Shown: one piece after another, positions 1-64,000 of the stretch | Numbering within the stretch: the first letter of the stretch is position 1 | Layout of the letters: each line of letters opens with the position of its first letter | Origin: a virus | IMG/VR virus record: IMGVR_UViG_3300046516_001034 | Span: 1 to 64,000 of that record | DNA length: 64,000 nucleotides | Strand: one strand, 5' to 3' | Program-made: the position numbers and the translations under genes | Notes under the pieces: model-generated | The model's database searches: none | Seen by the model: the letters and a program-made list of their open reading frames with translations, nothing else | What the model was told of the DNA's origin: nothing

Positions 1-1
1 G

Positions 2-1861
2 AAGCGCAAAGCGGTGGAGCAGGCGAAGATCGCGGAAGATAAGCTGGAAGAACGCTTGGCGCAGGGCGGCTTTTATAACGCCCTCGCTGAGTTCCTCGTC
101 GATATCCCAATGTTCCCTTATGCCGTAATAAAAGGCCCCACGGTACGCATTAAAACACAGGTGAAGTGGACGCGCGACGTGGCTCCTTGGTCGGGAGCGG
201 AAAGCGTCCCCCAGCCCGCTGGTGGAGCGCAAACTTCCAGCACAACTCCCGCCACGCCAGCCATGCCGTCGCTTACTCCGCAGAGTAACCAAGTCGCCCC
301 CGCGCCCATGAGTGGGGGAGCAATGGCTCCCAGCTCTCAGATGGGCATGCCATCCGCGCCCCCTGCCCCCCGAAAAGCGCAGGTCGCCACGCCCCAAGTC
401 GTCGATATACCTATGTTATGTTGGGAGAGGATAAGTCCCTTTGACATCTACTGGACCCCCGGCGTCGCCAACATTGAAGATGCCAACATCATTGAACGAA
501 GCCGCCTCACACGAGCCGACATTAACGACCTTCTTGATCTCCCCGGCTTCAACACCGACGAGGTTCGTGCGGTACTGGACGAGTACGGGCGAGGCGGTCT
601 TGTGGACAACTGGGACGTCACCGACGCCGAGAGAGCAATTCTTGAAGGCCGTGAAGACCCAAGGTTCAACCAATCCGGGCTGATCGCTTGCCTAGAGTTC
701 CAAGGGATGGCGCAGGGGAGATTTCTCCTCGATCTGGGCGTTGACCCGGCGACAATCCCCGACCCAATGCGCGATTACTTCTGCAATGCGTGGCTGATCG
801 GCCGTCACGTCATCAAGGTGCAGTTTAGCCCGTCACCTAGGAAGCGCCACAATTACTACGTCACCTCGTTCGAAAAAGTGCCGGGTAACCCATGTGGCAA
901 TGGTTTGCCCGATCTGCTCGCTGACATATCTTCCGTCGCCAATGCCACATTGCGTGCGCTGGTCAATAACCTATCCATCGCCAGCGGCCCGCAAGTCGTC
1001 GTGAACGATGATAGACTGGGTGATGGCGAGGACGGCGAGCAGATGTACCCGTGGAAACGCTGGCACACCAAAGCTGACCCGTTCGGCAACAACACCGAGA
1101 AAGCGATTGAGTTTTTCAACACCGCCAGTAACTCACAAGAGTTACTTCAGGTGTATCTCGCGTTCTCGAATATGGCCGACGAAACTTCAGCAATTCCTAA
1201 GTTCATGACCGGCACCCCTCCACAGGGGGGCCTCGGCCGTACGGCCAGCGGCCTCTCTATGTTAATGCAGAACAGCAGTAAAATCCTGCAAACCGTCGCC
1301 GCTAACATTGATGGCGACGTGGTTGAGCCAATCCTGAACTCGTTGTTTGATATGGTGATGCTGACCGACGACACTGGCTTGCTCACGGGCGAAGAGAAGA
1401 TCCGGGTGCTGGGGGTGAAAGTCGCCCAGCAGCGCGAAACCCAGCGGGCGCGCCAGCTTGAGTTTCTCCAGATCACTGGCAACCCGATTGATATGAGCAT
1501 CATCGGGCCGAAGGGACGCGCTAAGATCCTGCGTAACGTCGCCACCGAGATCGGCATGCCGGGCGAGGATATCGTGCCGACCGACGACGAGATGGAGCAG
1601 AAAGAGAAACAACAGCAAGTTATGCAGCAGATGGCTGCACAAGGCGCTGCTGGAGGACCGCCGGGCGGAGGTGGCGCGCCACCCGCTGGTCCGCACGGAG
1701 CGCCGCCCGGGGGACAGCCGGGCGGCGCTCCACCGCAACAACCGCAAGTTCCTCCCCGGGCGGGCGCGCTCCCCGGCGCGCCTCCCGGCGCTCCCCAATC
1801 GGCGGGATCGAGCGCTGGCGGGCCGAGAATGAACCTCGTCAATCAGGGCGGCCCAACATGA
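2..1861 (+). CDS. portal protein, 5' truncated by window edge
   Basis: Likely the portal (head-tail connector) ring through which DNA is packaged and ejected. The frame is open to the left edge, so the GTG at 14 is probably internal. About 619 residues are visible. The conserved-looking core includes ERISPFDIYWTPG and, near residue 408, GRTASGLSML, a pattern typical of podoviral portals. Two low-complexity Pro/Gly/Ala/Met segments, at about residues 68-140 and from 540 to the end, are unusual insertions. Place in the gene order (terminase, portal, scaffold, coat) supports the call. Family assignment is by pattern recognition, not a search. Confidence 0.8.
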   Translation, partial: KRKAVEQAKIAEDKLEERLAQGGFYNALAEFLVDIPMFPYAVIKGPTVRIKTQVKWTRDVAPWSGAESVPQPAGGAQTSSTTPATPAMPSLTPQSNQVAPAPMSGGAMAPSSQMGMPSAPPAPRKAQVATPQVVDIPMLCWERISPFDIYWTPGVANIEDANIIERSRLTRADINDLLDLPGFNTDEVRAVLDEYGRGGLVDNWDVTDAERAILEGREDPRFNQSGLIACLEFQGMAQGRFLLDLGVDPATIPDPMRDYFCNAWLIGRHVIKVQFSPSPRKRHNYYVTSFEKVPGNPCGNGLPDLLADISSVANATLRALVNNLSIASGPQVVVNDDRLGDGEDGEQMYPWKRWHTKADPFGNNTEKAIEFFNTASNSQELLQVYLAFSNMADETSAIPKFMTGTPPQGGLGRTASGLSMLMQNSSKILQTVAANIDGDVVEPILNSLFDMVMLTDDTGLLTGEEKIRVLGVKVAQQRETQRARQLEFLQITGNPIDMSIIGPKGRAKILRNVATEIGMPGEDIVPTDDEMEQKEKQQQVMQQMAAQGAAGGPPGGGGAPPAGPHGAPPGGQPGGAPPQQPQVPPRAGALPGAPPGAPQSAGSSAGGPRMNLVNQGGPT

Positions 1862-1907
1862 GCGTGCGCGTTTACGCGAACACGCTAAACGCGAAGGAGT
1901 GTATTCA

Positions 1908-2309
1908 ATGCCGCGAACGCCGGGTATGAAGGGCTCAGGGAGCCTCAAAATGGGAGGTAAGGGAATGAAACCGCCAGCACCCAAAACATCCATGGCAGGC
2001 AAGGGGATCGGCGCTCCCAAGGGTGGCCCGGGCATGGGCGGCATGGGCGCGCCGCCCCCGATGCCGAAAGCTCCAATGGGCGCGGGTCCGGGTATGGCTC
2101 CTCCCATGCCCGGCGGCGCTGGTCCGGGCGCAGGACCGGGCGGCCCGCCGATGCCTCCCCCTCCCGGCGCAGGCGGCGGCATGGGCGGTACTGGTGGGTT
2201 CGCCAAGGGGGGTAGCGTGAGCACTGCGCGGCACGGGCCGGGGAAAGCGGTAAGCTCTTCCAGCGGTGATGCCAAGCCGCGTCACTCACGAGGCGGTAAG
2301 GGAGGTTAG
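1908..2309 (+). CDS. Gly/Pro/Met-rich disordered protein
   Basis: 133 aa starting at ATG 1908, eight bases after AAGGAG; the in-frame GTG at 1899 overlaps that ribosome site and is less likely. Almost entirely Gly, Pro, Met, Ala and Lys, hence probably disordered. The end carries AKGGSV and KPRHSRGGKGG, resembling the tail of the next protein (SKGGVV, KPRYKGVIHKG). Sits directly after the portal gene, so a virion or head-assembly role is possible. No function recognised. Confidence 0.7.
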   Translation: MPRTPGMKGSGSLKMGGKGMKPPAPKTSMAGKGIGAPKGGPGMGGMGAPPPMPKAPMGAGPGMAPPMPGGAGPGAGPGGPPMPPPPGAGGGMGGTGGFAKGGSVSTARHGPGKAVSSSSGDAKPRHSRGGKGG

Positions 2310-2312
2310 GCG

Positions 2313-2895
<583 letters not shown>

Positions 2896-2900
<5 letters not shown>

Positions 2901-2915
2901 CTCACGTGAGTTATC
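2896..2915. repeat. perfect 20-bp palindrome over stop codon
   Basis: GATAACTCAC followed by GTGAGTTATC is a perfect dyad. It contains the TAA stop of the upstream gene, belongs to the TAACTC/GAGTTA palindrome family seen throughout the window, and runs into TTATCCACA (2911-2919), which equals the consensus DnaA box. Confidence 0.8.
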
Positions 2916-2947
2916 CACAGCAACTGGAACTTTTCGAGGAGAGTGAG

Positions 2948-3181
2948 ATGGGTAAAGTTATCAGTGAAGGCAATCGAGGCATTACATTCGCCCAAGGCGG
3001 CACTGGCAAGATGTTCGGCAAGGGGACCGCCGGGCGCGCCGAGAGCGATGTTTCCGGCAAGCAAAGCAACTCCCCTGCCGGTGGCGGCGAGAAATGGGCT
3101 TCTGGCGGGTCGGGCAAGATGTTCGGCAAGGGTTCAGCCAAGAAGGCCGTCCCCGGCCAATCTGGCAAGGACGGCCAGTAA
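2948..3181 (+). CDS. small Gly/Lys-rich protein with internal duplication
   Basis: 77 aa; ATG 2948 lies about seven bases after GAGGAG, preferred over the GTG at 2906. Two copies of a 15-residue unit are visible: FAQGGTGKMFGKGTAG near the N-terminus and WASGGSGKMFGKGSAK near the C-terminus. Small, basic, probably disordered. It closes the first portal-linked gene group, being followed by a strong hairpin. Function not recognised. Confidence 0.7.
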   Translation: MGKVISEGNRGITFAQGGTGKMFGKGTAGRAESDVSGKQSNSPAGGGEKWASGGSGKMFGKGSAKKAVPGQSGKDGQ

Positions 3182-3185
3182 ATTT

Positions 3186-3216
3186 CCCTTGCATACTACG
3201 AAGTAGTATGCAAGGG
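3186..3216 (+). terminator. perfect 14-bp hairpin, terminator-like
   Basis: Left arm 3186-3199 and right arm 3203-3216 pair perfectly around a GAA loop. No U-tract follows, so it could be an RNA-stabilising or processing hairpin rather than an intrinsic terminator. Confidence 0.55.
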
Positions 3217-3282
3217 CTGCTCGTTCCTGATTTGCACATGGTTTGTTCAAATATCGTTCGATTACTCTAGGGAGTAACCCTA

Positions 3283-3810
3283 ATGGCTCTGGCGCTACGC
3301 CCCAAGATCGACTTCAGCAGCAGGCTGGCTGCGCTACGCGCGGTAGGCGAGGATATCGGGCTTCCCGCCAATCAAATCCTTGACCAGAGCGCGGCTAATT
3401 CGTCGCGTACTTACCTCAAGTATATTAACTACTGCCGTACGGCGCTCTCGCTTCCTCTTTATACGAGTATGGATTACACCAAATTTAACTCGGCGCTCAA
3501 TGAGATTGCTGCGGCGGCTGGCACCGCCAAGCCGGAGATTGTAACCAATCCCTTCTATTCGAGCAGCGCTACGCCCCCGGTGCAGGGGAGTGTGTTGACT
3601 TGTACATCAGGGACATGGATCAACGCTGGGGGTGCGACCTATGCTTATCAGCATAAGAAAAACAATACGAATATCGGGACGAACCAAGCTACCTACACGC
3701 TGCTAGTAGGCGATGTTGGTTCAAGCGCCGTGTTCACTTGCACTGTTACAGCGACGACCGGCGCAGGCGCAAGCACTCCCGCCACCAGCAACCCAGTGAG
3801 CGTGCCATGA
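3283..3810 (+). CDS. Ig-like domain protein, possible capsid decoration
   Basis: 175 aa. Residues about 85-175 have the look of a bacterial or phage Ig-like domain: GSVLTCTSGTW, YAYQHKKN, YTLLVGDVGSSAVFTCTV. The N-terminal 80 residues are alpha/beta with no recognised fold. The start follows a dispersed palindrome (3262-3277) that supplies GGGAG. Ig-like domains commonly decorate capsids or fibres and bind cell-surface sugars, so a virion-surface role is inferred. Overlaps the next gene by four bases (ATGA), suggesting translational coupling. Confidence 0.6.
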   Translation: MALALRPKIDFSSRLAALRAVGEDIGLPANQILDQSAANSSRTYLKYINYCRTALSLPLYTSMDYTKFNSALNEIAAAAGTAKPEIVTNPFYSSSATPPVQGSVLTCTSGTWINAGGATYAYQHKKNNTNIGTNQATYTLLVGDVGSSAVFTCTVTATTGAGASTPATSNPVSVP

Positions 3811-3977
3811 GCAAGGAAAAAACAAAGGGCGACGAAGACAAGTTGGCGCGTATCCACCTCGTGTTGAACGAGTATGACGGCGACGAAGCCCTGCGCCGTA
3901 TTCGCGAGGTGTTGTATGGGCCGCCGCGTTTTTCTTCCAACGACGAGATAGAAGAAAGAGAAGATGCCGACGTTTGA
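3807..3977 (+). CDS. small charged protein, unknown
   Basis: 56 aa starting at the ATGA overlap with the preceding stop. Strongly charged (KEKTKGDEDK at the start, EIEEREDADV at the end) with a short helical middle. Overlaps the next gene by 14 bases. No family recognised. Confidence 0.6.
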   Translation: MSKEKTKGDEDKLARIHLVLNEYDGDEALRRIREVLYGPPRFSSNDEIEEREDADV

Positions 3978-4194
3978 CAGCACGTCGGATGATCGCATCG
4001 TCAACAATACGTTGCGTCATCGCTATCGGGTGCTGACCGATCACGAGAAGCAATCGGTGCAGTCGATCAAGGATCGCGGCCTTGAGATGATGGCGACCGT
4101 CGAGGCATGCGTTCCGGTGGGGCGGGAAGCCTCGCTAGCGAGAACTAAGATTGAAGAAGCCGTCATGTGGGCGTGCAAAGGAGTGACCCGGTAA
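3964..4194 (+). CDS. Acb2/Tad1-like hairpin protein, candidate anti-CBASS/anti-Thoeris sponge
   Basis: 76 aa. The pattern HRYRVLTDHEK, then IKDRGLEM, then REASLARTKIEEAVMWA and a short end is the one I associate with the small phage family labelled Acb2/Tad1 hairpin domain. Characterised members form oligomers that bind cyclic (oligo)nucleotide or related signals and so block CBASS or Thoeris defence. Here the match is by recalled pattern only; many members lack experimental data, and ligand binding is inference. It sits in a string of overlapping small genes between Ig-like and exported proteins, so it would be made with the late genes. Confidence 0.65.
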   Translation: MPTFDSTSDDRIVNNTLRHRYRVLTDHEKQSVQSIKDRGLEMMATVEACVPVGREASLARTKIEEAVMWACKGVTR

Positions 4195-4496
4195 TGGACA
4201 AGCCCTCAGAACGCAAGCTCCCGACCAAGAAGCGCGACGGCAGCGACACCGACGAAGACAACATCGTGCGCTTCGGTCCCGGCAACGTGATGGAGCATCT
4301 CCCCTGCATGGGCATGCATGCTTCCAAGGATGTGGTAGGGTTGGATAAGGATCGATTGCTGACTAACAACTACCTGAAGGAAGAACTGCAAAGCAAGGAT
4401 AAGCGCCAGATGAGTGTGCTTGAGATTGCCGCTGAAGAGCTAATGATGCGCGATAGCCCGATGCTTAACATCAGCAAAGCGAAGCGAGTATTCTGA
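4194..4496 (+). CDS. hypothetical protein
   Basis: 100 aa. ATG overlaps the previous stop (TAATG). N-terminus is charged and probably flexible; the middle has HLPCMGMHASKDV and the C-terminal half is helical. Overlaps the next start by one base (TGATG). Tight packing with its neighbours indicates one transcript. No family recognised. Confidence 0.65.
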   Translation: MDKPSERKLPTKKRDGSDTDEDNIVRFGPGNVMEHLPCMGMHASKDVVGLDKDRLLTNNYLKEELQSKDKRQMSVLEIAAEELMMRDSPMLNISKAKRVF

Positions 4497-4801
4497 TGAG
4501 AAAATTAACGTTAGCGCTGCTGGCGCTATTCGTTGCCTTTCCAGCGTTGGCGGCGACGACCAAGGTAACGTTGAACTCTACGACGTGGACCGATCTGGGG
4601 GTAGGACCGGCGATAGTCGCAGGCAGTGGCGCAGTAGTGTTCTCGGTTGATAGCACAACGCCGACGATAGCCGTTGGAACTGGGTTTCCGATGGGGGCTG
4701 GTACTGTGTGCCTGAATACAACTTTGCACGTTTACGCTATGGCGGTAGCGGGGAATACGTTTCCAGCTTTCGTGTTCGTTTCACCCATTGTGGGATGCTG
4801 A
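4496..4801 (+). CDS. small exported protein
   Basis: 101 aa with a clear Sec signal peptide (MRKLTLALLALFVAFPALA, cleavage about residue 19-20). The mature part is short, Thr/Val/Gly-rich and beta-like, with two cysteines near its end. Overlaps the next gene by one base. First of three consecutive genes coding for exported products. Function unknown. Confidence 0.65.
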   Translation: MRKLTLALLALFVAFPALAATTKVTLNSTTWTDLGVGPAIVAGSGAVVFSVDSTTPTIAVGTGFPMGAGTVCLNTTLHVYAMAVAGNTFPAFVFVSPIVGC

Positions 4802-6576
4802 TGCGCTTAGGGCGTACATTACTTCTAAGCGTCGCGCTTGGGTTACTCTCGGGAGTTACTCAGGCGCAAACGCCGTCGCCTGCCCAGTTGGGGTTGGTGA
4901 TTGCTACGCCTAACGTTGTGCAGGTTCTCGATAGCTCGCAGAATTGGGCGACGATTGGCACGGTTGACCCGACGACGCATACGTTTACGGTGGTGGGCGG
5001 CGGCAGCAACGTCACAAGTTTTAATACTCGCACTGGCGCAGTGACATTAAATTCCGGCGATGTGACTGGGGCGTTGGGGTTTACGCCGTACAACAACACC
5101 AATCCAGCGAATTATATCACCGCAGCGGGTGCGCCAGTACAATCAGTCGCTACTCGCACGGGCGCAGTGACGCTTACACACAGCGATATCACCGATTGGG
5201 CGGCGACACTTTTGCCATATGCGCTGCTCAATTCGCCCGCGTTCACTGGCACGCCTACTGCGCCTACGCCTTCACCCGGCGACAGTAGCACGAAACTTGC
5301 TACGACGGCGTTTGTTGGCGCAGCGGTTACAGCGGGTGGATATACGCTTCCTACCGCTTCTACCACAGTGCTTGGCGGCGTGAAGGTTGACGGGTCAACG
5401 ATCAATATCTCGGGAGGTGTGATATCGGGAGCGCCGAGCGGGATCACCGCAAACTCGACGGCGACGAGTGGGTTCGCCGCTGGGCAGATTGCTTATAGCG
5501 ACGGGTCAAAGATACAAGCGTCTGGTAACCCAGAAGCAGCTTTAGAGTTGGGTTCTTCGGGATGGCTTATTCCGCCGGGAATAGCGGGAGCGAACTGGAT
5601 TGCTTTTTCCGGCAATAACAATATGGGCGGGTCGAGCGCCGCCATTAATATAAATGGAATTATGAATGTTTTTACTGGATTTGGCGTGGGGGTATATGGG
5701 GTAGGGGCTGCAAGTGTATTTTATAGCGCCGCTGGGACTGCTATTGCCGCTATTTATGATCAAGCTAATGCTTTGATCCCGATGCAATTACAAGTTGCTA
5801 ATAGTTTTAATGGTCCGAATAGCGAGTGGGCTGCAATAGATTGGCAAACAGTTCCCAACACGTTAACTATTGGCGCGCAGAAAAGCGGCACTGGGATAGT
5901 GCGTCCAGTTAACCTCGTTGGCTCTTCTATATCTATTAATGGCGCTGCGCCTAACACCAATGGCGGCATTGGCACCGCATCGACGAGTTCTATTGTTGCT
6001 GGCGCTATCAACACGGGTGGGGGCAGTGGCGTTGCTCCGGTGGGCTTGGCCGATGTTGCAGCCGGGTCATATCTAAAATCCAATGGCGTAACCACGATAC
6101 CGGCTTGGCAAGCGTTCGGCGCAAACGTGCAAACAGCGCTTGGAGTTGCTGCCGGAGCGACGGGTTCAGTAGCGCTGCAATCGGGCGCGATCACTACTGG
6201 CGATCTTGTCAAATGGAGCGGTGCGACCGGCGTTTCGGATGCGGGTGTAACTCCTACAGCAAGTGGGTTTATTTCTAACGGAACACAACCTACCATTACG
6301 GGCTCAGGCGGTACCTGCGCAACGACGACCAAGGTAGGCGGGGCGACGGCGGGGACGGTGGTTCTTTCGGGGGTTTGTGCAACAACCAACACCATTGCAT
6401 GGACCGGCATGCCGACAGCGCCTAATGGTTGGGCTTGTGATGCTCAAGATCGTACAACTCGTACGGCCGGTCCTTTCAGCGTGAGTGCTTCAACGACAAC
6501 TGGTTTCACTATTACTATGGGCGCGACGAGCAGTGTCGCCGCTGATGTTCTCCAATGGAAATGTCAAGGATACTGA
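4801..6576 (+). CDS. tail-fibre-like protein with N-terminal signal peptide
   Basis: 591 aa. After a signal peptide (about residues 1-22, ending GVTQAQ), there are classic phage tail-fibre repeats: SFNTRTGAVTLNSGDVTGAL, VATRTGAVTLTHSDITDW and SPAFTGTPTAPTPSPGDSS with KLATTAFV. The rest is Gly/Ser/Thr-rich beta structure. A signal peptide on a fibre is unexpected because virion fibres assemble in the cytoplasm. The protein may be exported to coat the host surface, or the segment may serve as a hydrophobic anchor. Start chosen at ATG 4801, overlapping the upstream TGA. Confidence 0.65.
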   Translation: MRLGRTLLLSVALGLLSGVTQAQTPSPAQLGLVIATPNVVQVLDSSQNWATIGTVDPTTHTFTVVGGGSNVTSFNTRTGAVTLNSGDVTGALGFTPYNNTNPANYITAAGAPVQSVATRTGAVTLTHSDITDWAATLLPYALLNSPAFTGTPTAPTPSPGDSSTKLATTAFVGAAVTAGGYTLPTASTTVLGGVKVDGSTINISGGVISGAPSGITANSTATSGFAAGQIAYSDGSKIQASGNPEAALELGSSGWLIPPGIAGANWIAFSGNNNMGGSSAAININGIMNVFTGFGVGVYGVGAASVFYSAAGTAIAAIYDQANALIPMQLQVANSFNGPNSEWAAIDWQTVPNTLTIGAQKSGTGIVRPVNLVGSSISINGAAPNTNGGIGTASTSSIVAGAINTGGGSGVAPVGLADVAAGSYLKSNGVTTIPAWQAFGANVQTALGVAAGATGSVALQSGAITTGDLVKWSGATGVSDAGVTPTASGFISNGTQPTITGSGGTCATTTKVGGATAGTVVLSGVCATTNTIAWTGMPTAPNGWACDAQDRTTRTAGPFSVSASTTTGFTITMGATSSVAADVLQWKCQGY

Positions 6577-6577
6577 T

Positions 6578-7009
6578 ATGAAACGCGCTCTCTTGGCTGC
6601 TCTTTTTCTTCTACCTACTCCCGTACTGGCGCAAACCACGATAACGGTGAGCGTAGGCAACGTCTCTGAAAAATGGGATATGACTGCTGATGACCAAGCT
6701 AAATTTGAAGCGTGGGTACAGTGGACTTATAAATGTGGCGCATCGCCAGTTGTAATGGGTAATCCGGCAATGCCGCCTCCGGCTCCGCGACAAGATTGCA
6801 CACCGCTTACTCTTGGGGAGAGCGAAACGTTGTGGGCCAAGGGAATGCTGCAAGGCACCGCCGACAACGTGACAAAATATCAGAATGCGATTGTGTCGGC
6901 AGCGGCGGTTTCACAGGCGAAACCAATCGGTTTTCAGATGAATGGACCAGCAAAGGAACCAAAGAAGGGACCGCCGCCGGGACCGCCGCCGGATGCAACG
7001 AAGAAATGA
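6578..7009 (+). CDS. exported protein with proline-rich tail
   Basis: 143 aa; signal peptide MKRALLAALFLLPTPVLA then a compact domain with two cysteines, and a basic Pro/Lys-rich end (KKGPPPGPPPDATKK). Starts one base after the previous stop and overlaps the next gene by four bases. The third exported product in a row. No family recognised; periplasmic location inferred. Confidence 0.65.
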   Translation: MKRALLAALFLLPTPVLAQTTITVSVGNVSEKWDMTADDQAKFEAWVQWTYKCGASPVVMGNPAMPPPAPRQDCTPLTLGESETLWAKGMLQGTADNVTKYQNAIVSAAAVSQAKPIGFQMNGPAKEPKKGPPPGPPPDATKK

Positions 7010-7242
7010 GTGAGGCGCGTAATGAATATATTCGTACGTTGTTCACGCTCAGTAAGAGTGACCCGGCGGCGTGGGAGAATTTCTTAGTGGCGTACGGTAA
7101 CTATGTGACGGCGGAACTGGAGAGATCGTTGAGCATACCGCTTGGCGAAGCACAAATGGCCTTGGGGATGGCGCGACAACTGGTAGCTCTTCGGAACGAT
7201 TTTCGTGATATCCAGCAGTTGATGCTGAAGGTGAAAAAGTAA
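7006..7242 (+). CDS. small helical protein
   Basis: 78 aa, beginning at an ATGA overlap. Mainly helical with a regular Leu pattern (VTAELERSLSIPLGEAQMAL). Lies directly before the scaffold gene with no gap, so it probably belongs to the head-assembly transcript. Function unknown. Confidence 0.6.
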   Translation: MSEARNEYIRTLFTLSKSDPAAWENFLVAYGNYVTAELERSLSIPLGEAQMALGMARQLVALRNDFRDIQQLMLKVKK

Positions 7243-8397
7243 ATGGCTACGACGATCCAAGGACATGAAGCGGTTGGCGGCGCAACCAAGCGTGGTCCGC
7301 CCGATACTAGTGTGAAAGTTCCTGATGGGGTGAAAGCCGCCGCCGAGCGCGCCGATGCTCTCGTCAAGCAGGCGGCGGAAGCGAAAGCCAACGCCCCTGC
7401 TGGCGCTGACCAACCGATTGGCGCGTCGCTGAAGCCCCCCGCCGAGCGCGTTCCTACGGGCGTGGTGACGGCGAACTTCGACCCGAACGATCCCAATCCG
7501 CCGCGTGACGTGCCGAGCGCGCCACAAGCGGCTCCTCCAGCGGCCCCTCAACCGCAAACTCAAGAAGACTGGGAGCATCAGTTTAAGTCGCTCAAGGGGC
7601 GCTACGACCGCGACAGCGAAGACAAACGCAATATGTCGCGGCAGTTGCAGGAAACACAAAGACTTTTAGCGTCGCTCTCGGTTGCTCCATCAACCCCCCC
7701 AAACGGAGCAGGCGAGGGGTCGGGGGTGCGGTTCGCCGCGCCTCCGCCTCCCGGCAGGAAGATCACCCCACAAGAAGTGACCGAGTACGGCAACGAGCTT
7801 CTCGATGTGGTTGCGCGCCGCGCGCAAGAGGTAACCGAGCCGGTTCTGGCGCAAGTGATCAGCGAACTCAACCAGCTTAAGCGCTCCGTAGGCGGGGTGC
7901 AAAACACTGTCGAGTACGACGCCCGCGTAAGGATGTACGAGGACTTGGCGCACGACGTGCCGAACTGGGATCAGATTAACAACTCTGCGCAGTTCGCTCA
8001 GTGGCTGGACCAACCCGATCCGATCTCCGGCGCGATGCGCAGGAACCTCCTCAATATGGCGCATAACGGCAATCTAGCGGGGCGGGTGATTGCGATCTTC
8101 CGTGGGTTCCTTAATGATATGGGTTACTCTCAGAGTAACGGCGGTGCCCCCGCCAATGGCGCAGGCAACGGCGCTGCGGCTCCCCAGCGGGTTGATCTTG
8201 CGGCGTACGCCGCGCCGGGGAAGATGAAGCCCGGCGGCACCGAGGTGCCGGGAGAAAAGCCGATCTTCAACGCGGTGGATATCCCAGCTTTCTACCGGGA
8301 CAAAACCGCTGGCAAGTATGCTGGCCGTGAGGCCGAGATGAACGCGCTTGAGGCAGCGTTGTTCGAAGCAGGGAGGGAAGGTAGAATAAGACGTTGA
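7243..8397 (+). CDS. putative scaffolding protein
   Basis: 384 aa, Ala/Pro/charge-rich, soluble, with a coiled-coil-like stretch about residues 103-150 (SLKGRYDRDSEDKR, QLQETQRLL) and a helical C-terminus. Scaffolds guide coat assembly and leave the capsid before packaging. Composition, length and position immediately before the major capsid gene fit that role; sequence alone is not diagnostic. A perfect GTTACTC/GAGTAAC palindrome (8123-8139) sits inside the gene. Confidence 0.65.
   Translation: MATTIQGHEAVGGATKRGPPDTSVKVPDGVKAAAERADALVKQAAEAKANAPAGADQPIGASLKPPAERVPTGVVTANFDPNDPNPPRDVPSAPQAAPPAAPQPQTQEDWEHQFKSLKGRYDRDSEDKRNMSRQLQETQRLLASLSVAPSTPPNGAGEGSGVRFAAPPPPGRKITPQEVTEYGNELLDVVARRAQEVTEPVLAQVISELNQLKRSVGGVQNTVEYDARVRMYEDLAHDVPNWDQINNSAQFAQWLDQPDPISGAMRRNLLNMAHNGNLAGRVIAIFRGFLNDMGYSQSNGGAPANGAGNGAAAPQRVDLAAYAAPGKMKPGGTEVPGEKPIFNAVDIPAFYRDKTAGKYAGREAEMNALEAALFEAGREGRIRR
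8123..8139. repeat. dispersed palindrome, intragenic
   Basis: GTTACTC-TCA-GAGTAAC, perfect arms of seven, inside the scaffold gene. Confidence 0.85.
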
Positions 8398-8451
8398 CGA
8401 GTAAAAAATAGTGTGGTAAGTATTTCCTGTTTGGCAGTTTTGATATTCTGG

Positions 8452-8570
8452 CTCTTGTGGCCCCAGCCCTAACACGCTGGCGCACAAGAGAGCGAAGCCG
8501 AGCCTGAGAGTTTTCTCCGCTCGTTGTTGCCGATTAACGTCGTAACAACGGTCATGCAAAAGGAGAAAAC
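8452..8570 (+). promoter_or_regulatory. structured leader of the major capsid gene
   Basis: Two hairpins fill the 176-base gap before the capsid gene. Hairpin one: CTCTTGTG (8452-8459) with CACAAGAG (8483-8490), and an inner CCAGC/GCTGG. Hairpin two: GTTTTCTCC (8510-8518) pairs with GGAGAAAAC (8562-8570), which contains the capsid ribosome binding site, around an inner CGTTGTT/AACAACG stem. The second hairpin could hide the ribosome site or protect the transcript end. No convincing promoter was seen here. Confidence 0.55.
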
Positions 8571-8573
8571 ATC

Positions 8574-9590
8574 ATGGCCCTAGGTCTTGCAGGTGGAGGT
8601 ACGACACCTCCGATTTATCCAACTGGCGGTACGAATGTCGATTATCTAGCTGCTGGTTTTATTCCCGAGATTTGGTCGGGGAAGCTGATCGAAAAGTTCT
8701 ACGCTGCGACGGTGTTGGCGGCGATCAGCAACACTGACTACGAAGGGGAGATCAAAAGCTACGGCGATAGGGTTAAAATCCGCACCAAGCCGACGCTGGT
8801 GATCAACAACTACCTCGTCAGTGGCGATCTGGCGCTTCAGCGTCCAGTCGGCACAGCGGTCGAGTTGACCATCGATCAAGGCAAATACTTTGCGGCGATC
8901 CTTGATGACGTGATCGAGAAACAATCGGATATCAACAACCTCTCCATTTGGGCCGACGACGCGTCGGAGCAGATGAAGATTGTCGTTGACAGCGACGTGC
9001 TGTTGTTCTTGCTCGGGCAGGCCGACGCTGCTAATCGTGGGCTGTTTGCTGGGGCGATTTCGGGCAACGGCACCACTACCGGCGTCAATCTTGGCGTCAC
9101 CGGCACGCCCCTCGGTACTGTGGGCCGCAATCCGACCACGGGTCAGGTCGAAATCATCGATGTGTTGTTGCGCATCGGCCAGTGCTTGGACGAGCAGAAC
9201 ATTCCTGAAACCGGGCGCTGGATCGTCATGCCGACGTGGGCGACGTTCCAACTGAAGCGTTCGGAACTTCGTGAGGTGTTCATCTCCGGCGATAGCGTCA
9301 GCATCTTGCGTAACGGTAAGTTCGGGCAGGTGGATCGGTTCACCATCTACGCGAGCAATCTTTTGCCCAAGGGGCCGATCACTGGTCCTCCGGCGCTAGC
9401 GGCGGGCGAGTGGGTGATCTACGGCGGTCACGCGCATGGTCTGACGTTCGCCTCCCAGCTTACCAATGTCGAAACGATCCGTTCGGAACGCACCTTCGGT
9501 CAGATTATTCGCGGCCTGCAAGTGTATGGCCGTGGCGTGCTCGACGGCAAGGCAATCTGTCAGGCTATCGTTACTCAGGCTGGTCCGTAA
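8574..9590 (+). CDS. major capsid protein
   Basis: 338 aa. Features expected of an HK97-fold coat protein of podoviruses: GFIPEIWSGKLIEKFY, NTDYEGEI then GDRVKIR, DDVIEKQSDI and DASEQMKIVVDSDV. Length matches known coats. Preceded by a strong AAGGAG site that lies in a hairpin, and followed at once by an intrinsic terminator, as expected for the most abundant virion protein. Exact coat subfamily not determined. Confidence 0.85.
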   Translation: MALGLAGGGTTPPIYPTGGTNVDYLAAGFIPEIWSGKLIEKFYAATVLAAISNTDYEGEIKSYGDRVKIRTKPTLVINNYLVSGDLALQRPVGTAVELTIDQGKYFAAILDDVIEKQSDINNLSIWADDASEQMKIVVDSDVLLFLLGQADAANRGLFAGAISGNGTTTGVNLGVTGTPLGTVGRNPTTGQVEIIDVLLRIGQCLDEQNIPETGRWIVMPTWATFQLKRSELREVFISGDSVSILRNGKFGQVDRFTIYASNLLPKGPITGPPALAAGEWVIYGGHAHGLTFASQLTNVETIRSERTFGQIIRGLQVYGRGVLDGKAICQAIVTQAGP

Positions 9591-9597
9591 GCTTTAT

Positions 9598-9637
9598 CCC
9601 CCGGCGTCCTAGTCCTCCCCGCGTCGGGGGCATTTTT
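9598..9637 (+). terminator. intrinsic terminator after capsid gene
   Basis: CCCCCGGCG (9598-9606) pairs with CGTCGGGGG (9622-9630) with one G-U pair, followed by CATTTTT. Confidence 0.8.
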
Positions 9638-9650
9638 ACTCTGGTGAGTA

Positions 9651-10085
9651 ATGGCCCAAGCTTACATCACGGTCACCAGCTACTTGGTGTCGTCGCGCAA
9701 TCGACTGCAAGACTTGATTGCGCCCTATCGCTACACCGATGGGCAGATTGTCAGCGCTCTCGACACTGCGTTGGCGGAGATGGGGCGCGTTCGTCCCGAT
9801 ATTTTTTTGGACCTAAAATATCAGCGCCCTCTTAAAAAGGGCGATCTCAATGACGGCATGCCGGGAGGTTATGGGCTCGCCGATCTATCGTTTCAAAGTG
9901 ATGGGATCACTTACAACCCCGGCGGCGGCACTATTGTCCCCGTGCCGGTGAAGTATATCACTCCTATCCATTGGTTCATGGATGGCTGGCTCCAGTTCCA
10001 AGATGTGACTGATACGCAAGACCAAAGGGCGCAGGGGTTCATGCAGAAGTTCCAAACCCAGCTCATGACGTTGAGTGCAGCATGA
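9651..10085 (+). CDS. putative head-tail adaptor protein
   Basis: 144 aa. Helical N-terminal half with RLQDLIAPYRYTDGQIVSAL and RVRPDIF, then a beta-rich middle. Small helical proteins straight after the coat gene usually form the adaptor ring under the portal. ATG 9651 overlaps the right arm of a dispersed palindrome (9636-9651). Ends four bases inside the next gene. Confidence 0.55.
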   Translation: MAQAYITVTSYLVSSRNRLQDLIAPYRYTDGQIVSALDTALAEMGRVRPDIFLDLKYQRPLKKGDLNDGMPGGYGLADLSFQSDGITYNPGGGTIVPVPVKYITPIHWFMDGWLQFQDVTDTQDQRAQGFMQKFQTQLMTLSAA

Positions 10086-10819
10086 CAGCATCAACCAACA
10101 TCGTTCGCCTTCAGGACATGGTGCGGCTTTCCACGCCGGGCGTGCTCGATGGCACGATCCGTATGGAAGTGTTCAACGTCCTTAAGGAATTTTTCCAACG
10201 CACTGATGCGTGGTTGTTAGAACTTCCCGTGTACATCGTGCCGCTTATTTGCGATTATCAGCTTAACCCTTGTCAGAACGTCGTCGTGAACCGCTTGATG
10301 GGGCTTGGGCGTTCGGACAACCCTAACGCGTCGTTTAGCTACGTGCCGATGTGCCCGCAGCAATTCTTCGCTGCCGGGGGAAGCAATACCAGTTATGGGC
10401 TTCAGAACCCACTGTTTCGCTCTTGGCGCGGCGCAATGTTGTTGAACGCTGGCGCTAAGACGCCGATCATGCGGATCGTGGACAACCCATCATCTAACGA
10501 GACATGGATAGCGACGGTGGCGTTGGCCCCATGTGACCCGGTGGACAGCGACGGCTTCGTTGAGCCGCCGGATTGGGTGATGGAGAAATATCTCAGGGGG
10601 ATCGCCAGCGGGGTGATCAGCGCGCTGATGCTGCAACCGGGTAAGCCATACTCGTCGTTGCCGGGGGCGCAGTACCACGGGCGTAAGTTCAACGAGGCGG
10701 TCGGGCTAGCTCGCAAGGAAGTGCGCCACATGTTCGTGTGGGGCGCACAGCGCTGGGCGTTTCCGATGGGCGGCTACAACACGCCGCGCCCGCGCCTGCC
10801 TACCGGAGGAGGGATGTAA
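10082..10819 (+). CDS. putative tail/connector protein
   Basis: 245 aa, starting at an ATGA overlap. Helical ends flank a beta region; C-terminal helix contains FNEAVGLARKEVRHMF and a basic Gly/Pro tail. Placed where podoviruses encode their tail-tube (gatekeeper) protein, between adaptor and fibre adaptor. The assignment is mostly from context. Confidence 0.5.
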   Translation: MTASTNIVRLQDMVRLSTPGVLDGTIRMEVFNVLKEFFQRTDAWLLELPVYIVPLICDYQLNPCQNVVVNRLMGLGRSDNPNASFSYVPMCPQQFFAAGGSNTSYGLQNPLFRSWRGAMLLNAGAKTPIMRIVDNPSSNETWIATVALAPCDPVDSDGFVEPPDWVMEKYLRGIASGVISALMLQPGKPYSSLPGAQYHGRKFNEAVGLARKEVRHMFVWGAQRWAFPMGGYNTPRPRLPTGGGM

Positions 10820-12294
10820 TGACCTACCCTTATCCGATCCCCGGTTACACCACAATCCCGGTGGTCACTGGTCCTTATTTCTCTGTGGGTAACGAGTGCT
10901 GCGGCGGCAGCATGACCAATGATTGGGGCGCTACCACTAAGGTGACGTTCGATTATTCGAACCAGTTACCGGCAGGGGTGACTGTAACCAATATACTTTA
11001 TGAGATTACGCCCCCTAGCGATCAGATGCTGTTGATCACTAACGCAACTCTAGCATCGCCAATCGCTACTCTCATGGTGAGTGGCGGAGGAATTGGGCAG
11101 AGTTACTCCGTCGAGTTGCAGGCAACGTTAAGTGACGGCCAGAAGTGGATCGATAGTATTACGGTTAGCGTCACCGATTGCGATACAATGATGGCGAACG
11201 TCAGCCTTTTGAGCGGGCTGGGGCCGATTGCTATAGCAAACACCCTCTACTATAATGCTACGGCAAGTCAAACAGTATTCTATCTCGACACACCCGATGA
11301 GTTTAATCGAACAGGCGTGCTGGCGGATAGCAATGCGCTGGTTTATGTTAACGGCCTTCGAAAAGAGCCGGTTGACGACTACACTGTCAGCGTTCGCGCT
11401 AACTCGATTACATTTATGAGCCCGCTCGCTGCGGCTACCGAGGTTACTTTCGATCTTGTCGCGCCGCCACCGCCGCCGCCGGTTTACCCCCCGCCAGTTT
11501 TGATAACTGGGGGGCTTATAGCAACTTCATTGTACTATATCGCTAGGGGCGGGCAAACAGTATTCCCCCTTTCGACGCCTGATCGGTTTAATCATGTAGG
11601 GAATATATCGACGGCGACAGGCAATGCGTTGGTTTATGTCAATGGCTCGCGACAAGAACCGAACGACGACTATTTAATCAGCCTTGGTGCTAATACGATT
11701 ACATTTACACACTCGATCCCTGCTTCTGCGGAAGTTGATTTTGATCTTGTCACCTCGCCGCCCCCAATGCCAGTTATACCACCGCCAATTTTGCTTACGG
11801 GCGGGGTCATAGGCACTACGTTGTACTATACAGCTTTGGGCGGACAAACGGTATTTCCGCTCGGGATACCTGATGAGTTTGGCAATGTCGGGGTGATGAC
11901 GGCAAATGGTGTGCAGGTTTACCGTAGCGGCAATCGATTGACGTTTACTGATGGTTATACGCTCGATGTCACTAACAATCGAGTAACGCTTACTTCTCCT
12001 GCTGGCGACGGTGAGCCGGTTATTATTGAATTAACTACTCCTCCGCCTATTCAGGCTGTGACTGGCATAGTCATCAAGATGGAGGCGCTACCAATTACAA
12101 CAACAAATATGTTGCCCGCGCTTTCTTATGCGCCTAATGGCGTTATGATGATGTTGTTTGTTAATGGGACAGCGTTCTTTTCGATTGGTCCTCAAGCGGC
12201 GTTTACGGTCGCTAGTAACGTGTTGACGTGGACGAGTACTTTCTTTTCGGTTCCGGTGGGGGCGGCGGTCATCGCTGTATACACGCATGCTTAG
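10819..12294 (+). CDS. fibre-tail adaptor with three beta repeats
   Basis: 491 aa, start overlapping the upstream TAA. Residues about 30-130 resemble the phage fibre-tail adaptor domain (TFDYSNQLPAGVTVTNI, VSGGGIGQSYSVELQATLSD). Three tandem units of roughly 90 residues follow, each with LYY...GQTVF, LVYVNG or YRSGNR and YTLxV...N, joined by Pro-rich linkers (PPPPPPVYPPP). Likely links the fibre or spike to the tail, or is itself a short fibre. Overlaps the spike-like gene by eight bases. Confidence 0.6.
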   Translation: MTYPYPIPGYTTIPVVTGPYFSVGNECCGGSMTNDWGATTKVTFDYSNQLPAGVTVTNILYEITPPSDQMLLITNATLASPIATLMVSGGGIGQSYSVELQATLSDGQKWIDSITVSVTDCDTMMANVSLLSGLGPIAIANTLYYNATASQTVFYLDTPDEFNRTGVLADSNALVYVNGLRKEPVDDYTVSVRANSITFMSPLAAATEVTFDLVAPPPPPPVYPPPVLITGGLIATSLYYIARGGQTVFPLSTPDRFNHVGNISTATGNALVYVNGSRQEPNDDYLISLGANTITFTHSIPASAEVDFDLVTSPPPMPVIPPPILLTGGVIGTTLYYTALGGQTVFPLGIPDEFGNVGVMTANGVQVYRSGNRLTFTDGYTLDVTNNRVTLTSPAGDGEPVIIELTTPPPIQAVTGIVIKMEALPITTTNMLPALSYAPNGVMMMLFVNGTAFFSIGPQAAFTVASNVLTWTSTFFSVPVGAAVIAVYTHA

Positions 12295-15200
12295 AAGAGT
12301 ACTATGGGCGTTAGTGTTCACTGGGGTAACTCTTGGAGTTACCTTGGCGCAGAACTCGCGTCAACCGGCGAACATGACAACGATCCCGGTGGTGCCGCCC
12401 CCTGCGTCGTCGCAGATACCTAATTCTTTGCAGGTGCTCGATCCTGCTGGGAGTTGGCAGACGATTGGCGGGATGACAGCGAACCCATCGCATGCATTCA
12501 GTCCGTTAGGGTCTGGGACTATTGACGCGACTTCGGTTGGCATGCGCCCCGGCGGTTTCGACAATTCGCCGTTAGTGCAAAAACTAATGGAAGAAATTTC
12601 TCCGTTAGGCGGTCCCTTCAATGGTGGAACGATCTCTTTTCCTCCCCTGCCGGGGCATACAATTACGATTTATTATTTTTCGCAGCCGCTGATAATTTCG
12701 CGAGCGATAACGCTGGATTGCAAAACAAATGCTATTGGCGGTTATGGCGGGGTATATCTGGCTTTCCCTCCCGGCATTGATGGAGTGATCCAAGAGAGCG
12801 GTCAGCTATCGCAAGATGGGGGATGGGGAAACAGTATCATACAGGGTTGCCATATCACTTCGCTCGGCGGCGGTGGTGGGTCTCTTGGGGTTTATGCTAC
12901 TGCGGGAGTGACGATTAACACGGGGGGCTCTGGCTATACTGGGAGCGGGACGCTGACGGAAGCAGGGGGTTATTGCAGTAGTGACCCTCCGGTGCTCAAC
13001 GCTACGACTTCTGGCGGCGCAATCACTTCGGTTACTATTGCTCACGCCGGTAGTTGTAACTATGACCCAAGCGGCGTCCAAAATATTTGGGCGTCGGGAG
13101 GGGGATTGAGCGCTGGAACTGGTTTTAGTATACTTTGGACGTCTGCTATAGCGATAAATCCGGGGAATAAGATAACTGGGATTTATCTGAACGCCAACTT
13201 CGATGGCTGGAGCAATGGGGCTTGGACGTTTCCAAGTGACTGCCCGCAATCTCCCTATGGGAATGAGTGTGCGTTTGGTGTTGGCGACGGCATTCTTGCA
13301 ACGGGTAAGTGGATAACCGATCAAATCGCCGTGCCGCCGGGGGATTATGTTACTGCGACAGACCCAATTCATAGAACAGTAACGTTGGCCCAACCAGTTA
13401 TTGTGAGCCAAACCAATAGTGCAGCTGGAAAAGTTTGGGATTTGCCGTTTAAGGAGAGATATCTGGTTACGACAACCACAGGAAACAATGTAGCTACAGT
13501 GTTGAGCGGCCCAAATCGTGCGATTAAATCTGGCGACATGGTGTGGTCAGATGCTTTTGTGTATGGCTCGACAGTGGTGCATGTGGATAATGTCCTTGTC
13601 GGCACGCCAACAGTCAATACCGGCGGATCGGGTTATGTAGGTACATCCGGCACGATGACGTGGAACGGCATATGGTGTCATACTGGTTATAGCGCGCCGC
13701 CGGTTATCAATGTCACTGCTTCAGGGGGCGTGATTACTGGCGTCACTAGCATAGCCAATCCGGGGAATTGCTTGGGCGGCACGCCTCCCTCCGGCGCAGC
13801 GAATTGGACAGCGGGAGGCGGATTGAGCGGCGGCGTTGGCGCAAGTTTTAATACGACGTTCAATCAGCATCTCGATATGCGCCCGGTAACGATGTATGGG
13901 ACTTCGCCCGCGTTGGTGACGCATACTTCGGGCTCGCCGGGGCAATTGTGGACGCTTCCTGCGGCAGTAATTCGTCGTGATCAGGCGAGACTAATAGATA
14001 GCGCCGTGTCGGAATTTGTGGTTGGTTTGCGAATGGACTGCCATTCCGACATGCAGCCGTTGGGTGGATGTAACGACAGCTTTGACGAGAGGAACACTTA
14101 TAGCGCCAATAACATTGGCCGGTTGGTTCGCGGCAACAATGCAGGAGTAAGCACTTCGATTGGCAACACCTATGGGGCCAACACTTACGCCGATATTGTA
14201 GAGGCCGCGTCAATTGGCAGCACTTACATCAGTGAAAGCAACAACAGTCAGGATAGTGGTAGCTCTGCGTATGGCACACTGGTTGGGTGTGGCGGACAGA
14301 ATTTCTCGGTCTTAATCGGGATGTATCTTTCTGGTCAGGCTGCTGGGCCTTGCATGGGCGTTGACGCACAGGGTAATGAGAATATTGGCGTGCCAGCGAA
14401 TAGTTGGGCGCAACCTAGTGAGCTTTTCCTCGGTTCGATCTATGGTTTGGGGACTATATCTGCCGGGACGATGGGTGGGCCGTGGGCTTTCGGCGGCGGT
14501 GATATTTATCCGACGATAACAAATACGACGACAACTTCCGGCAACGTAATAAATGTGCAAACTTCCCCCGTTCTCTATCCCGGCATGCTTATTAGCGACA
14601 TTACCCACCCCAATGCGATCCCGGCAGGGACAACTGTTACTGAGATAGGAGGAACTTCTGTCCGGTTATCGCACAATGTGACGGGCGGCGGCGTTCAAGC
14701 TGGCGATACGATTTACTTCACTAATACAGCTTCGCGCGGCGGACCTTGTGTGAATATTATTCCCGGAGTGAACGCAACGGGTGCGAACGGCATGCTGTTT
14801 GATAATGGGTGTGCGCATGGCGGGTTGGGCATTGCTTACGCTGGTTCGATTGGCGGTTGGAGTATGAACACTATCCTATGGCCGGATGACAATTATGTTG
14901 GGTATAATGGCGATGATTTACGCCTTCCTGTTTTCCATAATGGGTTGCAGATGGGCAATGGCTCTGGTAATTATTGGGGGCAGGAACGCAATCTTGATAG
15001 CGGCGCTTCTCCTCCGTATAATTCATGGCATCTTCAGGGTGATACTCGTATTAACCAGAAGCCAGTTCCGGGGGGCAATTTAGCGTGGACAAACATACAA
15101 CTTTTTGCCACTTCGCTCTCTGCAAACATAGCAGCGGGGGCAACCTCTGTCACCGTTGCTTCTTGCCCCACACTTCCCGCCGGGACGCCAGTCATCGATG

Positions 15201-15589
15201 AGACCGGAGTATCGAAGAATTTTGGGCAGACCCAATTAAGTCAGCCGCTCGGAACGATGAACACTTGCGCGGGTACGACGCTGACGCTGCAAGCTGGCGC
15301 TGCTAACGCTGGTAATAATGGCGACACGATCCAGTTTTTGGGTTTCCGTGCAGCAGGCACTATTTCAAATGACCCCTACGGGTTTAATTGGCCGGTCGCC
15401 ACAAACACCGATATTGCTACGTTGTTGACTTATTCGCCCTGCGGCGGGGTTTCTTCCCTCGGCCTTGGCGTAGTTTACAACGGGCCAACAGCGGCGGTGG
15501 CGGGATATAACGCTCCGGTCAGCGCTGGGCAGACAGGCGGCACTGTACGTCTGGTATTCTGTGATGCAACGAGTTGGACTTACCACTAA
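12287..15589 (+). CDS. large beta-helix-like spike protein with signal peptide
   Basis: 1100 aa. Starts with a hydrophobic segment (VLWALVFTGVTLGVTLAQ) that looks like a signal peptide, then PNSLQVLDPAGSWQTIG, paralleling the 4801-6576 protein (NVVQVLDSSQNWATIG). The remainder is Gly/Ser/Thr/Asn-rich with repeated short strands, typical of a right-handed beta helix as in tailspikes and pectate-lyase folds; the turn-rich region runs about residues 130-900. Probable receptor binding or polysaccharide degradation. A perfect GTAACTC/GAGTTAC palindrome (12326-12342) lies within the signal-peptide codons. Confidence 0.6.
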   Translation: MLRRVLWALVFTGVTLGVTLAQNSRQPANMTTIPVVPPPASSQIPNSLQVLDPAGSWQTIGGMTANPSHAFSPLGSGTIDATSVGMRPGGFDNSPLVQKLMEEISPLGGPFNGGTISFPPLPGHTITIYYFSQPLIISRAITLDCKTNAIGGYGGVYLAFPPGIDGVIQESGQLSQDGGWGNSIIQGCHITSLGGGGGSLGVYATAGVTINTGGSGYTGSGTLTEAGGYCSSDPPVLNATTSGGAITSVTIAHAGSCNYDPSGVQNIWASGGGLSAGTGFSILWTSAIAINPGNKITGIYLNANFDGWSNGAWTFPSDCPQSPYGNECAFGVGDGILATGKWITDQIAVPPGDYVTATDPIHRTVTLAQPVIVSQTNSAAGKVWDLPFKERYLVTTTTGNNVATVLSGPNRAIKSGDMVWSDAFVYGSTVVHVDNVLVGTPTVNTGGSGYVGTSGTMTWNGIWCHTGYSAPPVINVTASGGVITGVTSIANPGNCLGGTPPSGAANWTAGGGLSGGVGASFNTTFNQHLDMRPVTMYGTSPALVTHTSGSPGQLWTLPAAVIRRDQARLIDSAVSEFVVGLRMDCHSDMQPLGGCNDSFDERNTYSANNIGRLVRGNNAGVSTSIGNTYGANTYADIVEAASIGSTYISESNNSQDSGSSAYGTLVGCGGQNFSVLIGMYLSGQAAGPCMGVDAQGNENIGVPANSWAQPSELFLGSIYGLGTISAGTMGGPWAFGGGDIYPTITNTTTTSGNVINVQTSPVLYPGMLISDITHPNAIPAGTTVTEIGGTSVRLSHNVTGGGVQAGDTIYFTNTASRGGPCVNIIPGVNATGANGMLFDNGCAHGGLGIAYAGSIGGWSMNTILWPDDNYVGYNGDDLRLPVFHNGLQMGNGSGNYWGQERNLDSGASPPYNSWHLQGDTRINQKPVPGGNLAWTNIQLFATSLSANIAAGATSVTVASCPTLPAGTPVIDETGVSKNFGQTQLSQPLGTMNTCAGTTLTLQAGAANAGNNGDTIQFLGFRAAGTISNDPYGFNWPVATNTDIATLLTYSPCGGVSSLGLGVVYNGPTAAVAGYNAPVSAGQTGGTVRLVFCDATSWTYH
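12326..12342. repeat. dispersed palindrome in signal-peptide codons
   Basis: GTAACTC-TTG-GAGTTAC, perfect. A similar copy (4842-4859) sits in the signal-peptide codons of the other fibre-like gene. Confidence 0.85.
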
Positions 15590-15604
15590 CAAAGGAGAAC
15601 TATA

Positions 15605-15907
15605 ATGGCGCAAGCACCTGTTAAGCCGACGACGACTTCGAAGCCGAACCCGCTGCATGGTGAAACTCAGCGTGAGGGAACGCCCATGCCGGGGACCGGC
15701 CCCAAATCCGATATGGCCCCCCATGTCGCCCCAGCGGAGGTGCCCGCTACTGACGCGACCAGAGACGAGATGAACGAGGGTAAGAAGGCGCTCACTAACG
15801 TCGAAGAGCGCACCAAGGCGGAAATGGACGTTGGCAAGCAGATCATTGGCAGGCACCCGGAGGCCGCCAGATCGAAGCATGAGCACAAGGAAGAGGACGA
15901 CGAGTAA
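15605..15907 (+). CDS. small acidic disordered protein
   Basis: 100 aa preceded by AAAGGAG. Pro/Thr-rich N-terminus, helical charged middle (NEGKKALTNVEERTKAEMD) and an acidic His/Glu end. No family recognised. The TAA stop is the left part of a dispersed palindrome (15905-15920). Confidence 0.6.
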   Translation: MAQAPVKPTTTSKPNPLHGETQREGTPMPGTGPKSDMAPHVAPAEVPATDATRDEMNEGKKALTNVEERTKAEMDVGKQIIGRHPEAARSKHEHKEEDDE

Positions 15908-15934
15908 CTCTTAGAGTAACAATGGGAGGTTTTG

Positions 15935-18442
15935 TTGCCCACGGTGATGATCGCGGATTTCGCGGGTATGCAGCCGCTGCGCGACCCAGTACTGCTGCCG
16001 GATAACAACGCGCAGTACGCTGATAACTGCTGGCTCTACCGTGGGCAGGTGCGCGGGTTCCGGGCCGATCATTTCGTTTATGACGTGATCTATAGTGACA
16101 CCCAGTCGGTGTATCGCATACCCATCGATCCGAACGCTCCGCCGGATTTCACCACGGCGGGGTCGTACTGGCTGGAGTTTCCTGACCCCTACATGTCGGT
16201 GATCCGCAATCCTACGGTAGGCGATGTTTACAATCGGTATTACTTCTTTCCCTCTGACCAGTACGCTTCCGCCGGAGTAAACCCGGCATGGCCGGTGACG
16301 CCGCCGCCTCCCGTGTTCAACACATTGAGCGGCATTATCGCTGGCACGCCGCCGTTTACGTTGGGCGTGCCAGCGCCTACCGGCGGGCCGCCTACGGTCA
16401 CGCCGCCGTTGATGCAAGCGATCGTGTCAACCAACGCCGCGACTGCGCCGGGCGGCGACGCTTTGCATTTTGCTTCGGCGTCCACCATTCGCAAAGGGAT
16501 GCTGGCTAGCGACGTGACCGATATCCGGATCACCGCCGCGCCTACCGCCGTCGCGACCGCAGGGACGAACTACCTGACGTTCTCCAGCACTGGCTCTGGC
16601 GCTGGCGCTATCGTGGTTGGGATGTCGGTGCGCAACACTTATAATCCGGGATCGATCTTCGCCGGGTCGTTGGTGAGCGGCGTCGGTCCGACATCGGTGG
16701 CGATAGATACTCTGTTCACCGCTGATATTCAGATTGGCGAGGTGATCCAGTTCGACAACGCCAATGCGATCCCCTCCGGCACCACCGTCAAGAGCGTCGA
16801 TAGCGGCACGCAGATCACGCTGGAAAACAAGGTCGTCAACGCAGGCGTGTACAGCGGCGACGTGATCCAGTTTGATACCGACGTGGCGGAAACTCGCGCC
16901 TACGTATACACCTACGTTACGTCCTATGCCGAAGAGGGGCAAACGTCGCCCGCTACTGTGGCGACCGGCGATATTGCGCCGGAGCCTAATGTGACGGTTG
17001 TTCCTACCGCAGGTGGTATTTCTACAAGCTCGCCATATATCGCCCTAGCTTATGATCCCGGCACAATTTTTCCGGGGATGAATATTTTTAATATAACGAC
17101 GAATACGCATGTTGGCACGGTTTCGTATATTAGTGGGACGACTTTGGTTCTGACAACCAATGCGACTAGCAACGGATCAACTGGCGACAGTTTGCATTTC
17201 CACATTGCAGGCTCTCAGTGGGTGATAACCATCCCTCCGCCGCCATCAATCGATGTTACTGGGAACAATATCACGCACTGTAGGCTCTACCGTACGGTGG
17301 TCGATAGCGCGGGTAACGCAACTTATTATCAAGTCGTTGAAGCGCCGCTCAACTTTTCCGGCGTTACGACGATTATCGATGACGCTCCTCCGAGCGGCAT
17401 TGTCGCCAACAAGCAACTCGACAGCATCGGCTACTCGCCCCCTCCCGCAGGTTTGCAGGGGGTGGTGATGATGGCGAACGGCATCGCCGCCGGGTTCACC
17501 AACGAACGCGAGGTGTGGTTCTCGGCGGCGTATCTTCCGCACGCATGGCCCGCAGCTTATGCGCTTACTGTGGATTATCCCATCGTCGGGCTGACCGCCA
17601 ACGGCACATCATTAAACATTCTTACGCAGGGTAGTCCCTTCATCGCTACCGGCGTGACGCCGGATACGATGACGATTGGCAAGATCACCGCCAACGAGCC
17701 GTGCATCAGCAGGGGAAGCATTGTATCATCGGGCGAGGGCGCGTATTATGCGTCGCCCAACGGCATACAATTGTTGAACACGGGTGGCACCACCAACATC
17801 ACCCTTAACATCTACGAGAAAGAGTTTCACTACACGCTGCTGCCGCCAAAGTGGGCGGCGGGGCGGTATGGCTCGACTTATGTGTCGTTCATCAAGGGGA
17901 CGCCCGCCGATGGCGATCACGGCGGGTTCGCAATAGATCGGTTCGAAGAGGGTGCGAATCAATTATTTTCTTACATCCACTTCCCGGTCAACGTGCTCAA
18001 CATTTACTCTGATGAGTTATCCGGGCAGTTGTTCAGTTTGATGCAGGACGGCACGGTGATGCAGTGGAACCCTCCTGTGGGCATCCCCGATGTGACGACG
18101 TTGAGAAGCTGGGAATGGAAGACCAAGCAATTCAGGTTCACCACCCCGCAACAATTCAAGGCGTTCATGGTGCTGTTCGAGGTGCCGCCGGAGATAACGA
18201 TCACGTTGGGGCCGCGCAACACCGATCAGGGGCAGGTGTTCGATCCTGCTTCACAATATTTGCTCGTACGCATATACGCGGACGGGCGTCCAGTGGTGGT
18301 GCGGGAGGTGCAGAAGTCGGGCGAAGTGCTACTCATACCCGGCGGGTTCAAAGCGGAGATGTGGGAGTTCATGTTCGTCGGTCAAATTGGCCTTAAGTTT
18401 TTCAAAGTCGCTAGTTCGGTCAAAGAACTAAAGGCAGCGTAA
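15935..18442 (+). CDS. tail nozzle/hub-like protein
   Basis: 835 aa. Start uncertain: TTG 15935 lies five bases after GGAGG; TTG 15932 and ATG 15947 are alternatives. N-terminal FAGMQPLRDP, AQYADNCWLYRGQVRGFR and the later ISRGSIVSSGEGAYYASPNG and NEREVWFSAAYLPHAWP are patterns of podoviral nozzle or DNA-stabilising proteins (T7 gp12 or P22 gp10-like roles), with a beta-propeller-like composition. Residues about 130-330 form Gly/Thr-rich inserts. It would close the tail tube end. Confidence 0.65.
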   Translation: MPTVMIADFAGMQPLRDPVLLPDNNAQYADNCWLYRGQVRGFRADHFVYDVIYSDTQSVYRIPIDPNAPPDFTTAGSYWLEFPDPYMSVIRNPTVGDVYNRYYFFPSDQYASAGVNPAWPVTPPPPVFNTLSGIIAGTPPFTLGVPAPTGGPPTVTPPLMQAIVSTNAATAPGGDALHFASASTIRKGMLASDVTDIRITAAPTAVATAGTNYLTFSSTGSGAGAIVVGMSVRNTYNPGSIFAGSLVSGVGPTSVAIDTLFTADIQIGEVIQFDNANAIPSGTTVKSVDSGTQITLENKVVNAGVYSGDVIQFDTDVAETRAYVYTYVTSYAEEGQTSPATVATGDIAPEPNVTVVPTAGGISTSSPYIALAYDPGTIFPGMNIFNITTNTHVGTVSYISGTTLVLTTNATSNGSTGDSLHFHIAGSQWVITIPPPPSIDVTGNNITHCRLYRTVVDSAGNATYYQVVEAPLNFSGVTTIIDDAPPSGIVANKQLDSIGYSPPPAGLQGVVMMANGIAAGFTNEREVWFSAAYLPHAWPAAYALTVDYPIVGLTANGTSLNILTQGSPFIATGVTPDTMTIGKITANEPCISRGSIVSSGEGAYYASPNGIQLLNTGGTTNITLNIYEKEFHYTLLPPKWAAGRYGSTYVSFIKGTPADGDHGGFAIDRFEEGANQLFSYIHFPVNVLNIYSDELSGQLFSLMQDGTVMQWNPPVGIPDVTTLRSWEWKTKQFRFTTPQQFKAFMVLFEVPPEITITLGPRNTDQGQVFDPASQYLLVRIYADGRPVVVREVQKSGEVLLIPGGFKAEMWEFMFVGQIGLKFFKVASSVKELKAA

Positions 18443-18939
18443 TGGCGCGATCAATTTACCCATCAATTCCGGCTCCCGGCAACGATATGCCGAGCATCCA
18501 AGCGTCGCTTGGCGCGATGCGGCAATCGCTCAACATGTTGATCCTTAACGCCCAGAACCCGAACCCGAACTTTGCGCCGTCCAGCGCGGCGCAGGTGTTC
18601 GTCACCCACGACCAATTGAATAAGCTCAATCTGATTGGCGAAGCGGGGCCGCAGGGGGCCAAGGGCGAGCAGGGATTGCCGGGACCGCCGGGAGCGCCGG
18701 GCGCTTCGGGGCCGGGGACCACGCCATCATCCACGCTTCCGGCAATGGATGGGGTTGCAGCGGTTGGAACAAGCACGACTTACGCGCGCGGCGACCATGT
18801 GCACCCGAGCGATACCTCCGTGCCGGTGTTCGCTACGCTTCCTACCAACGCCGTGGATGACACCGCCGCAGCGGCGGCGGGCGTTGTGGTGGGCGGCGTG
18901 TATCGTAATGGATCGATCTTGATGGTGAGGATCATATGA
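18442..18939 (+). CDS. collagen-like short fibre protein
   Basis: 165 aa. Helical N-terminus, then a Gly-X-Y stretch at about residues 67-94 (GEAGPQGAKGEQGLPGPP continuing), then YARGDHVHPSD, a motif common near the tips of phage tail fibres. Collagen-like stretches in phages form trimeric stalks. Starts on the last base of the preceding stop region and overlaps the next gene by four bases. Confidence 0.65.
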   Translation: MARSIYPSIPAPGNDMPSIQASLGAMRQSLNMLILNAQNPNPNFAPSSAAQVFVTHDQLNKLNLIGEAGPQGAKGEQGLPGPPGAPGASGPGTTPSSTLPAMDGVAAVGTSTTYARGDHVHPSDTSVPVFATLPTNAVDDTAAAAAGVVVGGVYRNGSILMVRII

Positions 18940-19445
18940 TCAGGTTCGATGACGTCCACGCGATCCGCTGTATCGCACAAGCGGTGGGCATCCAGTTTGT
19001 CCCCCACTTGCACCATTGCATTGCCGAGTACGACGCCGACGACAAGCTCAAGGGCGGCGTGCTGTTCACGGATTTTTGGGGCGGTTCGGTCGGCATGCAT
19101 GTCGCTGGGTTCCGCAAGAACTGGGGATCGCGGGCGATCATCTATCTGGCGTTCGATTACCCTTTTCGTCAACTCAAGGTGAAGAAGATCTTCGCCCTCG
19201 TGCCAGAGTGGAACTACAACTCGCGTAACAACGCGCTGCGGATCGGGTTCAAGATCGAGTACAAGGCCGACGACGTGTTCAATTTTGAGCATGGGATAAA
19301 TAGCATGTATATCATGAGCATGAGAAAAAAAGATTGCAAGTGGCTCGATATGAAGATGCCATTTATTGAGTACGCCCCGCTAGAGCGCACGAACCGTATT
19401 GACCTGCCGCTTGCTTCACTGCCCACAGTGGGCGCGATGCAGTAA
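18936..19445 (+). CDS. GNAT-like acetyltransferase
   Basis: 169 aa. Pattern of a GNAT fold: a strand GGVLFTDFWGG, then GSRAIIYLAFDYPF, KKIFALVPEWNYNSRNNALR and IGFKIEYK, matching the acetyl-CoA loop region and the asparagine-rich helix of the family. GNAT-like genes are often found among podoviral virion genes, where their substrate is unknown. Ends with a TAA that opens a dispersed palindrome leading to the next gene. Confidence 0.65.
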   Translation: MIRFDDVHAIRCIAQAVGIQFVPHLHHCIAEYDADDKLKGGVLFTDFWGGSVGMHVAGFRKNWGSRAIIYLAFDYPFRQLKVKKIFALVPEWNYNSRNNALRIGFKIEYKADDVFNFEHGINSMYIMSMRKKDCKWLDMKMPFIEYAPLERTNRIDLPLASLPTVGAMQ

Positions 19446-19462
19446 CTCTGGGAGTAACTTTT

Positions 19463-21061
19463 ATGGGCGGCGGCAGCAAAGGCGGGTCAGCAGACCAATC
19501 AGGCATGATGCAAGCGATGGTGGCTGCGCAAGAAGCCGACAAGATGTATCAGCTTGGCGAGCAGCAGCTTCAGTGGTCAGAGCAAGTTTGGAACCAGCAA
19601 GAGCCTACGGTTATAGCTGCCGCCAATGCTCAGATGGCGTTGGAAGGGCAGCAAGCTGCGTCAATGCAGCAGGCGACGCAGGAAGCTGCGCAGCAGTGGG
19701 GCACCTACCAGCAGAATTATCTGCCGGAAGAGCTTAAACTTATCGGGCAAGTCAACGACTGGGCGTCGCCCGGCAACCAAGCGTTGGTGCGCGGGCAGGC
19801 GATGGGCGACATTGCCGAGCAGGGACAAGCGGGAGTGAACACCGCTGCTGAGACGCTGCGTGAGTACGGCGTCAATCCATCTGCGCCGAAATACGCGTCG
19901 CTCTATACCGAGGCGCAGCCGATGCTGGGGGCGGCGCAAGCGGCGGCAGGCACAACAGCTTCGCAAAATCTCAAGCTCCAGCAACTCGGGTTGGAGAGCG
20001 GCGTCGTCAATACCGGGCGCGGGTTGGTTAACGCGACGGGCGCGCTCACGACCGCAGGCACGCAGGCGGGCGCGGCGGGAGCGAGCGCAGCATCGGGGGC
20101 AGGTAGCACTTTGGATAGTAGTCTCACCGCAGGCTCCAACGCCAACGCTAACTCCACCCAGTTTTTCAATGCTGGCACCAACGCCATGAACTCGTACGTG
20201 AACGCGGTGAATGGCTACAATCAAGCGCAGGTTGGATTTGCCGACGCTAACGCATCAGAGATGAGCGGGCTTGGATCGGCGGCGGGCGGCATACTTGGAT
20301 TGGCGGCGATGAAATGGGCCGCCAAGGGCGGGCCGATTACGAAGTTTGATGATGGTGGTAGTGTTGATGTGGGGCCAACGGTGACATACCCTAGCGGGCA
20401 ATCGGCTCCGGTCATGATGAACCGGCAGGCTGCTCCACAACCTATGCCAAGCCAACAAATGCGTGCTAACAATGCCTCATCGGGGTCCGCACTTCTTCCC
20501 TCTATTTATTCCCGTGCCGGGGGACGAGCAATTATTAACGACCCACGGCAGAGCCCGCAGGCTGATCCAAGAACCTTTCAGAAGCCGAACTATGCCGATG
20601 GCGGAGTAGCGATGGCTGCTGGCGGCGTGTCGCCCGGTGTGACGCCAGCCGTTCCCGGCGTATCCGGCATTCCCAGTTGGGGCGGGAATACAGGGTTGCC
20701 CTCCGATGCTACGCCGGGCGGCGGCGTGCCAGCGCACGCGAGCCCGAGCATGGGAGTGGCGACCGACGACGTGCCAGCGATGCTTACGGCGCATGAGTTC
20801 GTCATTCCCAAGGATGTGGCGACGTGGAAGGGCCACGAGTTCTACGCCAAGCACATTGATCAAGCGCGCAAGGCGCAGCAAGCGTTCGCCAATCGTGACG
20901 ACATCGGGGGAGAGACCGCCCCCGGCATACCACAATCCCCGACGTTCGTTTCCCGTCCCGATCACGCAGGCGGCGCGACGGGCGGCTGGGAGACGGCGTT
21001 AGGGCAAGGACAGAGTAACCCCGGCGGATGGCCGCCTCAGGGCGGCTTCCCCACGGGGTAA
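19463..21061 (+). CDS. internal virion protein, Gln/Ala-rich
   Basis: 532 aa. Residues 1-280 are helical, rich in Gln and Ala, and resemble T7 gp14-like internal proteins. A short hydrophobic helix (GGILGLAAMKWA) is followed by KGGPITKFDDGGSV. The C-terminal part has DDVPAMLTAHEFVIPKDV and WKGHEFYAKHI, a signature common in internal or tape-measure proteins. Probably ejected with the DNA to form a conduit across the envelope. Confidence 0.7.
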   Translation: MGGGSKGGSADQSGMMQAMVAAQEADKMYQLGEQQLQWSEQVWNQQEPTVIAAANAQMALEGQQAASMQQATQEAAQQWGTYQQNYLPEELKLIGQVNDWASPGNQALVRGQAMGDIAEQGQAGVNTAAETLREYGVNPSAPKYASLYTEAQPMLGAAQAAAGTTASQNLKLQQLGLESGVVNTGRGLVNATGALTTAGTQAGAAGASAASGAGSTLDSSLTAGSNANANSTQFFNAGTNAMNSYVNAVNGYNQAQVGFADANASEMSGLGSAAGGILGLAAMKWAAKGGPITKFDDGGSVDVGPTVTYPSGQSAPVMMNRQAAPQPMPSQQMRANNASSGSALLPSIYSRAGGRAIINDPRQSPQADPRTFQKPNYADGGVAMAAGGVSPGVTPAVPGVSGIPSWGGNTGLPSDATPGGGVPAHASPSMGVATDDVPAMLTAHEFVIPKDVATWKGHEFYAKHIDQARKAQQAFANRDDIGGETAPGIPQSPTFVSRPDHAGGATGGWETALGQGQSNPGGWPPQGGFPTG

Positions 21062-21076
21062 CTCTAGGAGAGTAAC

Positions 21077-24000
21077 GTGGCTAAGGGCAAACACCTAGGG
21101 TCATTCGCAGGCGGCTTCATGGAGGGGCTGCTTGGCGTTATGAAGATGCAGATGATGCAGCAGCAATACGCTGCGCTGCAAAAGCATTACGAAGCGCTCG
21201 ACGCGCACTATGCACGCCAAGAAGCTTTTGAGAAATTTAAGTATTTGCATGGCGAAGAGTATGGCAAGTGGGAAGCGGGGAACCGGGGAGCTGCTGGGTT
21301 CGAGGAGACGGTTGGCAATGTCCCCGGTGGAGCAGGTGGCGTCGCCGGTAACGCAGCCGAGATGCGGGATTTCTATGTCAGTCAGGGGTACACACCCGAA
21401 GGCGCTGCCGCTATCGTGGGAAACTGGCAGCAGGAGAACAGCTTAAAGGGCGGCGGCTGGGGCGGCGACAAAGGAACTTCCGCTGGCGGGTTCCAGTGGC
21501 ACGATGACCCGAGCAAGGGATTGTATCGCGGCACCGGGTTTATGAACTGGGCGAAGGAGAATAATCTCGACGTTAACGACCCGATGACCAGCGCCAAGTA
21601 TTCTATCATTGACCTTAAAAAGAATTACCCTGATCTGGATAAGTACCTCCGCACGACGAACAACGTCGATGAGGCCACCCAGAGGTTCGAAAAGGATTTC
21701 GAGGGGGCTGGCACGCCCGCAATGGAGAACCGGCTTTCTGCTGCACGTACAGTATATAAGCAACCAGCGAAGACGGCTGCTCCGGCCACTGCAACCGCCA
21801 CCACCAAGCCGCCCCCCGCTATGTCGTCTTCTGGCGGGGTTCCTGTAAGGTATAATGGTAAGGAGTACGACACTGATAAAGATGGAAATATTATCGAGAG
21901 TACTGGCAGACCTATAACCACTTCGCAAGCGGATACAGGGCGTGGTAGCTATCAGGTGGCGGGCGATGTGCCTATCGGTCTAACAACGGAAGCCGCAGAA
22001 CGGGCGAGAAAAGATCTAGAGGCGCACCGATCTACGCTGCCAACGCCGCCGGGCGGCAGCGCCGCCGATCAGGCCGGGACGGCGCAGAGCGAGAGTGCAG
22101 CGGATGCTTCTCGCACTAAGGAGTACTATCCTAAAGAGACGCCGCCGGAAGAAGATTTGACGCATGGGCCACCGCCGCAACCGGCGTATTCGGTTACGGC
22201 GGGTCAGCCCGCTGGATATGGACCACCTGTGCGAGCAGGGACGGATGTTACGTCAGGAGAACCAACGGGCGTAGCCATTCCATCTGTTCCATCATTGCAG
22301 CATCCGGTATCAACGCCTTACCCCACGCCATACGAGAGCGGGTATCCCGAGCCGCCGCCGGTTGCGTCGTTGCAGCACCCGATATCGAAGCCCTACCCCG
22401 TACCATATGAAAGTGGGTTTCCAGAGCCGTCGCGAGGGGGAGCCGCAGAAGTTACCCGTCCGGTAGTGGGCGGCGACGAGCGATTGCAACCCGCTGCCAA
22501 CGCGAACGCTCCCGCTGCGAACGCTACGCCAGCGGTCGCTCTGCGCCCCGAGCCGCAGGCGCAGGCGCTCCCCGCCCGTCCCGGCTGGGGGTTGATAGAG
22601 CGCCCCAATATCGATCAGTCGCAGGGAGGCCGTGGCGGCGGCGGCCCATCGCAGATGGGTGCGTTCGATTTCAGCACCCTATGGCGTCCCAACCCGCCTA
22701 TCGCCCAGCAGCGCGGCGCTACGCCCGCGCCGCAGCCTGCTGCACAACCAGCGCGGCCAGATTTGGCCCAGCGTGTGCCGGTAGCGCAAGCGCCGCAGCC
22801 GCCGCCCCGGCCCACGGCAGTGGTGGTTCAACCGCCGGTTACTCCGAGAGTAACCGACGCCCCGCTGCCGCCCCCACGCCCTGTGGATACCTCTACGCCG
22901 ACGCCTGTGCCGCCCCCAGCAGGGAGCGGCCAAGAGCGTATGATATCGAGCCGCGACGAGGACGAAGCTGACGCTGATGCAGGGATGGCGCAGACGGCGC
23001 AAATAGCGCAAATGGCGGGGGCTATTCCCCCCGGCCCTGACGACATGGCCGTTGGCGTGCGTAAGGGCGGCCCCATTCGCAGCCGCAGGCGCTACGCTGC
23101 GGGCGGCAACGTTACCCGGTTTGCTACTGGGGGAGCCGCGCCTACCTCTGCTCAGTTGGCTGATCCCGGCTGGCAGAACACGGCGTCCACCTACACTCTC
23201 CCGGGCAATGCGCCGTTCACCAACCAGCAGGTTTACGATCTATCGCAAACCATCAACTCGCAGCCCTATCCATTTCTCTCCCCCCTCTCTCCGAGCGGGT
23301 CAAAGGATTTAACTGGGTTTTACGGTGCATACACTCCGCCTGCTCCCGTCACGCCTGCGCCCGCGCCCGCGCCAGTAGTCGATCCTACCGTCACGCCGAT
23401 CAGCACCCCGGCGCTCACCAGCACCACTAACAATGCCGCCAACGGCGGGACCACCACTGGCGCGTACCAATTGCCGGATGTCGTCGCACCGACGACAACG
23501 CCAGCTTTGGATACGACCCAAAATACGACGACGGTGAACCCAACGCCGAAGACGCCCACCACCATCGTGCCGAACATTACCGCCCCAACCACGGCAACGA
23601 CAATAGATCAGAACGCTACGGCATTTAAGTCATTGAACACCCCCAGTACAACATCGGGGGGAAATGGCTCAGGCACATCTGATTTGGGCGGCACTGACTA
23701 TGGCGACACGAACTTAAACACTGGCTCTTACGCCGGGTTTAGGCGTGGTGGGCGAGTAAGCGGCGCGATCCCGCGCTATGCTACCGGCGGCAATGTTACC
23801 CGCTTTGCCGCCGCTGGAACGGTGCAGCCGCAAGCAGTGCAGTCAGCGTTGAGCGCTGCGTTGTATGGCCCCAATGCGCCATACTCACAACAACAAGTTA
23901 TGGCTGGCTCGCCCACCATGACGGTGGGCCAAATGAACGCGGCTAATCTTGCCGCGCTGACACCCGACCAACAAGCATGGTACAACGCTCAGAATGCAGC

Positions 24001-27000
24001 GCTGCTGGGGTATCAGAATGCAACGCAAGCTTGGAGTGGGGCTATCACGCCTGCTACTGGAGGATTTGGCGGTCAAGGGAACACTGTGAACCAAGGGCAG
24101 CAGGCGCTGGCGCAAAACCAGCAGAGCTACTACCAAGGTCTATTCGATCCCAACATGCCCGCGACGCCTGCACCTGCGACGCCCGCGCCAACAACGCCAG
24201 TGGCGACAACGCCAGCGCCGGTCGTTGACCCCACCCTTACCACGATCAATACGCCCACGATAACCAGCACTACTAGCAACGCCGCCAACGGTGGGACCAC
24301 CACGGGTGCGTATCAGCTACCTGATATCGTTGCGCCCACCTCTACGCCTGATGTAACGACGCCGACGACGACGGTTAACCCGACGCCCAATATACCTACG
24401 ACGACCGTGCCTAACACGCCCAGCACGGGGACGAGCGACATCGGCGCGACCGACACCAGCAAGAAGCCTTCTACGGGCGTGACCGCAGGCGACACCAGCG
24501 CCAGCACTGGCGCGTACGCTGGGTTTAGGCGTGGGGGAGTAACTCGCAGAGTAACTGGCTACGACGACGGTGGCGGGGTCAGCCCCGCCCCCGCTGGCAT
24601 GCTCCCCGGCTTAGGCGGCGCACAACCGATACCCCCCATTTACTATAACAACGCGACCTTCGCTCCGGCGGGTGCAGGCATCGGCAAGGGTGTGACAGTA
24701 AATTCCGCCCCCACTTTTGTCGCGGGCGCGATCCCCACCCTTCCCATGAGAAAAGGCGGCGTGGTGCGCTATGCCGATGGCGGCGCTGTTAGCGACGAGG
24801 AGATGCAATCCGCCGCTACCGATGTGGGCGACGACTACGGTGAGGGCGCTGCTGGAAGCACAGAGCAGCAGTACGCTATGGACTACCGCCCTAACGCCGA
24901 CGTGGTTGCTGGGGGCCGTAGCGGCGCGGAGCCGTCCCCCGGCGGCGGCATGGATGTGGGGGGTGCGGCTCCTCCCACGCAACAAGGTCCGCCCCCCGGC
25001 GCGCCCGCATGGACGCCGCAGGTCAACGATGGGTTAGGTAATCCTTCAAGGGGTTTGATTGGCGCGATTGCCGGGGGGCTGCACTATATTGGCAGCATGA
25101 CTGGGCTTGGCGGGCAGCAGGGCGCGCTTGCCGCCGACCCGGGGGTCCAAACCGCACGGCAGAACTTCGCTACCGGGCGGCAACTCAACGGCCAACCGCT
25201 GATGACGAAGGACGAATATTTGCATGATGTGCCGGAAGCTATTGGCGCGGACGGCCTGCACGAGGGCTTGAAGCACCTCGCCAGCATGGAGGCGATCCAT
25301 AAATTCTACCAGTACCGGGGCGAAGCCGAGAAGGCCGACCAAATGTCGGCGATGATGATGCAGGTCAGCGTTGGTTTGGCTAGCGAATATGGCAAGGAAG
25401 CCGTAGCAAGATACTATAACGGCGATCTCAAGGGCGCGGTTGAGGCTATGAACCGCTCCAAGGACGTGATCGCAGATGGTACGATAGTGAAAGCCACGGT
25501 CAACCCGGATGGGAAGACCGTCAGCGTAGCGGGCCAGAACCTCAACGGCGAAGACCTATGGCGGCAGGTGGTCGCTCCGCAGGCGATCCTAGGAGCCGCG
25601 TTGCACACGGCTAATGGCTCGCTGCCGTGGCATATGTATGAAATCTCCGCCGCTAAGTATGACCAGCGTTCCCATGATATGATCGCCGCGCGCGGGCAGT
25701 CAGCGCAGAGCGACCAAGTGAACGAAGCGATTGGCCGGATGGGGCCGGAGTTTGGCGAGCCGATTGCGCCCGCCGGGGCGCAAGTTACTCCGGCGAGTAA
25801 CGCCCCGCCAGCGCCACAACCGGCGCAACCTCGCCCGCCCACGACCGAAGCGCAAGCGCCTGCGCCTGCGATCCCCACCCTGCCTAACACGTCACCCATC
25901 CAAGATGTGGCGGGGGTAACTCCCGCCGCGCGCGGCGGCGCGAGCGGCGCACAGGGCACGGATCGAAACGCGCCTGCAACGCCTCCGATAGGCGCGGATA
26001 CGGCAGGAGGAACGCAGCCCGCGCTCCCCGGCCCCGGGCCTACCCGCGCCGCCGCAGCGGCGCTCCCGTCGCCCGACGCACAGGAAGTGGCGGCGCTCAC
26101 GCCCGAAGCCGAGCAAGCGCACTACCAGCAGATCGTAGCGACGACCAAGCCTAAGTACTTCACCGATGACGACCGGCCCATTATCGGCAATCGGCCAATG
26201 AACCGGCCCGAAGTGATGGACCAAGCAGTGCTCGCCAAGGCTTTGCCGGAAGTGAAGGCCGCTTATAAGGAGCGTTGGGATCGCTACACCAACGCGGTGC
26301 AGCAGAATAAAGCCCTCATGAGTTCTGATATCGATGGCCAGCGGCGCGACTACTCGCTTGGGATCAACACGCAGCGCACAGCGCAAGCGCAGCGCGAAGC
26401 CGACGCTCGCGCCGAACTGGGGCGGCAAGCGACCGACCGGCGCGCAGAACTAGGACGACAAGCGACCGACGCCCGCGCCGCCAAAGCAGAGGATGACCGG
26501 CTGGCGCTATCGCAGCAAGCGCCGCTGTCGCCAGAGAAACTAACTATGTTCAGCCGAACGCCGCAACCGGATAGCGGCATGACCGAAGGCTCACTGCCGG
26601 TGGATTGGTATGCGGCGTCTCCCCACTACGCGACCGACGCCAACGGCACGGCGATGGACGCCAAGACCGCCAAGCAGCGTATGATGGGCGACCTCGACAC
26701 TAAGAACGCGCAAGGTAAGATAGGCGGCGGCGTTGGCAGGATAAACCTGCTCGACAACGCGCTGCGCACTACCCAAGCGTACAACCAGCATGTCGGCACC
26801 GAAGAGCTTGCTGACTTGGTGCTTGGCGGGGCTCTCGACAAGTACGACTACGCCGCCTCGCCAACGCCTGTCAGCTTGAAGCATGACGCTCAAGGCAAGC
26901 CGATCCCCGATGGCTTCGACGAGCGCTACGCAGTACGGTTCACCCGGAAGGATGACGGTTCCGGGCGCACCATCGTCATGACGGCGGACGACTACAACAA

Positions 27001-27130
27001 CATGCACGGGATTACAATGGCTATGCGCGCAAAGAATAACGCACCCCCGATCCAACCGCCGCCAATGGCGATACCAACCGGGCCGGGACAGACCAATGCT
27101 AACGACTTAATGCTCCCCGGCATCCAGTAA
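21077..27130 (+). CDS. giant internal virion protein with tail-lysozyme domain
   Basis: 2017 aa, GTG start right after a palindrome whose right arm supplies GGAGAG. Residues about 90-225 resemble the phage tail lysozyme domain: FYVSQGYTPEGAAAIVGNW, QQENSLKGG, SAGGFQWH and a helical end, so it may open peptidoglycan during ejection. The middle is Pro/Thr-rich linker, partly duplicated, with repeated KGG/RGG...RYATGGNVTRFA cassettes. The end is a long helical region (AQAQREADARAELGRQATD). Three perfect palindromes lie in linkers (22838, 24539, 25784). Confidence 0.7.
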   Translation: MAKGKHLGSFAGGFMEGLLGVMKMQMMQQQYAALQKHYEALDAHYARQEAFEKFKYLHGEEYGKWEAGNRGAAGFEETVGNVPGGAGGVAGNAAEMRDFYVSQGYTPEGAAAIVGNWQQENSLKGGGWGGDKGTSAGGFQWHDDPSKGLYRGTGFMNWAKENNLDVNDPMTSAKYSIIDLKKNYPDLDKYLRTTNNVDEATQRFEKDFEGAGTPAMENRLSAARTVYKQPAKTAAPATATATTKPPPAMSSSGGVPVRYNGKEYDTDKDGNIIESTGRPITTSQADTGRGSYQVAGDVPIGLTTEAAERARKDLEAHRSTLPTPPGGSAADQAGTAQSESAADASRTKEYYPKETPPEEDLTHGPPPQPAYSVTAGQPAGYGPPVRAGTDVTSGEPTGVAIPSVPSLQHPVSTPYPTPYESGYPEPPPVASLQHPISKPYPVPYESGFPEPSRGGAAEVTRPVVGGDERLQPAANANAPAANATPAVALRPEPQAQALPARPGWGLIERPNIDQSQGGRGGGGPSQMGAFDFSTLWRPNPPIAQQRGATPAPQPAAQPARPDLAQRVPVAQAPQPPPRPTAVVVQPPVTPRVTDAPLPPPRPVDTSTPTPVPPPAGSGQERMISSRDEDEADADAGMAQTAQIAQMAGAIPPGPDDMAVGVRKGGPIRSRRRYAAGGNVTRFATGGAAPTSAQLADPGWQNTASTYTLPGNAPFTNQQVYDLSQTINSQPYPFLSPLSPSGSKDLTGFYGAYTPPAPVTPAPAPAPVVDPTVTPISTPALTSTTNNAANGGTTTGAYQLPDVVAPTTTPALDTTQNTTTVNPTPKTPTTIVPNITAPTTATTIDQNATAFKSLNTPSTTSGGNGSGTSDLGGTDYGDTNLNTGSYAGFRRGGRVSGAIPRYATGGNVTRFAAAGTVQPQAVQSALSAALYGPNAPYSQQQVMAGSPTMTVGQMNAANLAALTPDQQAWYNAQNAALLGYQNATQAWSGAITPATGGFGGQGNTVNQGQQALAQNQQSYYQGLFDPNMPATPAPATPAPTTPVATTPAPVVDPTLTTINTPTITSTTSNAANGGTTTGAYQLPDIVAPTSTPDVTTPTTTVNPTPNIPTTTVPNTPSTGTSDIGATDTSKKPSTGVTAGDTSASTGAYAGFRRGGVTRRVTGYDDGGGVSPAPAGMLPGLGGAQPIPPIYYNNATFAPAGAGIGKGVTVNSAPTFVAGAIPTLPMRKGGVVRYADGGAVSDEEMQSAATDVGDDYGEGAAGSTEQQYAMDYRPNADVVAGGRSGAEPSPGGGMDVGGAAPPTQQGPPPGAPAWTPQVNDGLGNPSRGLIGAIAGGLHYIGSMTGLGGQQGALAADPGVQTARQNFATGRQLNGQPLMTKDEYLHDVPEAIGADGLHEGLKHLASMEAIHKFYQYRGEAEKADQMSAMMMQVSVGLASEYGKEAVARYYNGDLKGAVEAMNRSKDVIADGTIVKATVNPDGKTVSVAGQNLNGEDLWRQVVAPQAILGAALHTANGSLPWHMYEISAAKYDQRSHDMIAARGQSAQSDQVNEAIGRMGPEFGEPIAPAGAQVTPASNAPPAPQPAQPRPPTTEAQAPAPAIPTLPNTSPIQDVAGVTPAARGGASGAQGTDRNAPATPPIGADTAGGTQPALPGPGPTRAAAAALPSPDAQEVAALTPEAEQAHYQQIVATTKPKYFTDDDRPIIGNRPMNRPEVMDQAVLAKALPEVKAAYKERWDRYTNAVQQNKALMSSDIDGQRRDYSLGINTQRTAQAQREADARAELGRQATDRRAELGRQATDARAAKAEDDRLALSQQAPLSPEKLTMFSRTPQPDSGMTEGSLPVDWYAASPHYATDANGTAMDAKTAKQRMMGDLDTKNAQGKIGGGVGRINLLDNALRTTQAYNQHVGTEELADLVLGGALDKYDYAASPTPVSLKHDAQGKPIPDGFDERYAVRFTRKDDGSGRTIVMTADDYNNMHGITMAMRAKNNAPPIQPPPMAIPTGPGQTNANDLMLPGIQ
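22838..22854. repeat. dispersed palindrome, intragenic
   Basis: GTTACTC-CGA-GAGTAAC, perfect arms of seven, in a Pro-rich linker of the 2017-aa protein. Confidence 0.85.
23368..23502 (+). repeat. direct repeat copy A
   Basis: Codes for PVVDPTVTPIST...NNAANGGTTTGAYQLPDV; about 846 bases upstream of copy B in the same gene. Diverged at third positions, so an old duplication. Confidence 0.7.
24214..24348 (+). repeat. direct repeat copy B
   Basis: Codes for PVVDPTLTTINT...SNAANGGTTTGAYQLPDI, matching copy A. Both copies lie upstream of a GxYAGFRRGG segment. Confidence 0.7.
25784..25801. repeat. dispersed palindrome, intragenic
   Basis: GTTACTC-CGGC-GAGTAAC, perfect arms of seven; read in frame as VTPASN. 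Confidence 0.85.
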
Positions 27131-27143
27131 CTCTTAGAGTAAC

Positions 27144-30100
27144 ATGCCCCTTGTCGCCTACTCAAGTGACGACCCCGGCAGCAGCCTGCCGCACGATCCT
27201 ACTTCGCTTGCCGAAGCGCCTACGACTGAGTTTCGCGGGCTCGTTTCCTACTCTAGCGACGATACGCCTGATGTAAAACATACGCCTTCTACCGCGTCGC
27301 AGGCTTCGGGATACGTTGCTGCGGGCGGCGGCGAGACCTATGGCGACTGGTGGCAGTCGGCCAAAGCAGGCATGCATGGCGCTGGCGCGACCGCAGCGAC
27401 GCTGTTTGGTAAGACCGCCGAGACGCCCGAGCAGGCGACATACTGGCAGAAGCAGGCGCAAGGGCAGCGCGAAGAAGTTAAACAAGATATAGGCGACATG
27501 ACTGCCGCAGGGCAGCAAGGCCGGGAGGGGTCGTTCTGGTCGCACCCGGTGCAGCAAACTTTAGAAGCCGCGCCGGGGTTGGTGGCGATGGGCGCGCCCG
27601 CTGTCGTGGGCGGCGCGCTGGCTGGCCCTCCCGGCGCTTTTGCCGGAGCCATGCTGGGCGGGGGACTGTATCAAGGGCCGTCGCAGGTCAGCGATTACAC
27701 CCAGCAGATCATGGACGCGCCCGAGGAGCAACTTCAGAAGAACCCTGATTACGCTTCTCTCATCGCCAGCGGATTATCCCCGCAGGATGCAAGGTTGAAG
27801 TTCGCTGACGCCACCAGCAAGGGCTTGTTCGCCAAGTCAGCCGTGATAGGGGCGCTCACTGCGGTGCCGTTTGCCGAAATGGGCGGCGGCAGCGCGGCAA
27901 AGATACTGGGCGATAAGCTGGTCACCAAGGTATTGATGGGCGGCGTTGAGGCCGCCCCGGCGATGGCCGCACAGGGCGCAGCGCAAACGCAGGTCACTGG
28001 GCAAGCGGGCTATGAAGCTGGCATACGCGGCCCGCCCACCCCAGAAGAGACTGCACAGGGCGCATGGGAAGGATTTAAAACTGGATTACAATTTGGCGCT
28101 GGGGCGGCGCTCCTGCATAGGGGCGCGCAGCCGGGCGTCAGCGCCTCCCCTACGCGTTCCTCTAGGGAGAGCGGCAAGCGGGCAAAGGAGCAAGCGACCG
28201 CCGTCGAAGAAGCCGCCAAAGCTGGCGCAGCAGCGCCTCCCAGCGGCGCGCGTGAGCCCGATAAGATTGTTGACCCCGATATCGCCGCCGCCGCCAAGGG
28301 CGAGCCGATAGTTACTCCGGGGAGTAATCAACAAGCCGAAATTGTAAAACAACCACCTCCGGTTGTACAACCAGCACCCCCACCCGCAGGGAGGGCCACA
28401 GAGGCACCGCCAGCGGGCGATACAACCGGAGGGGTATCACCCCCGCTCCCAGAGCCTCAACCCCTGCCAGCGGGCAGCGATACGGCACCCTATGTGCACC
28501 CCACGGTGCCGATTGGCGGCCCTCCAGAGCCTATCCGGCAGGGGGATCAGCGCTCCCGATGGGTGCGCCCTGCCGTGCCAGAAGGGCTGTTTGAGGGGCC
28601 TGCGCCGGTCCTAGAGAAGGGAATGCCCGGAACAGAGGGGCAAGCGCCGGAGGTCGTGGCCCCCGAGCCGCCGTCCGTCATCGCCGCCCAGCACCAAGCG
28701 CTGCTCGACCCGAACGATCCGCGCGAGGCGATGATCTACAACAAAGGCCAGCAACCCATTGAATTAACTGATACTTCTCGCTTCGGGCAAACCCGCCTCG
28801 GGGATGGCCGGGTGGTCCAGTACGACAAGCAGGGGCCGAGCGCCCTCACTCCGAAGAAGATAGGGCAGTATGCCAGAAGTGATCGGTTAAATGAGATACT
28901 ACAGCTTAGTCCTGTAAGTAAGGACGAAGCCGTTCGAACAGCGGCATCCGTGGCAGGAGAAGAGCCCGCCTTGGTGACGACCACGACCGACGCCGGAGAC
29001 AAGGTGAAGGTCGGGGCCGCCACCTCGGCGTCGGTTCCCGAAGCGGTCGCCATGCAGGAGGCGACCAAGGGGCCGGGCGACACGGTGAAGGTGGAGAACC
29101 CCGTCGCGCCGATAGCGGAGCGGTTCGCCAAGACGCGCGACGAGAACGTCGCTGCGCAGGCTGCGGCAGTTACTCCCGAGAGTAAACCGCTAACCATTGG
29201 GGAGCAAGTGGCGGCGCGCAATGCCGAGCGCGCCGCTCAAGCGCAAGCCGCCGCTCAAGCGCAAGCCGCCGAGCGCGCGACCCGTTTGGAAGCGCTCAAG
29301 CGCGACATGAACCAGCAGTTGGCGACGCCCGCTAAACAGCCGCTGGAAGACCTAAGCCCCGAAGGGGCTACGATGCAGGCGGCGCAGGCAGCGGCGCAGG
29401 AGCAGGTGCGGGGGGTTACTCCCGCAGAGGAAGCCGCTAAGCAGGGCAAGCACTGGACGACAGGGGAGCTAACCAAGAAAGAGAACGCCAACCAAGCCGC
29501 CAACGAGATCATGCAGGCGGAGCGCAACCACCCCAAGCCGGGCGAACAGCCGAACGATATCCTCGCTCGCGCCAAGGGGATCGTCGCTGAAGCGAAGGGC
29601 ATCCATGTTCCCACCGAGATAAGCGAAGAGGGCAAGCACGGCCCCGGCATGCTATTGTTGCGCGAAGCAAAGGATTTAGTCGCCAAGGATTTGCCCAAGC
29701 AGGATAAGTTTCCCAGCATGAAGGACTATGGTACGTTCCTCATGCGGGAAGGATTGATCCGCGAAGGTAAATTGGCGGAAGCATTAGAGGCGCGGCGCGC
29801 CGAAGGCAAAGAAGCCAGCGCGCTGGGCGCGCCCGCCGAGGTGAAGGCCGAGGGCGTGCGGCCCGGTCAGGAGCCGGAAGAGAAAGCGCCAGAGCCGGAA
29901 ACGGTCGCGGCGCGATTGCAGCGAGAAGGGGCCGAGCGCAAGGCCAAGGCGTACGAAGCTGAATTGGACCGCCGCAAAGCCGCCAAGGAAGCGCGAGAGG
30001 CAAAGGAAGAAGCTGAGCTGGCAGCGCAGGTTGCGGCAAGAACAAAAGCTAAATCAAAAGAAGAAACACCGGATGGCGAAGAACCAATGGGGCCGCTTAT

Positions 30101-33100
30101 CGCTGGCCGTCATTATATGACTGGCACGGCGGCGTTCAAGGTTGAGAAGACGCGGCCGAAGTGGAAGACGCAGGAAGCATCAGAAGATGCGACAGTAAAG
30201 GAGGGAAAAGAGGAAGTATTACCCGGAACTGGTGTAGAAATAGGTGGCATAACTGTTCATCCGTCGCGTAGCACTGATGCCGAAACAATAGTTAAAGAGG
30301 ACTACAAACGAGAACATTATGCTTTTGGCACACCACAGATTATGGACAAGATGCGTGATCTTGTCGTTAAAATTGCGGGCGATACGCCGGTACATTTTAT
30401 TAGCGATGTGGAAATGAGGCAGCTTACGGGTATAAAATCTTACGGCGCATTTAGTATGGATGCTCTTGACGGAAAGCCAGTCATTATTATTAACCGCGAT
30501 CTTTCAGCGCCAGATACGGCGTTTCATGAGGCTTTTCATGGCGCTACAGAAATAGCAATCAGTAAGAACCCCGGACTTGAAAATTTGATGGAGCGCCTGC
30601 GGGTTGAAGCTAATAAAAGTATGGAAGTAGCTGGTTTAAGTAAAGAGGATCGTAAAGAGCTTAGATATTATTTGGGCGACCGCAGAGAATTTCTCACTGG
30701 TATGATGACCCTTCCTCGCATGCAGGAGTTGCTTAAGGGGATTAAGATTAGCGCCGAGTTGGCGCGGGACATAGGTATTCCCAAGTGGCGCAAGATGACG
30801 ATGTGGGAAGGCGCGCTGGCGATCATTCGCGATGCGCTGGGGCTGGGGCCTAGGGACACGAGCGCCATCGAAGCCGCCATGTCGCTGAGTGAGCAACTGA
30901 TATGGCGCGATCCGCGTGGGACGGGCGAGTTGCTTGCTGCTACCGGGCGCGCAGCAGAAAAAGATATGCGCGCCAGATGGAGGATGCAACAAGCAGCCGA
31001 AGAGAAAACACCAGTTGACGCCTCGCGTTCGCGGGCAAAATACTCTGAGTTAGCGGACAAGATCACCGATGGCGTCAAGGAGCGGATCAAGGATATCTCC
31101 CCTGCTACGCACACTGTCACCGAGAAGATGCGGGCGTGGATAGATACCCCACGCGATTGGATGGAGCGCGCCAAGGAGCGCGGGTGGCGGATTGCCAGCA
31201 CTGCCGAGCGGATCATCGATCACATGGGCGAGCTTGGCGCGGATCGAGAAAAAATTCTTAAACTAAGCACGCCGGTGATGGATCGGTTGGGGCGCTTGTA
31301 CAACGAGAACGGCAACGAGTTTGGCAAGCTGGCGCGCTTGTTCGTTAGCTCCACCATCCACGGAGCCGACGCGCGCGACGACCTTGGCAAGGGACTGAAC
31401 GAGCATATCAAACCCAACAAGAAGAATATCGAGAACTCCAACTTGGAGCATTGGGACGCGATCAAGGGCAACCCGAAGGATCGCGAAGATTATAAATCCA
31501 TGCATCCCGATACGCAAGCTCTCTACAACGATACCATGGACGAGCTTAAGAAGATGAACCTGCGGGTCATCGAGGCGACGCGCAAGTCGCTGGGCGAGAA
31601 GCTTATGAACGAGATGGGCTCTTCCATCCCGCAAGAGCGTCGCGATGCCGTGCAGAAGGTTATTGATCGTAAGGAACTTACTGACGACGAGAGGAAAGAA
31701 CACGGCGACGATCCGAACATCAGAGCGCTACAAAGCTACGACGCGATGGCCAAGCGGGCCACGCTGGGCGCGTACTTCCCGCTCAAGCGCACCGAGGGCA
31801 CGCACTACGTCGGCGGCAAACACGAGTACGAGCTTCCCCAAGGAGTTACTCGCGCGAGTAACGACGAGAACGATCCCGATTACCACCGGCTCGTGTTCAA
31901 CGACCGCAAGGCGGCGTACGACTTTGATCCTGACCTGCCGACCACCCCCAGTATCCAGCACTACATTCAAGACGCCAGCGGCAAGCGGGAGTATGTGAGC
32001 GCCGACGAGGCGACCAGCACTCCCGGCGCGAAGCATGGGCAGGAGTACCATGTGCTGGTCAATCCTCGCGACGTGCGGTTCGTCAACGGCAACGTGGAGG
32101 GCGCGCGGGTTAAGCGCCAGATGGAGCAAGAGGGGATGAAGGATGTCTCCGTGCAGCCGCGCAAGAACCAAGAGGTGTGGCAGTACGGCGTCAACTCCAG
32201 CCATGTCACCGCGATCATGAAGCGCCTCAACAAGATGGACATGACCGACGCCGAGCGCGCCGGGTTGGGCGACGCGATCAAGCACGTAGCGGCTTCTTCA
32301 ATGCCGGGTTCACGCTTGTCGCGTGGGTTCCTGCATCGTGACCGCACCGGGGGCGCTGGCGGCGACATTATTGCGTCGCTCGATATGCATCGGCGTACTT
32401 CTGCGGGGCTGCAGGCGATGGCCGGGCATCGTAACGAGATCGACGCTTCGCTAGAGAAGATGAAGCAATACGTGGACGACCACCCGAACCACAAAGACGT
32501 GGGCGACATGCGGCAGATGGTCAACATGTACGACGATAGAATTAACAACTTCCAGAAGGACGCCCTAAGCGACATTAACGTCAATAAGAACTGGAACGCG
32601 ATCCGCGCCTACACCACGCTCAACGATCTGGTGTCGCCCGCGTTCTTTTTGCTGCATCAACTGCACATACCCCTTACCGTGTTCCCCCATCTCGCGGCGG
32701 AGCATGGCATCGGGCTGGCGACCAGAGTTACTCTCGGAGTATACCGGGACATGCTGGGCAGCGAGTTGCCGATGGCCGTCAAGGCGATGGGCAGGGCGGC
32801 GTTCAAGGCGTGGCGGTACAACCACCAACCCACCGACTTTATCGACGCGCTCAAGAACGAGGGGAGATTATCCGGCGACGAGCGAAGCATGATCGATTGG
32901 GGGGTGGCGCACGACTTTGCTCACAGCACCGGCATCGACTTCTCGCAGGCGTATGTCAGCCAGAGGGGGCTGGATAGGTTCGCTTCCAAAGCGCGCAACT
33001 TCTCGCAGGAGTTCATTGGCTCTGCCGATGCGTTCAATAAGGTCAACTCCGCGCTGATGTTCTACCGCGCCGCCATCGAAAAGGGGATGAAGGGCGAAGA

Positions 33101-34118
33101 CGCTTACCGCCATGCGTGGGATAACGTCGCTAAAACACAAGGGCAGTACACGTCGTTCCAGCGTATGGGTATGTTCCGCGACGCCCGCATGCAGACGGTG
33201 TTCCAATATAAGCAATACCCGATCTTGATGGCTAAGATGATTGCCAAGGCGATGTATAACTCATTCGCCCCCGGGGTAGAGTGGGAGACGCGCGCCCGCG
33301 CGCTTAGAACGTTTGGCTTGATGACCCTATCGGCAGGCACGATGTCGGGCGTGCAGGGCGGCACGGCATATCCGATCCGCTTGGCGGACGATCTGTTGCA
33401 TGTACTAGGTATTACCGACGGGTGGGAAACCCACATGGACGAGTTGCGCCGCTCGCTGGCTAGCTCGATGGGGCCGGAGGGCGCGACTGCGTTGATGGAT
33501 GGATTGGGCGGGCTAGCAGGCATCTATGCCGGGCATCGTGGCGGCATCAGCGATCCGCTTGGGCTCAACTACATGCTGGAAACCGCCAAGAGCGATACGG
33601 ATTGGTACAAGTATTTGGCTGGCCCTCCCGGCGGCCTTGGGCATAATCTTATCACTGGTTTGGGCGCACTCCGGCAGGGCGATCCCGACACGGCGCTTAA
33701 GAACCTACTTCCTCGTGTCGCCACCGATCCGATCAAAGCTTACGAAGAATACAATCACGGCGTTTCCACCCAGCGTGGTGCGATCATCTCGCCCCCCGTC
33801 TCTGCGCCGGAGGCGGTGCTGAAAGCGCTAGGGCTTACCACCATCGAGGAGACGCATGCGCGTGAGGCGCGGGCGGCAGTAGGCCGGGAGCGCACTGAGC
33901 AGCAAACCGAGCGACAGAATATCACTAAGCTATGGCAATCGGGAGATCGCGCCGGGGCCATCGCTGCCGTGCATAAGTTCAACCTCGCTTACCCCAGCCA
34001 GCACATCACGGTGGCGAGCCTCAATAAACTAGCGACAAGACCCACGGTGCTTGGCTATCCCGAAACGCCTAAGAACCGCAGAGATTTGGAAGAGAGGGCG
34101 CACGCTTATGGTTTCTAG
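27144..34118 (+). CDS. giant polyvalent ejection-type protein with zincin-like motif
   Basis: 2324 aa. N-terminus repeats YSSDD twice and includes several Ala/Gly hydrophobic helices (residues about 140-330), suited to membrane insertion on ejection. A Pro-rich linker follows, then a Glu/Lys/Ala helical region, then a compact domain with HEAFH at residues 1128-1132, the HExxH zinc-peptidase signature, and a later Glu-rich helix (GDRREFLTG). The C-terminal 900 residues are helical with hydrophobic patches, typical of large T7 gp16-like or polyvalent ejection proteins. Preceded by TAACTC-TTA-GAGTAAC-ATG. Confidence 0.65.
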   Translation: MPLVAYSSDDPGSSLPHDPTSLAEAPTTEFRGLVSYSSDDTPDVKHTPSTASQASGYVAAGGGETYGDWWQSAKAGMHGAGATAATLFGKTAETPEQATYWQKQAQGQREEVKQDIGDMTAAGQQGREGSFWSHPVQQTLEAAPGLVAMGAPAVVGGALAGPPGAFAGAMLGGGLYQGPSQVSDYTQQIMDAPEEQLQKNPDYASLIASGLSPQDARLKFADATSKGLFAKSAVIGALTAVPFAEMGGGSAAKILGDKLVTKVLMGGVEAAPAMAAQGAAQTQVTGQAGYEAGIRGPPTPEETAQGAWEGFKTGLQFGAGAALLHRGAQPGVSASPTRSSRESGKRAKEQATAVEEAAKAGAAAPPSGAREPDKIVDPDIAAAAKGEPIVTPGSNQQAEIVKQPPPVVQPAPPPAGRATEAPPAGDTTGGVSPPLPEPQPLPAGSDTAPYVHPTVPIGGPPEPIRQGDQRSRWVRPAVPEGLFEGPAPVLEKGMPGTEGQAPEVVAPEPPSVIAAQHQALLDPNDPREAMIYNKGQQPIELTDTSRFGQTRLGDGRVVQYDKQGPSALTPKKIGQYARSDRLNEILQLSPVSKDEAVRTAASVAGEEPALVTTTTDAGDKVKVGAATSASVPEAVAMQEATKGPGDTVKVENPVAPIAERFAKTRDENVAAQAAAVTPESKPLTIGEQVAARNAERAAQAQAAAQAQAAERATRLEALKRDMNQQLATPAKQPLEDLSPEGATMQAAQAAAQEQVRGVTPAEEAAKQGKHWTTGELTKKENANQAANEIMQAERNHPKPGEQPNDILARAKGIVAEAKGIHVPTEISEEGKHGPGMLLLREAKDLVAKDLPKQDKFPSMKDYGTFLMREGLIREGKLAEALEARRAEGKEASALGAPAEVKAEGVRPGQEPEEKAPEPETVAARLQREGAERKAKAYEAELDRRKAAKEAREAKEEAELAAQVAARTKAKSKEETPDGEEPMGPLIAGRHYMTGTAAFKVEKTRPKWKTQEASEDATVKEGKEEVLPGTGVEIGGITVHPSRSTDAETIVKEDYKREHYAFGTPQIMDKMRDLVVKIAGDTPVHFISDVEMRQLTGIKSYGAFSMDALDGKPVIIINRDLSAPDTAFHEAFHGATEIAISKNPGLENLMERLRVEANKSMEVAGLSKEDRKELRYYLGDRREFLTGMMTLPRMQELLKGIKISAELARDIGIPKWRKMTMWEGALAIIRDALGLGPRDTSAIEAAMSLSEQLIWRDPRGTGELLAATGRAAEKDMRARWRMQQAAEEKTPVDASRSRAKYSELADKITDGVKERIKDISPATHTVTEKMRAWIDTPRDWMERAKERGWRIASTAERIIDHMGELGADREKILKLSTPVMDRLGRLYNENGNEFGKLARLFVSSTIHGADARDDLGKGLNEHIKPNKKNIENSNLEHWDAIKGNPKDREDYKSMHPDTQALYNDTMDELKKMNLRVIEATRKSLGEKLMNEMGSSIPQERRDAVQKVIDRKELTDDERKEHGDDPNIRALQSYDAMAKRATLGAYFPLKRTEGTHYVGGKHEYELPQGVTRASNDENDPDYHRLVFNDRKAAYDFDPDLPTTPSIQHYIQDASGKREYVSADEATSTPGAKHGQEYHVLVNPRDVRFVNGNVEGARVKRQMEQEGMKDVSVQPRKNQEVWQYGVNSSHVTAIMKRLNKMDMTDAERAGLGDAIKHVAASSMPGSRLSRGFLHRDRTGGAGGDIIASLDMHRRTSAGLQAMAGHRNEIDASLEKMKQYVDDHPNHKDVGDMRQMVNMYDDRINNFQKDALSDINVNKNWNAIRAYTTLNDLVSPAFFLLHQLHIPLTVFPHLAAEHGIGLATRVTLGVYRDMLGSELPMAVKAMGRAAFKAWRYNHQPTDFIDALKNEGRLSGDERSMIDWGVAHDFAHSTGIDFSQAYVSQRGLDRFASKARNFSQEFIGSADAFNKVNSALMFYRAAIEKGMKGEDAYRHAWDNVAKTQGQYTSFQRMGMFRDARMQTVFQYKQYPILMAKMIAKAMYNSFAPGVEWETRARALRTFGLMTLSAGTMSGVQGGTAYPIRLADDLLHVLGITDGWETHMDELRRSLASSMGPEGATALMDGLGGLAGIYAGHRGGISDPLGLNYMLETAKSDTDWYKYLAGPPGGLGHNLITGLGALRQGDPDTALKNLLPRVATDPIKAYEEYNHGVSTQRGAIISPPVSAPEAVLKALGLTTIEETHAREARAAVGRERTEQQTERQNITKLWQSGDRAGAIAAVHKFNLAYPSQHITVASLNKLATRPTVLGYPETPKNRRDLEERAHAYGF

Positions 34119-34383
34119 TAACCCGCCGTCTAAGCGCAACTATAAGAAGGAAGCGCAGTTTGAAGACACACCCGTTAGAGTTAAGCAGCGTGAGGAAAGA
34201 AACACGGCGCGTCGGCAGGCCGAGGCTGCGGGAAAATCCGTTGCTGGGAAGGACGTTGCCCATATCAAACCTTTGGCCGGAGGCGGCAGCAACCTACGTA
34301 GCAACGAACGGGTTGAGAGCGCCGCGAAGAACCGAAGCTGGCGGCGAGGAATGACCGGATACAAAGTGCCGGTGGATAAGTAA
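34108..34383 (+). CDS. small HNH-like protein
   Basis: 91 aa, ATG inside the end of the giant gene (11-base overlap). Very basic N-terminus; then GKDVAHIKPLAGGGSN and NERVESAAKNRS, which resembles the core of HNH nucleases (D-x-x-H-I-K-P-L, GG-x-N, N-x-R). The usual zinc cysteines are absent, so either a short HNH variant or a DNA-binding relative. Located just after virion genes, like packaging-linked HNH proteins. Confidence 0.55.
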   Translation: MVSSNPPSKRNYKKEAQFEDTPVRVKQREERNTARRQAEAAGKSVAGKDVAHIKPLAGGGSNLRSNERVESAAKNRSWRRGMTGYKVPVDK

Positions 34384-34397
34384 CTCGGGAGAGTAAC

Positions 34398-34583
34398 ATG
34401 GCGAAGAACTGGATCGGCAAAGCCACCGACAAGATGGAGAAGAAGGGCACGGTAGGCTCCCTCCATAGAGCGCTTGGCGTGCCGGAAGGAAAGAAGATAC
34501 CCACTGCCAAGCTGGCGTCAGCGAAGAAGAACCGTCCCGGGCTGGCGAAGAAAATCCAGTTCGCGGAGAACGTAAGGAAATAA
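34398..34583 (+). CDS. small basic protein
   Basis: 61 aa. Start follows TAACTCGGGAGAGTAAC directly. Pattern KGTVGSLHRALGVPEGKKIP then KKNRPGLAKKIQFAEN; a small basic type I have seen in many phages without known function. Probably DNA- or RNA-associated by charge. Confidence 0.65.
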   Translation: MAKNWIGKATDKMEKKGTVGSLHRALGVPEGKKIPTAKLASAKKNRPGLAKKIQFAENVRK

Positions 34584-34587
34584 CGCC

Positions 34588-34755
34588 ATGCCAATAGGTC
34601 TTTTATTTTGGGTGTTGATGATCTTGTGGCTGCTGTCGTACATCGGCATATGGTGGGGGACCGACGCGCGCCTTGGCTACGTGAATAGCCTGCTGCTGTG
34701 GGTGGTGATCGCCTGCTTGGGGTGGGCGGTGTTCGGTGCGATGATTAAAGGATAA
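34588..34755 (+). CDS. small two-helix membrane protein
   Basis: 55 aa, ATG 34588, two hydrophobic stretches (GLLFWVLMILWLLSYIGIWW; VNSLLLWVVIACLGWAVFG) separated by TDARLGY. Inner-membrane protein by composition. Lies five bases after the previous gene and six before the next, in a run of tiny genes before the lysis block. Holin or accessory role possible, not shown. Confidence 0.6.
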   Translation: MPIGLLFWVLMILWLLSYIGIWWGTDARLGYVNSLLLWVVIACLGWAVFGAMIKG

Positions 34756-34760
34756 TCGCC

Positions 34761-34922
34761 ATGTCCATAGGTTTGATCCTACTTATCATTGTTCTTTTGG
34801 TTATCTTTGGCGGCGGCGGGTACTACGCGCAGGGCGCTTACGGCCCTTACTATGGCGGCGGCATTGGGATTGTGGGGATCATTCTAATTTTGATTGTGCT
34901 GCGGCTGGTAGGAGTGATATGA
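34761..34922 (+). CDS. DUF3309-like small membrane protein
   Basis: 53 aa: hydrophobic helix (GLILLIIVLLVIFGGGG), a Gly/Tyr-rich loop (YYAQGAYGPYYGGG) and a second helix (GIVGIILILIVLRLVG). This two-helix layout with a Gly/Tyr loop resembles DUF3309 proteins common in Rhizobiales; the host guess partly rests on it. Overlaps the next ATG. Confidence 0.6.
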   Translation: MSIGLILLIIVLLVIFGGGGYYAQGAYGPYYGGGIGIVGIILILIVLRLVGVI

Positions 34923-35074
34923 TGAAGATGCATCAGGAGATGCAGCGGGAAGGAAAGAAAGCCGCTGGCAAGGCGCAAAGGCACCTCAACAAAGCGCTGG
35001 TGAAAAAGGAAGCGATCAAAGCTGGCAAGCCAACCTACCCCGGTGGACGGCGGCCCGGCGACAGGAAGAAGTAA
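34922..35074 (+). CDS. small basic protein
   Basis: 50 aa (51 if the ATG at 34919 is used). Lys/Arg-rich throughout (GKKAAGKAQRHLNKALVKKE), one helix followed by a Pro/Gly/Arg tail. Coupled to the preceding membrane-protein gene by overlap. No family recognised. Confidence 0.55.
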   Translation: MKMHQEMQREGKKAAGKAQRHLNKALVKKEAIKAGKPTYPGGRRPGDRKK

Positions 35075-35102
35075 AGCGTAAGCAGGTAACCCTAAAGGAG
35101 CA

Positions 35103-35654
35103 ATGGTTATGGTTGAGAAGAACACGACGCATCCGGCCCCGGGCAACGTGCCCGCTACGCCCCACAACCCCCCGGCGGCGCGATCCACCCGCCAGCGGCT
35201 GGAAGAAACCAACCGCGAGCGGATCGCAACTGCGCAGAACCGCGACGGGCTGCTGCGGGCGCGGGCGACTGGCGCGATGACCGAGGAGATGCGCGACAAG
35301 CTGCTGGCGCTGGGCGAGGACGTGACCCGCGCCAGCCCCGACCCGGCGCAGGTGCTGCCCGATCCCGAGCCCGGCCTCACCACCACGACCGGCGCGTACC
35401 GCACGCCTATCGACCCCACGACCGCCGCAGTGCCTGCGCCGGAGAACTCCGAGATCGTGGAGCGCATGCGCGGCGCGCCCACCATCGGGAGCAGGGGCCA
35501 CGGCCAGCCGGAGGAACTGTGGGCAGGACCGAAGGAACGCCCGCTGATCCAAAGCGAAGAAGAGCAGCAAAAGGCGCTTAATGAGCGCAATCAGGTCGCA
35601 CGTGATGAGCGTGAGCGTGCTGACCACGAACGCGCCGAGCGGCCCGCACGCTAA
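35103..35654 (+). CDS. hydrophilic protein, unknown
   Basis: 183 aa, start seven bases after AAAGGAG. Pro/Thr-rich N-terminus, a helical stretch about residues 28-75 (RQRLEETNRERIATAQNRD), Pro-rich middle and a very charged helical end (RDERERADHERAERPAR). No signal peptide or membrane segment. Function unknown; a strong hairpin follows. Confidence 0.6.
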   Translation: MVMVEKNTTHPAPGNVPATPHNPPAARSTRQRLEETNRERIATAQNRDGLLRARATGAMTEEMRDKLLALGEDVTRASPDPAQVLPDPEPGLTTTTGAYRTPIDPTTAAVPAPENSEIVERMRGAPTIGSRGHGQPEELWAGPKERPLIQSEEEQQKALNERNQVARDERERADHERAERPAR

Positions 35655-35659
35655 CAAAG

Positions 35660-35687
35660 CAGGGGGCTAACTGCCCCCTGTTCCCTC
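35660..35687 (+). terminator. hairpin terminator
   Basis: CAGGGGGC (35660-35667) pairs with GCCCCCTG (35673-35680), loop TAACT, then TTCCCTC; only a weak T-rich tail. Confidence 0.55.
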
Positions 35688-35698
35688 TGGAGAGCAGC

Positions 35699-35959
35699 AT
35701 GCCGAAGATACTGGAGCGACTGGTAGGCCAGCTACAAGCAAAGGGCAAATCGAAGTCCAGCGCCTACGCCATTGCTACGTCAGCGCTCCAGAAGAGCGGC
35801 AATTTGAAGAAGGGTACGCAGGAGCCTACCTCTAAAGGAGTAGCAAGGGGAGCGATGACCCCCGAAAAACGCGCAGAAGACCGGCAAGCAAAGTACTCGG
35901 GTGGGAAACCAACCGATTACAAGTACAATGCTAAGAGCAACACGGCAACCAAAAAGTAG
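35699..35959 (+). CDS. small basic phage protein
   Basis: 86 aa. KGKSKSSAYAIATSALQKSG forms a helix typical of many small phage proteins of unknown role; the tail is Lys/Asn/Thr-rich (KPTDYKYNAKSNTATKK). Preceded by TGGAGAG. Ends eleven bases before the next start. Confidence 0.65.
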   Translation: MPKILERLVGQLQAKGKSKSSAYAIATSALQKSGNLKKGTQEPTSKGVARGAMTPEKRAEDRQAKYSGGKPTDYKYNAKSNTATKK

Positions 35960-35969
35960 GAGAACTCCA

Positions 35970-36386
35970 ATGGCAACCATTAGATTGAAGCCGGGTGAAA
36001 CGGCTCTCGTAGTAGCTCAAGACCCCAGTCTTGTGATTGGCGGCGGACCAATGCCGGGGGGCGGCGATCAGCCGGTCGATCCGGGGTACGGGATTGATCT
36101 GGGGCTTGGCATCTGGGGTCCAACCGACCCGCGACCGACCAACCCAATCGTGCTGCCGCCGCCAGTCCCTGTCGATCCGCCGCCGACAGAGCCGGTCGAT
36201 CCCGGCTATGGCATCGACGTGGATGCTGGCTATACGCGCCCCACGCATCCGATTGTATTGCCGCCCCCGGCACAGGGAAGGCCCCCGGGAAACTGGGAAC
36301 TGAAGGTCGCATGGACGCCCGTGACCGGGTGGGTTGTGGTCGCCATCCCGACCGGCGAGCATCCAACGCCGTCGAGGAGAAGGTAA
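35970..36386 (+). CDS. Pro-rich repeat protein
   Basis: 138 aa; ATG 35970 after AGGAG. A unit PVDPGYGID...RPTNPIVLPPP occurs twice (second copy PVDPGYGID...RPTHPIVLPPP), followed by a short beta domain (NWELKVAWTPVTGWVVVAI). Possibly a virion surface or accessory protein. The TAA stop begins a dispersed palindrome that abuts a terminator. Confidence 0.6.
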   Translation: MATIRLKPGETALVVAQDPSLVIGGGPMPGGGDQPVDPGYGIDLGLGIWGPTDPRPTNPIVLPPPVPVDPPPTEPVDPGYGIDVDAGYTRPTHPIVLPPPAQGRPPGNWELKVAWTPVTGWVVVAIPTGEHPTPSRRR

Positions 36387-36400
36387 CTCTCCAGAGTAAG

Positions 36401-36428
36401 CGGGGGGTGAAAGCCCCCCGTAATTTTA
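36401..36428 (+). terminator. intrinsic terminator
   Basis: CGGGGGG (36401-36407) and CCCCCCG (36414-36420) with loop TGAAAG, followed by TAATTTTA. Confidence 0.75.
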
Positions 36429-36440
36429 CTAGGTACTAAA

Positions 36441-36623
36441 ATGCATATCGAGGTTAAAGTCATCTATCCAGAAATGGAACGTGCGGAAGTATCCCGCTGG
36501 CTGCGCGATGTAGCGGATACGGTGGATAACTTCGGCACCGGGGACGATATTTATTCAGTGGTTGATTTATTGGATACGGGAGTTAAGCGCGAATTTAAGA
36601 TCATGGAGAAAAAAGATGATTGA
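36441..36623 (+). CDS. small acidic protein
   Basis: 60 aa, beta-alpha pattern (HIEVKVIYPEMERAEVSRWL), acidic, with a charged end. Lies between a terminator and the endolysin gene, with an eight-base overlap onto the endolysin start. Function unknown; transcription may begin in the short gap at 36421-36440. Confidence 0.55.
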   Translation: MHIEVKVIYPEMERAEVSRWLRDVADTVDNFGTGDDIYSVVDLLDTGVKREFKIMEKKDD

Positions 36624-37182
36624 CCGCAAAGCATTCTTTGAAAGTATCCGCGAGAACTTATTCGAGGGTGTTCTTAGCCAGCGCCAAGTCGATGGCATGA
36701 ATGCGGTCATGGATACGTGGGAGCAGTATCATTTCGACAAGGATATTCGCTGGCTGGCGTACTGCATGGCGACCGCGCACCACGAAACAGCCTATGTGTG
36801 GGACGCGATTGAAGAGTACGGCAAGGGATCGGGTAAAGAGTACGGCGCGCCTGCTGGCCCTTACGGCGAGTGTTATTACGGTAGGGGGTTCGTGCAGCTA
36901 ACGTGGCTGGAAAATTATCAGAAGGGGGAGATTGTTCTCAAGGAGAACTACGACGTTGAGTGCCCGATGGTGCAGTACCCGCATAGGATGCTGGAACTGG
37001 AGCCTGCGGCATTGATACTTTTTGATGGGATGATTGGAGGTTGGTTCACGGGTGTGGGGCTGCCGATGTTTTTTAATGCGACGACCGAAGACCCATACAA
37101 CGCCCGCAAGATCGTCAACGGTTTGGATAAAGCCAGCACCATTCAAAACCACTACTACAAGTTCAAGGACGCACTCACATGA
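36616..37182 (+). CDS. GH19-type endolysin (chitinase-like muramidase)
   Basis: 188 aa. Cleaves peptidoglycan glycan strands at lysis. GH19 marks: AHHETAYVWDAIEEYGKG with a likely catalytic Glu at 57 and EE at 66-67, then YYGRGFVQLTW at residues 87-97, and RKIVNGLDKA near the end. No signal peptide, so it would need a holin or similar pore for export. ATG 36616 chosen rather than upstream starts because the family begins here; GGAGAAAA precedes it. Confidence 0.85.
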   Translation: MIDRKAFFESIRENLFEGVLSQRQVDGMNAVMDTWEQYHFDKDIRWLAYCMATAHHETAYVWDAIEEYGKGSGKEYGAPAGPYGECYYGRGFVQLTWLENYQKGEIVLKENYDVECPMVQYPHRMLELEPAALILFDGMIGGWFTGVGLPMFFNATTEDPYNARKIVNGLDKASTIQNHYYKFKDALT

Positions 37183-37367
37183 CCCTTAGCAGTGTCGCCA
37201 CCACCACTGTTGACGCGCTCAAGCAGTCGCCCCTCCTGCTGGTGGTTATTATTCTTAATGCCGGGATGATTTGGGCGTTGTTATTTGTCGCCAGTTCGCA
37301 GCGTGACGAGCGGCAGATGCTAACTAAGATGTTGATCGAGAATTGCCAACCGAAATCACCCGGTTAA
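37179..37367 (+). CDS. small membrane protein, possible lysis factor
   Basis: 62 aa, ATGA overlap with the endolysin stop. One membrane helix (LLLVVIILNAGMIWALLFVA) followed by a charged, Gln/Glu-rich end (SSQRDERQMLTKMLIENC). The position suits a holin or inner-membrane spanin-type partner; the single helix and short cytoplasmic or periplasmic tail do not decide. Last gene of the forward arm; a palindrome (37365-37380) overlaps its stop. Confidence 0.6.
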   Translation: MTLSSVATTTVDALKQSPLLLVVIILNAGMIWALLFVASSQRDERQMLTKMLIENCQPKSPG

Positions 37368-37370
37368 CTC

Positions 37371-37532
37371 TCAAGAGTTATCCAAGAAAAACATTCGCCC
37401 GGTGCCGACGATCACCAAGACCGATCCAAGCAGGAACGTCACCCAGTTAATCAAGGGGTAATCGGCGTAGCCAGTCGCCAAGCTGACGGCGAGCAGCATG
37501 AGGCCGATGGCGACGAGCGCGCGGCTGATCAC
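37371..37532 (-). CDS. tiny two-helix membrane protein
   Basis: 53 aa, GTG start overlapping the stop of the upstream tiny gene. Helices LVAIGLMLLAVSLATG and WVTFLLGSVLVIVGTG. Last of four consecutive tiny membrane-protein genes read in reverse; it converges on the forward lysis gene with only three bases between stops. Confidence 0.55.
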   Translation of the reverse strand: MISRALVAIGLMLLAVSLATGYADYPLINWVTFLLGSVLVIVGTGRMFFLDNS

Positions 37533-37663
37533 ACCAACCACGCGATGACGATGACCATCAGGGCCATGCCGATGACGGCGACGATAGCCATTGTGATCGC
37601 CTCTCGCATGGGATACTTTGTTGGCGGGAAATCAAAGCCGTCGTCATCAGTCGGACGGCTCAT
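37529..37663 (-). CDS. tiny membrane protein
   Basis: 44 aa: acidic N-terminus (MSRPTDDDGFDFPP) then one helix (AITMAIVAVIGMALMVIVIAWLV). Its start overlaps the upstream gene by 17 bases and its stop overlaps the downstream start, indicating coupled translation. Confidence 0.55.
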   Translation of the reverse strand: MSRPTDDDGFDFPPTKYPMREAITMAIVAVIGMALMVIVIAWLV

Positions 37664-37796
37664 CTTCGAGATCCATCTTAATGGACAACGCCAGCACGCC
37701 CACCAAAAGCACGAACACGAGAAGGGCAATGCCTCCGACCACCTCGAAATTGTAGATCATCAGGTCCGCGAACGCCTGCGTTTTCCCGTCAACCAT
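37647..37796 (-). CDS. tiny membrane protein
   Basis: 49 aa: one helix (VGGIALLVFVLLVGVLAL) with an acidic end (KMDLEDEPSD). The start is preceded by GGAGGTGAGG, a good ribosome site. Four bases separate it from the preceding tiny gene. Confidence 0.6.
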   Translation of the reverse strand: MVDGKTQAFADLMIYNFEVVGGIALLVFVLLVGVLALSIKMDLEDEPSD

Positions 37797-37800
37797 CCCC

Positions 37801-37896
37801 TCACCTCCAAAGATAAATCAAACCCGTCACGGCCATGGCGGACGCTACCCATGCCATGATCACGTAGAGAAGAACCCAACTGCCTTCGTAGGACAT
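37801..37896 (-). CDS. tiny membrane protein
   Basis: 31 aa, essentially a single helix (WVLLYVIMAWVASAMAVTGL). First of the four-gene reverse cluster. Accepted because spacing, ribosome sites and membrane character agree across all four. Confidence 0.45.
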   Translation of the reverse strand: MSYEGSWVLLYVIMAWVASAMAVTGLIYLWR

Positions 37897-37960
37897 GCCC
37901 GTTTAGCACCCTGTTAACGTCCACCTGCTGAACGGAGCCGAAAACTCACGGACGATCAAA

Positions 37961-37978
37961 GCGGCGGGGGACCACCGC
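37961..37978 (-). terminator. GC-rich hairpin after PEP-CTERM gene
   Basis: Read in reverse, GCGGTGG pairs with CCGCCGC (one G-U) around a four-base loop and is followed by TTTGAT. The short T-run suggests partial termination before the tiny membrane genes. Confidence 0.45.
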
Positions 37979-38776
37979 TCAGATTGCGAGACGCGCGCCG
38001 CGCTTCTTCCAGCCGACGAGGCTCATCAACGCGAAGCCAGCGCCCATCATCACCCATGTGCTAGGCTCCGGCGTGCCGGGGATCGATGTGGTGTTAACGA
38101 ACCCGGCGTTGGTCCACGACGTGTCGAACGCGGTGATATCTAATTTACCGTTGTTCTTGACTGAGATATCCACAGCCAAAGGCGCAATGATCGTGCCAAT
38201 GCTGAATGCGCCATTGACGGTCAGGAAATCGGCGTCGCTGTTGAATCCGCCGCCCGGCACGTTGAACGTCGCTTCTTCGATTTGAAACGTGGTTGGCACG
38301 GTCAACCCAAGCAGGTCATACTCGGTCTTGATGTTGGCGAACGACACGCTGTTGTCGCCAAGCCCGACCTGATCGCCAAACTTCTGACCAGCGGCGAGGG
38401 TGATCACCGGGCCATCGAACAGGCCATTGGTCGAATCGAACGCCTGCGCGGTGAACACCGAGGTCGGGCCTAGGGTGAACGCTCCCAGCGGGCCGACGCC
38501 TGTCGCGCCAGTAATCGTCGGCAGAGCCGTGCCGAGAGGATCGATGAAAAAGATCCTGATCGGATCATTGATGCTGTGGTTGCCGACTTCAGTGATGGTG
38601 AACGTGTTGCTGTCGTTCAGCAGCACTGGATCAGAACCTGTCGCGGTTCCACTGGTGACATGGAACGCGGTCGGATCGCAGATCGTGTTGCCGCTGGCGT
38701 CGGTGGTGCAGGCGCTTTGGGCATAAGCGGGAAGAGCGAACGCAGAGATTACTCCCGCGAGTAAAAGCTTTCTCAT
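37979..38776 (-). CDS. PEP-CTERM sorting-signal protein 2
   Basis: 265 aa. Signal peptide MRKLLLAGVISAFALPAYAQ; mature beta-rich Ser/Thr/Gly/Asn domain with two cysteines near its start; C-terminal PGTPEPSTWVMMGAGFALMS, continuing LVGWKKRGARLAI, which is the PEP motif, membrane helix and basic tail recognised by exosortases. Such proteins are exported, cleaved after PEP-CTERM recognition and placed at the cell surface or in the exopolysaccharide. No exosortase gene is visible here, so host machinery must be used. Second gene of a two-gene unit with its paralogue. Confidence 0.8.
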   Translation of the reverse strand: MRKLLLAGVISAFALPAYAQSACTTDASGNTICDPTAFHVTSGTATGSDPVLLNDSNTFTITEVGNHSINDPIRIFFIDPLGTALPTITGATGVGPLGAFTLGPTSVFTAQAFDSTNGLFDGPVITLAAGQKFGDQVGLGDNSVSFANIKTEYDLLGLTVPTTFQIEEATFNVPGGGFNSDADFLTVNGAFSIGTIIAPLAVDISVKNNGKLDITAFDTSWTNAGFVNTTSIPGTPEPSTWVMMGAGFALMSLVGWKKRGARLAI

Positions 38777-38881
38777 TATTGTTTTTCCTTATTGTTGAAG
38801 CGGTCAGGGGAGGGGACGGGAGACAACTTGCGGTAGTCTTGCCCCTCCCCCTTCCTTCCGCCATCTTTGAGGGGGATATTC

Positions 38882-39580
38882 TCAGACAGCGAAACGCGGT
38901 GTGCGACGCTTACGCAAGCCCAACGCGCCCAAGAGCGCGAACCCGCCGCCCATCAGCACCCATGTGCTGGGTTCCGGCACCGCGCTGGCGTCCATCGAGA
39001 CGTTCTGGACGCCGACGATAGCCCCCGGCTGAAGGGTGAGCGAGAGGCTCTCGGCCAGCCCATACGGCCCCGTCACAGGATCGAAGCCGCTGCCGTTGAA
39101 CGAGAACGAATGTGGGCCAGTCAGGAGAGACGACAGGAAGTCGCCAATGTCTGTGCCGGTAGGAACGCCAGTCGCCGTGCCGTTGAGCGTGTTGCCGCCA
39201 TCAGCGAAGAACGAACCGCCCAGCATCGCTGAACCACTATCGACGCCGATGGTGCCGGTCAGCAAGAAGTTCGCAGACGGCCCAAGGAAGCCGTTCGCGC
39301 CAGCAATAATGTCGAGCGTCTGCACCGTCCCCGTCGTGTTGGTGATCGTGATGTTGCCTTCGCTCAAGCTGTTGGGGTTGGTCCCCCTCGATGCGGCGCT
39401 CACCGAAACGGTGATGCCGTCGAGGTTGGAGCCGATGAGGGCCGCAGCATTGTTGCCGGTAGCCGCCTCGAACCCGCCGGGGTCCGCCGCGTTCCACAGG
39501 ATGAGCGCCGTGTTCGCAGCGTACACAGGTGTAGCCCCCACTGCGCCGAGAAGCGCTGCGGTTAATAGCAATCTTTTCAT
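38882..39580 (-). CDS. PEP-CTERM sorting-signal protein 1
   Basis: 232 aa. ATG 39580 chosen for its signal peptide (MKRLLLTAALLGAVGATPVYA) and GGGGA site; ATG 39592 would add four residues. Mature domain Gly/Ser/Thr/Asn-rich, beta-like, no cysteine. The C-terminus has AVPEPSTWVLMGGGFALLG, then LRKRR. The domain differs from that of the neighbour, but the sorting end is nearly identical (PEPSTWV-MG-GFAL). A consensus-like promoter (39622-39650) stands 42 bases upstream, so the pair can be expressed apart from the replication genes. Confidence 0.8.
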   Translation of the reverse strand: MKRLLLTAALLGAVGATPVYAANTALILWNAADPGGFEAATGNNAAALIGSNLDGITVSVSAASRGTNPNSLSEGNITITNTTGTVQTLDIIAGANGFLGPSANFLLTGTIGVDSGSAMLGGSFFADGGNTLNGTATGVPTGTDIGDFLSSLLTGPHSFSFNGSGFDPVTGPYGLAESLSLTLQPGAIVGVQNVSMDASAVPEPSTWVLMGGGFALLGALGLRKRRTPRFAV

Positions 39581-39621
39581 GATGGTCCCCATATGAACGG
39601 GGCAAGACGCCCCTGTTTTCC

Positions 39622-39650
39622 CCTATAACATACGTGTTAGGACTTGTCAA
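39622..39650 (-). promoter_or_regulatory. sigma-70-like promoter for PEP-CTERM genes
   Basis: Reverse strand TTGACA (39645-39650), 17-base spacer, TATAGG (39622-39627). The spacer contains CCTAACAC and RTATG, as in the promoter at 49980-50008. A dispersed palindrome (39674-39691) lies just upstream, in an AT-rich gap. Confidence 0.65.
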
Positions 39651-39728
39651 GAACTATTTTTCACGACGTTTTTGTTACTCTCAGGAGTAAATTTCCAAAT
39701 TCTCAAAAATATTTTTTTGGGTTAAAAA

Positions 39729-40055
39729 TCATTCCCCATGTGGCAGAAGGAGAATAGCTTTTTTGCGCTGTATTCCCTCATATAGCTCTAACTGCTCTTT
39801 TGTCTCTAATGGGATCGTCCATACCGCGCTTACTAGCGCAGGCAGCACGAAATCTACCCCAACACTCTTATCGCTACGATTAGGAGGAACAGGAGCAGGA
39901 TCGCTATGCCTACTATATACGCGTATTCGTTCTTGATGCCGAACATATGAGCCCCCACAGTGTTGGGGAGTAGGGTAGCGCCACACACGAAAACAGTGCG
40001 CTGACGTTGGTTGCGACAGCAAAATAGCCCCTAGCGCAATGATAGTTGATTTCAC
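39729..40055 (-). CDS. exported small protein
   Basis: 108 aa. N-terminal hydrophobic segment MKSTIIALGAILLSQPTSA looks like a signal peptide; mature part begins HCFRVWRYPTPQHCGGSY with two cysteines and is rich in Pro/Arg, then a hydrophobic stretch (FVLPALVSAVWTIPL). Overlaps the upstream gene by four bases. Likely periplasmic; function unknown. Confidence 0.6.
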   Translation of the reverse strand: MKSTIIALGAILLSQPTSAHCFRVWRYPTPQHCGGSYVRHQERIRVYSRHSDPAPVPPNRSDKSVGVDFVLPALVSAVWTIPLETKEQLELYEGIQRKKAILLLPHGE

Positions 40056-40276
40056 CTCAATCGCTCCAATAACCTCACCCGCTCTTCCATGAGCTTTTCA
40101 GTGATCTCGGTGGCGGTGCTATGAGCCTTCGCCAACCCCTCAAGGTCTTCACGCGCATCCTCCAGCGCTTCGCCCCGTTCGCGCCACGAGGCGATGAGAG
40201 CGCGGATATCCATAATACTCAAAAAGCCTACCAGTTCAAATCGCGCTACGATCTCCTCAACGCTCGGCTCAGTCAT
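40052..40276 (-). CDS. small coiled-coil protein
   Basis: 74 aa from ATG 40276, which overlaps the primase-helicase stop (ATGA). Strongly helical and charged (REDLEGLAKAHSTATEITEK), likely coiled coil. Longer upstream frames overlap the primase gene and are not credible. Function unknown. Confidence 0.6.
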   Translation of the reverse strand: MTEPSVEEIVARFELVGFLSIMDIRALIASWRERGEALEDAREDLEGLAKAHSTATEITEKLMEERVRLLERLR

Positions 40277-43209
40277 GGCGTCAACCCATACTGGTTGATA
40301 TATTCGCCCACTGCTGGCTCCAGTTGGGTGCCGATAATGGGCGCGATGATCCATACGTTCTCGCTTGACCCGGCCTTGGTAGACCCACTGCCCAGCGCCG
40401 CCGTCGTCATTCGCGCCCCCAACCGGGATTGCAGCGCATGGGTGAGCGCCGCCTTGGGGCGGCCGGTGCGTACGCACCACTCGCCCAGCGCCGTGTCGCT
40501 TACTCTCAGAGTAACCGGGTCGCCGGATATCTGCACGTCAACCCGGTTCCACTGCTTGCTGGCATAATCGTTCATTACCTTGGCGTAGCTCTTCGGCGGA
40601 CGGCCCCGCTGCGCCCATGTCTTATCGAGGATCACCATGCCGCGCTCCCGTTTCTCGTTGAGGAACGCGCCCATAGTGGACACGAGGGGCGTTTCCTTGG
40701 TGTAATCAGTCGAACCCGTATTCATCATCTTTCGCAGATAGTGATATTCGCCAACGGCATACTGATACATTTCGTCAAGCGGGAAGTTCGCCACTCCCAG
40801 CAGGTTGGCTATCCTAGCGCCCACCAAGGTGGTGGAGATCGCCGCAATCCAGAAGCGCTCTTCCTGTAGCGGGTTAAGTTGGAGCGTGATCGCGTTCTGC
40901 ACCTTGGCGTGTTCGTCGTAAACCTTCTTATGGTTCGCACCCAAGAACGCCGCGTATTTGCGCCCCACGCCGCCATAGTTGAGGCTTAGGGCTTCTACCA
41001 TCCGCCCCACTTCGGCAACGAAGTGCTTCTCGTCGTTAGGCTTGACGAGGGCGCGCATCTCCAGCATACGAAGCAGGTTCGCATCCGTCCCTTGGTCGTG
41101 TTCGCGCACGGCGGAAGCAATGCTGCCGTTAGAGGCGTAGTTGCAATTGGTGCGAAACTCGCGCTTGATCCGCATGTTGCCATAGCGATCCGCGCGGCCC
41201 TTCTCCGAACCCCCCGTCAACTGTAGCACCACTTCGACCATATTGGCGATCTGCTTTACGCCTTTGATCTCGTCATAATTGATAGGTAGATGCCGCAGGA
41301 GCGTGCACTTCGCAAACGTGTAGTTCACGGTATCGGTCAGCCCACCCAGTGTCGGCACGCTCCACACCGCTTGGTTGAGCTTCAGCGAAGTGGTTTTGCC
41401 AATGCCGGAGCTTGGCGACCAAAGACCAATTAACAAACCATCTTGGCCACTCATTTTGATCAGCGGCGCGCCGAACGAAGTCGCCGCCATGAAGCATAAG
41501 TCGGGGCGATCCGGCGTCAGCACGATATCCGCCGCTTCGCGCCATACCCTCTCGTCGCCGGTTACTCCGTAGAGTTCCCCGCCCTCCCCGGCGTGGGTGC
41601 ACTTGAAGGTGCCAGCGGGGGAGACGAACTCACCGGCAAAGGAGAACCCCCAGTCGCCGTTGGTATCCTGCGCCCACCCGAACGGGGGCGCGGAGATGAG
41701 TGTCGAGTGGCTGGTTTGCAATTGCTTGATGTAGGCCATGAAGAACTCTCTTGTCGGCTTGGCGGCTCCAGTAAGGGGTAAACTTACGTCGGCAAGCGAT
41801 TTGTTTAGCGCGTGAAGATCAGAAAGTTGTGAATTTTCGAACGTCTTCGAAACTTGCACGCCCGCTTGCATGGTGCTGAACGTCAGCTTATCGGGTTTGC
41901 CGCGTTCGATGAAACCAGAACCTTCGATGATTGGGTACTCGAATACGCATATTTCGTCTGCCCCAGTTTCATCGGGGCGAATGGTGCTCAGATAGATAAG
42001 CTGGTCGTTGCCACGATAGTATTTGGGCGGCAAATCGATCTGTGACTGCGCCTTCTTCCCGGCGTACGCATGGCCGTTGCGCTTATACGATACGCTTAAC
42101 GGTGTAGTGTTGAGCGCCAGATGCGGACATTCTTTGCACTGAGTGACGCCATGACCCGCAAGTGTGGCGCAGAGAGGCGGGCCGATCTGACGTAGCGATC
42201 TTGCTTGTTGAGCAGTTGCAAGTTTTTGATCAGTCTCTTCGACGGTATACTTGGAGTGTCCTCTGGATAGTCGATGTGCAGTTCCTTCTGGATCGCTGAC
42301 ATGGCAAGCGAGCGCAATGGCGTCGTGCCAGATGGGCTCGGGGTGGTCTTTTCCGCCATCGGCAAGGGTGTCCTTGATAAACGGGCAAACTTCCGCCACA
42401 TCGTCGATATCGACGGGCGGGTACTCGGGCTTGGGGAGCGCCATGTCGTCGTTTTCGTTGGGCTCCCCCCGGGTCGTAGCCCGGGGGTTGGGAGGTGGCG
42501 GTGTTTTACTCTTTGGAGTAACAGCCGGAAATCGATCCAGCGCAGCGCACATTGCAGCAATATCCACGTCGGTATTGCTGTCCCACTTAAGCTCCACTTT
42601 CGCGCCATCGATCCCCGGCCCCGCTTTGAAGTTCCACGTATCGGCAATCCGTAACAATCTTGTCGGGTCATTGGTCACTTGCTGGTCGAAGTGAATGCCA
42701 TGATCCGAAGCAGCGCGAGTGAGTTGCGCCGCCATCTTTCGAAACTCGCTTGGCGAGAATAGCTCGCTCATCGTCCAGTACACATGAAACCCGCCCGAAC
42801 CGCTCAACACCATGATAGTTGGCGTCGGCAGCTTGGCCTCGCGCACGAACACGCGCATCGCCTGCGTAGCTTCGGCGGTAGAACCGAACGCCCCTTCCTT
42901 TACGTCTACGTCCATATACAGACACTTGCACGCCGTGAGGTTAGGGTTCTGGCGAATCGCGTCAGGGTATGGCCTCCCCTGCTTATGCTCGCCCGGGTTG
43001 AGATAAGCTCCATTGGCGAAGTATACGTCAAGTCCCTTGTGCGCCCAGTACATGGCGTCAAGCAGCGCCGTGCGCATCGTCTGGTGCGCCGCGCCGGGGT
43101 AGATCGGCACCCGTCCATCGTTGAAGATAACCTTACGATGGATAGAGAACCACGTATCTTTGTCGCGCGCTACCACGCGCGTAAGGTGTTGCAATGCAAT
43201 CTTGGTCAC
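40273..43209 (-). CDS. primase-helicase (AEP PrimPol plus DUF927-like ATPase)
   Basis: 978 aa. N-terminal archaeo-eukaryotic-type primase: catalytic YMDVDV (Asp 100 and 102), SGSGGFHVYW (136-145) and DPTRLLRIADTWNFK (181-195). A CxxC zinc-like segment (CKECPH) follows. The C-terminal half is a helicase-type ATPase of DUF927 type: Walker A SGIGKTT near residue 603, Walker B NYDEIKG near 645. Expected to unwind DNA and prime synthesis for the phage polymerase. Leads a replication block with the ssDNA-binding candidate just upstream. Confidence 0.8.
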   Translation of the reverse strand: MTKIALQHLTRVVARDKDTWFSIHRKVIFNDGRVPIYPGAAHQTMRTALLDAMYWAHKGLDVYFANGAYLNPGEHKQGRPYPDAIRQNPNLTACKCLYMDVDVKEGAFGSTAEATQAMRVFVREAKLPTPTIMVLSGSGGFHVYWTMSELFSPSEFRKMAAQLTRAASDHGIHFDQQVTNDPTRLLRIADTWNFKAGPGIDGAKVELKWDSNTDVDIAAMCAALDRFPAVTPKSKTPPPPNPRATTRGEPNENDDMALPKPEYPPVDIDDVAEVCPFIKDTLADGGKDHPEPIWHDAIALACHVSDPEGTAHRLSRGHSKYTVEETDQKLATAQQARSLRQIGPPLCATLAGHGVTQCKECPHLALNTTPLSVSYKRNGHAYAGKKAQSQIDLPPKYYRGNDQLIYLSTIRPDETGADEICVFEYPIIEGSGFIERGKPDKLTFSTMQAGVQVSKTFENSQLSDLHALNKSLADVSLPLTGAAKPTREFFMAYIKQLQTSHSTLISAPPFGWAQDTNGDWGFSFAGEFVSPAGTFKCTHAGEGGELYGVTGDERVWREAADIVLTPDRPDLCFMAATSFGAPLIKMSGQDGLLIGLWSPSSGIGKTTSLKLNQAVWSVPTLGGLTDTVNYTFAKCTLLRHLPINYDEIKGVKQIANMVEVVLQLTGGSEKGRADRYGNMRIKREFRTNCNYASNGSIASAVREHDQGTDANLLRMLEMRALVKPNDEKHFVAEVGRMVEALSLNYGGVGRKYAAFLGANHKKVYDEHAKVQNAITLQLNPLQEERFWIAAISTTLVGARIANLLGVANFPLDEMYQYAVGEYHYLRKMMNTGSTDYTKETPLVSTMGAFLNEKRERGMVILDKTWAQRGRPPKSYAKVMNDYASKQWNRVDVQISGDPVTLRVSDTALGEWCVRTGRPKAALTHALQSRLGARMTTAALGSGSTKAGSSENVWIIAPIIGTQLEPAVGEYINQYGLTP

Positions 43210-43231
43210 GCCTGCCTCCCGCGAGAATAAT

Positions 43232-43282
43232 GGGGGGAGGGTTGCGCGCCTCCCCCCAATTTCCCCGGACTATTATCCGGGG
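43232..43282. terminator. two adjacent hairpins between replication genes
   Basis: GGGGGGAGG (43232-43240) pairs with CCTCCCCCC (43249-43257); CCCCGGA (43263-43269) pairs with TCCGGGG (43276-43282). Short A/T runs lie between and after them. Probably a partial terminator or processing site upstream of the primase-helicase gene. Confidence 0.5.
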
Positions 43283-43283
43283 A

Positions 43284-44405
43284 TCACGGCTTCATCAGGC
43301 TATCAAACGCAGAGTTCAACTCGTCGGGCAGCGAGTGCGCATTGTCCTCGTGCAACGCCTCGCTAACGCTGGCCTCTTCAATGGGCGCGGTGCGCACCGT
43401 CCGCGTAGACGCCGGGGCAGGGGCAGGGTTGGCGACCGCATCGATGATCGTCTTCCCACCCGGCTTGACGGCGAACCCACCCGGCATAGACGCCGGGGGT
43501 TTAGCCGCGCCAAGGTTTATTTTCATCGGCGCTTGTTGAGGAGCGACCGGCTGGGGAGCGGCTTTAACGCTTGCCGTTTGCTGTGGCCCCTTGGGAATAG
43601 CTCCTTTAGGGGTTTCGGCTTGCGCTTGCGGCTTGGCCCCTTTAGGAGTATCGCCATCAGCTTCTGGTCCATCAACCTCAATCTTGCTGCTGAGTATACG
43701 TCCCACCTGCTCATGTTTGCGCGTCTCCAACACCACCGCCACCTCGTCATCGGACAGTTGCCCCGCCCACGAGAACTCGATACGTGGGAACGCCGTGGTC
43801 TGATCGAAGCTGAGTTGCGTGACGCCGCCAAAGTATTGGATGCCGTTGTTCGTCAACGCAGTGGCGTACTGGTCCATGTTGCGCAGCGAGCTAGGCGGCA
43901 CAGAGAGCAGCATCGGCCCGCCCGCGTCCTCGTTGGTCAGGTCATCCCCATAGGGAACAACCACCACGCGACGCCGTTGCTGGCAGGCTTTCGCCTTGGG
44001 CGCGGCGGCAGTCGCCCCCGATCCCCACGCGTCGTTGGGACAGGTGGCGCAGACCGGGTTGACCGGATCAGGCACGATATCATCGGGCCGGATGCCGTTG
44101 CTCGACCAGCATGAGGGGCGATTGTTAGCGCCCTCGACATAGCCGCCCGGATAGAAGGTGCGGGTCAACTCTGCTTGCGACTTGAGGATCACCACGTTGA
44201 TCGCCGGGACGGGGAACCCGCGCTCGTCGCTGATGACCTTATCCTCGCCCTTCCATCTATAGTGCCACTTGCCGCCCTTGATGCCAAGGATCGGGAACGA
44301 AGTGGTTACGCCCGCCGACAATTCGGCGTTCTCCAACGGCATGTTGGCAAGCAGCGACGACTGCTGCATGATCACGCCCGGCTTCTTAGTTACCAAATTA
44401 TTCAA
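43284..44405 (-). CDS. putative ssDNA-binding protein
   Basis: 373 aa. Start is TTG 44405, six bases after a perfect AGGAGG, an unusual initiation codon. Residues 1-250 form a beta-rich domain with CATCPNDAWGSG and KACQQRRRVVVV; residues 250-350 are Pro/Ala/Lys-rich linker; the last 25 are acidic-helical (LPDELNSAFDSLMKP). A long flexible linker with acidic tip next to primase and polymerase genes is the layout of a single-stranded DNA-binding protein. Inferred mainly from context and layout. Confidence 0.45.
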   Translation of the reverse strand: MNNLVTKKPGVIMQQSSLLANMPLENAELSAGVTTSFPILGIKGGKWHYRWKGEDKVISDERGFPVPAINVVILKSQAELTRTFYPGGYVEGANNRPSCWSSNGIRPDDIVPDPVNPVCATCPNDAWGSGATAAAPKAKACQQRRRVVVVPYGDDLTNEDAGGPMLLSVPPSSLRNMDQYATALTNNGIQYFGGVTQLSFDQTTAFPRIEFSWAGQLSDDEVAVVLETRKHEQVGRILSSKIEVDGPEADGDTPKGAKPQAQAETPKGAIPKGPQQTASVKAAPQPVAPQQAPMKINLGAAKPPASMPGGFAVKPGGKTIIDAVANPAPAPASTRTVRTAPIEEASVSEALHEDNAHSLPDELNSAFDSLMKP

Positions 44406-44442
44406 GCTGTCCTCCTGTTACTCTGCATGAGTAATGATGTTG

Positions 44443-44922
44443 TTATTCTGCTGCTGTATCGTTGGTAGGTTCTTCCCAGAAGTCGCCGCCCTCCGGCCCA
44501 CCGTCCTTGCCTTCCACCTTCTTGCGCGGCTTGGGCGGGGCGTTAATATAGAGCACGTTCATCGCATTCCTAAAGAGCCCCGGCGGCGGTCCCTCGTTGG
44601 TCTGCGCGTAGGTTTCGCAGGCGACGCCAGCAGCAGCCCAAGTGATAAGTTCCCACGCCTCCGCGCCAATGACGTGGCGACGGAACTCGTCCTTGTCCTG
44701 CACCCGGAAGGTGACCTTCTCCTTCCAATACGCGGTGCCGTTCACCGTGGCGGCCGATTTCTGGCCTGTCTCGTTGAGATACTGGAGTATCTGCGTGCGC
44801 GCTTTCTCCGCCCACTCCTTGAGCGGCTTGAGCTTTTCCTCAAGCGCCGTCTCTTCTAATTTGATCTTCGCTTCCATCTCGCGCACCTGCTTGATGCGTT
44901 CCGCTACATTCAATACTGCCAC
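44443..44922 (-). CDS. coiled-coil protein next to ssDNA-binding candidate
   Basis: 159 aa. N-terminal coiled coil (residues about 5-50, REMEAKIKLEETALEEKLK), then a small domain (YWKEKVTFRVQDKDEFRRHV, ITWAAAGVACETY) and PPGLFRNAMNVLYIN, ending in an acidic tail. Proteins with this layout occur beside SSB-type genes in phages, with unknown role. Overlaps the upstream winged-helix gene by 83 bases. Confidence 0.55.
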   Translation of the reverse strand: MAVLNVAERIKQVREMEAKIKLEETALEEKLKPLKEWAEKARTQILQYLNETGQKSAATVNGTAYWKEKVTFRVQDKDEFRRHVIGAEAWELITWAAAGVACETYAQTNEGPPPGLFRNAMNVLYINAPPKPRKKVEGKDGGPEGGDFWEEPTNDTAAE

Positions 44923-45205
44923 TGTCCTCTCTCCTCTTCACAATCAACCTATACTGGAACTTACCATTGCCGATGTATACTCGGTCTACAGTGTGACCAC
45001 CGAATTTCTCCTTGCGGAGATCACGTAACCTAGCTGATACGGATGTTTGCATAACCCGGACGCCGTGGTCTTCACGGATCAGTGCAACAATACCCCATAT
45101 CGTCCGCCATCTGCCGTCATACATAAGATTGTATACCCAGCTTAATTGCTGGTTTAGTCGCGGCTCGTCTGCCGGAGTAACCGTATCTCCGCCAAAGTCA
45201 CTCAT
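44840..45205 (-). CDS. winged-helix-like DNA-binding protein
   Basis: 121 aa. LSWVYNLMYDGRWRTIWGIV, ALIREDHGVRV, TSVSARLRDLRKEKFGG and a beta wing (DRVYIGNGKFQYRLI) make a plausible winged helix. The C-terminal 28 residues overlap the next gene in another frame and may be unstructured. The upstream half-palindrome (AGTAACTCTA) abuts the ATG. Possible regulator of the early operon. Confidence 0.55.
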   Translation of the reverse strand: MSDFGGDTVTPADEPRLNQQLSWVYNLMYDGRWRTIWGIVALIREDHGVRVMQTSVSARLRDLRKEKFGGHTVDRVYIGNGKFQYRLIVKRREDSGSIECSGTHQAGARDGSEDQIRRDGA

Positions 45206-45210
45206 TAGAG

Positions 45211-46071
45211 TTACTTCTTTCCGGTCAACGCCAATTTCTTAGCGTTGAACGCCATGAAAGCGTCCTTGCGGTTGCTCTCGCTCGCAGAGTTATCTGGATG
45301 CAGGCAATTACGGATATTGTTGAACTCCGTTTCGGTGAAGATTGCTCTATGAGAATTGATCATCTTGTTGTAGTGAACGGCTTTCTCCCCTGCTTCTTTA
45401 GTCATACGGTCAAGCGTCTCGCGATGCTCCTTTATATGAGCGCGCACGCGCTCTTCGAACGTCGCTTCGCGCACTGCGTCCAATATTTTAATCTGCGCAT
45501 CGATATGGCGGATGGACGCTTTAGTAAACTCAGGTTTTGGCGGCGTGGTTGTATTTTCTGCACGCACCACTCTAAGTGCGGTATCTGCTGTGGAGTTATG
45601 AACTTTGGCAGTTCTAACCACATCATCTCGCTTTGGCAGCACGCCGGTATTCTGTTGGATCGCTCGGACAATCTCAATTGTTGCATCCGTCTTGGGGGAA
45701 CGGGTAGTTTTAGGCGTAGGGGTATCTTTACTAGCGCTAGTAAAGGTCCGATCTATCAGTTGGATAGACCGGCTCTCCGTTTTTTCCATCAGGATACGCG
45801 CTTGTGCCGGATCTTTGCCCCACCGAATTAGTGCGGCGCGATCTTGGTGGTTAGGCGCTCTGTTTCCAAAGCGTGTATCGAGCCACCCTCCGAACGCCCG
45901 GTCGTTACCGCCATGATCTTCGCGTACGCCAGCCAATTCAATAGCTAGCTCTAGCGTCCCCTCTATCCACTCGGTGTCGCCTTTAGCACGTCGTTTCATA
46001 GCAGCTTCAATCTTAAGCGCCCGTCGCTCAAGCACATCAGGAAGCTTGACAATAGTCTCATTCTCTGGCAT
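45211..46071 (-). CDS. unknown protein with J-like end
   Basis: 286 aa from ATG 46071; longer frames lack support. N-terminal part helical with DGTLELAIELAG-like composition and FGGWLDTRFGNRAPNHQDRA, then a Thr/Pro linker, a helical region and a terminal NNIRNCLHPDNSAS...RKDAFMAFNAKKL. The H-P-D triplet in that setting resembles the J-domain-like ends of some phage proteins. Might be a replication accessory or regulator; no firm family. Confidence 0.5.
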   Translation of the reverse strand: MPENETIVKLPDVLERRALKIEAAMKRRAKGDTEWIEGTLELAIELAGVREDHGGNDRAFGGWLDTRFGNRAPNHQDRAALIRWGKDPAQARILMEKTESRSIQLIDRTFTSASKDTPTPKTTRSPKTDATIEIVRAIQQNTGVLPKRDDVVRTAKVHNSTADTALRVVRAENTTTPPKPEFTKASIRHIDAQIKILDAVREATFEERVRAHIKEHRETLDRMTKEAGEKAVHYNKMINSHRAIFTETEFNNIRNCLHPDNSASESNRKDAFMAFNAKKLALTGKK

Positions 46072-46103
46072 AAGTAACTCTCCTAGAGTTAGGCGGCGTG
46101 ATA

Positions 46104-46140
46104 GGGCCGGAGAGAGTAGCATCTCTCCGGCCCCCTTTTT
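46104..46140 (+). terminator. strong intrinsic terminator facing against the reverse operon
   Basis: GGGCCGGAGAGA (46104-46115) pairs perfectly with TCTCTCCGGCCC (46122-46133), then CCTTTTT. The T-run is on the forward strand, although all genes around are on the reverse strand. Confidence 0.75.
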
Positions 46141-46141
46141 A

Positions 46142-46531
46142 TTACTCGGCGGCGGCGATATCACCGGCTTCGGTGTGCCCCGCATGAGCAATCAGCGCAC
46201 GGCTGCGGTTGATCAACCGCACAACTGCCGTCACTAATTTCGACATGTTGTACTCAGCGAAGTAATGCAGATGTTGCTCTGCTTCCACTTGCGCCATAAC
46301 ATGCCGCGTAGCTTCGTACATGTCGAAGATCACGCGTCCCGTCTGCGTTTCATTCTTCACCGCATTGGCGAACTGAATGAAAAGCGGGTCTTTCTCCCAA
46401 CACGCAAGAAAATACGGCCTGATCATATGAACAAGCGGCATCTTGCGCAAAGGCATGGAAGGAGGCTTGACGGGCAGGGGGTTCGTATAATGAACCTCCT
46501 TGGTGAGGTACGATTTGGCTTCTTCGACCAT
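46142..46531 (-). CDS. hypothetical protein
   Basis: 129 aa, ATG preceded by AGGAGCG. Mostly helical, with FLACWEKDPLFIQFANAVKN and QHLHYFAEYNMSKLVTAVV. No membrane segment or motif recognised. Separate from the SNF2-like gene by 68 bases containing a TGATAGTTG word (46591) and a small hairpin. Confidence 0.6.
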   Translation of the reverse strand: MVEEAKSYLTKEVHYTNPLPVKPPSMPLRKMPLVHMIRPYFLACWEKDPLFIQFANAVKNETQTGRVIFDMYEATRHVMAQVEAEQHLHYFAEYNMSKLVTAVVRLINRSRALIAHAGHTEAGDIAAAE

Positions 46532-46599
46532 TTTACGCTCCTATGTCCCCGGTTAGCGGATACTGGCAGCGCGGGGCCACTGCCAATGCGTGATAGTTG

Positions 46600-48006
46600 T
46601 TACTCTGCCGAGTTATCCTCGGTGATCGCCTCCACGATCTCAAGGAACCTGTTCTGTAGCGCTTCGTTCTTGCCTAAGAGTTTGTAAATTCGTTTCTCCA
46701 TCGGCGTGCCGCCTACCATAGCGACGAGTGTTTTCGCGTCTTGTCCCACCCGGTATGTGCGGCCGTTGGCTTGAGTGAACGTCTCCAGCGATGTTACAGG
46801 ACCGGCCCATATGGTCGTGTTCGCTGCGGTGAGCGTCAGGCTGTGGCTCATACATACCGGGTGAGCTAGTAAAACTTTGTAGCGAGGCGTGTCCTGAAAG
46901 TCGCCAAAGATAACATCACGCTTGGTGGTGAGAACGTCGCCGGTCACCACGGCATGAGGTATCTTATTCTCGGTCAACATCACATCCAGCGCAGCGACTG
47001 CGCTCTTAAACGGCGCGAAGAGAATGACCTTCTTCGATGCGCTATCAATGAGATCGAGGATAAGCTGGAGGCGCGGCGTGTTATCAAGATGGACCGTTCG
47101 ACCTTCGCGAGTGTAGACATAGCCGATAGCGATCTGGAGAAGCTTCGAGAGAACAGCGCCCGCGTTGAGAGCATCGATCTTGTTCTCTCCAACAAGCGCA
47201 ATCGCTTTCTGCCGCATGCCATCATACACTCGCTGTTGCTTGGGGGTTAGCTCGGCCTCGTAGTAGTTGGTAACTCTCGGGGGTAACTCGGTCACTTCAT
47301 CCAAGCGAAACCTAACGCTGGGTTGCATGCATGATACCGCACGTTCCTCGGCGTTGGGCTTGGGCCGCCACTGCCATCCCTGCGTATCCATCTTGATCAT
47401 CAGTTGATCGCGGAAGATGGTGAAGTACTTCGGCACCGTCCACGGCGTTAGGCACGAGCATGGCCCCCACACATCGGTGACGGCGCGCGGCATGGGTGAG
47501 CCAGTAAGCGCCCACACATAGGACTTGGGCCGCACGTAATCGCGAAGAGTACTTGTAAGTCCACTGCGTCCGTTGCGATACACCGCCGCCTCGTCGGCGC
47601 ACACCACGTCGATATCGTTGCGCTCGACCAATTCGTCGTAGATGATCTCAAGCCCCTTGTGGTTAACGATATACACATCCACATTCAAGCGCAATCTCAA
47701 CAAGCGCTTGGCCTTGGTGCCATGCAGCACTACGCACTTGAGCCACGGCAGATTGAACATGATCTCGCGTCGCCATGTGCGGCTCATTGCGCTGAGGGGG
47801 CAGATCACCAGCATCTTATGCGCAATGCCAGCTTTGCGCAGCGCGTCGTAGGCGAACAACACGCTCCTTGTTTTACCCGTCCCTAAGTCATTCAAGCAGT
47901 ACGCCCGCTTGTTCTCCATGAACAGCGCAGCGGTGAGCTTCTGCACATGGAATGCGCTCGGTGGGAACGTGTACTCGATGTTACTGAGCGGCGCGTGAAT
48001 GTTCAT
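46600..48006 (-). CDS. SNF2-family DNA helicase/translocase
   Basis: 468 aa. Walker A LGTGKT (residues 41-46), motif Ia LVICPLSAM, Walker B CADEAA (138-141, DEAA instead of DEAH), motif III ALTGSPMP, and motif VI QANGRTYRVGQ near 415. This is the two-lobe SNF2/RAD54 helicase core. ATP-driven translocase expected in replication, recombination or fork restart. The start overlaps the VRR-NUC nuclease gene by 26 bases, a pairing common in phages. Confidence 0.85.
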   Translation of the reverse strand: MNIHAPLSNIEYTFPPSAFHVQKLTAALFMENKRAYCLNDLGTGKTRSVLFAYDALRKAGIAHKMLVICPLSAMSRTWRREIMFNLPWLKCVVLHGTKAKRLLRLRLNVDVYIVNHKGLEIIYDELVERNDIDVVCADEAAVYRNGRSGLTSTLRDYVRPKSYVWALTGSPMPRAVTDVWGPCSCLTPWTVPKYFTIFRDQLMIKMDTQGWQWRPKPNAEERAVSCMQPSVRFRLDEVTELPPRVTNYYEAELTPKQQRVYDGMRQKAIALVGENKIDALNAGAVLSKLLQIAIGYVYTREGRTVHLDNTPRLQLILDLIDSASKKVILFAPFKSAVAALDVMLTENKIPHAVVTGDVLTTKRDVIFGDFQDTPRYKVLLAHPVCMSHSLTLTAANTTIWAGPVTSLETFTQANGRTYRVGQDAKTLVAMVGGTPMEKRIYKLLGKNEALQNRFLEIVEAITEDNSAE

Positions 48007-48283
48007 CCAGCCATTCCTTTAACTCTTGTAGAGTAACGTCATCATCAATCACAAACACCTTCGCTCCCATGTGTTCCAGCTTCTCAATCATTAGTTGCTG
48101 TCGTAGCGTTGGTTGTTTCCCCAGCGCTTTTGTTTCAACAAAGAACGCCCTCGCGCCAGCAAGCATGCAGTGAAAATCTAATCCCGCCGCGCCCATACCC
48201 ATCTGCACGGGCTGAAAGTAATACGCGCCGTAGTTATCTAGCAGTTTACGAACTTTTGCTTTGACCTTTCCCTCTGGCGTCAC
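47981..48283 (-). CDS. VRR-NUC nuclease (resolvase-like)
   Basis: 100 aa. VRR-NUC pattern: GMGAAGLDF with Asp 36, FFVETKALG with Glu 50 and Lys 52, then QPTLRQQLMIEKLEHMGAKV. Members are stand-alone structure-specific nucleases of the PD-(D/E)XK superfamily, suggested to cut branched DNA. Overlaps both neighbours, so it is translationally coupled to the SNF2-like helicase. A palindrome (48019-48036) lies in its last codons, just before the helicase start. Confidence 0.85.
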   Translation of the reverse strand: MTPEGKVKAKVRKLLDNYGAYYFQPVQMGMGAAGLDFHCMLAGARAFFVETKALGKQPTLRQQLMIEKLEHMGAKVFVIDDDVTLQELKEWLDEHSRAAQ

Positions 48284-48546
48284 TGGATCAGCTTCCTATC
48301 CGGTATGTAGATCGTCGTCTGCTCAAGCATGCGCTTCAGCATCGCCACTGCGTAGGCCGCGTCGTTGAGGGTAGCGAACTTGTGGCGCTCGATCACCTTG
48401 CCGTCCGGGTCCATATGCGCCACGGTGTAGTGCGCGCCGTCATGATCGAGATGGATGCCATGCTCGTTGACTTCCCACACGGTGCCGATGATATCACGCG
48501 TGATGCGCTGGCGGTTGAACAGTTGGTACAGTGGGTTGTTGCTCAT
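48280..48546 (-). CDS. hypothetical protein
   Basis: 88 aa from ATG 48546, overlapping both neighbours by four bases. Beta-rich centre (VWEVNEHGIHLDHDGAHYTV) then one helix. No motif recognised. Located between two nuclease genes, so possibly part of the same recombination module. Confidence 0.6.
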   Translation of the reverse strand: MSNNPLYQLFNRQRITRDIIGTVWEVNEHGIHLDHDGAHYTVAHMDPDGKVIERHKFATLNDAAYAVAMLKRMLEQTTIYIPDRKLIQ

Positions 48547-49277
48547 TGCACGCGCCTTTGACGTTTGCCGTGGAACTCGCACGAGGCCACAGGACAATAT
48601 TCATAACACAACCCGCCGGGCTTGGGTTCGAACACGTTGGTTTTGTGCGCGCTCTCCATTGCGATTACTCTCGGGAGTAACGTGGAGATCGCTTGCGGCA
48701 TATCGCTGCGCTTGAAGTCTTCGTGCGACGTGTCGTTGTACTCGGTCCATAGGAACTCAGTGCGCACCTGATCCACGTCCTTGTAATGGCAAAACACCAT
48801 GTACGCGCTCAACATAAGCTGCGTCCACTCGTCCTTGGGCTTACCGGTTTTGTAGTCCACGATGTGGCCTAGAAATCTTCCCTTCACGTTGGAGGGTATG
48901 ATCCTCAAGTAATCGATCTTGCCGCGCAGCCACACGCCTTTCTCGAAGAACCCGACCGGCGTTCCCTCTTTATCTACGGCTAACTTAAGTTCACACTGGA
49001 TGATCTGGAGCGGGCTTATCTCGTTGGTCAGCCGTGTCGCCCACTTCTCCATGTAGCCGAACTCTGGCGGCAGCTTCTTGTCGCTGGCGACGCGCGAGTA
49101 CATCGCGCCGTGCAGCGCATCGCCGCGCGCTAGCTCTTGCGACTTAACCTCTTCGGTGCTCTTGCGCAGGTCAACTTCGGCATACCGATGTGGACAGGTT
49201 TCATAATTTTTTAGTTTACTGTAGGACCACGCGAAGCCGCGTGGCTTCACCTGTTGGGGCGGCGGGGCTAGGGTCAT
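48543..49277 (-). CDS. Cas4/RecB-like PD-(D/E)XK nuclease
   Basis: 244 aa. SYSKLKNYETCPHRY at residues 18-32, the typical RecB/Cas4 entry motif; GKIDYL with Asp 122; DYKTG with Asp 141 and Lys 143; and a C-terminal CYEYCPVASC with Cys 224, 228, 233. With Cys 28 this gives four cysteines placed as in iron-sulphur Cas4/AddB-type nucleases. Probably a DNA exonuclease for recombination or end processing. No CRISPR array is present. Confidence 0.8.
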   Translation of the reverse strand: MTLAPPPQQVKPRGFAWSYSKLKNYETCPHRYAEVDLRKSTEEVKSQELARGDALHGAMYSRVASDKKLPPEFGYMEKWATRLTNEISPLQIIQCELKLAVDKEGTPVGFFEKGVWLRGKIDYLRIIPSNVKGRFLGHIVDYKTGKPKDEWTQLMLSAYMVFCHYKDVDQVRTEFLWTEYNDTSHEDFKRSDMPQAISTLLPRVIAMESAHKTNVFEPKPGGLCYEYCPVASCEFHGKRQRRVQ

Positions 49278-49723
49278 GTGACGATCAACCTAAACTGTGC
49301 GATCAACTGGTCGCTGGGAAAACTATCCACCTGTTCCTTCACCACGCCTTCCTTGCCGTCAAGGAGAAAGAAAACATACACCGTGTCGTCGTGCACTTGG
49401 CAGTGGATGAAGTCTCTTGGTTTAAGCAGAAACTCGCCGCGCACGCCGCACATGCGGCCGATAAAAAGTTTCCGGGCAATGTCATGCGGCGATGATTGTG
49501 TGTTCTGCGCTGATTGCTGCGCCGCCGACCAATCTTGGTATTGTGCGTTCTGCGCCGCTTGCGCATATGCATATGAATGCGGGTCAGGTGCGCCAAGCGT
49601 CGGCTGCATAGCTAACAACTTATTAAGATCTACTCCCACCTTGTTACTCCACTGAGTAAGCTTCGAGAAAAAGCTTGATCTTGGTTTTGTCGGGGGCGGG
49701 GATGCTGTACTTGCCTCGTCCAT
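49274..49723 (-). CDS. hypothetical protein with Ala/Gln linker
   Basis: 149 aa. N-terminus Ser/Pro/Lys-rich, middle Ala/Gln/Tyr-rich (AYAQAAQNAQYQDW), C-terminal 70 residues a compact beta domain (LLKPRDFIHCQVHDDTVYVF). Overlaps the nuclease start by four bases and the winged-helix gene by 80. No family recognised. Confidence 0.55.
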   Translation of the reverse strand: MDEASTASPPPTKPRSSFFSKLTQWSNKVGVDLNKLLAMQPTLGAPDPHSYAYAQAAQNAQYQDWSAAQQSAQNTQSSPHDIARKLFIGRMCGVRGEFLLKPRDFIHCQVHDDTVYVFFLLDGKEGVVKEQVDSFPSDQLIAQFRLIVT

Positions 49724-49955
49724 CGTTGATGATCCAAATTCTCTTAGCTTCTAGCTTTCTTCGCAACGCGTAGATCACCTGCCGCGCTGGGTAGCTCACT
49801 TCGGGGAAGTCATCCTTGTGCACCCAGTTACTCTCCAAGAGTTTTTGCAAATATCCTGCCTCGTTGAGCGACAGCCCGAACGCAGCGATCAGGATTTTCT
49901 GATCGGCAAGGATCGGCACATCTTGTTCCTCGGTAATGAACTTCATCAGCGACAT
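49644..49955 (-). CDS. winged-helix-like protein
   Basis: 103 aa from ATG 49955, six bases after GGAGG (an in-frame TTG at 49973 is less likely). Helix-turn-helix-like FGLSLNEAGYLQKLL, YPARQVIYALRRKLEAKRI and a wing (WIINDGRGKYSI). First gene after promoter 49980-50008, so a possible regulator of the downstream nuclease and helicase genes. A palindrome (49643-49660) straddles its stop region. Confidence 0.55.
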   Translation of the reverse strand: MSLMKFITEEQDVPILADQKILIAAFGLSLNEAGYLQKLLESNWVHKDDFPEVSYPARQVIYALRRKLEAKRIWIINDGRGKYSIPAPDKTKIKLFLEAYSVE

Positions 49956-49979
49956 ATTAACCTCCACCCCCAATCGCTG

Positions 49980-50008
49980 CCTATAGCATATGTGTTAAAG
50001 GATGTCAA
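49980..50008 (-). promoter_or_regulatory. sigma-70-like promoter
   Basis: Reverse strand TTGACA (50003-50008), 17-base spacer, TATAGG (49980-49985). The spacer contains TTTAACACATATG, matching the promoter at 39622-39650. It lies within the end of the 64-aa gene and drives the nuclease-helicase genes. Confidence 0.65.
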
Positions 50009-50199
50009 GAGATATTTTTACACTTCATAACCGCGATGTGACGGCTCATTTCATCCATGTCCGACAGCACATGGAGAGCCGCCAGCGCGCAATCCATCTC
50101 GGTTTTGTAGTAGCCGTCAAGTTGGGTGACGTTGCGTGCGTCATTGTCGTCGCACGCTGGCGCGCCAGCGACGCACACATAGATCACCACTACCCACAT
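50005..50199 (-). CDS. small exported cysteine-containing protein
   Basis: 64 aa from ATG 50199, overlapping the polymerase stop. Begins with a short hydrophobic segment (WVVVIYVCVAGAPA) that may be a signal peptide or anchor, then DDNDARNVTQ and a helical part with Cys residues (MDCALAALHV, MKCKN). Function unknown. Confidence 0.5.
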   Translation of the reverse strand: MWVVVIYVCVAGAPACDDNDARNVTQLDGYYKTEMDCALAALHVLSDMDEMSRHIAVMKCKNIS

Positions 50200-52085
50200 G
50201 TGAACTCTTCCATCTCGCCAAAATTCTTTCCCAGTTTTACCTCGGCATTCAGAGGGAGCCCCTCGGCCCACGGCGCATTGCGCCGCATCTCGCCCAGCGC
50301 CACCAGCGCCATCGTTTGCGCGTACTCGTCTGGCACGCAGTGCACATTTTCGTCGTGCACGTTGAGAAGCACTCTCGGATCAGGTATGCCGTACTCACGC
50401 GCGCGTAGCTCGGTGTTGATGCCTGCTTCCACCACATGCTGCCGGTCCAAGTGCTGCACCACGTTCTCCACCATCTTGCCGCCATAAATCTTCTTGGTGA
50501 ACTGGCCGTATTTGTACCAATACTCGCGCTGGTCGTCCATGTGCAAATCATGGTAGTATAACCTTAAACCGCCGGGACTTATGATAGTTGTGCCATCCAC
50601 CACGCACGGCCCGATCTGCATGCCGTTCGCTTCGCCCTTAACCATCAATCCCAATACCCATCCCATTGTATTCCAGTAAGCTTTGATATGCTTAAACTGC
50701 GAGCGGTACACCTGCACCCAGTTGTCGCAACTCTCGGGAGTAACCCAGCTTATATCGATATTTTGATCGCGCGCCAAGTTGGTGATCGTATAGAGTAACT
50801 TCTTGGCGCTCATGCCGAAACCCAAACCCAAGATGCAAGTTTTGCCTACGAACCGTTGAGTTTTACTTATCTCGCGCGCGTCTTTCACCTGAAAGATTTC
50901 AGCGGCAAAGTTTCTATAGACATCATCGCCGTTAGCGAACTGCTGTAGTAAATCCATTTCCCCCGCCAGCCACGCGGTGAGCCGCGCCTCGATCTGCGCT
51001 GCGTCTACGGCAACAATCGTGTACCCGGGCGGCGCGATGATCGCAGTGCGTATCTCCTTGCCCTTGCGCGCCCCAAGGTTCTGCATGTTGAGCTTCCAGT
51101 CGCCTGAGTACCTGTGAGTGTGCGCGCCTGAGTATCGCAACGGGCATGGCAGCAGGGGCGCATCGAGCATGTTGCTGGCGCAGGTGGCGATATTAAATAA
51201 CCTTTGTGAGCGAGTGACTTCTATCGTGCTTTTCACTCCTAACCGTGCGCCTACCAGTGTTTGCACATCCGGGTCGTCGTGCTCCAGCAGCGCAACAAAC
51301 GCCTCGTCGCTCTTGGCGAATGCGTAGGTTTCTTTATTCGTCGTGGAAGATATCTTGGTAGGCGGCTCAACGCCTAACTCTCGGAGTAACTGCGCGAACT
51401 GTAGGTTGCTCATCAGTTCAGTGCGCTCGTGATTAACGCGCGTCAGTAGCTCGTGCTGGCGCACTAAGAGTTCTGAGATGTACGCGCTAAGAGCTTTCAT
51501 GTTGGCATGCAACTTTGGTTGCGTCGCCATACGTATTACGCGATCCATGATCAGCGCTTCACTCGGCGGAAACTCGGGCGCAAGGTGGAAGAAAATGCTC
51601 CTGCATCCCTCCACGTCGTTGAGCGTGTAGCCGGTCCACGCCATCAGTAACCCGGCATCGCGCTCCAAGTCGGCCCAATGCTTGCCGCTCATGTTGTGAA
51701 TGAACTCACCCTTGGGCGGGAACCCTAAGAATTTCAATAGGTTGGCAAGCGACAAGCGACCATTGGGAACTCTATGGAGTAACAACGCCCGCGCCATACT
51801 GAGCGTGCACAGCAATCCATCGGGGTGGATGTTGTAGCGGTAAGAAAGAACGCACGCATCGAACAGCGCGTTGTGCGAGATGGCTGCGTAGGGTTGCTTG
51901 ATGCTGCGCAGAAAACCTGCTATCTCGTCCTGTTTCAACAGGAACGCGGGCTCATGCTCGATGGCGACGCCGCACCCCAATGTTTCCCAACGCTCGTCAA
52001 GGACGTACTCGATGGGCGATAGCTTGCCAAGCGTGTACGATGCTTTATCGTAGAACGTTTCCAGATCGAAGAACACGCGGATCAT
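50190..52085 (-). CDS. family A DNA polymerase with 3'-5' exonuclease
   Basis: 631 aa. Proofreading domain: FDLET near the start (catalytic Asp and Glu) and ISHNALFDACVL. Polymerase: motif A VAVDAAQIEARLTAWLAG near residue 358, motif B RFVGKTCILGLGFGM, motif C LNVHDENV near 577. No 5'-3' exonuclease domain, as usual for phages. Replicates the genome with the primase-helicase. Start overlaps the neighbouring gene by four bases. Confidence 0.9.
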   Translation of the reverse strand: MIRVFFDLETFYDKASYTLGKLSPIEYVLDERWETLGCGVAIEHEPAFLLKQDEIAGFLRSIKQPYAAISHNALFDACVLSYRYNIHPDGLLCTLSMARALLLHRVPNGRLSLANLLKFLGFPPKGEFIHNMSGKHWADLERDAGLLMAWTGYTLNDVEGCRSIFFHLAPEFPPSEALIMDRVIRMATQPKLHANMKALSAYISELLVRQHELLTRVNHERTELMSNLQFAQLLRELGVEPPTKISSTTNKETYAFAKSDEAFVALLEHDDPDVQTLVGARLGVKSTIEVTRSQRLFNIATCASNMLDAPLLPCPLRYSGAHTHRYSGDWKLNMQNLGARKGKEIRTAIIAPPGYTIVAVDAAQIEARLTAWLAGEMDLLQQFANGDDVYRNFAAEIFQVKDAREISKTQRFVGKTCILGLGFGMSAKKLLYTITNLARDQNIDISWVTPESCDNWVQVYRSQFKHIKAYWNTMGWVLGLMVKGEANGMQIGPCVVDGTTIISPGGLRLYYHDLHMDDQREYWYKYGQFTKKIYGGKMVENVVQHLDRQHVVEAGINTELRAREYGIPDPRVLLNVHDENVHCVPDEYAQTMALVALGEMRRNAPWAEGLPLNAEVKLGKNFGEMEEFTCG

Positions 52086-52873
52086 TGTGCTGCCATTCTG
52101 ATCTGACGGCGCATGAGATCGCCATACACGCCGTCATTCAACCACTTTTCTGCGATCTCCTGCATGTCGCCCACCACCATTGCGCTCACCAGCTTGTGAT
52201 CCCGCATCACACTCACTACTGAGTTTTTACCCTCTTCGCGCTGATCGGTGGAGTGCAGCATCCGGTACTGGCCCCAAAGTTGTTTCGCATTTCGCCGGAT
52301 ATCGTTAATCCGCTGAGTAAGCACAGGGAAGTTATCCGGCGACTTGCGATCCTTGATGATCCGTATGTCGCGTTCGATCTGCACCTGATCGCGCTTGCGA
52401 TAACCTCCAAGGAACTCCTCGTTACTCTCCACGAGCAAATCGCGCATCCACGGCAGCAGATACGCCAGCACCTTTGTCTCCAAATCCATTTCGATAAACT
52501 TCTCAGTAATGAACACAAGCTCTTCCCACTGAGTAGCGACTTGGATGGGAAGCGCCAGCGCGCGGCCTAAGTTACTCTCGGGGGTTACCTTGCAGGTGTA
52601 GCCAGTCATCAGAAACACCGGGTACTTGATGGTAGAGTTGAAGCGAACGTACAATTTTACATCTCGCATACCATACCACGCACCCACTACGCCATGCCGA
52701 GGCGACGAATGCATGTGTTGCGCGGCTGCGCGGAAATCGCTTAACACGTTTTCGTCGTTGATCAGCCCCTCGTAAGCGTCGTCAATGGGGATATTCACTT
52801 CAACCCGCTCGGTAACGAAGGTAGCGGCCTCTGTGAGTTTTGTTTTAAAGAACGCTTTTAGCGCGATGTGCAT
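52082..52873 (-). CDS. hypothetical protein upstream of DNA polymerase
   Basis: 263 aa. The ribosome region is GGATCAACTATC directly before ATG, carrying the reverse complement of the TGATAGTTG word. Mixed alpha/beta; FFKTKLTEAATFVTERVEV, WYGMRDVKLYVRFN and a charged helical C-terminal half (QVQIERDIRIIKDRK). Coupled to the polymerase by a four-base overlap, so perhaps a replication accessory. No family recognised. Confidence 0.6.
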   Translation of the reverse strand: MHIALKAFFKTKLTEAATFVTERVEVNIPIDDAYEGLINDENVLSDFRAAAQHMHSSPRHGVVGAWYGMRDVKLYVRFNSTIKYPVFLMTGYTCKVTPESNLGRALALPIQVATQWEELVFITEKFIEMDLETKVLAYLLPWMRDLLVESNEEFLGGYRKRDQVQIERDIRIIKDRKSPDNFPVLTQRINDIRRNAKQLWGQYRMLHSTDQREEGKNSVVSVMRDHKLVSAMVVGDMQEIAEKWLNDGVYGDLMRRQIRMAAQ

Positions 52874-52930
52874 GATAGTTGATCCTGAGCAAGAGAAAAG
52901 TGTGAAGGTTTATGAGGTTTCACAGTTGCG

Positions 52931-53063
52931 GTAGACCCGCCAAGGGAACCGAACCCCATCTTGAAGGCTCATGCGCTTACGGAGAAACATGCTACCCCGT
53001 AAGTCAATGCCTAGCCGGTGCCTCCACTCCCGTTGCCGACAGTGAGCCCCTTGGCGGAGCTAC
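52931..53063 (-). ncRNA. candidate structured RNA
   Basis: A 133-base stretch between two reverse genes closes on itself: 52931-52946 and 53048-53063 pair by 10 plus 4 base pairs with one small internal mismatch (read in reverse, one of the two mismatches becomes U-G). Inside, CTTACGG (52976-52982) pairs with CCGTAAG (52997-53003), and read in reverse GGGTTCGGTTCCC resembles a tRNA T-arm. The outer right arm includes the TAG stop of the 52-aa gene. It does not fold as a standard tRNA. Could be an untranslated RNA or a processed leader of the 263-aa gene. Confidence 0.4.
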
Positions 53064-53218
53064 GATTTCTTTGGTTGCTTGGCGCGGGCGTATTTGCCAA
53101 CGCGAACTACGATCAACCGTGGATGCGTCGTGGGAACTGGTTGGTTCGGCATCGCGGATGCTTTGCCCATTGGCTTGTCAGTCGTGCCCTTGCGCCCTAT
53201 TCCTTTTACCGTTGCCAT
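53060..53218 (-). CDS. small basic protein
   Basis: 52 aa from ATG 53218, preceded by the palindrome 53219-53236, which supplies AGGAG. Lys/Arg/Pro-rich with a short beta stretch (RLIVVRVGKYA). Its stop lies in the outer stem of the structured RNA. No family recognised; nucleic-acid binding possible by charge. Confidence 0.55.
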   Translation of the reverse strand: MATVKGIGRKGTTDKPMGKASAMPNQPVPTTHPRLIVVRVGKYARAKQPKKS

Positions 53219-53236
53219 GTTACTCTCCTGAGTTAC
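53219..53236. repeat. dispersed palindrome at a gene junction
   Basis: GTTACTC-TCCT-GAGTTAC on the forward strand. In the reverse transcript it spans the upstream TAA stop, the AGGAG ribosome site and abuts the next ATG. Confidence 0.85.
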
Positions 53237-53426
53237 TCGCTTCCCATGCATCGAGGAATACTCTGCACTCGGGGGCGTTGGGGCGCGTCACCACGACTGA
53301 GTTACGGCGCGCATCGTTGAGCGGCAAGCTGTCGCGCCATCGCTGCGCAAGCTCGAAGTAGTGTTCGTTGTCCAACTGTGCGAACGCTTCTTGCAACTCT
53401 TTAAGTTCTTCCGTTAGATCAACCAT
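53220..53426 (-). CDS. small helical protein
   Basis: 68 aa from ATG 53426, after GAGGAGG. Acidic helix (LTEELKELQEAFAQLDNEHY) and a short C-terminal beta part. It is one base downstream of the metallopeptidase/VWA gene and probably co-translated. No family recognised. Confidence 0.6.
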   Translation of the reverse strand: MVDLTEELKELQEAFAQLDNEHYFELAQRWRDSLPLNDARRNSVVVTRPNAPECRVFLDAWEASNSGE

Positions 53427-53427
53427 A

Positions 53428-54795
53428 TCACGCCTCCTCTGCCTGCGGCGGCACGATAACCACCTCGCCGAATGGTGGCGGCGAACTCTTCGCCCACGCC
53501 TCGTCAACGCAACCCCACACCACGGGATAGCGTGGCTTCTGTGCGGGAAACGATCCCATCAGATCGGTGAGGTATATAAGTAAATCCGGCTCAAGTCCTT
53601 CTTTCTCGATCCGTTCGAACACTGGCTCGAATGCCGTGCCGCCGCCGCCCTTGAGCTTGCGGTTCGCCAAATCATCCGTGCCGTTGATTTCCTCCCACTC
53701 CTGTATCTGCGCGTCGCACTGCACGAAGATGATCCTGCGCGGTCGCGCTTGCTCCATCAGCGCCGTCGTTTCGGTAAGGAACACATCGAGCGTGCGCTGG
53801 GATATGCTGCCGCTGGTATCCGCTGCGATCACCACAAGGTTGCAACCATAGCTAGTGCGTCCCGGTGCGCCCACCTTGCGATACGCCAGTTGCTGCTCCA
53901 AGCGATCCCAAGTGTAGCGGTCATTCCCCACTTTCTTGCTTACTGCAAGCATGTACAGGTCGCGCCAATCCGCTTTCGGTTGCAGGCGCTTACCGAACAG
54001 GCGCTCAAGGTTCGCTGGCAACTGCCCGCGCAGCTTGGCGCTTTCCATCGCCGCTTGGATTGTCGTGTCCCATTCGCTCTGCGAGCGCTCGCTGATCGCT
54101 TTGTTCGCGCCCTTGCCGGTCGCCTTGCCGGGCTCGACCAATTGGTCAAAGCTCTTGCCCGATCCAGCGCCCGCGTCGTTGCCTTGCGCGTCGGTGCTGC
54201 GCTGGGTATTGGGTGACGGCTTGGGATTGCCCTTCTTACCGCCATTGGCTTTCCACAGCAAGCGATAAGCGTCGAGCACGTTGATGTCGCCTGAGATAAG
54301 CGCGGGCCAGTGCAATCCGCCCTTCGGCATCTTGCCAATGCGCGCTCTCACTAATTGGTCGTTAATTACATAATCCTGTGCGATATTGAGAAGCTCACTG
54401 TTCATAGTGAGGGTTACTCCATCAGAGTAAACCACGTGACCCTGCTTGGATAGGGTGAACATCATACCGGCATGGCCATACATGGCATGCATGATCTCAT
54501 GCGAGTTGACGAACAGTTGCTCATCGAGGGTAAGATTGAAGTAGAACTTCGGGTTCACGTACAGATACTTATCGTCGGTGGCGCAAGTTTCCACCTGATC
54601 GGTGAACCATGCAAGCTCGCCGTCCTTGTCCGCCATCATCGCCAGCCAGATATCAGAGAAGCTGGGAACGGCCCACAGCATTGCGGCTTTGGCTTCGCTC
54701 CACTTGGTGCGCTGCACATTGCTGAGCGTGAGCTTGGGCCACTTGCCAGATGCACCGGCAACGGGCGACGCGTCGAATGCTTGGGTTGCGGGCAT
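53428..54795 (-). CDS. DUF2201-type metallopeptidase plus VWA-like protein
   Basis: 455 aa. N-terminal part has HEIMHAMYGH (residues 99-108), a HExxHxxxxH zinc site as in DUF2201 putative metallopeptidases. A charged linker at about 175-240 follows. The C-terminal VWA-like domain holds AADTSGSIS near residue 327, a MIDAS-type metal site, and KGGGGTAFEPVFE. Works in general with a MoxR-family AAA+ ATPase, and one is encoded upstream (55209-56318). Role in the phage life cycle unknown; remodelling or maturation of a host or phage complex is inferred. Confidence 0.75.
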   Translation of the reverse strand: MPATQAFDASPVAGASGKWPKLTLSNVQRTKWSEAKAAMLWAVPSFSDIWLAMMADKDGELAWFTDQVETCATDDKYLYVNPKFYFNLTLDEQLFVNSHEIMHAMYGHAGMMFTLSKQGHVVYSDGVTLTMNSELLNIAQDYVINDQLVRARIGKMPKGGLHWPALISGDINVLDAYRLLWKANGGKKGNPKPSPNTQRSTDAQGNDAGAGSGKSFDQLVEPGKATGKGANKAISERSQSEWDTTIQAAMESAKLRGQLPANLERLFGKRLQPKADWRDLYMLAVSKKVGNDRYTWDRLEQQLAYRKVGAPGRTSYGCNLVVIAADTSGSISQRTLDVFLTETTALMEQARPRRIIFVQCDAQIQEWEEINGTDDLANRKLKGGGGTAFEPVFERIEKEGLEPDLLIYLTDLMGSFPAQKPRYPVVWGCVDEAWAKSSPPPFGEVVIVPPQAEEA

Positions 54796-54846
54796 GTTAC
54801 TCTCCTGAGTAAGTGTAAACGTTGGGGTTGACGCTCCACCGCACTT

Positions 54847-55185
54847 CTATATCTCCATCTCCTCTTCGTCCTCTACTCTCCTGCCGAACAAAGGGATTTG
54901 CTCCTTACCCTCGCGCGACGCGGTTGACACGATGATAGTTGGCGGCGTTTTGCCCGCCATCATTGACGCTACGCCATAGAGTTGCTCGGCTGAGTTAACC
55001 AACAGATCGATGAACGCCTTGCGGCGCTCGTCGTCGTTGGAGTTAATGTCGCACTTCAACTCGATGGTAAATACGGTGCGCATGGTATCGGGCTCCCTGA
55101 TTGAAATTAGGTGTTCACTGAGCGTCAAGCTCAACGCAAGGTGCGGGAACTTCTTGCGCCGTGGCTTGTGGATAAGGTTAACCAT
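54847..55185 (-). CDS. hypothetical protein between ATPase and VWA genes
   Basis: 112 aa if started at ATG 55185; ATG 55083 (78 aa) has the better ribosome site (AGGGAG) and could be the true start. The shorter form contains RTVFTIELKCDINSNDDERR, a helix and a basic-acidic end. Could be a third subunit of the MoxR/VWA system, by position. A TGATAGTTG word falls inside it (54932-54941). Confidence 0.5.
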   Translation of the reverse strand: MVNLIHKPRRKKFPHLALSLTLSEHLISIREPDTMRTVFTIELKCDINSNDDERRKAFIDLLVNSAEQLYGVASMMAGKTPPTIIVSTASREGKEQIPLFGRRVEDEEEMEI

Positions 55186-55208
55186 ACCGCCCGCGTGTGG
55201 ATAGAGGA

Positions 55209-56318
55209 TCACTTGTCGGTAACCTTGTAGCGGTTCAGCACCGCCAGCAACGCCGCCCGCTTGCCGCACCACGCGGCGAAGTTGGGCTCGAACGCCAGCT
55301 TGTAGTTGCGCTGCACCGCCATGCGCACGAACATGATCGCATGTTCCTCCGGCATGCGGCCCATGAAGTTTAGCACCTTTGGCGCGTCCTCGATGGTCAC
55401 CCTTGCCGCCATCTTATACGACATAAGTCGCTGCGCGTCCGGTTTACTCGGCAGAGTAACCGTGGTTGGCGCAGCAATCACTTCCTCGTAGCTCTTAAGC
55501 TCCTGCCCCAAGCGTATCTTGGTGACGAACGCCGCGCATGCTGGCGCGCCAATGCCGCCCTTGATCTCTTCCTGAGTTAGCGGATCGGTGGGGATCTTAT
55601 CCACATCGAAGGAACTCATTAAACTACGCAGATGGATATCGATTTGATGAAGCGAGCGGGGCGTGCACCACGGACGCTGATCCTGCGGCTGCGGCTCAAA
55701 CAGCAACTGCGGGTTATCCTCGGCAAAGGTGATCGTCTCGGGGAGAAGTTTTTCTCCCCTAGCCCAATCCGCCCACGCCTCGGCGTCATCCTGTATCTCG
55801 ATCAGTATCCTGCGATTGATCAGGTGATCCAACTCGCGGGTTGACCCACTGCGATCCTGCATACGGTTGCCCGCGAACATCACCACAGTACCGGCGGGAA
55901 AGCGGTGATTACCCAGCACCTTGCTCAGTGCGGCTTCACCAACAATTTTCTTCTCATCCATCCCCAGCTTGTCAGCTTCGTCCACCAGTATGAGCACGCC
56001 GTCGTATTCATCGATAGGTTTTCCTTCCTCGGTTGTCCACCAATACGGCAGAGAGAACTTGGCTATCGCCTGTCCCTTGGCGTTGGTTTCCCAAACCATG
56101 AACCCCATTGCGGTCATCAGGGTAAAGTTAGCGCCGTTGATAATCACCACGCCATACTTGCCGTTGGGGTCAATGCGGCGCATGAGTTTAGCGAAGCGCT
56201 TGAAGATGCTGGTTTTGCCCCTGCCCGGTGCAGAGGTAATGTAGTATGACGGCCCGCCGTCCTCCAATGCGGAATAGTAGAGGGCAGGAAGGCGAGCTTC
56301 AAGTTCGTTGAGCTTCAT
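55209..56318 (-). CDS. MoxR-family AAA+ ATPase
   Basis: 369 aa. Walker A SAPGRGKT (residues 29-36), Walker B LILVDEAD (109-116), sensor 1 FAGNR and an arginine-finger-like LINRRI. Length and motif spacing suit MoxR-type chaperone ATPases, which load substrates or metals through VWA partners. The partner is the nearby 455-aa protein. Start follows palindrome 56319-56337. Confidence 0.8.
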   Translation of the reverse strand: MKLNELEARLPALYYSALEDGGPSYYITSAPGRGKTSIFKRFAKLMRRIDPNGKYGVVIINGANFTLMTAMGFMVWETNAKGQAIAKFSLPYWWTTEEGKPIDEYDGVLILVDEADKLGMDEKKIVGEAALSKVLGNHRFPAGTVVMFAGNRMQDRSGSTRELDHLINRRILIEIQDDAEAWADWARGEKLLPETITFAEDNPQLLFEPQPQDQRPWCTPRSLHQIDIHLRSLMSSFDVDKIPTDPLTQEEIKGGIGAPACAAFVTKIRLGQELKSYEEVIAAPTTVTLPSKPDAQRLMSYKMAARVTIEDAPKVLNFMGRMPEEHAIMFVRMAVQRNYKLAFEPNFAAWCGKRAALLAVLNRYKVTDK

Positions 56319-56379
56319 GTTACTCTCGCTGAGTTAGTGGTGGCGCGTGATAACCCGCACGCGCCATACGGGATAAGCA

Positions 56380-56640
56380 TTAAGCTGCGTCGTTCTCCCT
56401 CCTGCTGAGAAGCCGCATGTATGCGATCACCGCGTGCCACGCCACGCGCATGCGTTGCTCACGGATATCGCCCGCTGGCAAATCGCTGGCGTTCTCGTAG
56501 TCGCTGATCAGCGTGAGCATATGCTCGTCAAGATTGAGGTACTTGCCAGCGATCTCGATGGCGCGCGAATTAAGCTTGGCGTCATTTGCCCACTTTACCC
56601 GCTTGGCGCGGGCGATGTCACGATACGAATTGTTACTCAT
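56380..56640 (-). CDS. hypothetical protein
   Basis: 86 aa, helical, basic N-terminus (YRDIARAKRVKWANDAKL), acidic middle and RRENDAA end. Its upstream palindrome (GTTACTC-CCATT-GAGTTAC) lies four bases before the ATG, and a promoter-like element lies at 56672-56700. No family recognised. Confidence 0.6.
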   Translation of the reverse strand: MSNNSYRDIARAKRVKWANDAKLNSRAIEIAGKYLNLDEHMLTLISDYENASDLPAGDIREQRMRVAWHAVIAYMRLLSRRENDAA

Positions 56641-56671
56641 TTAACTGTTACTCCCATTGAGTTACCCAAAT

Positions 56672-56700
56672 CGTGTATCACGGGTGTAAAGGGTTGTCAA
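56672..56700 (-). promoter_or_regulatory. weak promoter candidate
   Basis: Reverse strand TTGACA (56695-56700) with CCTTTACACC in the spacer, as in the stronger promoters, but the -10 at 17 bases is only TACACG. Confidence 0.4.
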
Positions 56701-56703
56701 GCG

Positions 56704-57129
56704 CTAATTTTCAAGCGTTTTACGCGCCATGCGGCATGCGGCGTTGTGCCAGCGTGAGTAGGGACCGCCGGGTTTGTCCTTGCCAAGCGCGACAAAGTAT
56801 GCAGTGTAGTTCATGCACCAATTACTGAACTCCTTGGTATACACGATTTTGTAGTCGCGCATGGTTAATTCCATCTTGCGCGCCAGCACTGGCAATGACG
56901 GCACGCGAATGCGTTTTGTGATAGTTGACCTTTTCTCACTGCGGGCGTGCCGTTCTTCAGCTAGTTGGTTGCGCTGGCGCAAGCGCTCTAGTGCGGCAGC
57001 GATAGGATCGTCATCGCCATAATGACGAGCCAACCACAGCACTTCGTCGTCAGTTAGTTTTTTGTGTTGTTTGCTGACTAACTCTGAGCGTAGCACGCGC
57101 AACGCACGTCGTTCATCTGGTAGGTTCAT
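56704..57129 (-). CDS. hypothetical basic protein
   Basis: 141 aa. Helical N-terminal half with a possible helix-turn-helix (LTDDEVLWLARHYGDDDPI), Arg-rich middle, then YTKEFSNWCMNYTAYFVALG and a basic end. Overlaps the upstream gene by four bases. Might bind DNA; not recognised. Confidence 0.55.
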   Translation of the reverse strand: MNLPDERRALRVLRSELVSKQHKKLTDDEVLWLARHYGDDDPIAAALERLRQRNQLAEERHARSEKRSTITKRIRVPSLPVLARKMELTMRDYKIVYTKEFSNWCMNYTAYFVALGKDKPGGPYSRWHNAACRMARKTLEN

Positions 57130-57335
57130 TTCCGCATATCCTTCTGCTGATCCATCAAGTCATCGAGCAACATGTAGATATCTTCGTGGCTGCTGCCCAT
57201 GATGGTAAGATACTGCGCGGTGCGAATGATGCGCGTATCGCTGCAAGTGCATGGTGTGTGGAACCGTTCTTCGAATATGGCGCGCACATCGGCGCAGAAC
57301 TTAATGCGTATCGGCGTCATGATGGCGAGCGGCAT
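57126..57335 (-). CDS. hypothetical protein
   Basis: 69 aa from ATG 57335, one base after the upstream TAA (57337). CTCSDTRIIRTAQYLTIM and a helical acidic end. Cysteines at CTC may bind a metal. Function unknown. Confidence 0.55.
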   Translation of the reverse strand: MPLAIMTPIRIKFCADVRAIFEERFHTPCTCSDTRIIRTAQYLTIMGSSHEDIYMLLDDLMDQQKDMRK

Positions 57336-57336
57336 G

Positions 57337-57531
57337 TTAATACCCAAACTCAAGCTTGGCGAGCTTGCCCTGCTTATCAAACAGGTACTTTACATAGCAA
57401 TGCGAGAACGAATGCACTGCGCCGTCTTGCCCGCCCGACACTTCGATGGTCGTAAGCTCGTCCTCAACGGCAAGGCGAAAAGTGATGTTGCAACGCTTCA
57501 GCATTGCGATGATTTGATCTTCCTCGGTCAT
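57337..57531 (-). CDS. hypothetical protein
   Basis: 64 aa; starts right after palindrome 57532-57550, whose right arm gives AGGAC before GAGTAAC-ATG. Beta-alpha composition (FRLAVEDELTTIEVSGGQDG). Acidic. No family recognised. Confidence 0.55.
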   Translation of the reverse strand: MTEEDQIIAMLKRCNITFRLAVEDELTTIEVSGGQDGAVHSFSHCYVKYLFDKQGKLAKLEFGY

Positions 57532-57546
57532 GTTACTCGTCCTGAG

Positions 57547-57744
57547 TTACTTGATGGCGGCGCTTGGGAACATGCGCTTCGCCGCTTTGAGCGCATCTTT
57601 CTTGGTAACGGCATAGATCACTTCATCCACGTAATGCCGCTTGGAGCGCTTGAACTTGAGGGTTAGCACGTAGCGGTGCTGGCGCTTCTTGCTCTCACGC
57701 ACCAGCTTGCCAATCATCGGCAGGTCGTCTCCGCGTTTGCGCAT
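57547..57744 (-). CDS. small basic protein
   Basis: 65 aa from ATG 57744. Very basic (LVRESKKRQHRYVLTLKFKR), ending in a helix (KKDALKAAKRMFP). Ribosomal-protein-like or nucleic-acid-binding composition. Its stop overlaps the next palindrome. Confidence 0.55.
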   Translation of the reverse strand: MRKRGDDLPMIGKLVRESKKRQHRYVLTLKFKRSKRHYVDEVIYAVTKKDALKAAKRMFPSAAIK

Positions 57745-57745
57745 G

Positions 57746-57850
57746 TTAGCCTCGCAAGAGTATGAATGCACATATGGCAAAGCCAAGACAGAACCACATG
57801 AACGCCTTAAAGAACCCACCGTCGCCAAATTCGCTACCGTCGTCGTGCAT
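57746..57850 (-). CDS. tiny single-helix membrane protein
   Basis: 34 aa: acidic start (MHDDGSEFGDGG) then FMWFCLGFAICAFILL. Leader is GGATCACCTATC directly before ATG, nearly identical to that of the 263-aa gene at 52873. A terminator stands just upstream, so transcription should begin between 57851 and 57872 or read through. Confidence 0.5.
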   Translation of the reverse strand: MHDDGSEFGDGGFFKAFMWFCLGFAICAFILLRG

Positions 57851-57872
57851 GATAGGTGATCCTTCTGCCAAT

Positions 57873-57908
57873 AAAAAACCCGCGCCACCATTTGCGATGA
57901 CGCGGGTT
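57873..57908 (-). terminator. intrinsic terminator
   Basis: Reverse strand AACCCGCG (57901-57908) pairs with CGCGGGTT (57877-57884) and runs into TTTT (57873-57876). Confidence 0.75.
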
Positions 57909-57922
57909 ACTCGCTCTCCCAT

Positions 57923-57940
57923 GTTACTCTTGGGAGTTAC
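57923..57940. repeat. dispersed palindrome
   Basis: GTTACTC-TTGG-GAGTTAC, perfect except for one outer base step, between a stop codon and a terminator. Confidence 0.8.
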
Positions 57941-57945
57941 ACCAC

Positions 57946-58881
57946 TCACGCACGCGAAGCTTTGAACGCGGCGACGGCTGCTTTCTCTTCCTGCTTGTTG
58001 GCCTTGTCGTCAATCGCCTTGAGCTTGGCTTCGCCGTTCGGCTGCTCGGCAATCGCTTCGCGCAGCGCTTGGATAGCGCGATCCAAGTGCTCGCTCTCGA
58101 TGGCTGCGCGGGTTGCGCTGCCCTTCTGCGCGGCCTTGGCGTTGGCAAGCGCGGCCTCAAGCTTCGCCATGCCATCGGGCGCGGGTTTGTCAACCGCATC
58201 GACGCCAAGGAAGTCCTCGATCTCGTCGTCGGTCATCGGCACGCCCTTGCCGTCCTTCACCTGATGGCTGGCAACCGAAACGAGGATCGTATACGTGCTG
58301 CCCTGCATGACAGCCTTACGGTCGCCTTCGAGCATTCGCAAGTGGATGTTGCGCGCCCGACGCACGATGTCGAGCCCATCGTCCTCGTACTCGTTGCCCA
58401 ACTTGATGAAGCTGCGAAGCTTGCTGAGTTGCTGCTTCTTGCTCTTCGTCTCGTCAACCTGCGCGGGCTTCTCGCTGGTTGCGGCATCCGATACTGGCGT
58501 AGTAAGATCGTCCAGCGTCGCCTTGGCGTCGGCCTTTTCCTTGAAGCGGTTATAGATGTCCTCGGCATCTTTCGGGGTAATCGAGCCCGACATGGCGGCT
58601 TCGGTGACGCGTTCGGCAAGAGCGATCAAAGAGGTTTTGCCCGCGCCATACGCCGCGCCGATCTTGCCAACGTCGCTAAGAAGCGCGCGCTTCTCGCGCA
58701 CCAAGGTTTTCTCCTGCTCGCTGGCGCTAACGTTGCTAAGTTCGTCCTCCGGTTCGTCGTTGTCACTCACGGGGTTACTCCCCGGAGTAACGGCTTCGCC
58801 GTTGGTGTCGAACGCGTTCACGTCCTCGGCTTCGTCCTCAACAACAACGTCGCCAACGTTCTCAAGTTTCTGCTTTACCAT
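57946..58881 (-). CDS. acidic/helical protein, unknown
   Basis: 311 aa from ATG 58881 after AGGAG. Acidic N-terminal 60 residues, then long helical stretches, a central basic domain (SKLRSFIKLGNEYEDDGLDI, RRARNIHLRMLEGDRKAV) and an Ala/Lys-rich coiled-coil end. Has its own promoter-like element and a terminator, so a separately controlled, probably abundant, early protein. A palindrome (58774-58791) reads in frame as VTPGSN. Function unknown. Confidence 0.6.
   Translation of the reverse strand: MVKQKLENVGDVVVEDEAEDVNAFDTNGEAVTPGSNPVSDNDEPEDELSNVSASEQEKTLVREKRALLSDVGKIGAAYGAGKTSLIALAERVTEAAMSGSITPKDAEDIYNRFKEKADAKATLDDLTTPVSDAATSEKPAQVDETKSKKQQLSKLRSFIKLGNEYEDDGLDIVRRARNIHLRMLEGDRKAVMQGSTYTILVSVASHQVKDGKGVPMTDDEIEDFLGVDAVDKPAPDGMAKLEAALANAKAAQKGSATRAAIESEHLDRAIQALREAIAEQPNGEAKLKAIDDKANKQEEKAAVAAFKASRA
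58774..58791. repeat. dispersed palindrome, intragenic
   Basis: GTTACTC-CCCG-GAGTAAC, perfect arms of seven, in the acidic N-terminal part of the 311-aa protein gene. Confidence 0.85.
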
Positions 58882-58937
58882 AAGTTTACTCCTGTTTTCA
58901 CCATGCGGTTTATGTGTGATCGGCACGGCAAGCGATC

Positions 58938-58966
58938 ATCCTACGGCAGTTGATTTGTGAAGTCAA
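58938..58966 (-). promoter_or_regulatory. promoter candidate
   Basis: Reverse strand TTGACT (58961-58966), 17-base spacer, TAGGAT (58938-58943), 57 bases before the 311-aa gene. Confidence 0.5.
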
Positions 58967-58985
58967 CCGTAATTCTAACATTACG

Positions 58986-59126
58986 TTACACGGCGTGAAT
59001 GTGTTCATTTGGTTGCAACACGCGCGAATTGTGATAGGTGACGCGCTTTCTCCTGCACCACATGAACGTATAGCGGCCGCACTTGATGAAGTGCAGTCCG
59101 CCGATCTTACGGTAGGATACCATCAT
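58986..59126 (-). CDS. small basic protein
   Basis: 46 aa; ATG 59126 overlaps the upstream TGA. Arg/Lys/Tyr/Cys-rich (FIKCGRYTFMWCRRKRVTYH). Two cysteines may form a disulphide or bind metal. Accepted because of coupled starts; low information otherwise. Confidence 0.45.
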   Translation of the reverse strand: MMVSYRKIGGLHFIKCGRYTFMWCRRKRVTYHNSRVLQPNEHIHAV

Positions 59127-59218
59127 ATCACTCCCAACATTGCCAAGTCCGCCGCGCCCATGACAATGCACACGGCAATACATAACACGACCAACAGCGC
59201 TTCAAGTAGTGTTCGCAT
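59123..59218 (-). CDS. tiny single-helix membrane protein
   Basis: 31 aa: MRTLLEALLVVLCIAVCIVM then GAADLAMLGVI. Overlaps the downstream start (ATATGATG) and nearly touches the upstream stop. Resembles in size and layout the tiny membrane genes at 37371-37896. Confidence 0.45.
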   Translation of the reverse strand: MRTLLEALLVVLCIAVCIVMGAADLAMLGVI

Positions 59219-59219
59219 A

Positions 59220-59372
59220 TCAGAACACCTTCCACGAAACGGCATTGAGAACCATACCACGATTGAGCAAGTTCACCATTTCGTCGATGGAGTAGATGCC
59301 TTCGTACGCGACGGTCTCGTTTGCGTACACAGCAAGGCCGGTGCGATCCGCACCGAAATAAATCACGAGCAT
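59220..59372 (-). CDS. small protein
   Basis: 50 aa from ATG 59372, placed after TAACTC-AGGA-GAGTAACCA. Beta-alpha (LVIYFGADRTGLAVYANETV then an acidic helix). No family recognised. Confidence 0.5.
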   Translation of the reverse strand: MLVIYFGADRTGLAVYANETVAYEGIYSIDEMVNLLNRGMVLNAVSWKVF

Positions 59373-59388
59373 TGGTTACTCTCCTGAG

Positions 59389-59646
59389 TTAGCGCGCGTC
59401 GATAGCGTCCAGCCACTCGCGCATTGGCGGGCGATCCTGCATGGCGTCACAGTACTGCTCCCATGTGAACGCCTGCCAGTGCGCGTCGGGCGGCAGCGTG
59501 TCGCCCTCGTCAACCATGTCGTCGGGTTGCCACACGTCGGCAAGCCATAGCTTGTCGGTCCATCCGTCGGACGTTGTGGTGCTCATCCACCACAGCCCGG
59601 TGACGTTGTGACGGATAGCGTAATAGTGTATGTCGTGATTGGTCAT
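59389..59646 (-). CDS. small acidic Trp-rich protein
   Basis: 85 aa from ATG 59646. Unusual Trp content (LWWMS, DGWTDKLW, WQAFTWEQYCDAM). Its TAA stop forms the left end of a dispersed palindrome. Acidic, probably soluble; resembles small phage proteins without assigned role. Confidence 0.55.
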   Translation of the reverse strand: MTNHDIHYYAIRHNVTGLWWMSTTTSDGWTDKLWLADVWQPDDMVDEGDTLPPDAHWQAFTWEQYCDAMQDRPPMREWLDAIDAR

Positions 59647-59648
59647 GC

Positions 59649-59816
59649 TCACAACTCCCACTTCAGATTAAGAAGCGCGTGCATACGCCCCATGTAATAC
59701 TGCTCGTTGGCGATATCGCCAAGCTTGGCAAAGAAATCAACCTGCGATTTCTCCCAAGCGATTTGCTTTTCAAGCTTGGCGCGCAATGCGGCGCGCACTT
59801 TCGTTGGCATGGTCAT
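59649..59816 (-). CDS. small helical protein
   Basis: 55 aa: basic helix (MTMPTKVRAALRAKLEKQIAW, shortened here to its pattern) then ANEQYYMGRMHALLNL. Three bases before the next gene. No family recognised. Confidence 0.55.
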   Translation of the reverse strand: MTMPTKVRAALRAKLEKQIAWEKSQVDFFAKLGDIANEQYYMGRMHALLNLKWEL

Positions 59817-59819
59817 GTG

Positions 59820-60215
59820 TTACTCTTCCTCTGAGTTGGGTAACTCGGGTGAGTTACCATGGTTCGGCATTGCTTGCGCGTTCTCCCATGAACCGATCCA
59901 TCGGTCACGCTTAGGGCCGGGTGAATAGGGGCAATCCTCTTTGGTTAGCTTACCATAGAAGGCGTCGCGTCCTTGATCGGCACAGAATTGCAGTTCACGA
60001 TTATATTCACGTCGCTCTGCTAGCGTCTTTCGTTTGAACGGCTTCGCCGGAGCGATATTGGTTTGCTGTGATGTATACTGCTGTTCAAGCACATCATACA
60101 CAGCCATCAACTGGACAAGCTTCTCGCGCATGGGTTGCGATGGCGCGGCGCGTAATAGTCGGCGCGCGTCCTCGCGCATACGTCCAAAAACGATAGTGTG
60201 GTTAGTTGTTGGCAT
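59820..60215 (-). CDS. Rmf/CrpP-like domain protein
   Basis: 131 aa. Helical N-terminal 70 residues with basic linker (FKRKTLAERREYNREL). Residues about 76-114 follow the ribosome modulation factor pattern: an R/G-rich helix (ADQGRDAFYG), CPY at 95-97, then KRDRWIGSWENAQ with Trp at 106 and 110. In E. coli Rmf inactivates ribosomes as 100S dimers; related CrpP proteins occur on plasmids and phages. Whether this copy binds ribosomes is inference. Early position in the operon fits host takeover. Confidence 0.6.
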   Translation of the reverse strand: MPTTNHTIVFGRMREDARRLLRAAPSQPMREKLVQLMAVYDVLEQQYTSQQTNIAPAKPFKRKTLAERREYNRELQFCADQGRDAFYGKLTKEDCPYSPGPKRDRWIGSWENAQAMPNHGNSPELPNSEEE

Positions 60216-60235
60216 CTGTTCACTCCCATTGACAG

Positions 60236-60573
60236 TGCGATGGTATATTAAGTGTCAACAGAAGTCAATAGACTACGGAAATAATTGTAATTCGCTAGCA
60301 ATATCAAGTACTTAGCAAGTATACATGTCAATATTATTCGATTGGAAGGCTGAAGGCTGGTAGAGTTGCAGGCTGTGAACACAGTACACGCCAACACGCG
60401 GCTGTGCAGTATAGTGAACAGAGCGCCATAGGAATGTCTAGAAACCTCTACTTTAATATATGTATGTTCTTGACACATATATTAAGCCATTGATATTACA
60501 GGCTTTTTCCCTTGTGCCAAATATCCTAACCGCCCGCTGTGTATACAGACTAAGCGAATTTACCTAACAATAT
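60236..60573. other. AT-rich gene-free stretch with inverted repeat
   Basis: About 340 bases without a credible gene. It holds TTAATATATGT (60453-60463) and ACATATATTAA (60475-60485), a perfect 11-bp inverted repeat around a TTGAC-containing spacer. AT-rich relative to the rest of the window. Candidate replication origin, operator or both; function not shown. Confidence 0.45.
60240..60268 (-). promoter_or_regulatory. promoter candidate
   Basis: Reverse strand TTGACT (60263-60268), 17-base spacer that includes a second TTGACA, then TACCAT (60240-60245); 25 bases before the Rmf-like gene. Confidence 0.45.
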
Positions 60574-60606
60574 CAATGCGTTGGGTTTCCAGAACCCAAC
60601 GCATTG
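60574..60606 (-). terminator. perfect 14-bp hairpin
   Basis: CAATGCGTTGGGTT (60574-60587) pairs with AACCCAACGCATTG (60593-60606), five-base loop. Follows the 29-aa gene in reverse. No T-run, so processing or stability element as likely as a terminator. Confidence 0.5.
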
Positions 60607-60618
60607 CCTGTAAACAGC

Positions 60619-60708
60619 CTACTGCGCGTCAATCCAGCGCTGAAGCTCATCATAGCGGCGAAGCTCATCTGCCGTGTCGCGATCCAAGTCGTCGAAGTCC
60701 TCAATCAT
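60619..60708 (-). CDS. tiny acidic protein
   Basis: 29 aa (MIEDFDDLDRDTADELRRYD, then helical end). Preceded by palindrome 60709-60726, which carries AGGTGAG and abuts ATG as in the larger genes. Very small, but the junction signal supports it. Confidence 0.5.
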   Translation of the reverse strand: MIEDFDDLDRDTADELRRYDELQRWIDAQ

Positions 60709-60722
60709 GTTACTCACCTGAG

Positions 60723-61016
60723 TTACTTGCTGTAAACGTGGCGATACCCTGCCACATGGGTAGAACGACCGGGCGACGCAGCGCCCAACGTAACTGTCGC
60801 GCCTTTGACGAATGTCGTCTTATGCGCGCCAGTGCGACAACGGGTCACTTTGCGACCCGATGCAATGTAAGCCGCGATCAACTCGCTGGCGTCGATATTG
60901 CGGCGCTCAAGCTCGCCATCGTTGATAGCGAGCTGCGCGCGATCAATCGCGTAAACCCGCGACTGAACGACAAGCTTCAGGCGCTTCTGCTGAAGCGCGC
61001 GATTGCCTTGTGCCAT
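60723..61016 (-). CDS. first gene of the reverse operon, basic protein
   Basis: 97 aa, ATG after GGAGTG. Basic and helical N-terminus (QQKRLKLVVQSRVYAIDRAQ), middle helix and a Lys/Arg/Gly-rich end. Being first after the control region, it is probably made immediately after infection and may regulate transcription. No family recognised. Confidence 0.6.
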   Translation of the reverse strand: MAQGNRALQQKRLKLVVQSRVYAIDRAQLAINDGELERRNIDASELIAAYIASGRKVTRCRTGAHKTTFVKGATVTLGAASPGRSTHVAGYRHVYSK

Positions 61017-61710
61017 GATACACTCCTAAATTTCCAAACCAGAAAGGGCAGTAACTCTTGCGAGTTACCGCCCTGTCCGAATGTTGTGTACACTGCGCGT
61101 TCCAAAGCGCAGCGGGTTGTTCACGGCGAGCGCCCTTTGGGGCGCGAGCGCCTTATCGCACGCTCGCCGTCCGGGGTCAGGTTTTCTCGGGATACCATCT
61201 TGCCATCGGGGCGCTCCCCCATGGTTTTGTGGTTCGTTGCCCTCAATACCCTGCCATTGTGACCTAATCGTCACCCCCCACTCTTAGGCCGCGCTTACCT
61301 CGCGACCCTATCTCGGGACACCCATGCCACCCAGACCGGCGCGACAGTACAAGTCGGCCGTCCGGCAGGCACCCAGTCACGCGAACCACACGTGACCAGA
61401 CTTCCTCAGCGGAGTGGCAGCCCGGCCGGGGGTGACATCACTCGCAATGCGGTGACGGGCTGCAAATAACTCACGGGGAGTGACCAGCCAGCAGGGCAGG
61501 CCGGACACGGCAATGGACCAAGGCCTCGGCCCGGGGGGCGCGCGTTTAGGTGAGTGTAAAATATTTGTGGGATCGTAATCATTTTACCATTAAATAACGT
61601 ACAATCAACCGTACGCCACCGTACCAAAAACCCCCGGAACAAATCACGACATCCCCAGTTTACAAGCATTAACAAACAACCATGTAATATCCCCCAAGTA
61701 ATAAACCTAC
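61017..61710. promoter_or_regulatory. divergent control region between early and late genes
   Basis: About 700 bases without a credible gene. Reading in reverse, the early leader holds hairpins: GTAACTC (61051-61057) with GAGTTAC (61062-61068), extended by GGGC/GCCC and followed by TTTC; CTGCGC/GCGCAG (61093-61112); CGGCGAGCG (61124-61132) with CGCTCGCCG (61161-61169). Nearer the terminase are a half-degenerate palindrome (61467-61484) and three GTAC words at about 61597-61620. The region may also carry the packaging start site. No early promoter matching consensus was identified. Confidence 0.5.
61051..61068. repeat. dispersed palindrome in early leader hairpin
   Basis: GTAACTC-TTGC-GAGTTAC, perfect; here it is the top of a longer leader hairpin. 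Confidence 0.85.
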
Positions 61711-61739
61711 TTGACAAAGAGCATTACACCCCTTACAAT
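61711..61739 (+). promoter_or_regulatory. sigma-70 promoter for terminase
   Basis: TTGACA (61711-61716), 17-base spacer, TACAAT (61734-61739), a near-consensus promoter 142 bases before the terminase start. The spacer has ATTACACC, like the reverse promoters. Confidence 0.8.
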
Positions 61740-61880
61740 TGTGCACGGTCGCCCGCCTGCCACGGGAGATCAGTTGCGCAAAAGGATGGGTGATTGGGAT
61801 GCTGTCCCCCGATCACCCATCCAGCGCCCTCCCTGCCGTTACTCTAAGAGTTAAGGGGCGTCGCCATCAAAACCGGCCCA

Positions 61881-63365
61881 GTGCGATCAGGGTGGACCTA
61901 CCACGCGACCCCCACCATAAGCAGGTTCATGCAGAGCGACGCCTTTGGACGATTACTGGCAGGGCCAGTGGGATCAGGAAAAACTACCGGGTGCATCGTA
62001 GAAACCGCGCGGCGCATGGGCCAGCAAGCCCCCGGCTACGACGGACGACGGTACACTCGCTTTGCCGTCATACGACAGTCCCTCAAGGACGCCAAAGCGA
62101 CTGTGCTGAAGGATATTCGCGGTTGGTTCGGCTCGATGGCCGACTGGAAGGTGAGTGAGAGCACTCTCTATATTGAGCAGGGCAACATCTATAGCGAGTG
62201 GATGTTCATCCCCCTCGATGAGCCCGACGACGTAAAGAGATTACTCAGCACCCAGCTTACGGCGGCGTACGTCAACGAGTGCAGCGAAACCGATATCGAT
62301 CTCCTCTCCGATATTGCCGGTCGTGTCGGGCGCTACCCCAACAACGAGTTTGGCGCGTGCACGTGGAGCGGCATCTATGCCGACACCAACATGCCCATCG
62401 CCCATACCCCATGGGCCGACTTTATCAACAAGCCGCCGCCCGAGTGGCAGGTGTATCGTCAACCCGGCGGGCATACCCCCGAAGCCGAGAACCTCGCCCA
62501 CCTCAACCAAACGGCGGAGACGATCCTCTTGCCGGATGACGACCCCCGTCGCATCGAGCAAGGAAGAGGGTACTACAATCGTTTGCTGAGTGTGGGCACT
62601 CCCGATTACATCCGGCGCTACGTGTGGGCGGAGTTTGGGCGCGATCCCAGCGGAGCCGCCGTGTTCGCGGAGAGCTTCAAATACGACTTCCACGTAAGCG
62701 ACGAGCCGCTGGAGCCTGTGTACAGCAGGATGCTGATCGTGGGGCAGGACTTCGGTCGCTCCCCTTGGAGCGTCATCTGCCAGTTGGATCACGCCGGGCG
62801 GTTGATGGTGCTGGAGGAAGTCCCCGGGCGCGGCCCCACGGGGGAAAACGTCGGGCTTGAACAACATATAAAACAAAATCTCATCCCCGCCCTCTTGAGC
62901 CCGCGCTACCAAGGGCGGCCGATAGCGATCGTGGGCGACCCATCGGGGCGCGCCCGCGATAGCCTGTTCGAGCTAAACAGCTTTGACCTCATAAAGAAGC
63001 TTGGGTTGCCAGCCGAGCCAGCGCCGACCAACGACATCGACCCAAGATTACGGGCGGTGGAGAACTTCTTGGTGGGGCAAGTAGGAGGGAAGGCGCGCAT
63101 CGTGTTCGATGCGCAGCGCTGCCCCACGCTGATAGCGGCTATGAACGGGCAGTACAAGTACTCCCTGCGCCCCGACAGCAGCGGGGGGATGTATATGAAA
63201 GATATACCGGAGAAGCTGCATCCGTGGAGCGACGTGTGCGACGCCCTCCAGTATGTGTGCCTTGTTACCGGGAACATGGGCGCATATCAGTGGGTGCTGG
63301 GGCGGGTGGTCGCCCGCGCCCCCCGCGCGCCGCGCCCGCGCGTGAGCGCGCTCGCGTGGACTTAA
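61881..63365 (+). CDS. terminase large subunit
   Basis: 494 aa. Packaging ATPase: Walker A AGPVGSGKTT (residues 27-36), Walker B AYVNECSE (129-136). Nuclease domain: GQDFGRSPW near residue 287, GDPSGRARDS near 352 and HPWSDVCDALQY near 449, giving the acidic triad of the RNase H-like fold. Start is GTG 61881 with weak ribosome site; ATG 61929 is an alternative just before the Walker A segment. Cuts and pumps concatemer DNA into the procapsid through the portal. A palindrome (61838-61854) lies upstream. Confidence 0.9.
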   Translation: MRSGWTYHATPTISRFMQSDAFGRLLAGPVGSGKTTGCIVETARRMGQQAPGYDGRRYTRFAVIRQSLKDAKATVLKDIRGWFGSMADWKVSESTLYIEQGNIYSEWMFIPLDEPDDVKRLLSTQLTAAYVNECSETDIDLLSDIAGRVGRYPNNEFGACTWSGIYADTNMPIAHTPWADFINKPPPEWQVYRQPGGHTPEAENLAHLNQTAETILLPDDDPRRIEQGRGYYNRLLSVGTPDYIRRYVWAEFGRDPSGAAVFAESFKYDFHVSDEPLEPVYSRMLIVGQDFGRSPWSVICQLDHAGRLMVLEEVPGRGPTGENVGLEQHIKQNLIPALLSPRYQGRPIAIVGDPSGRARDSLFELNSFDLIKKLGLPAEPAPTNDIDPRLRAVENFLVGQVGGKARIVFDAQRCPTLIAAMNGQYKYSLRPDSSGGMYMKDIPEKLHPWSDVCDALQYVCLVTGNMGAYQWVLGRVVARAPRAPRPRVSALAWT

Positions 63366-63366
63366 T

Positions 63367-63394
63367 CTACTGTAGGGAGCACTCCCTACAGTAG
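63367..63394. terminator. perfect hairpin between convergent genes
   Basis: CTACTGTAGGGAG (63367-63379) pairs with CTCCCTACAGTAG (63382-63394), two-base loop. Symmetric position between the forward terminase and the reverse gene suggests bidirectional termination, though T-runs are lacking. Confidence 0.6.
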
Positions 63395-63395
63395 C

Positions 63396-63920
63396 TCACA
63401 ACTCTTCGAGCGGAAGAGCATTCAATAAGTTACTCTGCGAGTAACCCGCCCCAGCATCCACCGCCGTAGCGTTAATCACGATATCGCGCGCGCGCCCACT
63501 CGCTCCTACACTCTCGTCTAAGTGTATCGTGAGATTAAACGCGCTCCCTATGCCCGCCGCAACCGGCTCGGGATTGCCCAAGCCCCCAATGCGCGACACC
63601 ACCTCCAGCACCTTCACCCGCGCGCTTAAAGGCTCCGCCGCGTTGGTCATCGCGGTATAGAAGCTGGGCAGCGCCAGTTCCACGTTGATCGCCGCTTTGA
63701 GCTTGGTGCGCTTGTAAGTGTTGTTCGCTCCCTGCCATTCGTTGAGCGCCTCATCGAGCATCCCCCGGAACACCTTGGTGCCGCACAGTTCGGCGTAATC
63801 GCCCATGGTGAACCCAAGGCGACGTACAAGATCGGGGATCTCCTCCATATCCTTGGCCACGCCCTGCGCCAGTTCGCGCAAGCGCTGCTCGTCCGCTGCG
63901 CTTATGACTAACGATGACAT
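63396..63920 (-). CDS. putative terminase small subunit
   Basis: 174 aa. Helical N-terminal region with a possible helix-turn-helix (LGFTMGDYAELCGTKVFRGM), KLKAAINVELALPSFYTAM, then AEPLSARVKVLEVVSRIGGLG and a beta end; this layout is recalled from small terminase subunits of podoviruses. Opposite strand to the large subunit is uncommon. If correct it recognises the packaging site. A perfect palindrome (63429-63445) lies in its last codons. Confidence 0.55.
   Translation of the reverse strand: MSSLVISAADEQRLRELAQGVAKDMEEIPDLVRRLGFTMGDYAELCGTKVFRGMLDEALNEWQGANNTYKRTKLKAAINVELALPSFYTAMTNAAEPLSARVKVLEVVSRIGGLGNPEPVAAGIGSAFNLTIHLDESVGASGRARDIVINATAVDAGAGYSQSNLLNALPLEEL
63429..63445. repeat. dispersed palindrome, intragenic
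   Basis: GTTACTC-TGC-GAGTAAC, perfect arms of seven. Confidence 0.85.
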
Positions 63921-63973
63921 CTAGCGCTCCAAAATAGTTGTTGACGGTTGTGCGAATATAGTGTAACACAACG

Positions 63974-64000
63974 ATGGCAGGACAGCAAGTTTCATGGCGG
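63974..64000 (+). CDS. start of a forward gene cut by the window edge
   Basis: ATGGCAGGA... (nine codons, MAGQQVSWR) open to the edge. TTGACG (63941-63946) and TAACAC (63964-63969) 17 bases apart precede it, a weak promoter. Possibly the beginning of the portal gene whose body starts at base 2. Confidence 0.35.

What the first reader, a model, noticed from the sequence alone, without database searches (positions are those of the whole stretch)
37979..39580. Two PEP-CTERM proteins encoded by a phage
Both proteins have a signal peptide, a beta-rich Ser/Thr/Gly domain, and a C-terminus with PEPSTWV, a membrane helix and a basic tail, which is the exosortase sorting signal. I know of such proteins from Gram-negative bacteria making exopolysaccharide, not as usual phage genes. 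They have a consensus-like promoter and may be expressed apart from replication genes. They could alter the host surface or matrix: block superinfection, change adhesion, or disguise the lysing cell.
Basis: partly seen in the sequence, partly recalled or inferred. Interest (0 to 1): 0.88.

Follow-up and report, generated by a model that had tools for sequence, protein, structure and literature searches.

The report
Phage surface proteins using host exosortase
This phage carries two secreted proteins that end in the tag bacteria use to fix proteins to their outer surface, and more than fifty other environmental phage contigs of several unrelated lineages carry similar genes, so phages appear to borrow the host's own sorting machinery to coat infected cells.

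Summary
Window ORFs 38882-39592(-) (PEP1) and 37979-38776(-) (PEP2) each have a signal peptide, a beta-rich body and a C-terminal PEPSTWV-helix-basic tail that passes Pfam PF07589 (27.1 and 22.3 bits; cut-off 20.7). The record is a podovirus-like phage; its closest isolates, Rhizobium phages, lack a detectable PEP homologue.

This is not a one-off. IMG/VR scans found 66 PEPSTW ORFs on more than 50 contigs of several unrelated phage lineages. All 37 records tested pass PF07589; none encodes an exosortase. PEP1 belongs to a 42-member family with no close cellular copy in four overlapping sets of about 300-400 alphaproteobacterial genomes and none in 50,697 isolate phages. The PEP module is 84% DNA-identical to that of an otherwise different phage and is under purifying selection.

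Best reading: a moron gene pair whose products are exported by Sec and sorted to the cell surface by the host's exosortase, changing the infected cell's surface (superinfection or debris-adsorption exclusion most likely). Sorting is inferred from the signals; purpose is inferred; the host is not proven, and only 21 of 377 genomes of the presumed host order have an exosortase. I found no published report of phage-encoded PEP-CTERM proteins.

The parts
38882..39592 (-). PEP1: secreted PEP-CTERM protein, 236 aa as ORF (232 aa from the likely start at 39580)
   Evidence: ORF; PF07589 27.1 bits; cluster of 42 phage proteins; fold
39518..39580 (-). PEP1 signal peptide (from Met5, AxA site after residue 25)
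   Evidence: heuristic; helix in model
38981..39511 (-). PEP1 beta-sandwich (jelly-roll) body, residues 28-204
   Evidence: AlphaFold model; CBM-like folds
38885..38977 (-). PEP1 PEP-CTERM tail (PEPSTWV, helix, RKRR, TPRFAV)
   Evidence: PF07589; TIGR02595
37979..38776 (-). PEP2: second secreted PEP-CTERM protein, 265 aa
   Evidence: ORF; PF07589 22.3 bits; six-member phage cluster
37982..38071 (-). PEP2 PEP-CTERM tail (PEPSTWV, helix, KKR, GARLAI)
   Evidence: PF07589
39622..39650 (-). Promoter-like site TTGACA-17-TATAGG upstream of PEP1
   Evidence: not listed by the consensus scan; TTGACA-17-TATGGC in L020
38805..38851 (-). G+C-rich hairpin between PEP1 and PEP2, stems kept in seven phages
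39729..40055 (-). Small secreted Cys protein (CxxxxxWxYPxPQxC), upstream neighbour
   Evidence: family in 7 loci, just upstream of the PEP gene in several
37371..37896 (-). Four tiny membrane ORFs downstream of PEP2, part of the shared DNA module
   Evidence: blastn to L011 and L005 reaches 37380-37381; ORFs
36562..37182 (+). Endolysin, converging on the PEP module
   Evidence: phrog_181 8e-21; same type within 1.2 kb of the PEP gene in L005, L036, L044, L046, L051
40273..43209 (-). Primase/helicase-like replication gene upstream of the module

Best explanation
PEP1 and PEP2 are phage-encoded substrates of the host's exosortase. (1) They are transcribed apart from the capsid genes, at the end of the replication operon, perhaps from their own promoter. 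(2) They are exported by Sec through an N-terminal signal peptide. (3) They are held in the inner membrane by the C-terminal helix and basic tail. (4) The host exosortase cuts at the PEP tail and passes the body to the cell surface or extracellular polysaccharide. (5) The altered surface blocks adsorption of further phages, or re-adsorption of progeny to infected cells and debris, as T5 Llp does by other means. The sequence features behind steps 2-4 are shown; the sorting itself is inferred from what is known of the family; steps 1 and 5 are inference. The genes behave as mobile morons exchanged between unrelated phage lineages.
For: The sorting signal is significant in both window proteins and in all 37 phage records tested. 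These records bring 1-2 substrates but no exosortase, so any processing must be by the host. Bodies fall into several unrelated clusters while signal peptide and tail are kept, so what is shared is delivery. Purifying selection: dN/dS 0.13-0.16 for window PEP2 and 0.21-0.33 for window PEP1. Window 37647-39070 is 84% identical to L011, whose fetched 21 kb otherwise matches the window only in a few short stretches. The matching sites in isolates hold no PEP gene: RHph_TM27A junction, Ochrobactrum phage OH terL-portal boundary. PEP1 body has a carbohydrate-binding-module-like fold. T5 Llp is a phage envelope protein that prevents superinfection and adsorption to lysed fragments (PMC9586334).
Against: No host is identified, and only 21 of 377 genomes of the presumed order have exosortase. 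There are no expression, localisation or phenotype data. A jelly roll is a very common fold and does not prove sugar binding. In some phages the gene lies beside lysis genes or between terL and portal, which fits late expression, when exclusion of superinfection would matter less (debris shielding would still matter).
Confidence: 0.48

Rival explanations
1. Matrix modification: the proteins are displayed by exosortase but act by binding or re-anchoring host exopolysaccharide, changing aggregation or the spread of virions in flocs and biofilm.
For: A bacterial PEP-CTERM protein, PepA, turns soluble into cell-bound exopolysaccharide and drives flocculation (PMC9850573). PEP1 is weakly like floc_PepA over residues 39-231 (24.3 bits) and has a CBM-like fold.
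Against: Tighter exopolysaccharide would seem to hinder progeny release; no glycan ligand is known; the PepA match is far below its cut-off of 80.
Confidence: 0.2
2. Decoy: abundant phage substrates occupy the host exosortase and block sorting of host PEP-CTERM proteins, loosening the host matrix so that progeny escape.
For: Several unrelated bodies share the same tail, which is all a decoy would need; exosortase is absent from the phages.
Against: The bodies are under purifying selection and one subfamily (LQIEVFDN) has a nearly constant body with varying tails; a pure decoy would not need that.
Confidence: 0.12
3. Lysis accessory: the tail serves only as an inner-membrane anchor and the periplasmic body helps lysis, like a spanin or holin partner, without exosortase.
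For: PEP genes lie near endolysins in several phages, and the shared DNA module includes tiny membrane ORFs.
Against: The PEPSTW motif itself is kept in all families, which a plain anchor would not need; in many phages no lysis gene is adjacent; the genes are often on the opposite strand from the lysis genes.
Confidence: 0.1
4. Artefact: bacterial genes joined to phage contigs by misassembly.
For: All records with PEP genes are metagenome contigs; no isolate phage has one; L061 looks bacterial.
Against: Dozens of contigs from many metagenomes have phage genes around the PEP gene, with recurring neighbours, and the family bodies were not found in bacteria.
Confidence: 0.02

Closest known systems
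Bacterial PEP-CTERM/exosortase proteins (PF07589, TIGR02595; NF038126 FxDxF family; floc PepA NF033554)
   Same: Signal peptide, beta-rich body, PEP motif, helix, basic tail. One phage cluster (ITVENIGS type, L016) passes the bacterial FxDxF model (53.3 bits, cut-off 50).
   Different: Encoded by phages that carry no exosortase; the PEP1 and PEP2 bodies have no close cellular relative found here; the genes move between phages.
Phage T5 Llp and other envelope-located superinfection-exclusion proteins
   Same: Phage protein predicted to act in the envelope of the infected cell.
   Different: Llp is a periplasmic lipoprotein acting on one receptor (PMC9586334); these are predicted to use the exosortase pathway. 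No homology is claimed and no exclusion has been shown.
Phage morons
   Same: Extra gene at a junction, absent from relatives, with a promoter-like site, shared between unrelated phages.
   Different: The products carry a host surface-sorting tag; both lytic and temperate phages carry them.

Membership tests
PEP-CTERM proteins | C-terminal region scoring above the curated model cut-off | tested here: met
   PF07589 27.1 and 22.3 bits against 20.7; TIGR02595 25.3 and 16.4 against 16
PEP-CTERM proteins | Hydrophobic helix and basic residues after PEP, at the extreme C-terminus | tested here: met
   Helix 210-227 and RKRR in the PEP1 model; same layout in PEP2 sequence
PEP-CTERM proteins | N-terminal signal peptide | tested here: met
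   Heuristic only: basic n-region, hydrophobic stretch, AxA site; no trained predictor was available
PEP-CTERM proteins | Exosortase in the same cell | tested here: inconclusive
   None in 37 phage records; the host is unknown; 15 of 20 PEPSTW-bearing genomes but 21 of 377 of the order have it
PEP-CTERM proteins | Cleavage and surface location | not testable with these tools
   Needs experiment
PEPxxWA-CTERM subfamily (NF035944) | Score above cut-off 35 | tested here: not met
   28.5 and 20.8 bits; relatives L008, L030, L032 pass
Floc PepA (NF033554) | Score above cut-off 80 | tested here: not met
   24.3 bits for PEP1
Phage superinfection-exclusion envelope proteins | Expression blocks adsorption or DNA entry | not testable with these tools
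   Function only inferred
Phage morons | Extra gene at a variable site, absent from close relatives | tested here: met
   No PEP gene at the matching site in RHph_TM27A; shared module with an otherwise different phage
Phage morons | Own promoter and terminator | tested here: inconclusive
   TTGACA-17-TATAGG upstream, not listed by the consensus scan; hairpin without a U-run between the genes

The most novel reading that the evidence does not exclude
Exosortase hijacking is a general phage strategy in exosortase-bearing hosts: unrelated lytic and temperate phages have repeatedly taken up, exchanged and kept substrates of the host's exosortase in order to display phage proteins on the infected cell or its matrix.
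Probability: 0.6. Interest if true: 0.86.

Novelty: new variant of a known kind. Interest (0 to 1): 0.78.

Why it matters
Exosortase/PEP-CTERM is a large sorting system with few known functions, and phages are not known to use it. A phage gene class dedicated to it would be a new route for viruses to rebuild the surface of infected Gram-negative cells, would predict exosortase-bearing hosts for uncultured phages, and would offer small, selected substrates for studying exosortase itself.

Tried and rejected
Contamination or misassembly: rejected, since dozens of contigs have phage genes around the PEP gene with recurring neighbours; one record, L061, was set aside as probably bacterial. Cellular origin: two genome-contig scans and body-only profile searches in 397 genomes of the order of Roseiarcus, 385 of its class, 342 of the Bradyrhizobium family and 298 of the Roseiarcus family (the sets overlap) gave only weak or partial matches. 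The best, L152, is a distant bacterial PEP-CTERM protein (25 bits). The positive control worked, but that profile (A4) detects only the PEP1 (NTALTLWN) and LQLSI-type bodies, not the LQIEVFDN, ITVENIGS or TDFSANG families, so nothing is claimed for those. INPHARED isolates: no match to PEP1, PEP2 or three other family members. Plasmids: no match to PEP1. Anti-phage defence models: none. Rfam: none. Phage-encoded exosortase: none in 37 records. PEP2 structure model too poor to use (pLDDT 55). Host clue from tRNA: no tRNA in the window. Papers: no report of phage-encoded PEP-CTERM found; the Microcystis virus paper speaks of host genes. One helicase query was mis-typed and not repeated.

Full report
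WHAT WAS CHECKED. Window ORFs 38882-39592(-) and 37979-38776(-) exist as described. The window is almost the whole of a 64,898-base IMG/VR virus record. Both proteins pass the curated cut-offs of PF07589 (27.1 and 22.3 bits against 20.7) and TIGR02595 (25.3 and 16.4 against 16). A strict version of the motif occurs in two window ORFs and in none of 60 Markov shuffles. Signal peptides were judged by heuristic only. PEP1, modelled with 35 relatives, gives a confident model (pLDDT 83): N-terminal helix, beta-sandwich, C-terminal helix. The nearest solved folds are jelly rolls, many of them carbohydrate-binding modules or tailspike C-terminal domains (Z about 9). This fold is common and shows no function by itself.

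THE PHAGE. Hallmarks: head-tail adaptor/portal, major head protein, internal virion protein, helicase, polymerase, terminase, endolysin. No integrase match. The closest isolates are four Rhizobium phages (head protein 63%, polymerase 40%, primase 28% aa identity), then KPP25-like Pseudomonas phages for the polymerase. This suggests a Hyphomicrobiales host but does not prove it.

THE SITE. In the window the late genes (+) end in an endolysin and a 62-aa membrane protein; facing them on the minus strand lie tiny membrane ORFs, PEP2, PEP1, a small secreted protein and the primase. In Rhizobium phage RHph_TM27A the same primase/late-gene junction holds only a 94-aa ORF, and neither PEP protein has a match in any isolate phage. 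Phage L020, of the window's lineage by three shared replication genes, has a PEP gene of a different subfamily at the same site, with TTGACA-17-TATGGC upstream (sequence). In another lineage the PEP gene lies between terminase and portal (for example L005, L057), two genes that abut in Ochrobactrum phage OH; in Sinorhizobium phage phiM5 that spot holds a putative peptidase. A third arrangement is helicase, PEP, then a convergent operon (L006, L010, L022, L033, L043). A fourth puts it downstream of a terminase gene in a run of shared genes (L030, L050, L056, L059).

THE CLASS. Scans with alignments of PEP1 and PEP2 gave 7 and 56 IMG/VR loci, partly the same, and a script found 66 PEPSTW ORFs in them after L061 was set aside. 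With tails removed they fall into one cluster of 42 (PEP1 family, three subfamilies), one of 12 (whose member L016 passes the bacterial FxDxF PEP-CTERM model), one of 6 (PEP2), one of 3, and singletons. PF07589 passes in 37 of 37 records tested, with 1-2 matches each. Exosortase PF09721 is absent from all 37. Seven of 37 have an integrase match, five over the cut-off, so both lytic and temperate phages seem to be involved. Many records are incomplete, so absences there are weak. Lineages were told apart by gene content, not by a phylogeny.

MOBILITY AND SELECTION. Window 37647-39070 aligns to L011 at 84% DNA identity, while the rest of the 21 kb fetched of L011 aligns only in a few short stretches. 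L003, L005 and L008 share parts of the same module. Synonymous change exceeds non-synonymous change: dN/dS 0.13-0.16 for window PEP2 and 0.21-0.33 for window PEP1; some pairs are near saturation at synonymous sites. Between PEP1 and PEP2 lies a G+C-rich hairpin (z -2.7) whose stem sequence is kept with differing loops in seven phages.

HOST SIDE. A scan of genome contigs for PEPSTW tails returned mostly Bradyrhizobium, other Hyphomicrobiales and sphingomonads, which match almost only by the tail. Fifteen of 20 such genomes have exosortase, but only 21 of 377 genomes of the order of Roseiarcus do. So exosortase is uncommon in the presumed host order, which makes host identity the decisive unknown. 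Phage tails often end in R(F/L/Y)A-type residues (36 of 66), a form also seen in some bacterial tails (17 of 133); that is only a hint.

CELLULAR ORIGIN. A body-only profile found no close cellular copy of PEP1 in sets of 397, 385, 342 and 298 genomes, which overlap; the same profile finds phage copies at E about 1e-70 or better. It does not detect the more distant subfamilies, so nothing is claimed for those.

LYSIS NEIGHBOURHOOD. An endolysin of the window's type lies within 1.2 kb of the PEP gene in six records (window, L005, L036, L044, L046, L051; L044 and L046 are near-identical there). A second endolysin type (phrog_894) lies about 0.3 kb away in L020 and 1.2-2.7 kb away in L031 and L064. 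In several it is on the opposite strand. This may only reflect the place where two operons converge.

MECHANISM. Sec export, inner-membrane hold and exosortase cleavage follow from the signals and from established knowledge of the family; none was tested. Since the phages bring substrates but no enzyme, any processing must be by the host. Superinfection or debris exclusion is preferred because the products would sit on the host surface, bodies vary between families while delivery is kept, and phage T5 achieves exclusion with an envelope protein (PMC9586334). Matrix modification is the main rival, since a bacterial PEP-CTERM protein ties exopolysaccharide to cells (PMC9850573).

NOVELTY. The paper library shows no report of phage-encoded PEP-CTERM proteins, and 50,697 isolate phage records hold no match to the five members tested. 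The library lacks most subscription papers, so priority is not certain. PEP-CTERM proteins and phage morons are both known kinds; their combination is what appears new.

Noticed in passing
window 39729-40055(-); L011 9055-9330; L020 8996-9310; L035 8540-8824; L014 12348-12587; L044 12499-12786(-): A family of small secreted proteins with CxxxxxWxYPxPQxC and a C-terminal lysine/leucine-rich stretch recurs in PEP-carrying phages, often just upstream of the PEP gene; no Pfam or PHROG match for the window member.
   Followed up: partly
window 38805-38851(-): G+C-rich hairpin between PEP1 and PEP2, stem kept in seven phages, no U-run after it; L003 seems to have two in tandem.
   Followed up: partly
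window 37371-37896(-): Four tiny membrane-protein ORFs travel with the PEP module; possibly holin-like, but the two tested have no PHROG match.
   Followed up: partly
L145 449-3532 (RHph_TM27A EVB29_077): Annotated as 'putative integrase', but it is the counterpart of the window's primase/helicase-like protein.
   Followed up: no
window 21077-27130 and 27144-34118: Two giant ORFs of 2017 and 2324 aa in the late region; RHph_TM27A has a 2307-aa ORF in the corresponding place.
   Followed up: no
L061 6031-10938: IMG/VR record from an isolate genome with at least four PEP-CTERM genes with Bradyrhizobium-like tails; probably bacterial DNA rather than phage.
   Followed up: partly
window 35901-36386(+); L005 5888-6280; L016 3503-4159; L021 10093-10641: Pro/Gly-rich proteins with repeated 'HPDQGLPGG' or similar stretches lie next to endolysin or PEP genes in several of these phages; the two tested have no PHROG match.
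   Followed up: no
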